Part shown: positions 1 to 24,093 of the stretch, piece after piece
Position numbering within the stretch: the first letter of the stretch is position 1
How the letters are laid out: the number at the start of each line of letters is the position of its first letter
DNA from: a virus
IMG/VR virus record: IMGVR_UViG_3300003177_000276
Location: 1-24,093 of that record
DNA length: 24,093 bases
Reading direction: 5' to 3' (one strand)
The notes under the pieces: model-generated
What the model was told of the DNA's origin: nothing
What the model saw: the letters and a program-made list of their open reading frames with translations, nothing else
The model's database searches: none
Position numbers and translations under genes: made by a program

Positions 1-1
1 T

Positions 2-220
2 CCATTAAATCTAAAAAGCTTTAAAACACTGGCTACTATAAATCCTGATAAAATTAAGTTAATAACATTAGAAAAATTACTAGATCCAAAAATTAAGTCA
101 ACTAAATTTGATCTAATTACATTGTTGCGAAACACTAATGGATATAATACAAAAACAGGAAGAGTTATTGTAACTGGGATCTGTAGTTGTTCACGAAGCC
201 TTACATTTGCTAACATCTGA
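2..220 (+). pseudogene. 5' part of the metallopeptidase-like gene, out of frame with the rest
   Basis: An open frame enters from the window edge and runs from base 2 to a TGA at 218-220. Its last sensible stretch reads NTKTGRVIVTG, which looks like the strand just before a zincin HExxH helix. The expected continuation, SVVVHEALHLLTSEV, lies in the next frame (from about base 177) and joins the downstream 730-codon gene. Dropping one G from the GGG at 176-178 would fuse the two frames without a gap. The true gene therefore probably starts upstream of the window and is interrupted by a +1 indel, a sequencing error or a programmed shift. There is no start codon with a ribosome site for either half near here. 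The frame call is seen directly; the fusion is inference. Confidence 0.6.
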
Positions 221-2399
221 AGTTATACGTAATATAGTCTCAGATATTTCGTATAATGCTTATTTCGGTAAAAGCATAAAAACAGATAAATTACGCAATG
301 CTACTAAAATCTATAACTATTTAGTTGATGCTATAGAATATTACAAAGATAAATATACTGGAGACATACTAGAAGCAAGCAAAACAGTAGAAAATGGTGA
401 GGGAATAGCACATCTAAAAATAGGAAGAATATACCATGCTTTAATGGGTGCAGGATACATAAATGATATATCTGTTACTGAATTTATATCAGTTATGTCA
501 GAGGATATAGGTTTTTCAAAAGAAATGCTTGATGATAATGGTAAATTTAGCTACAGCAATATCATGGAGAATATAAACAATATGGTAGTAGAATCAGCTA
601 AATTGCTTAATGATGGAACAGTTAGTATAGATGAAGAAAGTGCAAGATCAACTAATAAGGCAGCGCTTAATAAAATTGGAGACGATATAAACTATGAATT
701 AACTCCTGAAGAAATGTCATGGATAAAAACTAATTTATATGTTGGAGAGATAAGCAAAAAAGTTTACAATAGACAAATTTCTGAACTTCCTGATTCTATT
801 AAAAAATTACAAAGAATAGGTAATACTTTAATAAAAACAAGTACAAGTGATTTCAAGAGTTATGCTAAAGGTTCTGCTATCGATTTACTATTTCAAAAAA
901 AGAATAATCAAATCAAAGGTCAAGCTGATATAGAAGCTAGAACAGTATTGATAAATAGCTTACTACAAAGCCAAGATACACTTCCACATGAATATGCACA
1001 TCACTATATACGATGGTTCAAGGATGCACCAATAGTTCAAGAAGCAATCAAAAAATGGGGTAGCGAAGAAGCACTAGTGCAGGCAATAGGGGAACAAGTA
1101 GTCAAACAAAAAGGTGAAGTATATGGATGGTGGAAAAAGTTTTCACAATGGGTACAAAACAAATTCAATAAATTAGACAAAATAGACAAAGAAGAAATAA
1201 AGAATTTACTAACAGATGCATTCTTAGAAAGAAGAAACCTAAATAACGAAGCTGGAAGTTCTGACGAAAAAATAAACAAAGAGAAAAAACTCGAGGGACT
1301 ACGAAAACGAAAAGAAGCCTACAAGAAATACCAAGATATACTATTCGGTGCATTCGCAAATATAGGCGGGAAAGTAGCAAAGAATAATAATCAAGCAAAA
1401 GAAGCTCTATGGGCCGCTATATACAAAGGAGATGGACAACATGGAATAGATCCACTACTGCAGGAATATGGATGGGCGATAGGTAAAGAGATGAGTGTGC
1501 CAAATGTGGCTGGAGCAAGAGAGATGCTCAATAGCAATAAGAGTGCAAAGGAGCTGCTCAAAGATGCTCATGAAGAAAGACTAAAATGGCATCAGACAGA
1601 AGTAGCAAGAACACAAAAATACTATGACAAAGCAAAAAAGAGACTGTCTGACAAGAACCAGGGGAAGAAGACTGAAAAGCAACTCGAGCAAGAGGCAATA
1701 GACAAGCAACTAGTGAAATATCACGAAGAACATGTCGAATCAGTCAAAAGACTGAAAGAATTCGATCTGGATAAGATGGCAAAAACTGCTACAAAAGAAA
1801 GTATCAAAAAAGGTCTAGACGAACTATCTGAGGTACTCAGTGATAGAAATGTGGTGATGCATGAAGTAGGACATGTCCTACTAAAAGAATTCATGAGAAA
1901 TAATCCAAAGCATCCAGCAGTAATCAATATGCACAAGATGTACGACCTGGCTCTGAGGGCGGCATATGCACAAGAAGAGGCAATCAAGAAGGCAGACCAA
2001 AACTCAACAGAGGTATCTCCACTGAATGCAATAGGAGATGGAAACTGGAAACTGGATATAGATGAGTTCGCAACAGAGATACTGACTAACTCAGATCTCA
2101 TAATAGAACTGAATAAACCAGAATACAGAGTGACAAAACGAAGCAGAAGAACAATCGGGTCTATGCTGCTAGAAGCAATAGAAACTATAATAGGTGCAGT
2201 AGGAAAATCATTCAACTGGGATACAAGAACAATAGGGTACAATGCGGCTAAAGCAGCAAGTGATATAATGTCAGCAAAGATAAAATATGAGAAAGAAAAA
2301 AGAATCATAGATGGCAAGGCAGGCAAAGTAATACTAACCCAAGCAAAGATACTACAAGCACAAACAGAAATCAAAGAAGCAATGGAGAACTGTAAATAA
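207..2399 (+). CDS. Large virion/polyvalent-like protein with zincin HExxH motifs
   Basis: The annotated start is a TTG at 207 with no convincing ribosome site. The same frame is open back to 174 and encodes HEALH at 192-206, so the N-terminus really lies in the preceding out-of-frame segment. Two more HExxH motifs follow: HEYAH at residues 261-265 and HEVGH at 552-556. The latter is followed about 65 residues later by DEFATEI, which would supply the third zinc ligand. Between them are Lys/Glu-rich, probably helical segments (about 330-540). Tandem zincin domains are known from large phage polyvalent or ejected proteins; no specific family member is recognised. The stop overlaps the next start (TAATG), so the two large proteins are translationally coupled. 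Phe codons are mixed TTT/TTC up to about base 1170 and almost only TTC afterwards, hinting at a mosaic origin. The protease activity is unproven. Confidence 0.7.
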   Translation: MLTSEVIRNIVSDISYNAYFGKSIKTDKLRNATKIYNYLVDAIEYYKDKYTGDILEASKTVENGEGIAHLKIGRIYHALMGAGYINDISVTEFISVMSEDIGFSKEMLDDNGKFSYSNIMENINNMVVESAKLLNDGTVSIDEESARSTNKAALNKIGDDINYELTPEEMSWIKTNLYVGEISKKVYNRQISELPDSIKKLQRIGNTLIKTSTSDFKSYAKGSAIDLLFQKKNNQIKGQADIEARTVLINSLLQSQDTLPHEYAHHYIRWFKDAPIVQEAIKKWGSEEALVQAIGEQVVKQKGEVYGWWKKFSQWVQNKFNKLDKIDKEEIKNLLTDAFLERRNLNNEAGSSDEKINKEKKLEGLRKRKEAYKKYQDILFGAFANIGGKVAKNNNQAKEALWAAIYKGDGQHGIDPLLQEYGWAIGKEMSVPNVAGAREMLNSNKSAKELLKDAHEERLKWHQTEVARTQKYYDKAKKRLSDKNQGKKTEKQLEQEAIDKQLVKYHEEHVESVKRLKEFDLDKMAKTATKESIKKGLDELSEVLSDRNVVMHEVGHVLLKEFMRNNPKHPAVINMHKMYDLALRAAYAQEEAIKKADQNSTEVSPLNAIGDGNWKLDIDEFATEILTNSDLIIELNKPEYRVTKRSRRTIGSMLLEAIETIIGAVGKSFNWDTRTIGYNAAKAASDIMSAKIKYEKEKRIIDGKAGKVILTQAKILQAQTEIKEAMENCK

Positions 2400-5300
2400 T
2401 GACATGCTCAATAGATAATCAAAAGAAGATGTGGAACGACCAAGTCAAGAGAGTAATGAAACAAAACCCAAAAGCAAGCAAAGAAGCAGTAGAAGATGCC
2501 GTAATGCGAGACATAATTGGTCCAATGACAATAGAACAAATGTCTGAGAAGTCAAATAAGGTATTCGGATATCATATGGCAAGCAGTGGTGGAAAAATAC
2601 AAGTAAAATATAGTGGCGGCAGAAAGACAGATATCAGACGAATACTAAGTGTGCAAGACAAGAAAAGTACTGGAACAAATGGGAAAGTAAATGGTACTGC
2701 CTATACCCTGGTTCTGGACAATGGAGAACAGTATACATTCGAGAATGGTGAAAGCAGAAGCAAGAGGACTGCACAAGGTAGACATGTGACTATCGGTGTA
2801 ATGGACAATATAGAGAGTAGAGTCAAAAGCAACTCAAATGAAATAGAAACAGCACTGAACGAGATGGAAGCGGTAAATGCATTCGGATCAAATGGAAAAG
2901 GGATCAAACAAGGTGCGAGTCATGAAGAGATAAAAGATGAGCTATGGAAAGACCCAGATAAGATGATGGAACTCTTCGACCTAATAACTGAGAATGAAGA
3001 GGACTCTCTCTCTGGTTCTGAGAAAAAACACACAAAAGAGCTCAGAGAACTACTGGAGACTATGACAGAAAGTACAACTCCAATATTCAATGAATTCAAA
3101 GTATTCATAGATAAGCAAGCAAAAAAGAACCAGGGGATGGCGATCGTCAATAAGAAAGATAGCAAGATAGTGCTAGAGATGAGAGATGGAAGCTCAGCCA
3201 TAACAGAAGATATGTCTGGTGTGGAAACATACATGCACGAACTGATACACATGAGTGTGGAGATGGCAAGACAGTATAAAAAAGGTGCAATCTCGAGAGA
3301 GATAGCAGAGCTAAATAAACTATATACTAAAGCAAGAGATAGCATCACAGTAGAAGATCTAATAGTAAATGGAAACAAAAAAGCTGCTCAAAAGCAATGG
3401 AACCAGATGTTCAAGAATGGTGACAAAGGAATATCTGAATTCATAGCACTCGGGATGACTAATGCAAAAGTGAAAGAAGCACTAAAAGCAGTAGAAGCAA
3501 AAGATATGAAGCATGAAAGAAAAACAGATACCCTATTCGGATATATATCACATGCGGTAATAAGACTATATGAAATAATAAGAGACATGGTAACAGCGAA
3601 TCGTGGACTAGATGGAGATGAAAGACTAAGATGGATAGTAGATAAGATGTGGCAACACAATGACCTATCTGGGAAAAAAGCATCAATAGATGGAAAAATA
3701 GCTGAATATGCAGCAAAAGCAAGACAAAGACTAGATAAAACACTAGTAGATATAGTGGTAGCTAGTGCATCAGTGGTCGGGAAAAGCGTGGACTGGATGA
3801 TCGAACAAAACAAAAACAACTTCCTGGGTCAAACACTAGAGACTGGAAGAAATCTGGCAAGTCTATTCAATCCATTTATGAGTGAAGCAAGAAAGACAGA
3901 GAGGAATAGAGCTCTAGCGAGTCTTAGTGAATTCATGGATGGTGAAAATAACTGGCTTGGAATGGGATGGCTACTAGCACCAGAGGGGACACTGATGTGG
4001 CTGGCAAACTACTTCGCAGATGACGATGCAGAAACAGAGAAGTTAGAAAAATTCGGACTAATGAACCAACAGCTGGATAGACACAGACAAAGGAAAATAG
4101 AAGCATATGGTGGTGAAGCAAAGAAAGCAATAGGCGATGCAACAAAACAACAACAGATAGCCCTGACAAGAGTACTGCTGGAAACAGATGCTCAGTCTCT
4201 GCTAAGCTCATATACAGTAGATGAAGTGAAGATGATGCTGGCTGACGACTCTATGGTAGAACAACTGATAGAAGATGAAAGAGCAAGACTAGATGGAATG
4301 ATCGACAGCGAAGAAGTACTGAACTATATAAAAAGTCAGACTATGGGGTTGGGTCATGCAATGGCAACAGGTGTGACTGGAAGCTCAGTACAACACAATG
4401 CATATGACATACTACTAATGAAATCAGTAGATAGAAAACCAAGTAGACCATTCACATATGGAAATAGAAACAACTTCAGACAAATACTAGAAACTACAGA
4501 TAGACTAGCAACTCTAGAGGCAATAAAAAGAAGTGATAAGAATGATAAAAGACTAGCGTCAGAAGTAGAGACTGGGCTAGATGTCATCATGGCAATGCAC
4601 AAAGAGTATATGAGAAAGGCAATAGAGTTCGCAAAAAAGAATAAAACTGGAGTATACCCAAGTAAAGGGGAAATGAAAGACCTCAAAGAAGATACAATGT
4701 CAAGCAAGATGGCAAGTGGAGATGCAAAGACAGAGGCACATATGAAGAAACTCGGATACAAAAAAGTAGGAGATGCTGGTGTAGATGGACTGGCAATGTA
4801 CACAAGTAGAGTAAGAGGTGTACTGTCATTCAATAAACAGGCAATGGCAAAGATAAATGAATCAAAAAGACTGCATACTGTCTCAACGATAAAAGGTAGA
4901 GGTCAAGATGAAATAGCTGCAGAAGTAACAGCAATCAAGATAGGGGCTGAGAGTGATATAGCACTACAAATGAAAGAAATAAGAATGCCTAAGATGGATG
5001 GATACATCAAACTAGGTAGTGGAGAGAAAGTAAAAACATATGGAATAAGTGTGGACAAAAAACTATATGCAGACAAGATGATGCAAGACAATAAAGCACC
5101 GATAATGCTAGGAAAAATGATGGCAGAAATCAGTGAAAAAGAAGAAGCAATCGAGCTGAATGATAAAGTATACTCATCAATACTAGATGACATGAGGAAA
5201 TATGAAAGAGGTGACCCACTATATATCGAGATAGGTCCAGACTCAAAACAACGAGGACAAACTGCAACTGAATATAGTAAGGAGCTATGGAGTAATCTAC

Positions 5301-6421
5301 CATACAATGTGAAAAAAAGAATAATGACCAGAAGACCTGGTAAGCAATATGTGGCAATAAGAAGAGATATAGTGGATATGTATGTGGGTGGAAGGGCTCC
5401 AAGTGCACTAAATATGAGGATACCATATACGGGAAAAACTGTAAATAGTCTGCTCAGAACCACGGAGATAGGTGGAGCAATCTCTAACATGATAAAAATG
5501 GGTGGAGAGATATGGGATGAAGTAGTCGGTATGCAAAAGGTAGATATAGTAATCAAAACTCCAAAAGTAGTACTGGATAATATACGATCAAATGTGAACT
5601 ACTCAGTAGCTCTAGGTCAGATGCCATGGACTACTATAGATAAGCAAGCAAGAATGTTCATAGATACAAAAAAATATCTAGATAATGAACAAGAGATAGA
5701 TGGACTAGAAGTAAGACTAAAGCTAAAACTAGATAGCAAATCAGATAGAAATGCAATGAGAAGACGACTGAAAGATCTCAAGAGAGAGAACTCGTCAATG
5801 ATGATAGATGATCTAATGAAAGCAGGTCTATTCACATCAGTGATGGAAGATGTGGAAGATAATGATCTGAAAGCATCAAGTAAAATAAAGAGATTCTTAG
5901 AAGATAGTGAACTGGTGAAGGCAATACAAAAGCAGACTCCAGATGTGGTCCAAGATGGACTAGCAACGATGTATATGACTGAAGATACTCCTCTATTCAA
6001 AGCAATGCTGATGACAGTACAGTATAGTGACTTCGTAGCAAGAGCTGCAAGATATCAATTCCTGGTAGAGGAACAAGGTCTAAGTAAAAAAGTGGCAATG
6101 AAAATGATACTGGATGAATTCGTGAACTACAATAGGATGCTACCTAAGGTTCTAAGATGGATGAATGCGGTGGGTGACCTATGGTTCATACAGTACTTCC
6201 TAGGGGCAAATAAGTCACTAATCAATAAAGCAAAGACTAGAATCAGTGCAGTGGTTGGAATGTCATTTCTAACAGATATGACAAATCCAACTGAAGCCGC
6301 AATTCCATTCAAAGACTATGGATATATGATTAAAAATCCATGGGAAGTAGCGTACGAAGGTACGAGTAACAATATAGTCCCAATGTCGACACTAGAGATG
6401 GTCGGACTGTGGGACAAATAA
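2399..6421 (+). CDS. Very large virion-associated/ejected-type protein with HELIH motif
   Basis: A 1340-residue protein that starts at the ATG overlapping the previous stop. A zincin-type motif HELIH occurs at residues 280-284, followed about 65 residues on by SEFIALGMTN, a plausible third-ligand helix. The pattern matches the motifs of the upstream gene, so the two proteins appear to share a repeated domain. The rest is mainly helical and charged, with no recognised enzyme motif; I looked for polymerase signatures such as DFDGD and found none. The C-terminal 150 residues (around FVNYNRMLPKVLRW and WFIQYFLG) are rich in aromatic residues and could interact with membrane. Large size and position at the end of a rightward block suit an internal virion or ejection protein, but this is inference. 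Codon use is extreme: nearly all Phe are TTC and Leu is almost never TTA. Confidence 0.75.
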   Translation: MTCSIDNQKKMWNDQVKRVMKQNPKASKEAVEDAVMRDIIGPMTIEQMSEKSNKVFGYHMASSGGKIQVKYSGGRKTDIRRILSVQDKKSTGTNGKVNGTAYTLVLDNGEQYTFENGESRSKRTAQGRHVTIGVMDNIESRVKSNSNEIETALNEMEAVNAFGSNGKGIKQGASHEEIKDELWKDPDKMMELFDLITENEEDSLSGSEKKHTKELRELLETMTESTTPIFNEFKVFIDKQAKKNQGMAIVNKKDSKIVLEMRDGSSAITEDMSGVETYMHELIHMSVEMARQYKKGAISREIAELNKLYTKARDSITVEDLIVNGNKKAAQKQWNQMFKNGDKGISEFIALGMTNAKVKEALKAVEAKDMKHERKTDTLFGYISHAVIRLYEIIRDMVTANRGLDGDERLRWIVDKMWQHNDLSGKKASIDGKIAEYAAKARQRLDKTLVDIVVASASVVGKSVDWMIEQNKNNFLGQTLETGRNLASLFNPFMSEARKTERNRALASLSEFMDGENNWLGMGWLLAPEGTLMWLANYFADDDAETEKLEKFGLMNQQLDRHRQRKIEAYGGEAKKAIGDATKQQQIALTRVLLETDAQSLLSSYTVDEVKMMLADDSMVEQLIEDERARLDGMIDSEEVLNYIKSQTMGLGHAMATGVTGSSVQHNAYDILLMKSVDRKPSRPFTYGNRNNFRQILETTDRLATLEAIKRSDKNDKRLASEVETGLDVIMAMHKEYMRKAIEFAKKNKTGVYPSKGEMKDLKEDTMSSKMASGDAKTEAHMKKLGYKKVGDAGVDGLAMYTSRVRGVLSFNKQAMAKINESKRLHTVSTIKGRGQDEIAAEVTAIKIGAESDIALQMKEIRMPKMDGYIKLGSGEKVKTYGISVDKKLYADKMMQDNKAPIMLGKMMAEISEKEEAIELNDKVYSSILDDMRKYERGDPLYIEIGPDSKQRGQTATEYSKELWSNLPYNVKKRIMTRRPGKQYVAIRRDIVDMYVGGRAPSALNMRIPYTGKTVNSLLRTTEIGGAISNMIKMGGEIWDEVVGMQKVDIVIKTPKVVLDNIRSNVNYSVALGQMPWTTIDKQARMFIDTKKYLDNEQEIDGLEVRLKLKLDSKSDRNAMRRRLKDLKRENSSMMIDDLMKAGLFTSVMEDVEDNDLKASSKIKRFLEDSELVKAIQKQTPDVVQDGLATMYMTEDTPLFKAMLMTVQYSDFVARAARYQFLVEEQGLSKKVAMKMILDEFVNYNRMLPKVLRWMNAVGDLWFIQYFLGANKSLINKAKTRISAVVGMSFLTDMTNPTEAAIPFKDYGYMIKNPWEVAYEGTSNNIVPMSTLEMVGLWDK

Positions 6422-6423
6422 GA

Positions 6424-6454
6424 ACCAGCGGAGAAAAAAGCTAGTCCCTCTGGC
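6424..6454. terminator. Weak hairpin between convergent genes
   Basis: Arms CCAGCGG and CCTCTGG pair with one mismatch across a 17-nt spacer that holds an A6 (T6 on the leftward strand) run. It lies exactly where the rightward and leftward blocks meet. The stem is short and the T run is in the loop rather than after it, so a bidirectional terminator is only a possibility. The left arm is part of a copy of the dispersed octamer (6421-6428). Confidence 0.25.
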
Positions 6455-6563
6455 TGAGCCAAGCATCTAAAGATGAAAGCCAGCGACTAAGTGTGGACTC
6501 AATAACTACAAGTAGTTTCGAGCCAACATCCTCAAGTTGCTCATCTAATGGTCTATCTGCCAT
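6441..6563 (-). CDS. 40-aa amphipathic small protein
   Basis: This frame starts at an ATG overlapping the stop of the preceding 33-codon gene (TAATG) and ends at a TAG at 6441-6443. The product begins MADRPLDEQLEDVG and has a central helix-forming stretch (LLVVIESTLSRWLSSL) with regularly spaced hydrophobic residues. It is the last gene of the leftward array. The overlap and the lack of any other gene here make it plausible. It could be a small lysis accessory or membrane-associated peptide; I do not recognise a family. Confidence 0.45.
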   Translation of the reverse strand: MADRPLDEQLEDVGSKLLVVIESTLSRWLSSLDAWLSQRD

Positions 6564-6664
6564 TAGTAAACAACTATTTTCGTCTGCATAAGTTTGATAG
6601 AAAAGTTCAATAGAGCTATATCTAACTGAGCCTGTGCAATTGCAATATCTGCATTAGTTTGCAT
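6563..6664 (-). CDS. 33-aa small helical protein
   Basis: The ATG at 6664 is preceded by AAAAGGA at a normal distance and lies inside the last codons of the upstream 79-codon membrane gene. The product (MQTNADIAIAQAQLDIALLN at its N-terminus) is predicted to be almost wholly helical, alternating Ala/Ile/Leu with polar residues. It ends TAA, overlapping the next ATG. A good ribosome site and overlaps at both ends support a real coupled gene. Its function is unknown; by position it belongs with the small membrane-protein cluster. Confidence 0.5.
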   Translation of the reverse strand: MQTNADIAIAQAQLDIALLNFSIKLMQTKIVVY

Positions 6665-6893
6665 GTGAAATCCTTTTTGATGATTTAGGTGGGCTGATGA
6701 ATAGAAAAATACTGACTGTCAATGAAGCAATAGTAACTATCATCATCCCGGTGAGTGTACCGGCTGCCATATAATTCAAAATGAAAAGAATCCCAGAGTC
6801 CAAGATGGCATCTGAGTATCTCTCCATACGAAATTTGACAACGATAATAAGCATATTAAATGCTGCTATAAGCCCGAAGATAACAATTTCCAT
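6654..6893 (-). CDS. 79-aa small integral membrane protein (holin-like size)
   Basis: Hydrophobic segments at about residues 2-19, 29-47 and 48-67 suggest two or three transmembrane helices, with a basic C-terminal tail (PPKSSKR). The ATG at 6893 follows a strong GAGGAGG site that lies at the end of the upstream gene. Size, topology and clustering with another tiny membrane gene fit a holin or antiholin. However, no endolysin is present in this window, so the lysis role is inference. Other possibilities are a superinfection-exclusion or virion membrane peptide. Confidence 0.7.
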   Translation of the reverse strand: MEIVIFGLIAAFNMLIIVVKFRMERYSDAILDSGILFILNYMAAGTLTGMMIVTIASLTVSIFLFISPPKSSKRISHAN

Positions 6894-6895
6894 GC

Positions 6896-7063
6896 CTAAC
6901 CTCCTCTGAGCGACTGAAGTATCTTGTAGATAATGAATATAGAGCCAAAAATAACGACTCCAATAGACAAGATATATACAAGATATATGGATACTAAAGA
7001 TACGCCGATAAAAATAGCGATAAGAAACACTATTCCAACGGATCTAAACAATGATGAGAACAT
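6896..7063 (-). CDS. 55-aa small membrane protein
   Basis: The product begins MFSSLFRSVG and is almost wholly hydrophobic from residue 9 to 48 (two helices or one long hairpin), with a basic end (KILQSLRGG). The ATG at 7063 has an excellent AGGAGGAC site, and the stop TAG lies 2 nt before the next start. A copy of the dispersed octamer (7079-7086) sits just upstream in the leader. It pairs naturally with the 79-aa membrane protein downstream, for example as a holin/antiholin or two-component pore, though nothing proves this. Confidence 0.7.
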   Translation of the reverse strand: MFSSLFRSVGIVFLIAIFIGVSLVSIYLVYILSIGVVIFGSIFIIYKILQSLRGG

Positions 7064-7123
7064 ATATGTCCTCCTCTCCTGGTTCTGGTGTGTCTCAATA
7101 AAGCGGGTGAATACTAGACTGTG

Positions 7124-7576
7124 TTAACTGCGACAATCTAGTATCTTCTCTAACTCTGGTTCTGGACCAACAAAACCATCTGGCTTCGTCAGTTTTCCCA
7201 TACTATCATGTCTGCACTTGAGTTTCGCCTCATTCGCATGCATAACTACTGCTATACCCTCAAGTGCCTGAGTGGGACTGAGACCTAGCTTGAATAGTGA
7301 GCCAAATGCATATATAATGCTGTCGATGTGCTTGTCAAAGCGGTCTACATCTGGAATCTGTGATCTGCTAGTAGAACTAATTATAGTTCTAGAGACAGTT
7401 TTCGGATCCGAATTCTCATCAATAAGTAGTTTCCTACAAAGATATGATAAGTCAAAACCCTCTAATGCCTCCTCGATCTGGAAACTAGACTCAAGCTCAT
7501 CATTATATGCATAAAGCAATCCTGCCTGTCTATTCCAATCATATATAGACTGGAATATCTGAGATGGAGGGATCAT
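7124..7576 (-). CDS. MazG-like all-alpha NTP pyrophosphohydrolase
   Basis: A 150-residue protein with the layout of the all-alpha NTP pyrophosphatases (MazG/HisE-like). It has an N-terminal EExxE-type helix (around SSFQIEEALEGF, residues 30-41), a middle Asp-rich helix (FDKHIDSIIYAFG), and the family-like C-terminal block VVMHANEAKL, DSMGKLTKPDGF and PEPELEKIL. Such enzymes hydrolyse (d)NTPs to monophosphates and pyrophosphate, and phages use them in nucleotide-pool control or host stress-response interference. It starts at an ATG overlapping the stop of the upstream gene (ATGA), and the neighbouring ribonucleotide reductase fits a nucleotide-metabolism role. The metal ligands are assigned by pattern only. 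Confidence 0.75.
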   Translation of the reverse strand: MIPPSQIFQSIYDWNRQAGLLYAYNDELESSFQIEEALEGFDLSYLCRKLLIDENSDPKTVSRTIISSTSRSQIPDVDRFDKHIDSIIYAFGSLFKLGLSPTQALEGIAVVMHANEAKLKCRHDSMGKLTKPDGFVGPEPELEKILDCRS

Positions 7577-7962
7577 GAATGTTTCTCGGTATCATCTACT
7601 ATGCTAGTCGAACGAATGTCTGATTCAATAAGTACTAATAGAGTACGAGCAAGCTCAGACAGATCTGCAGGTGCAATAGTATCACACTGAGTATACATAC
7701 GATTCAAAATCTTCTCACGAAGAGTAGGTATTGACAATCCTGGAATCATATCATCTGTGACAGAGTCAACTCCCTCCTGGAATCCAAGATCGTATCCATC
7801 TATGTGACCTTTCTCATAGATAGTGTCATAATGTGGATTCTGCTCCTGTAATTCTGATTCAGAACCAGTGTGAGTAGATTCCTGCTCGTCATCAATACTT
7901 TTTGCCATTTCGTCAAGAATTTTGAATACTTCTTTCATTTCTAATGGTATCTTTTTTTTCAT
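7573..7962 (-). CDS. Hypothetical acidic protein, 129 aa
   Basis: Not recognised. It starts at an ATG at 7962 with AAGGA 8 nt upstream. It has an acidic, polar N-terminal half (about residues 15-45, Glu/Ser/Thr-rich), then a Gly/Tyr-rich patch (KGHIDGYDLGFQEGVDSV) and a helical C-terminal half. It is coupled to the MazG-like gene by an ATGA overlap and follows nrdB after a spacer with two hairpins. An octamer copy at 7861-7868 encodes TGSES. Confidence 0.7.
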   Translation of the reverse strand: MKKKIPLEMKEVFKILDEMAKSIDDEQESTHTGSESELQEQNPHYDTIYEKGHIDGYDLGFQEGVDSVTDDMIPGLSIPTLREKILNRMYTQCDTIAPADLSELARTLLVLIESDIRSTSIVDDTEKHS

Positions 7963-8006
7963 GATTTGTCCTTATTTTTGTGTCTCCGTATAATGGAGTA
8001 TATGAT

Positions 8007-8067
8007 TTAGGTAGGATGATATCCCACCAATGACTAGAATGGTATATATTGGAAACATATACCATTC
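8007..8067 (-). promoter_or_regulatory. Two hairpins in the nrdB to downstream gene spacer
   Basis: Directly after the nrdB stop is a perfect 11-bp inverted repeat, GAATGGTATAT (8037-8047) and ATATACCATTC (8057-8067), with a 9-nt loop. About 15 nt further along the leftward transcript, GGUGGGAU and AUCCUACC (8014-8032) form a second 8-bp stem with a 3-nt loop and one G-U pair. Neither is followed by a U run, so intrinsic termination is unlikely; RNA stabilisation, processing or a protein site are options. The second stem shares CATCCTACCTAA with the leader of nrdA, in the opposite orientation. Confidence 0.55.
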
Positions 8068-8072
8068 AATGG

Positions 8073-9191
8073 CTAATATCCTAGGACTTCTGAAACTTCG
8101 TTCCAGTCGTCCTTAGACATGTCTTTATTAATAACACCTAATAAGTAAGAATTTCCATCTGACTCATTCTGTGCTATCTGCTGTTTAGAGATATCCGTAT
8201 ACTTGGATGACCAAGTAACTGGATTTCTAACTGGATCGATGAATGGCTCAATACCAACTGCCTTTAGTAGATTGTACATATTGAATGTAACATACTGCTG
8301 AAGAATAGCTGCATTTAAACCAAGCATCTGAGAATTATCTGGGAATAAGTAATCTACCCAAACAAGGTCTGCCTCATATGCAGTTCTGTACATCTGAATA
8401 ACATCATTCTCTACCTCGTGGAAGATATGTGCCCAAGCTGGATCAGATCGAAGCTGTGCTAATAAATAGAAAGAAGCCTCGCAATGAACACCCTCATCAT
8501 TACTAATCTTAGCAATGATCTTGGATGTGCCCTCCATGATGCCATTCTCTGCGAAAGCAAATGAAGTAATGAATGAAGACTGGAATAGCCCTCCTTCAAG
8601 GATATTCAAACCGTATAAAGATTTCAAGAAGGAAGCCTTATGAGCGTCCTCAATATAACCTATATAGTCATATCCTTTTCCTCTGCCTCCTGTGAGTATC
8701 ATAGCGTTCTGCAGAACAGTATCGTTGAAAACTTCAATAATGGCCTCTGCTCGCTGAAGTATCTCTGGGTTTATCATGATATCATCAAAGATTGCTTTAG
8801 CATCTACTGGAAGTGCCTTAATAATTTCTGCATACGAATTCGAGTGAATACTCTCAGTGAATCCGTGCAAAACCCACCACTCCTCTAGCTGAGGGTTAGT
8901 GGTAATAGGCATAAATATCTCAAGAACAGTCCGAGTAGCTAATGAATCTAAAAGTGTCTGGAACTTTAAGTTCTTCAAGAAAAGAATCTGTTGCTCTTTA
9001 GACATAGCTAGATAGTCTGCAGCATCCTGCTTCAAGCTGAAGTCGGTTGGAAACCAAAGCTGAGCTCTAAGTTTCTCATAGAGACGACGGATCTCCGGGA
9101 ACACATCTAGGTCAACCCTAGCTATATTCCTACCTGAGCCAAAAAATAATGGCTCTCTAGTGAAGTCAATCACTTTGTCTGTAAAAATCAT
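8073..9191 (-). CDS. nrdB: Ribonucleoside-diphosphate reductase class I, small (beta) subunit
   Basis: A 372-residue protein of the ferritin-like R2 family that makes the radical used by NrdA to reduce ribonucleotides. All expected di-iron ligands can be placed: Asp82 (LLDSLATR), Glu113 and His116 in FTESIHSNSY, Glu215 (FAFAENGIMEG), and Glu233 and His236 (NDEGVH). The radical tyrosine is Tyr120. This matches the class Ia/Ib arrangement SETIHSRSY seen in E. coli. The start at 9191 has AGGAGGGACAC-ATG, and the ribosome site abuts the nrdA stop, so the subunits are co-translated. No thioredoxin or glutaredoxin gene is in the window, so the reductant probably comes from the host or from elsewhere in the genome. 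Confidence 0.97.
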   Translation of the reverse strand: MIFTDKVIDFTREPLFFGSGRNIARVDLDVFPEIRRLYEKLRAQLWFPTDFSLKQDAADYLAMSKEQQILFLKNLKFQTLLDSLATRTVLEIFMPITTNPQLEEWWVLHGFTESIHSNSYAEIIKALPVDAKAIFDDIMINPEILQRAEAIIEVFNDTVLQNAMILTGGRGKGYDYIGYIEDAHKASFLKSLYGLNILEGGLFQSSFITSFAFAENGIMEGTSKIIAKISNDEGVHCEASFYLLAQLRSDPAWAHIFHEVENDVIQMYRTAYEADLVWVDYLFPDNSQMLGLNAAILQQYVTFNMYNLLKAVGIEPFIDPVRNPVTWSSKYTDISKQQIAQNESDGNSYLLGVINKDMSKDDWNEVSEVLGY

Positions 9192-9200
9192 GTGTCCCTC

Positions 9201-12200
9201 CTAAATTTCACAACCATCACCAGAACAAGACTTTTGCTCTATGGTGATTTCATCTGGCGATTTAACATTGTTGTAATACCAAGCTTTTAAGCCAAATTTC
9301 CATGCTAAAAAGATATCAGATATAAGTTCCTTTATAGGTACTTTTCCATCTGGATATAATTCTGGATTGTAATAGCTGTTAGCAGAAATAGATTTATCAA
9401 TCCAAAACTGAGTAACAGCTACATGCATAATATAGTTAGGCGTAATCTTTCTATCGAAAGCTGGATCATAGTACTGAGCAAGTTTCGGAAAACCTGGTGC
9501 AATCTGCTTGATAGAGATAGACTTGCTAGACTTAATAGTCATCAGATCTCGAATAGGCTCTAGTCCAGATGTCATATTCCCAATTATTGAGCTGGTTTCA
9601 CCTGGTGGAATCATGGAGAGACCACAGTTATACATGCCAAACTCACCCACTCTGGTTCTGAGATAGTTCCAATCCTGATGGATATGAGGTTCGCCAGATG
9701 CGATATCTGAAATAAGTGAAGCTATATGTCTATTAGCTCTATCCTGTGGCATAACTAAGTCTGAATAAGTAGTGTCTGAGAAACCTGGTGCCCTGCCTAG
9801 TTCTTCTGCTAAATGAGTCGAAGATAGCATAAGATTATACTGAAATGCTTCCATATATGTGAAATGAGATAGTAGAGCGTCGTAATCTCCATACCTCCAA
9901 TGGTTCTGAGCTAGCCAGTGTGCATGACTACCAATTCCGATACCAATGTCACGATACATCTTTACGAAAGCGTTTGCCTGAGTCGTAGGATGTTCCTGAC
10001 GAAGCATAATATGGGACTGTGCCCTAACTAGTAGGTCGCAAACTTCTGGTAATTCGTCAATGGATACAAGAGCCTGATTAATGTTTGATAGTACACATAC
10101 TCCAATATCTGGACGATTTGGAAAATCTTCATCAATTGGCTCTATTGGTGCACCGTACTCTAGGCAATTGCCAGTAAGTACACCATCGAACATTAGACGA
10201 TGCCTCTCTGGTTCAGAACCACAAAAGGTTTCAGCAAATTCATCGTTATCCGTAACAGAAACGACTGCTGTAAATGCTTGGCAGTCTCTGGTTCTTAGTT
10301 GATCAGGCAAAGATATTCTATAACCTTTATAACCAAGATTATTCAAATGCACTAACCCAGAATGTGTAATAGAGAGTACTCTAGTTTCCTGGCACCAATA
10401 TTCTCTTGATTTACTAGAACCGTCATTCATCGGTAATTTATAATATCCTTCTTGTTGGCGAACAGTAGATGAAGAATGAACCCCAAGCTCCTGTAGCATA
10501 AGTTTAACTTTCTCTAAAAAATCTGGTTTAGAAGAAATTATCTGGATAGAGTAAGCTCCATCTGGTAAGGTTAATAAGCATCCATCGCTGTCAATTAGTC
10601 CAGCCAACCAATCAAGTCTAGTCTGTACAGAAAAAGATATAGATGGAACTACATATTTAGCAAACATATTCTTTGTTGCTGACTTGTCGTATCTAACTAC
10701 AATACGATCAGATTCTGATTTATTATATGATACAGTTGAAGAAATGCTAGTGTATCCAGATAAATGTTTAATAATATCTTTTTTTTGTTCACTATAAAAA
10801 GTAATTTGAGAAGATCCATCTGCATTATCTGTTCCGTCACCAGTTTTAAATCCAGAATCATATGCTTTATCTAAAGTATCAGTACCATGTGCAATTGGTT
10901 CTAAAGAAAATTTCTCTAGTTTGTCACCAACCTTTAAATCTACCGTGCGTGTCTCGACTGGTTTTCCATGATAAGAATTCTGAATATACCATTTGTGGTA
11001 TTCAGTAGCCTTTATTGTGGTTCCATTCGATAACTTCACAGTAAGAACCTTGCTGTAGTCTGATGTCTTAAATAATGGAGTCATACTCCATGATTTACCA
11101 TTCCAGACTTCTAAAGTTTTCCCAGCAACATCTGAAATAGGTATATATCCATAATCTTTTGTAAGAATTTTTGTATCACCTGTCACACATATGTTGAACT
11201 GTCTGACTATCTTTTTCCAAGATGAACTAGTGTTTGCATTGTCTACATTCATGATATAGTATATACCATTTTCAAAACGCTCTGATGCAAATAATTCCAT
11301 CAACTCAGAACCAGGGATATATGGATGGTTAGGGTTATTACTGATAACTGTTTCAATTGCTGCTTCGTAGATTGGAGCAAACTCCTCTGGTGTTTTTGTA
11401 CCATATGCCGCATGTACTTCAGGGAATTCCCTAGCACTGAATAAATAGATTGGTAAATTTTTATTCATTCTGTGATACATATATCCAGACATCTTTATAC
11501 CATGCTTAAGATCCTGTATACGCTGCTCAATGGCAGTACGAGGAGATTTTAATGACAAGATATGGCGGATTTCAGGGTCAAATATGTTCACATAAGTAAC
11601 TGCCTGTCCTCTACGGTTCATCTGAGAAGACGTCTGTATATCTGCATCGATAGCTCGCATAAGCTTCACTTTTCCGGCATGGATGATTTTTCCACTCTTC
11701 ACTTTGTCTCCGACTGATGCAACGTCTGCTAAGTCGATACCGATGCCAGCTGAAGCAACTGTATGCTTAATAGTAGCTGATTTTCCCTCTGTCCAAGATT
11801 TAATCTTATCCCCGAATCGAATAGTAATGCATGATGCATAGTCAGTATTTTCTGTACGAAGAGCCTGCATCTCTGGTGAAGGAAGTGATATATGAAACTT
11901 CGAAAGTCTGTCGTACATATGCTTGATGTAAGTCATGCGATCCTTGTGGTAATCTCTAAAGATGTCCATAGCAACTGCCATAAACAACATCTGAGGTGTC
12001 TCGTCGCAACCCTTGATGAAGTATGCATCGATAAATTTTTCTATACCTGAAAGAGTAAAAGTAAAATCCCTGCTATGATCTATATGCTTGTCCAGATCAG
12101 ATATCTCGTCGATAGTGAATGATTCTAAGAGGGTCTCTGAATAATAAGCATCTTCTATCTTTTGGTAAAGATATGAATAGAGAGGCCATGGTTTAGTACT

Positions 12201-12470
12201 ATGATATGCAGCTTTATAAAGCTTCTGCATGACAAGTCGCATTCCCATAATATCATAGTCTGGTGATTTCAGAGTTGACATGTCTCTACATGTTTTAATA
12301 GTTGCGTCTAGGATATCTGAAGTTTTAATGCCATCATAGAAATGTAGAGCTACTGAGTCCTCCACATCCTGCACAGAGACATCAAGTCCTTCGTGAGCCC
12401 ATTCTAAACTCTTGGTACGCTTTTCTGGGTGGAGTGGTTCTACTGAACCGTCGTGTTTAATAACATTCAT
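9201..12470 (-). CDS. nrdA: Ribonucleoside-diphosphate reductase class I, large (alpha) subunit, with intein
   Basis: The start is the ATG at 12470 (MNVIKHDGS), which has AAAAGGA 6 nt upstream; an upstream in-frame ATG at 12509 lacks a site. Numbered from there, residues about 1-80 form an ATP-cone-like domain (the allosteric activity site). Cys214 (YASCITIR) matches E. coli Cys225. The active-site NxCxE sequence is interrupted by a 341-residue intein, and Cys769, directly after it, matches the thiyl radical Cys439. The partner Cys of PDIGVCVLSN matches Cys462. The radical-transfer Tyr pair (AWYYNN) and the C-terminal redox pair Cys1082/Cys1087 (CSGDGCEI) are present. The spliced enzyme would be about 748 residues, normal for class Ia. 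It supplies deoxynucleotides for phage replication and lies directly upstream of nrdB. Confidence 0.96.
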   Translation of the reverse strand: MNVIKHDGSVEPLHPEKRTKSLEWAHEGLDVSVQDVEDSVALHFYDGIKTSDILDATIKTCRDMSTLKSPDYDIMGMRLVMQKLYKAAYHSTKPWPLYSYLYQKIEDAYYSETLLESFTIDEISDLDKHIDHSRDFTFTLSGIEKFIDAYFIKGCDETPQMLFMAVAMDIFRDYHKDRMTYIKHMYDRLSKFHISLPSPEMQALRTENTDYASCITIRFGDKIKSWTEGKSATIKHTVASAGIGIDLADVASVGDKVKSGKIIHAGKVKLMRAIDADIQTSSQMNRRGQAVTYVNIFDPEIRHILSLKSPRTAIEQRIQDLKHGIKMSGYMYHRMNKNLPIYLFSAREFPEVHAAYGTKTPEEFAPIYEAAIETVISNNPNHPYIPGSELMELFASERFENGIYYIMNVDNANTSSSWKKIVRQFNICVTGDTKILTKDYGYIPISDVAGKTLEVWNGKSWSMTPLFKTSDYSKVLTVKLSNGTTIKATEYHKWYIQNSYHGKPVETRTVDLKVGDKLEKFSLEPIAHGTDTLDKAYDSGFKTGDGTDNADGSSQITFYSEQKKDIIKHLSGYTSISSTVSYNKSESDRIVVRYDKSATKNMFAKYVVPSISFSVQTRLDWLAGLIDSDGCLLTLPDGAYSIQIISSKPDFLEKVKLMLQELGVHSSSTVRQQEGYYKLPMNDGSSKSREYWCQETRVLSITHSGLVHLNNLGYKGYRISLPDQLRTRDCQAFTAVVSVTDNDEFAETFCGSEPERHRLMFDGVLTGNCLEYGAPIEPIDEDFPNRPDIGVCVLSNINQALVSIDELPEVCDLLVRAQSHIMLRQEHPTTQANAFVKMYRDIGIGIGSHAHWLAQNHWRYGDYDALLSHFTYMEAFQYNLMLSSTHLAEELGRAPGFSDTTYSDLVMPQDRANRHIASLISDIASGEPHIHQDWNYLRTRVGEFGMYNCGLSMIPPGETSSIIGNMTSGLEPIRDLMTIKSSKSISIKQIAPGFPKLAQYYDPAFDRKITPNYIMHVAVTQFWIDKSISANSYYNPELYPDGKVPIKELISDIFLAWKFGLKAWYYNNVKSPDEITIEQKSCSGDGCEI
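10167..11189 (-). mobile_element. Intein with LAGLIDADG homing endonuclease inside nrdA
   Basis: A 341-residue in-frame insertion that removes itself from the NrdA protein. It begins with Cys (CVTGDTKILT, splicing block A). It has a block-B-like TEYHKWY, and a homing-endonuclease core with one motif at GFKTGDGT and a second, near-canonical LAGLIDSDG. It ends with block F (FAETFCGSEPERH) and GVLTGN before the extein Cys. This is a complete class 1 intein with Cys1, terminal Asn and Cys+1. The usual penultimate His is replaced by Gly, which is known in some functional inteins. Phe codons are almost all TTT here but mostly TTC in the flanking extein, a sign of separate ancestry. Confidence 0.95.
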
Positions 12471-12489
12471 GTGTTTCCTTTTTGAAAGT

Positions 12490-12511
12490 GGACGGGAAGT
12501 ATATCCCATCC
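12490..12511 (-). promoter_or_regulatory. Hairpin in the nrdA leader
   Basis: In the leftward RNA, GGAUGGGA and UCCCGUCC pair over 8 bp (one G-U) around a 6-nt loop, 20-41 nt before the nrdA start codon and just upstream of its ribosome site. It could control nrdA translation or be a processing site. There is no U run, so termination is unlikely. Confidence 0.45.
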
Positions 12512-12526
12512 TACCTAAGTTGCTGA

Positions 12527-12793
12527 TTAAGAACCAGAGGCAATAAGATCTTTCAAGCCAGAAGTTGCTTTGAATTTTGGTACCATCTTGTCTGATGTAG
12601 TGTAAGTCTTAGTAGTTCCTGGAACTGTTCCTGACTTTCCTTTTTGCATCTGAGTAACAAATTTACCAAATTTAGGTATTGCTACTTCATCTCCTTTAGC
12701 TATTGCTAGTGAGATGTGTGCGAATACTGACTCAATGTCAGAAACTGATACGCCTGATAGCTCCGATAGAGCTTTCTTATTTATGTTTGCCAT
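12527..12793 (-). CDS. HU/IHF-like DNA-binding protein
   Basis: An 88-residue basic protein with the HU fold pattern: an N-terminal helical pair (INKKALSELSGVSVSDIESV), the GDEVAIPKFGKF strand turn (residues 34-45), a basic beta-arm region (about 46-70, Lys/Thr-rich), and a C-terminal helix (SGLKDLI). The family binds and bends dsDNA as a dimer, and a phage copy could compact DNA or help replication. ATG at 12793 has AAAGGA upstream. The stop TAA is part of an octamer copy (12530-12537). The first codons overlap the end of the upstream zinc-ribbon gene. The arm lacks the usual RNP-type sequence, so binding specificity may be unusual. Confidence 0.85.
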   Translation of the reverse strand: MANINKKALSELSGVSVSDIESVFAHISLAIAKGDEVAIPKFGKFVTQMQKGKSGTVPGTTKTYTTSDKMVPKFKATSGLKDLIASGS

Positions 12794-12935
12794 AAAAATC
12801 CTTTAATGAAAATATATATGGCCTTACTCCCCTGGTTCTGGTGTGGACAGATATGGAGATGCCAAACTCGTATTGACAATTAGTACAAAACTCTTGTGCG
12901 TAAATATTGTATTTTCCACAGTTTGGACAAATCAT
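12777..12935 (-). CDS. 52-aa zinc-ribbon protein
   Basis: Starts at an ATG that overlaps the stop of the 70-codon gene (ATGA). The product opens MICPNCGKYNIYAQEFCTNC, a clear CPxC and CxxC pair forming one zinc ribbon (Cys3, Cys6, Cys17, Cys20). The tail (HTRTRGVRPY) is basic and is encoded over a dispersed octamer copy. The gene ends inside the beginning of the HU-like gene. Coupling plus the intact metal-binding motif supports a real gene. The ribbon probably binds nucleic acid or protein. If translation normally stops mattering after residue 25, the tail is simply leader DNA. Confidence 0.6.
   Translation of the reverse strand: MICPNCGKYNIYAQEFCTNCQYEFGISISVHTRTRGVRPYIFSLKDFYGKHK
12794..12845 (-). 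promoter_or_regulatory. Octamer-containing leader of the HU-like gene
   Basis: In the leftward direction it reads CACACCAGAACCAGGGGAGT, then AAGGCCATATATAT, then the AAAGGA site. The same order (CAGAACCAG, GGAGTA, GGCC, ATAT, AAAGGAT, ATG) recurs at 17492-17545 before the 135-aa gene and, shortened, at 7061-7091. A shared leader element is therefore visible. I see no good sigma70 -35/-10 pair. Confidence 0.5.
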
Positions 12936-13144
12936 AGTTTCTCTACTGTCCAGTCAGATTGGTATCTTGTGTCGAGATTAGAATCAACACTATCTGAAGC
13001 CCATCTGTCTATAGCGTTACATTTTCCATCACGATATGCCTGAGCAGCTAATTCTCTGGCTTCAGCTTCCGACTTGGCCTCTACTGTGACATATTCAAAA
13101 TCGGTTGAGACTACTTCTATCTCTATACGTACTTTATATTTCAT
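12932..13144 (-). CDS. Small alpha/beta protein, 70 aa
   Basis: A beta-rich start (KYKVRIEIEVVSTDFEYVTVEA) is followed by a helix (SEAEARELAAQAY), a layout common in short phage proteins of the DpnD/PcfM-like type. That link is weak. ATG at 13144 has GAGGAA 7 nt upstream, inside the end of the preceding 57-codon gene. The stop overlaps the zinc-ribbon start. Function is unknown. Confidence 0.65.
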   Translation of the reverse strand: MKYKVRIEIEVVSTDFEYVTVEAKSEAEARELAAQAYRDGKCNAIDRWASDSVDSNLDTRYQSDWTVEKL

Positions 13145-13147
13145 TAT

Positions 13148-13321
13148 TTATTCCTCTTCATAATATGGATCTGATGCTTCAGTAACTGATATATCAGTAG
13201 GATCAAAAAACTCATCAATAGCATCCTGAACTGAATAACTGTCATCTGAATTAATTTTATCTACAGCCTCGTCTGGTATCTCCCAGTCGAAATACTCTAT
13301 ATTTCGTATTCTAATAGTCAT
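13148..13321 (-). CDS. 57-aa strongly acidic small protein
   Basis: Product MTIRIRNIEYFDWEIPDEAV and onward, ending in an acidic tail (DPYYEEE). Asp and Glu make up about a third of it, with few basic residues after position 6. ATG at 13321 has CGAGGAAT 6-7 nt upstream, and the gene ends three bases before the next one, so it fits tightly in the operon. No family recognised. An acidic surface is compatible with a DNA mimic or a partner of a DNA-binding protein, but this is speculation. Confidence 0.6.
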   Translation of the reverse strand: MTIRIRNIEYFDWEIPDEAVDKINSDDSYSVQDAIDEFFDPTDISVTEASDPYYEEE

Positions 13322-13343
13322 GATTTATTCCTCGTATGTCTGG

Positions 13344-14795
13344 TTATAGTTTATTTAATGGATCATAATCTGTATCTAAATAGACTGCATTTATAAGTGT
13401 ATGCCTGTGCCTTGTGCAGATGACATAGTATTGATAAAGTATATCATTAAAGCCAGATTCTGATAGTTTGTTTTCTTCTAGGTCCTCTAAAGCTTTCTGA
13501 AATGCATAATTCATGTCATCAGCTATTTCTACATAGTCAAAAGTGAAACCCTTCGATGTAAATACAGTGCTAAGTGTCCATTCATGGTTCTTAGTACCAT
13601 ATTGCTTTTTAGCATACTCAAACGCTTTCCATATAGCTGGAGGACCATATTCTGCTATGATACGAATAGCAGTCTTGATAGCAACATCTTTCGAATGAAC
13701 AGCTGCTATATATCCAAGTGGTGTACCATAGTCGATATGAAGAGATGGAGATCTATACCAAATGTCTACATCTTCTTGTAAGTGTCTGAACTCTGGATTC
13801 GGAATAAACCCTCCCTGCTTCAATGAAAGCAATATGGTAAGCAATTCAAATATAGCTTTTGGTGGGCGAAGTAAATTAAACCCTCTTCCGAGTTCCATAA
13901 GATCAATCATCTTCCCTATTAGGGCAGAATTCGTCTTAGTAAGAAATGCACGAGATTTAATAGTCTGGTCGTCATAAGTATTCCCACGGAAACTATATGA
14001 TGGCTTATTAAGGTGTCTACGCATAAACTCCTGGACTAACAATGCGTCTTTGTCATTTACACGGAAAGTTTTGGTTAGATTAGCTAGTCTAACCCCTGGT
14101 TCTGATTCAAGTACCTCGAAACCGTTTATACAATCATTGAACGAGTATAATGCCTGTCTTTGGTCTCCAACTGCTATTTTCTTTTTTGCTTTTAATAGTT
14201 TAAATATCTCTATGGTAGTTGCAAAACTATCCTGGCATTCGTCAAGAAACAGTGCATCTACTTCTGGTACCTGGATGATGTCATTCGCCAGTAGCATATG
14301 AAAATATTTCATGTAAAACTCATGAGTAACTGGGATTTTTTTAGACTTCATAAATTTCATATACTTAGTAATCATATCCTCTACGGCTGGAATGATTTTC
14401 TGTTCTTTACAAAAGTCAGATACCTTTAAATGTCGTGAAAGACAAAACTGGCGAAGTCCCTGGGCTACAGCCATTTTATATTCCCAGCGACATTTTTCTT
14501 TGACATCTCTTGGATTAAAATAGCCTACATCTAAGCCAAATGCTGTGACTGTATGCTTGTATGCTAGACTGTGGATAGTGGAACTCTGAAAGTGCTTTGG
14601 AAAGGCTATGACATTTTCGTCTGCGACTGACTTGTTGTATACAATACAAGTGCCTGATTTAATAAATGGTAGTTTAGCTGTCTCTAATAGAGTGTGAGAC
14701 TTACCACTTCCGGCAACCGAGTCGATAAGAAGTATTTTGGTATCTGGTTTCTGGAAAAGCTCTATAGCTTCATGCTGTTCTGGGGTGAGTGCCAT
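13344..14795 (-). CDS. SF1 (UvrD/Rep-like) DNA helicase
   Basis: The start is the ATG at 14795 (MALTPEQHEA) with AGGA 9 nt upstream; an in-frame ATG at 14888 would overlap the resolvase and lacks a site. The 483-residue protein shows superfamily 1 motifs in order: a Q-like TPEQHEAI start, Walker A AGSGKS (residues 28-33), Walker B DECQDS (185-190), motif III GDQRQ (210-214), a motif V-like TSKGFTFDYVEIAD near 430, and motif VI-like YYVICTRHRHTL near 470. It is shorter than UvrD (about 720), so accessory 2B domains are reduced, as in several phage SF1 helicases. It probably acts 3'-5' in replication restart or recombination next to RusA, SSB and the RecA-like ATPase. Substrate polarity is inferred from the family. 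Confidence 0.9.
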   Translation of the reverse strand: MALTPEQHEAIELFQKPDTKILLIDSVAGSGKSHTLLETAKLPFIKSGTCIVYNKSVADENVIAFPKHFQSSTIHSLAYKHTVTAFGLDVGYFNPRDVKEKCRWEYKMAVAQGLRQFCLSRHLKVSDFCKEQKIIPAVEDMITKYMKFMKSKKIPVTHEFYMKYFHMLLANDIIQVPEVDALFLDECQDSFATTIEIFKLLKAKKKIAVGDQRQALYSFNDCINGFEVLESEPGVRLANLTKTFRVNDKDALLVQEFMRRHLNKPSYSFRGNTYDDQTIKSRAFLTKTNSALIGKMIDLMELGRGFNLLRPPKAIFELLTILLSLKQGGFIPNPEFRHLQEDVDIWYRSPSLHIDYGTPLGYIAAVHSKDVAIKTAIRIIAEYGPPAIWKAFEYAKKQYGTKNHEWTLSTVFTSKGFTFDYVEIADDMNYAFQKALEDLEENKLSESGFNDILYQYYVICTRHRHTLINAVYLDTDYDPLNKL

Positions 14796-14842
14796 AATGG
14801 TTCCTATAAAGTTGTTGATTTGTTTAATATATGAATATACAA

Positions 14843-14864
14843 GAACCAGGTGATTGCCTGGCTC
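14843..14864 (-). promoter_or_regulatory. Hairpin built on the octamer, upstream of the SF1 helicase gene
   Basis: Arms GAACCAGG (14843-14850) and CCTGGCTC (14857-14864) pair over 8 bp (one G-U in the leftward RNA) with a 6-nt loop. It follows the rusA-like stop by 5 nt. The arm is an exact dispersed-octamer copy. Only a short U-rich tract follows, so termination would be weak; a leader control element is equally possible. Confidence 0.45.
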
Positions 14865-14868
14865 GAGT

Positions 14869-15306
14869 CTAATCACTGCGATATGCACAAAGCTGAAACT
14901 GAGTCTCAGATAGTGTTTCTATATGAGTTGAAGGCCTGATGATTAGAGTGACTTTGTCATCATCAGAGATCCAATTCATGTCCTGTAAAAGGTCCGAAAT
15001 CCACTTAATGTTATGGATTAGATTGTCTGTGTCGATTTTACGCTTATTATGTCTTAAGATGGAATACTCTAGGGTAATAGAGCGTAAAGCTCTAAATCCA
15101 TCCTCTGGTTCTGGAATGAAAAACTCTTTGAGGAGAGATTTGTACTTGGCTTTTATCTCGGCCCTTCCATATCTCAACCATCTTGATGCATTATTCAATG
15201 TGCAGAGTTGCTCTGTCACTTTTCCAGTCTTCTTCGACTTGCTCTTAAATTTAGCTAAGGGAACTACTGTTTTAAAGAGCAAGTCTCCTGTGATGGAGAT
15301 GCTCAT
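14869..15306 (-). CDS. RusA-like Holliday junction resolvase
   Basis: A 145-residue protein with the RusA signature: a basic region (SKSKKTGKVTEQ; HNKRK) and the acidic catalytic set KIDTDNLIHNIKWISDLL and ISDDDKVT (residues about 93-122). In the family, Asp residues of D-x-DN and of the DD pair bind Mg2+ to cut four-way junctions. ATG at 15306 has AGGAGC 7 nt upstream. Close packing between the SSB-like protein and the SF1 helicase suits a role in resolving recombination intermediates before packaging. The length is slightly over the usual 120 residues. Confidence 0.85.
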   Translation of the reverse strand: MSISITGDLLFKTVVPLAKFKSKSKKTGKVTEQLCTLNNASRWLRYGRAEIKAKYKSLLKEFFIPEPEDGFRALRSITLEYSILRHNKRKIDTDNLIHNIKWISDLLQDMNWISDDDKVTLIIRPSTHIETLSETQFQLCAYRSD

Positions 15307-15320
15307 GATGTAGCTCCTGA

Positions 15321-15971
15321 CTAAAAGTCGTTAGCTTCTGCTGCTGCTTTTTGCTCAGATGATGCTGTAGTTGCTTTAGCTTCTTTTTTTACATAGCCTG
15401 CATAGTCAACTACTGGAGTTTTCTCACACTTCTCTGCAAACTCAGTTTTCTTGTCTTCGCCAGATGAGTCTGTACCATCTGTAGCAAGAACATGTACAAT
15501 AGCATTGCTATATTTAAACGGTTCTCCCTCAGCTTTGTTGGTGTCATTACGAAGTAATACTTCAACAAGAAGTGATTTGTCGTTCATACCAAGGATATTC
15601 TCATACTCATACTCTTTACCGAATGAATTGATAGTACCCTCACCTTTAACTTTTGATATATCATCTCCAGACGTGTTAGTAGCATACATATACTGCTTGA
15701 TGCGGCTACTATAGCCACCATTATCCTTATCATTTTTCAGTTTAGAATTGATGTCACTGATGTGCTGAACATCTCTTTCCTCACCTTCTGCATTTGTGAT
15801 AGTAACAATATATCTCATAGTCTTAGAACCGAATTTGTTTGTATACACATGGATAGCTTTCACTTTTCCTCTATATATCCCTGCTGGAAAAGGTTTAAAT
15901 TCTTTTCCTGCTTCACCTGTTGCGTTGTCGAACGCCTCTGTACTTGCTCCAATTAAATCTGATACTGCCAT
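15321..15971 (-). CDS. Single-stranded DNA-binding protein, OB-fold type
   Basis: A 216-residue protein. After a short N-terminal segment, strands typical of a phage SSB OB fold can be seen (GIYRGKVKAIHVYTN, TMRYIVTITNAEGEERDVQH), then a Gly/Lys/Asp-rich middle. The Ala/Lys-rich flexible tail ends in a short acidic tip EANDF. That resembles the acidic, Phe-ended tails by which SSBs recruit partners, though it is less acidic than the bacterial DDDIPF. ATG at 15971 has AAAGGAT 6-7 nt upstream. It lies between the RecA-like ATPase and the resolvase, as in recombination modules. Assignment is by pattern, not by a unique motif. Confidence 0.75.
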   Translation of the reverse strand: MAVSDLIGASTEAFDNATGEAGKEFKPFPAGIYRGKVKAIHVYTNKFGSKTMRYIVTITNAEGEERDVQHISDINSKLKNDKDNGGYSSRIKQYMYATNTSGDDISKVKGEGTINSFGKEYEYENILGMNDKSLLVEVLLRNDTNKAEGEPFKYSNAIVHVLATDGTDSSGEDKKTEFAEKCEKTPVVDYAGYVKKEAKATTASSEQKAAAEANDF

Positions 15972-15981
15972 AATGAATCCT

Positions 15982-16200
15982 TTATTTGATTAAAGAGTCG
16001 TAAGCCGGCTCTGTAGCTGTTGCAGTTGTTGGTACATCTGCTGCTTCTGTTGATACTGCTGGTAGAATTTCTACGCTAGTATCTATCTGATTTCCATTTC
16101 TTCCTTTGAAAGTAACGGAAAGGTTCCCGGAGATGCCCATGTCTGTCATGTGCTTCTCCACTAATGAGGTAAGTTCCTCTGTGTTTAGATTGATTGTCAT
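15982..16200 (-). CDS. Hypothetical 72-aa protein
   Basis: Not recognised. It has an N-terminal helix (TEELTSLVEKHMTDMG), then two probable strands (NLSVTFKG; TSVEILP), then a Thr/Ala/Pro-rich unstructured tail (TATATEPAYDSLIK). ATG at 16200 has AAAGGAAG 7-8 nt upstream. It sits in tight order between the AAA ATPase and SSB genes, so a recombination accessory is possible. Confidence 0.7.
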   Translation of the reverse strand: MTINLNTEELTSLVEKHMTDMGISGNLSVTFKGRNGNQIDTSVEILPAVSTEAADVPTTATATEPAYDSLIK

Positions 16201-16222
16201 CTAATCTTCCTTTCTAATGTAA

Positions 16223-16882
16223 TTAGTCTGTGATACCGTAGTAATCTACAAGTATATCGTCGATCTGCTTGAGATCATTGTCTATGAGTAGTTCTGAAAA
16301 CATCCCCATAGGTGATTTATAAGGTTCAGAATTTCTTTCCTTCTGAGTCTTAAACTTATATTGTCCGTCTGCGAATGATGCCCCGAGAACAGTAGTAAAT
16401 AGTCCTTCAGGGGTCAATAAGTTGTCGATAAGCTTTCCAGCTGTCTTCATCTTAATATGACCATTTGCATCTTCTTCTGTATGAGTAAGAATGTACACAC
16501 GGACATCGTCTGGGAGACTATCTACGAACTCCATAAGCGTACTGAAATCTCTAGCAAGCTCACTCCATTTGTCATAGCCTTTATCGTCGATAGTATCCAT
16601 GACTCTACCAGAGATACAATATACGAAGTCGTCAATGACTATAATCTTCTTCCCAACATCTACCATTTTCTGCATGAATGGCTTCATCTTGTGAAGATCT
16701 CTAGTGACGAATCGTGAGCCAGTAGCTGACTCTTTGTCCCATAATTTCCAATTCTTTCCAGAAGGGAATGGTAGTCTCTTATTTATAGGCTGAATTACCA
16801 TGGTTTTCTCTGGATCGAGATTGCGAAGACTAGTAGTCTTTCCGGAACCAGATGCTGCCATAATTAGTGTTTTTTCTGCCAT
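16223..16882 (-). CDS. RecA-like AAA ATPase (AAA_24/Sak4-type recombination protein)
   Basis: A 219-residue single-domain P-loop ATPase. Walker A is MAASGSGKTT (residues 8-17) and Walker B IIVIDDFVY near 80-88. A later block, KTAGKLIDNLLTPEGLFTTVLGA, is followed by YKFKTQ and a KSPMGMF stretch, the order typical of phage AAA_24/Sak4 ATP-binding proteins. Those are RecA-core proteins that promote single-strand annealing or exchange together with a cognate SSB, which is two genes downstream. ATG at 16882 has AAAGGATAC upstream. The Walker A Gly-Ser codons come close to another octamer copy (16844-16851, one mismatch). Confidence 0.85.
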   Translation of the reverse strand: MAEKTLIMAASGSGKTTSLRNLDPEKTMVIQPINKRLPFPSGKNWKLWDKESATGSRFVTRDLHKMKPFMQKMVDVGKKIIVIDDFVYCISGRVMDTIDDKGYDKWSELARDFSTLMEFVDSLPDDVRVYILTHTEEDANGHIKMKTAGKLIDNLLTPEGLFTTVLGASFADGQYKFKTQKERNSEPYKSPMGMFSELLIDNDLKQIDDILVDYYGITD

Positions 16883-17086
16883 AATGTATCCTTTCTGGCA
16901 CTATGTACCAATGTGTGATATGCACTGACATCAGAAAGCTTTGATGCTTTTCTGTCATATGCGATTTTATGGACTTATAAGAGTATCCTCTAGGCCAAAA
17001 TTAGATGTGCTACTCAAGAACCAGGGGTGATGAAATACTGCGGATGGACGCAAATAAACCTGGTTCTTGAGGAACACACTAAAGTG
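16883..17086. promoter_or_regulatory. 204-bp intergenic region with a long inverted repeat
   Basis: This is the longest non-coding stretch in the leftward block. It contains the 13-bp perfect inverted repeat described separately, and an imperfect one at 16926-16957 (TGACATCAGAAAG, then CTTTTCTGTCA). I see no convincing sigma70 promoter. Because it lies within the replication and recombination genes it is a candidate for a promoter-operator region, an RNA element or an origin. A short leftward frame inside it has no ribosome site and runs into the ATPase gene, so I did not call it. Confidence 0.4.
17013..17071. repeat. Perfect 13-bp inverted repeat made of two octamer copies
   Basis: CTCAAGAACCAGG (17013-17025) and CCTGGTTCTTGAG (17059-17071) are exact reverse complements separated by 33 bp. 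Each contains the dispersed octamer, and the identity extends five bases beyond it on the GGTTCT side. It would suit a dimeric DNA-binding protein, a cruciform or a long RNA hairpin. Confidence 0.85.
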
Positions 17087-17494
17087 CTATTCCTTTTCTA
17101 CTGGTATAATCTTCGACATATCTTCAGCTATCGCCTTGAAAACATCTAGTATCTCTGAGTGATCTGGATGGACAAGGGTAGTGTCCTTCTCATAAACTGG
17201 AGCAAAAATAGTCTCGTCCCCAACAAAGCAAACAGCTACTGGTATAGCTCCAATCCCGGTGTCAACAAACATAGATAGACTAACACCATTTCCATATCTA
17301 GTGAGATAGACAACGGTGTCTAATCCAGAATCCTCGTCAACTAACTGCATGGAACGATCATCGTCCCACCAAACTCTGCAGATACCACAATATCTCTCTT
17401 CCATCTGTACTGACATATCCTGCATGAGCAACATCGGAGACATAGGTCCAGATAGGGTACCATCCTCGACTGTGCACAAATTCTGTAATTTCAT
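17087..17494 (-). CDS. Hypothetical 135-aa protein
   Basis: Not recognised. ATG at 17494 has AAAAGGA 9 nt upstream. The sequence is mixed alpha/beta and acidic, with a Cys pair and aromatic cluster (YCGICRVWWDDD, about residues 35-46) and hydrophobic strands (GAIPVAVCFVG). It has no membrane segment and no signal peptide. Its leader carries a copy of the octamer-containing element shared with the HU-like gene. Confidence 0.7.
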   Translation of the reverse strand: MKLQNLCTVEDGTLSGPMSPMLLMQDMSVQMEERYCGICRVWWDDDRSMQLVDEDSGLDTVVYLTRYGNGVSLSMFVDTGIGAIPVAVCFVGDETIFAPVYEKDTTLVHPDHSEILDVFKAIAEDMSKIIPVEKE

Positions 17495-17592
17495 AATAAA
17501 TCCTTTTCTATAATAATATGGGCCTCTACTCCTCTGGTTCTGAGAAGATGTGAAGGCGGGTAAATTCTGATTGTTGGCAAAAGATGGTATTC
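17495..17592 (-). promoter_or_regulatory. Leader of the 135-aa gene with an octamer copy
   Basis: In the leftward direction TTTACCCGCC, then CAGAACCAGAGGAGTAGAGG (octamer 17534-17541), then CCCATATTATT and the AAAAGGA site. From the octamer on it parallels the HU-like leader. The TTYACCCGCYTT stretch recurs before the octamer at 7079. A 29-codon TTG frame (17491-17580) crosses it but is poorly supported. Confidence 0.45.
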
Positions 17593-17802
17593 CTATCGTG
17601 AGAACGCATCAATAATCATTTGTAATTCTTTGTCGCTTAATGGATTTACCATCAATGAATTAAAATCATGTATAAAATTAGCTATATCGTCATAATCATC
17701 TCTTATAAATTCTGCATACTCTGCTACTAATGTGTTTCTACTGCCAATTTTTTCTCTTTCTAAGAGTAATTGTATCTTTGCATTATGTGTTTTTTTCTTC
17801 AT
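17593..17802 (-). CDS. Stand-alone primase C-terminal (PriCT-like) helical domain
   Basis: A 69-residue basic and helical protein that resembles the C-terminus of the primase encoded just upstream. Here GSRNTLVAEYAEF, then FNSLMVNPLSDKELQMII; there GTRNDMIFNFGCM, then FNSMIHDPLRDSEIDTIL. The shared pattern GxRN, FNS, PL-x-D-x-E is that of PriCT-type domains, which help primases bind template or start synthesis. The start ATG overlaps the primase stop (ATGA) with GGAG upstream. A tandem domain duplication that stayed as a separate gene is the simplest explanation. It could bind the same partner or DNA as the primase tail and so modulate it. Confidence 0.75.
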   Translation of the reverse strand: MKKKTHNAKIQLLLEREKIGSRNTLVAEYAEFIRDDYDDIANFIHDFNSLMVNPLSDKELQMIIDAFSR

Positions 17803-19943
17803 TTTATTCTCCGTGCTATAGACTTCAATATAGTATCAATCTCCGAATCCCGTAGAGGGTCGTGGATCATACTATTAAACTTCCTAACTTCGTACTCATA
17901 ACTGGTCGACTGATACTGCTCAGCTACCATACATCCAAAATTGAATATCATATCATTTCGTGTGCCATTGGTAGTCCTAGATAAGAACCAGCGATAAGCT
18001 CCCTCGATTCTATTCGAATCCTCTGAATGCTCAGATCCATTATTCTGGTTGCTAGCAAGAAATTTATCAAGGTTATCAGCACCAACATGGTTCTCTGAAG
18101 AATCCTTAATAAATGGACGAATATCTAACATAGTGGCAGACTCATCTGGATTATACCAATACTCTGCATCAGCAAAGCCATAGTACCAACGAGAAGCATT
18201 CTGACACTTCGTGTCAGCCGAAGACATACCAAGGGCAGACAGTAGATTCAGATAAGTCTCTGCATAAACCTTTGGTTTCAGATGAAACTTCGATATGGTA
18301 GGCAGAATAAGACGGAATCTATCCTGAACTACACCATTCTTCTCTATCTGGTGAGAACGAGTAGTAGCAATAAGATACTTCGTGCCACTAAATAGACTCT
18401 TCGTCTCCTCTATAGTGATGCCATCATCAACATCTATGATGATGAGATTCTGGTCAGGTATATAATTATTATCAGTGATATGTCCATTCTCGAATGTACC
18501 AGCTGAATATCTGAGGCTTGAACAAACTATTTTGTGCAATCCCTCAAAAGAACCCTGCTTTCTCTGCCAGTTGGTAGCTATGGTCGGTCGTGGATCATCA
18601 TTCGTAGAGATGACTATACCATCAAGCTTCGTCTCAGTGAGTTTTTCTAAACGATATTTGATAATATTGTCATACTTCTTCTCTAATATAGAGTTCCCTA
18701 GTTCATTTGCAAACTCTACTGCAAGAATCATCTCATCATCTAATGAACGCATATTGAGACCTTTGATCTCTTTTATGAGTTCTGTACGAGAGATGAAACC
18801 ACGTTTCGAAAGTGCATCATATATCTGCTCATAGACAGGTTTAATTTTCACAGACTCCTCTGCTGTAGCATCAACTCTAGATGAGTAGTCGATAGCATAC
18901 TTCATATGGTCGAGAGTGATAGTATCTGAAAGATCTAAAATAGCTATAATACCAGCAAGTCGCTCTATCTTCCTGGGAGAACCTATATCATCTGAGATGA
19001 GTGATTCTGAGTTCTCTCGCTGGATTTCCTTCTCTATATCCCAGTCAACTAGATACTGTCTAGTCTCTGCTGACATAATGATCTCATTGGTATGATTGAT
19101 ATGTGAGCGTAGTTCTTTGAAAAAGTTCTTGATAGTCTGTATGTCGTCATCTGACATAGATTCAAAGTATCTATTTCTATTCTCTGATTTTTTATAATCA
19201 TCATTGTGAAAAATGAAGAAACGTCTAGCTACGCCTGAGACATAATGAGATAGTAAATCTTCCTTTAATTGAGGCTTTAGCGTGAGTTTAGCAGGTGAAC
19301 CCATGAGCATAGAGTTGTATGCGATGTCCTTGACTGTAAAGTAGTTTTCTCCACCATCGGATACAATGGCAGCTCCTTCTGATACTCCGTTATCGTAGGC
19401 TTGCTTGAGCTTAGTGAAGATTCCACTCATTTGGCCGAGATCATCACCAAGTTCTGTGGTAGTGACGTTAACGGAACCAAACCCCAGATCAGAGATAACC
19501 TGAGCTGATTTTTGAAGAGCCTGCTCTGAGCTGGAGACAGTTTGGTAGATGTTTGAAATTTTAATGTATCGCTTTTCCAATTCATTTTTCTCATTCCTAT
19601 TGTTTGGATTCATAATGAAGGCTTCAGCTCTCTGGATGAAACTCTCAAACATGCCTTCGTATGGTTCAGCTGTAAGTTCTAGGGAAAAGTCCTTGCCTAA
19701 TCCTGGATTACCAAAGATGATAGACATGAAGTTAGGTATAATTCGCTTAGTCCCACGATTAGTAGTACGGATAATACGAGTATTCTTAAACTGTAAAGCA
19801 CAAGCTGTATTAAAGAATAGTGTGGATTCTAATAATTCTGGTAGAAAATTATACTCTGCCATGTCCTGGAAATAATCGAACATCATCTCAATAGATTTTG
19901 GTCGAAACTCATTCTTTAGATGTGGGTATAATATGTCTGACAT
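17799..19943 (-). CDS. Replicative helicase-primase fusion (P-loop ATPase plus archaeo-eukaryotic primase)
   Basis: A 714-residue protein. The N-terminal half is a P-loop ATPase: Walker A GNPGLGKD at residues 78-85, and downstream VTTTELGDDLGQ and YNSMLMGSP blocks resembling DUF3987-type helicases. The C-terminal half has archaeo-eukaryotic primase motifs: IIDVDD (Asp504/Asp506), TTRSH with His531 followed by RFRLILP (542-548), and a D577...NASRWYYG block. A PriCT-like tail follows (about 650-714). It would prime and unwind DNA at the fork. The order (helicase first, primase second) is the reverse of most such fusions. ATG at 19943 has AAGGAGA 6 nt upstream; the stop overlaps the next gene. 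Confidence 0.85.
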   Translation of the reverse strand: MSDILYPHLKNEFRPKSIEMMFDYFQDMAEYNFLPELLESTLFFNTACALQFKNTRIIRTTNRGTKRIIPNFMSIIFGNPGLGKDFSLELTAEPYEGMFESFIQRAEAFIMNPNNRNEKNELEKRYIKISNIYQTVSSSEQALQKSAQVISDLGFGSVNVTTTELGDDLGQMSGIFTKLKQAYDNGVSEGAAIVSDGGENYFTVKDIAYNSMLMGSPAKLTLKPQLKEDLLSHYVSGVARRFFIFHNDDYKKSENRNRYFESMSDDDIQTIKNFFKELRSHINHTNEIIMSAETRQYLVDWDIEKEIQRENSESLISDDIGSPRKIERLAGIIAILDLSDTITLDHMKYAIDYSSRVDATAEESVKIKPVYEQIYDALSKRGFISRTELIKEIKGLNMRSLDDEMILAVEFANELGNSILEKKYDNIIKYRLEKLTETKLDGIVISTNDDPRPTIATNWQRKQGSFEGLHKIVCSSLRYSAGTFENGHITDNNYIPDQNLIIIDVDDGITIEETKSLFSGTKYLIATTRSHQIEKNGVVQDRFRLILPTISKFHLKPKVYAETYLNLLSALGMSSADTKCQNASRWYYGFADAEYWYNPDESATMLDIRPFIKDSSENHVGADNLDKFLASNQNNGSEHSEDSNRIEGAYRWFLSRTTNGTRNDMIFNFGCMVAEQYQSTSYEYEVRKFNSMIHDPLRDSEIDTILKSIARRIK

Positions 19944-20006
19944 CTATTCTCCTTCTGAAAATGGGGTGTGAATTATATGGTGATCTAGCTGAGAATATGC
20001 TGAATA

Positions 20007-20927
20007 CTAGAAAGGAATGCTGTCCTCGTCTATCTCTATTGGTGGAGGTGTATCTCCATAACTCTGGTTCTGAGATGGTGTATCCTGATCATCATCAGTT
20101 TCATATCTGATAAGCTCTGATTCGTATTTTTCTACTAGCCAATCAATGAAGAATTTAAGTGAATTGAAATTCTTCTCTTGCTTGATAATATTTCTACAAC
20201 GAGTTTTATATGCCTTCAACCACTGGCGTTTCTTCTCTGGATACTTAGAAAATGCAACCAGTGCTCCCTCTGAGATCCATTTAGGGTCATACTCATATGG
20301 ATAGCCTTTTTTAGAGATCGGACTACCGAATTTTCTGGTATATATCTCTGCTCCAATAGAAATAACAGTCTGGATATTATCAGTATACTCATATGCAGAA
20401 GCTAGTTCCGTCATAGTCCAATTCGAAATATTTGCCTTAGCCTCTAGGAGAGCTTTCTCTTTTTTCTCTAGTTTCTGGATACTAAGTGTGTATTTACTAA
20501 AATCAAATTCCTCTAAATCATCTGTGAGTGTCTGATCAAGATGCTTCAATTCCATCTGAGAATCAGATGAGAACTTGGTAATCTTGTCTTTCTCTGGATC
20601 ACCTGAAGGCTCTAGTGGTGAAAATGGAGTAGTATGAAAACCAAAGCGAGATGTACACTGAGCTAAATCAAGTAACTCTGCATATTCTTTTCCTGGTGCG
20701 GTGCGAATGAGACGACCTACCTGCTGGAGAAATAGAGAGAATACTTTAGTAGGACGCATAAGAACACCTAATTCTATATCCTTAACATCGAATCCTATAG
20801 CAAGCCGCGATATACTGACAAGAGCTTTGCCTTTAATTGCTTTTATCTTCCCGCTTTTTTTTCTGTTCTCTATAATTTCTAATACTAGCGCATTTTTTGC
20901 TGCAGTACTTTTGGTTTCCTGTGCCAT
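20007..20927 (-). CDS. C-terminal part of split SF2 helicase, with SSB-like tail
   Basis: Carries SF2 motifs V (ALVSISRLAIGFDV) and VI (LQQVGRLIRTAPG), which are missing from the upstream fragment. Together they make one complete helicase. Recognisable helicase sequence starts near 20828. Codons before that coincide with the end of the HNH gene in another frame. If translated alone, ATG at 20927 has AAGGA 7 nt upstream; an ATG at 20948 is also in frame. The C-terminus ends PPPIEIDEDSIPF, very like the acidic tip of bacterial SSB (DDDIPF), suggesting that it docks on SSB-binding proteins. It could act as a separate subunit or as the 3' exon of a spliced message. Confidence 0.85.
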   Translation of the reverse strand: MAQETKSTAAKNALVLEIIENRKKSGKIKAIKGKALVSISRLAIGFDVKDIELGVLMRPTKVFSLFLQQVGRLIRTAPGKEYAELLDLAQCTSRFGFHTTPFSPLEPSGDPEKDKITKFSSDSQMELKHLDQTLTDDLEEFDFSKYTLSIQKLEKKEKALLEAKANISNWTMTELASAYEYTDNIQTVISIGAEIYTRKFGSPISKKGYPYEYDPKWISEGALVAFSKYPEKKRQWLKAYKTRCRNIIKQEKNFNSLKFFIDWLVEKYESELIRYETDDDQDTPSQNQSYGDTPPPIEIDEDSIPF

Positions 20928-21504
20928 AATATTCCTTAGTGCATTCATTACATTTTTTTATATGTGTATGAGAATTCCTAGAATGAGATCTATTTCGTTT
21001 TCCTGATATCCACATACATGTTTCTGGTGAATAAATCTTAAACCTTGGTGACAAATAATCTGATAGAATATCTTTGTCTAGCTGAAGTCCTTCTTCCCAT
21101 CCATTTGATAAAGCCCAGTTTTTGAAACTATCAAATGACTCCAGCCACTCATCGCATACTTTCACATTTTTGTAAAATTTATATGCTTTTGATTTTTTGT
21201 TATAACATCTATCTTTCATTCCAACCCATACATTGTATAAAGGATGCCAATTCCCTTTTGCAGCCATACCGTGAGTAGTTTTACGTTTTGCAGTATTTTT
21301 ATTCGCGCAAGCTAAACATGTTCTTCCTAGTTTTGATAAGCTATCAAATCTTGTTTTCCATGGTTCTCCGCATGATGGACACTTTGCAATAACATATCTT
21401 TTTGTTTTTGGCTCAAATGATAAGTGCTCTAATATTATATATCCATTTTTTTCTGATGGAAATTTATATGGTTTATGATTCGTTTTATTTCCTATTTTTG
21501 ACAC
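20833..21504 (-). CDS. HNH homing endonuclease interrupting the helicase gene
   Basis: A 223-residue protein with an N-terminal zinc ribbon (CPSCG near residue 42, CLAC near 65). An HNH-type region of the phage kind follows: WVGMKDRCYN, VCDEWLESFDSFKNWAL, LQLDKDIL, SPETCMWI. The C-terminal zinc finger is CNECTKEYYG...KYCSKKC. The start is a GTG at 21504 with AAGGAGA 6-8 nt upstream; no ATG fits. Phe is mainly TTT, unlike its neighbours, in keeping with a mobile gene. Its last 95 bases overlap the 5' extension of the downstream helicase fragment in another frame, and its stop is about 5 nt before helicase homology resumes. Confidence 0.9.
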   Translation of the reverse strand: MSKIGNKTNHKPYKFPSEKNGYIILEHLSFEPKTKRYVIAKCPSCGEPWKTRFDSLSKLGRTCLACANKNTAKRKTTHGMAAKGNWHPLYNVWVGMKDRCYNKKSKAYKFYKNVKVCDEWLESFDSFKNWALSNGWEEGLQLDKDILSDYLSPRFKIYSPETCMWISGKRNRSHSRNSHTHIKKCNECTKEYYGTGNQKYCSKKCASIRNYREQKKKREDKSN

Positions 21505-21528
21505 AAGATTGTCTCCTTCATTTTACAT

Positions 21529-21534
21529 ATTATA
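21529..21534 (-). promoter_or_regulatory. Possible -10 box before the HNH gene
   Basis: TATAAT on the leftward strand, 25 nt upstream of the GTG start, in the AT-rich space after the helicase fragment's stop. The best -35 match 16 bp upstream (TTTATT) is poor, so an independent promoter for the endonuclease is only possible. Confidence 0.25.
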
Positions 21535-21540
21535 CTATGT

Positions 21541-22482
21541 TTATACTTCAAATAAAGTTAACCGTTGGTTTTCAACTTCGTCTACTATAGATGCATAATC
21601 CTCAAAAGATATATCTATCTGGTTATTTTTGTACCAATCTAATGCTAATCTATTTATGTCTTTTGATGATTTTGAATGGAATGATACAGCTGCATATCCG
21701 TCGCTAATCATAGCGTTTGTCACTGCGTCACACTGTTCAATAGATGAACAGAATACAATAGTTTTCTTGTCCTTCGCATTCATCTCATTCATAGACTGTA
21801 TAGACTGCTCTATATGCTTGTGAGTAGCTATAACCTCATCTAGTTTCGATACAGTATAGTCAGCTCCAGTGGATTTCACAGCAGAGTAGTCAATAGATTC
21901 TGACCACTTCGGAATAAAATATCTCACTGGAGTCAAATACCCCTGGTTCTGAAGGTCCATAACAGAAAGTGTACGAATGATGGTAGTATCACGAAGTTTA
22001 AAATTCTTCGCATCAAATGGTGTAGCACTAAGTCCAACACGAGCGTCTGGAGATAGTCTATCTAAAATAGTACGAGTACGCTTCGTATCAAACTCCTTAT
22101 GGATCTCATCCTGGATAACTAAGTCACAAGTGATATCAACCTTGTCAATACGAGATAGTAGAGTCTGTGCCATAGCAATATGGATACGCTCTTCGTGATT
22201 GAATTCTGATTCACGACCTGCTTTCAAGATAGAATAGGTCAGCCCTAGGTGATCTAAGTGTTCAGCTATCTGATCTATAAGCTCTGTGATATTCACAAGG
22301 ATAACTATGTCACTAGAATCTAATTCCCTGCATAATCCAGCGATAACTGCAGATTTTCCAAATGCAGTAGGTGCCTCTATGACAACTGAATTCGAACCAA
22401 ATGCAAGTTCTCCAACTGTCTCATCAACAGCATCCTGCTGGTGAGGACGCAAAACGAAATATTCTTTAGCTGATGTGCTCAT
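21541..22482 (-). CDS. N-terminal part of split SF2 (DEAH-type) DNA helicase
   Basis: A 313-residue product with motif I APTAFGKS (37-44), motif II DEIH (125-128), motif III SATP (152-155) and motif IV KTIVFCSS (240-247). The last about 23 residues (ISFEDYASIV onward) are probably not helicase sequence but read-through into the inserted element. Motifs V and VI are on the downstream fragment. The ATG overlaps the stop of the upstream 55-codon gene (ATGA) with AGGAAG upstream. Phage helicases of this type remodel replication or recombination structures. Whether the halves are joined by RNA splicing or work as two polypeptides is not visible here. Confidence 0.9.
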   Translation of the reverse strand: MSTSAKEYFVLRPHQQDAVDETVGELAFGSNSVVIEAPTAFGKSAVIAGLCRELDSSDIVILVNITELIDQIAEHLDHLGLTYSILKAGRESEFNHEERIHIAMAQTLLSRIDKVDITCDLVIQDEIHKEFDTKRTRTILDRLSPDARVGLSATPFDAKNFKLRDTTIIRTLSVMDLQNQGYLTPVRYFIPKWSESIDYSAVKSTGADYTVSKLDEVIATHKHIEQSIQSMNEMNAKDKKTIVFCSSIEQCDAVTNAMISDGYAAVSFHSKSSKDINRLALDWYKNNQIDISFEDYASIVDEVENQRLTLFEV

Positions 22483-22646
22483 GATTCTTCCTGACTATCT
22501 GGTTTCGGCATCGTATAAAATGTCACGAAATCTTCGTCTGGATCTACATCTATATGCACTATGGCATTTGGCATCAGACAATAATCTTCAAATATACTAT
22601 CGTACTCTATTTCTGATCTATATATGGTTATATAATTTACACTCAT
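22479..22646 (-). CDS. 55-aa acidic small protein
   Basis: Product begins MSVNYITIYRSEIEYDSIFE, contains HIDVDPDEDF, and ends SQEES. It is acidic with short beta-like stretches. ATG at 22646 has TGGAGAA 5 nt upstream, and the stop overlaps the helicase start (ATGA), which makes the gene convincing despite its size. Family and role unknown; coupling suggests a helicase partner. Confidence 0.65.
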   Translation of the reverse strand: MSVNYITIYRSEIEYDSIFEDYCLMPNAIVHIDVDPDEDFVTFYTMPKPDSQEES

Positions 22647-22658
22647 GATTTCTCCAAT

Positions 22659-23015
22659 CTATCTAAAAAAAGTAGCCAGCCATGGCCAAAGTCTCTGTGA
22701 TTTCAATTTTTCTTCATACTCTTTGTCGATAGCATCTAAATGCTTCTGTAAGGAACTCTTCTCTGCTGGTTCTGATGTGTCTTCGTCGGTAACAGTGGTA
22801 ACCCTCGGAGAGTAATTGTCATGAGCAATCATATATGAATACTGCTCCCAGTTCCAATATGGAGATAAGTCTCTGATGGACTCTTCAGTATGTCTACACT
22901 TCTTAATGATAGGTTTTCCATCAATAAAAGACTGCATAATACGGATTTTATGTCGAACTGAATCGAATTTCTGTCGTTCTTGATTTCTAAGAACATGTTC
23001 TGGTAATTGGTCCAT
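22659..23015 (-). CDS. Hypothetical 118-aa protein
   Basis: Not recognised. ATG at 23015 has AAAGGAG 7 nt upstream. The N-terminus is basic and helical (VLRNQERQKFDSVRHKIRI), followed by a segment with Trp/Tyr (SPYWNWEQYSYMI). A Thr/Glu-rich linker (about 70-88, crossing an octamer copy that encodes SEPAE) leads to a charged helix and a hydrophobic end (LWPWLATFFR). The aromatic C-terminus could contact membrane or a protein partner. Confidence 0.7.
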   Translation of the reverse strand: MDQLPEHVLRNQERQKFDSVRHKIRIMQSFIDGKPIIKKCRHTEESIRDLSPYWNWEQYSYMIAHDNYSPRVTTVTDEDTSEPAEKSSLQKHLDAIDKEYEEKLKSQRLWPWLATFFR

Positions 23016-23027
23016 GGTCGGACTCCT

Positions 23028-23753
23028 TTAGAAAATAATATTGTTGATTTTAGCAGTTGTAGCTGCGTAGTTTGATCTGTATTTACATGAGTATGACACT
23101 GGACAATAGTGAGCACATGTCATGTTGACAGACTTCCCTTTCTGTCTATGAAAACGCAGATTAGTACACTTCGGTGGAAGAGTACCTGAATCGATATGAT
23201 GCTGGAGCGAGTCTGTATACTGAATGAGCTGAGCCTCTATAGCCTCATAATCATATATCTCTTTCGGGATGATGTAATTGATAGGCTGAGTAGGCATCAC
23301 TTTATAGTCAGTGTATAATCTATCTATGGCTATAATCATGAATTTCCAATCAGAACCAGGGGTAATAACTGTACCTCGGTATGAAAGAGCAGCAATAGCT
23401 AATTCAAGGAACAATGGATGATCTGGACCAGCCTTACGAAGTTCAATAATACGGTTAGTAGACATAGCAGTAGTGATAGCTATAGTCTGAGTATCATGGT
23501 CTAGATAGTCAACTCTGGATACTATAGACCAACCATTTGACAATTCTATGATTCTCTTCGAAGACTCTGCTGAAGTAGCTAACTTTACAATACTATTGAA
23601 GGTCTGTGAAAAATGCTGATTAATATTCTCTCCACTGGTTCTGGAAAGATAAGATACTAACATCTCCTGTCCTAATTCATGTGCATATAGAGATTTCTCT
23701 GCATGAGGAGTAGTAGATACTACTAATGATTCAAATACATCTTGGTAGTCCAT
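23028..23753 (-). CDS. RecB/Cas4-like nuclease-fold protein with Cys cluster, degenerate active site
   Basis: A 241-residue protein. The middle (GWSIVSRVDYLDHDTQTIAITTAMS, about residues 73-97) has the strand-Asp-turn-strand layout of PD-(D/E)XK nucleases. Where the catalytic D/E-x-K should be, it has AITTAM. The C-terminus has four Cys (CTNL, then TCAHYCPVSYSC), the arrangement that holds an Fe-S cluster in Cas4, AddB and related nucleases. It lies directly after a RecB-type nuclease gene, so it may be its structural partner. ATG at 23753 has AAAGGA 9 nt upstream. Nuclease activity is doubtful; the fold is an inference from pattern. Confidence 0.55.
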   Translation of the reverse strand: MDYQDVFESLVVSTTPHAEKSLYAHELGQEMLVSYLSRTSGENINQHFSQTFNSIVKLATSAESSKRIIELSNGWSIVSRVDYLDHDTQTIAITTAMSTNRIIELRKAGPDHPLFLELAIAALSYRGTVITPGSDWKFMIIAIDRLYTDYKVMPTQPINYIIPKEIYDYEAIEAQLIQYTDSLQHHIDSGTLPPKCTNLRFHRQKGKSVNMTCAHYCPVSYSCKYRSNYAATTAKINNIIF

Positions 23754-23764
23754 AATAGGTTCCT

Positions 23765-24093
23765 TTAAAAGTCATCATAGTCTGTCTTCGATGAAACCAG
23801 AAGAGACTGAGCTACTTTGTTATAATTCGAATATTTCAATTTATAACTTTTAAACAGAAGATAAGCTAAAGATGGGTTCTCTGCAAAAGCGTCGACGGTA
23901 TCTGCGATGAGCTGGAAGGTCTGCTTCGCTAACTTCCAATCGTCCTCGGTAATGTAGTGGTCTACTATGAACAGTCTCGATGGGATAGTCTTCGTTGGTT
24001 TAACAATGTAAACAATACGGAGTTTTCTAGTTTCTAATCCTCGTTGCTTATCAGCGAAAGCATATGCCATAAGCTGGATAAAATGCTTAAACT
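23765..24093 (-). CDS. C-terminal part of RecB/Cas4-type PD-(D/E)XK nuclease (cut by window end)
   Basis: The frame is open to the window edge and reads FKHFIQLMAYAFADKQRGL. QLMAY fits the QxxxY motif that follows the catalytic D/E-x-K in RecB- and Cas4-type exonucleases. The strands that follow (TRKLRIVYIVKP; RLFIVDHYI) and the helical end agree with that fold. The internal ATG at 24070 is therefore not the start; the gene begins beyond base 24093. The product would degrade or resect DNA ends for recombination, consistent with the SSB, RecA-like and RusA genes downstream. The catalytic residues lie outside the window, so activity cannot be judged. Confidence 0.7.
   Translation of the reverse strand, partial: FKHFIQLMAYAFADKQRGLETRKLRIVYIVKPTKTIPSRLFIVDHYITEDDWKLAKQTFQLIADTVDAFAENPSLAYLLFKSYKLKYSNYNKVAQSLLVSSKTDYDDF

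Follow-up and report, generated by a model that had tools for sequence, protein, structure and literature searches.

A dispersed, strand-biased word of N4-like phages as a candidate primase start site, with a facing pair of copies best read as a gene-end hairpin

In the stretch of viral DNA analysed here (24,093 nucleotides, hereafter the window), the octamer AGAACCAG occurs 25 times, against 0.9 in shuffles and 1.6 by a second-order Markov model, and two facing copies of it make up an inverted repeat at 17.0 kb. We propose an account in two layers, which we hold with about equal belief and doubt. The word would be a start site of the gp43-type AEP primase, the octamer being the window lineage's form of a genome-wide, strand-specific word with the core AACCA found in N4-like phages, and the pair at 17013–17071 would be a gene-end hairpin. 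We infer both the primase as the reader of the word and the action of the hairpin.

Judged from its genes, the window covers 24 kb of the genome of an N4-like phage, deeply divergent from the Schitoviridae it resembles. It carries genes for a vRNAP-like protein, ribonucleotide reductase (RNR), a UvrD-type helicase, RusA, Sak4 and a gp43-type primase. Its N4-like marks are the vRNAP (E = 7e-93), the primase (E = 2e-63) and an N4-like synteny, and the tblastn matches of the primase and the vRNAP list Schitoviridae. The nearest named relatives are distant, with about 27% identity in the primase, and a nucleotide search of phage records gave no match. Two uncultivated genomes are more informative. 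G001 (73.7 kb) has a Sak4 56% and a primase 27% identical to those of the window, while G072 (93 kb) has a primase 83% and an RNR 75–78% identical. The octamer is the top octamer of both, with 53 copies versus 2.5 expected in G001 and 76 versus 5.1 in G072. Enrichment of the octamer was absent in the early relatives L013 and L015 and in the UvrD-only relatives L326–L332.

In the window, the copies occur in every reading frame, on both strands and in intergenic DNA too, most of them being intragenic (Table 1), and codon effects were rejected as their cause on these grounds. The base before the octamer is always A or C. A 45-bp leader (repeat D8; 12796–12840 and 17498–17542, 73% identical) stands before two unrelated genes and contains the octamer, then GGAGTA, then AAAGGATTT as a ribosome-site-like end.

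Table 1. Coordinates of the features discussed; positions are those of the window unless a record is named, and "octamer" denotes AGAACCAG.
Feature	Position	Strand	Remarks
Octamer	1654..1661	+	
Octamer	2708..2715	-	
Octamer	3012..3019	-	
Octamer	3126..3133	+	
Octamer	6421..6428	+	at stop codon of vRNAP-like gene
Octamer	7079..7086	-	intergenic
Octamer	7156..7163	-	
Octamer	7861..7868	+	
Octamer	9652..9659	-	
Octamer	10288..10295	-	
Octamer	11307..11314	+	
Octamer	12530..12537	+	
Octamer	12832..12839	-	intergenic
Octamer	14096..14103	-	
Octamer	14842..14849	+	
Octamer	15105..15112	-	
Octamer	17017..17024	+	left arm
Octamer	17060..17067	-	right arm
Octamer	17534..17541	-	intergenic
Octamer	17984..17991	+	
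Octamer	20064..20071	-	
Octamer	21943..21950	-	
Octamer	22766..22773	-	
Octamer	23352..23359	+	
Octamer	23635..23642	-	
Left arm, 13-bp inverted repeat	17013..17025	+	CTCAAGAACCAGG; holds octamer copy 17017-17024
Right arm, 13-bp inverted repeat	17059..17071	-	CCTGGTTCTTGAG; holds octamer copy 17060-17067
Whole hairpin	17006..17078	-	20-nt arms, 18 pairs; inner loop stem 17038-17053
Gene without assigned function	17087..17494	-	hairpin after its 3' end
Sak4-like RecA-fold ATPase gene	16223..16882	-	downstream of hairpin; Sak4 locus compared
Sak4 locus compared, G072	L325:6661-7359		
N4 gp43-type primase	17799..19943	-	PriCT_1 (residues 658-712), AEP-like DxD (D504, D506), SxH (H531); proposed octamer reader
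Insertions in G072 (phrog_16 helicase, UvrD)	L325:975-1985, 9113-10000		

Most of the N4-like phages tested carry lineage-specific words that share the core AACCA, in tens to hundreds of copies, and across 22 phages that encode a gp43-type primase, a set that includes the window and G001, the observed-to-expected ratio (O/E) of the word ranges from 1.6 to 9.9. In N4, GAACCA occurs 220 times versus 86 expected, and GAACCAG is the most over-represented 7-mer of the genome (110 copies); in D456, TGAACCA occurs 181 times versus 18. The word takes the form GAACCA(G) in N4, G7C, KP8 and Ea9-2, GAACCAA in JWAlpha and pVco-5 (GAACCAA(G) in JWAlpha), TGAACCA in D456 and 1.238, AAACCA in LUZ7, LIT1 and PT15, AACCAA together with GAACCA in JA-1, and AACTAC or AACTAG in the more distant Alteromonas phages R22Y, AltPT11 and AD45. 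AAGCCA was considered as the word of LIT1 and LUZ7; it is enriched but not polar, and AAACCA was used instead. Four phages that entered the panel once the rule had been drawn up (S6, EE36phi1, KP8 and JA-1) agree with it in enrichment and strand sign, but in S6 and EE36phi1 the word does not rank first. Enrichment is absent from the unrelated phages T7, IME-DE1, VP4B and pYD38-A (O/E 0.6–0.8), as it is from the N4-like phage VBP32 (O/E 0.98). A second over-represented word, GGGTCA, is also strand-biased, at 48:21 in N4 (L224–L227) and as TAGGGTCA in the Alteromonas phage PT15-A5 (L276–L279). No published description of the AACCA word in N4 or its relatives was found in the open-access literature; a word that is enriched across the family and shows per-strand spacing seems to be new, its component pieces being of known kinds.

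When the genomes are aligned by the direction of the vRNAP, all 20 phages agree in which strand has the excess of AACCA, and this excess is present in gene-plus and gene-minus halves alike. Permutations of GAACCA show no consistent strand bias. However, a comparable polarity is seen for other words (CATCA and GCATC, for example), and beyond the strand-specific trinucleotide skew the bias is significant in about half of the phages, the window and G001 not among them. Since other words are as biased and the bias is mostly explained by skew, the polarity fits replication without proving it; strand polarity alone, once considered as proof of a replication role, was weakened by this control. The orientation of the word relative to gene direction is balanced, with p = 0.087 in the window and same-to-opposite counts of 34:37 in G001 and 91:115 in N4, and the two of 14 phages that reach a nominal p < 0.05 do so in opposite directions.

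This balance bears on the rival reading that survives best, although we regard it as unlikely, namely that the words are binding sites of a phage regulator or genome organiser, be it a stoperator-like repressor, a transcription factor or a signal for RNA polymerase pausing. The intergenic copies at 7079, 12832 and 17534 do lie upstream of genes, two of them in the shared 45-bp leader, and most phages that bear the motif share a vRNAP as well as the primase. Yet most copies lie inside genes, on either strand, and the near-equal numbers of same and opposite orientations in nearly all phages are unlike stoperators, whose orientation follows transcription (PMC9283540). In cluster A mycobacteriophages, too, an asymmetric word is repeated many times along the genome, but these stoperators are repressor-bound 13-mers, about twenty copies in all, which occupy promoters and short spaces between genes and point in the direction of transcription (PMC9283540), unlike the octamer, which is mostly intragenic and not oriented in this way.

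The spacing of the copies was most revealing in one close relative, G072, where the octamers on each strand are evenly spaced, with coefficients of variation of 0.56 (mean 2070 bp) and 0.53 (mean 3005 bp; p ~0.0002 each). This evenness survives correction for 36 single-strand tests. The two strands taken together are less even (p = 0.0145) than either one singly, suggesting that each strand is constrained separately. The corresponding values in the window, with its few copies, are p = 0.18 and 0.06, and the spacing in G001 is random, so that per-strand evenness is significant only in G072. Moreover, seven of the ten alignable window copies are kept in G072, versus 11% for random 8-mers (p = 1.8e-5). 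Together, the even spacing and the kept positions suggest that each strand needs a copy every 2–3 kb.

Even spacing on each strand separately is not predicted for Chi-like sites, that is, for a word read by a host or phage recombination nuclease-helicase in end protection and recombination, a reading that comes next among the rivals and that we also doubt. The word has several properties of such sites, in that it is dispersed, asymmetric, strand-biased and independent of genes, and it has CTGGT in common with E. coli Chi, GCTGGTGG. Nevertheless, it tracks the phage lineage rather than the host: JWAlpha, which infects Achromobacter and whose primase is 76% identical to that of N4, has a word close to that of N4, while phages of other gammaproteobacteria have TGAACCA or AAACCA. 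None of 23 cellular genomes, a set that may not include the host of the window phage, carries the word at phage density.

The primase is the candidate reader that we favour. A gp43-type primase is recognisable in every motif-bearing phage where it was sought, including the window, G001, AltPT11, R22Y and AD45, and the versions in the window, G001, N4 and Vibrio phage 1.238 have its PriCT_1 domain and AEP-like motifs. The N4 SSB, gp37 helicase, gp42 exonuclease and gp25 were not found in the window, G001, AltPT11, R22Y or the half of AD45 that was searched. The AEP assignment rests on the motifs and PriCT_1, because the AlphaFold model from the single sequence has a pLDDT of 34 and a sequence search found no solved structural relative. 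We know of no primase of this type that reads such a site. Recognition of specific sites does occur among AEP-type primases, as with RepB' of RSF1010 (PMC4434180). Two observations weigh against the choice of the primase. The vRNAP is also common to nearly all of the motif phages, and VBP32 (L268–L271) is a counterexample, with a gp43-type primase 48% identical to that of N4, no word and no detectable gp37 helicase. The exception of VBP32 could tell which protein reads the word.

Two known priming systems offer partial parallels. The T7 gp4 site, 5'-(G/T)2GTC-3', is, like the window word in its proposed role, a short asymmetric template word read on single strands; the T7 site TGGTC yields the primer ACCA, and TGGTTC, the T7 site plus one base, would here yield AACCA. 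The per-strand spacing in G072 is also of Okazaki order, the interval of 2–3 kb being on the scale of T7 Okazaki fragments, which average about 3 kb and range from 1 to 6 kb (PMC12839067). On the other hand, the T7 word is 3–5 nt long and mildly enriched in T7, whereas the N4-like word is 6–8 nt long and strongly enriched, and the T7 primase is of the DnaG/T7-like kind, whereas the present one is of the AEP/PriCT_1 kind, with a site specificity predicted from sequence. The second parallel is RSF1010, where RepB', a plasmid primase of the AEP group, reads the specific hairpin initiators ssiA and ssiB. These are 40-nt sites, of which each strand of RSF1010 has a single one (PMC4434180), unlike the tens of short sites described here, which lie mostly outside hairpins.

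According to the primase-start account, the exposed lagging-strand template would offer 5'-CTGGTTCT-3' to the primase, the primer would read AACCAG, and sites every 2–3 kb per strand would serve as Okazaki starts. Two facing sites would have developed into a hairpin directly downstream of the ORF at 17087–17494 and its stop codon, and this hairpin would most likely act on the transcript before the Sak4 gene, as a 3' end or a terminator-like structure. More tentatively, in a generalisation that we would sooner doubt than accept, N4-like phages may carry a genome-wide grid of primase start sites, even on each strand, whose word changes with the lineage of the AEP primase; such a grid would explain the word of N4, and facing copies would be reused as gene-end hairpins. 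N4 is a classic model in which lagging-strand priming is not settled in the accessible literature. If the word is a primase site, the Okazaki starts of N4 would be predictable from sequence and testable in E. coli K-12, and the word would provide a sequence tag for tracing primase specificity through the family. It would also illustrate that dispersed signals can turn into gene-end hairpins.

The facing pair itself had been noticed in a sequence-only reading as a perfect 13-bp inverted repeat with 33 bp between its arms and an identity reaching beyond the octamer. The coordinates and the complementarity are exact, the latter running five bases past the octamer, and the arms in fact grow outward to 20 nt (17006–17025 and 17059–17078), of which 18 are complementary. 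By itself the repeat is modestly improbable: of 400 dinucleotide shuffles of the window, 3.5% contained a perfect 13-bp inverted repeat whose spacer did not exceed 60. One facing pair is not rare, because 25 octamers give 0.33 expected facing pairs within 60 bp (P = 0.28); the improbable part is the identity beyond the octamer. As RNA of the gene strand (-), the hairpin folds at -33.3 kcal/mol (z = -8.25), with none of 200 shuffles as good, and the fold of the opposite strand also beats its shuffles (z = -6.14), the gene strand being the best. The gap had been called the longest intergenic one; at 204 bp it is the longest between co-directional genes (ORFs 16223–16882 and 17087–17494), but the convergent gap at 6422–6653 is longer (232 bp in our ORF set). 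The RecA-like ATPase gene reported beside it indeed belongs to the Sak4 family (E = 2.4e-67).

About 15 nt separate the stop codon of the ORF at 17087–17494 from the 13-bp stem, which is followed on the gene strand by TAGCACATC. G001 has four facing pairs within 60 bp, versus 0.46 expected (P = 0.0013), and no back-to-back pair. One of them lies right before Sak4, about 17 nt past the preceding stop codon, which is the same place as the window pair, and two further pairs lie 8–9 nt past stop codons, one of these between converging genes. The flanks of the octamers differ and yet still pair in four of five pairs (the window pair and the four of G001): position -1 is A-T in the window and T-A, G-U and A-T in three G001 pairs, while in the widest G001 pair the pairing is not extended beyond the octamer. 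Flanks that vary but keep their pairing argue that the hairpin is under selection. Facing pairs are not in excess in the other N4-like phages that were tested. Pattern scans for such pairs picked out 3 and 70 viral stretches; of the records counted, only G001 itself reached the density of the lineage, and the scan of genomes gave mostly Bacillota hairpins and no enriched host.

Conservation of the arms and their spacing, put forward earlier as a check, gives a divided answer. The pair is absent from the close relative G072, whose gap before Sak4 holds a single octamer, but in the distant G001 the corresponding position is occupied by a pair whose spacer measures 11 bp instead of 33 bp. Sak4 itself is only 43% identical between the window and G072, although most neighbouring genes are 66–83% identical, and 56% identical between the window and the otherwise distant G001. 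The Sak4 gene and its leader have therefore likely been exchanged, the window version resembling that of G001.

The pair might also be accidental, two abundant copies that happen to face each other to no effect. This reading would agree with the expectation of 0.33 in the window and with the absence of a pair from this gap in G072, but we consider it improbable given the pairing of 18 of 20 positions, the stability of the fold, the same arrangement at the same place in G001, the preponderance of facing over back-to-back pairs and the covarying flanks. Very unlikely is a replication start at the pair itself, as two opposed single-strand initiation sites like ssiA and ssiB of RSF1010 read by the AEP primase: it would suit one candidate priming site per strand within one hairpin and the G001 pair at the same place, but there is no pair here in G072, three of the four G001 pairs lie right after stop codons, which fits transcripts better, and GC skew does not switch at the 17.0-kb pair, its switch following gene direction.

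The pair is best read as a gene-end hairpin, and among the functions once suggested for it, a structured RNA is the one that is supported, by the very stable fold just past a stop codon and by the similar octamer hairpins after stop codons in G001. The idea of a replication origin was right in that a replication role looks correct for the motif overall, but this role would fall to dispersed sites and not to one origin here. Nor is the pair the functional centre of the octamer family, since only one of the 76 octamers of G072 lies in this gap and single copies are the conserved property. An operator bound by a dimer is unlikely for the family, because nearly all copies are single and non-palindromic; in the window 23 of 25 are single, and the spacing within pairs varies from 8 to 35 bp across the window and G001, leaving no fixed half-site spacing.

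Our best guess for the hairpins of the window and G001 is a transcript-end role or a role as terminators of a phage polymerase. The window hairpin resembles intrinsic terminators in its stability and its position just past a stop codon, but it differs from them in its 33-nt loop and in having no U tract after the stem on the gene strand. Since a proper U tract is missing from the window hairpin and from those of G001 alike, they are unlikely to be intrinsic terminators of the classical kind. An Rfam search gave no match at the gathering score, and a microRNA match to the hairpin of 24.5 bits, against a cut-off of 90, was discarded as spurious. The uptake sequences of Neisseria and Haemophilus (DUS and USS) are also dispersed asymmetric words on both strands whose facing pairs form gene-end hairpins. 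The window octamer shares all of these properties, but it belongs to a lytic-type phage lineage, for which there is no uptake rationale, and no word-bearing host genome was found among those scanned. Another gene-end hairpin of the window phage, with a 14-bp stem and a 3-nt loop, is located at 8037–8067, directly past the stop codon of the RNR small subunit, and contains neither an octamer nor a U tract.

The RNR large subunit (9201–12509, -) contains an intein with a LAGLIDADG domain at about residues 443 to 781, and its G072 ortholog has no intein. The phrog_16 DNA helicase (20007–22482, -) is split into two ORFs, which flank an ORF for an HNH endonuclease; the insertion in the G072 helicase is a different one, about 1 kb long and placed after residue 43, and another insertion is present in the G072 UvrD gene. 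Rfam gave no intron match. Finally, the vRNAP-like protein (207–6421, +) is 1340 amino acids long, versus about 3500 in N4, and a separate ORF of 730 amino acids overlaps the start of its gene by one base; the giant vRNAP protein may be split in the window phage.
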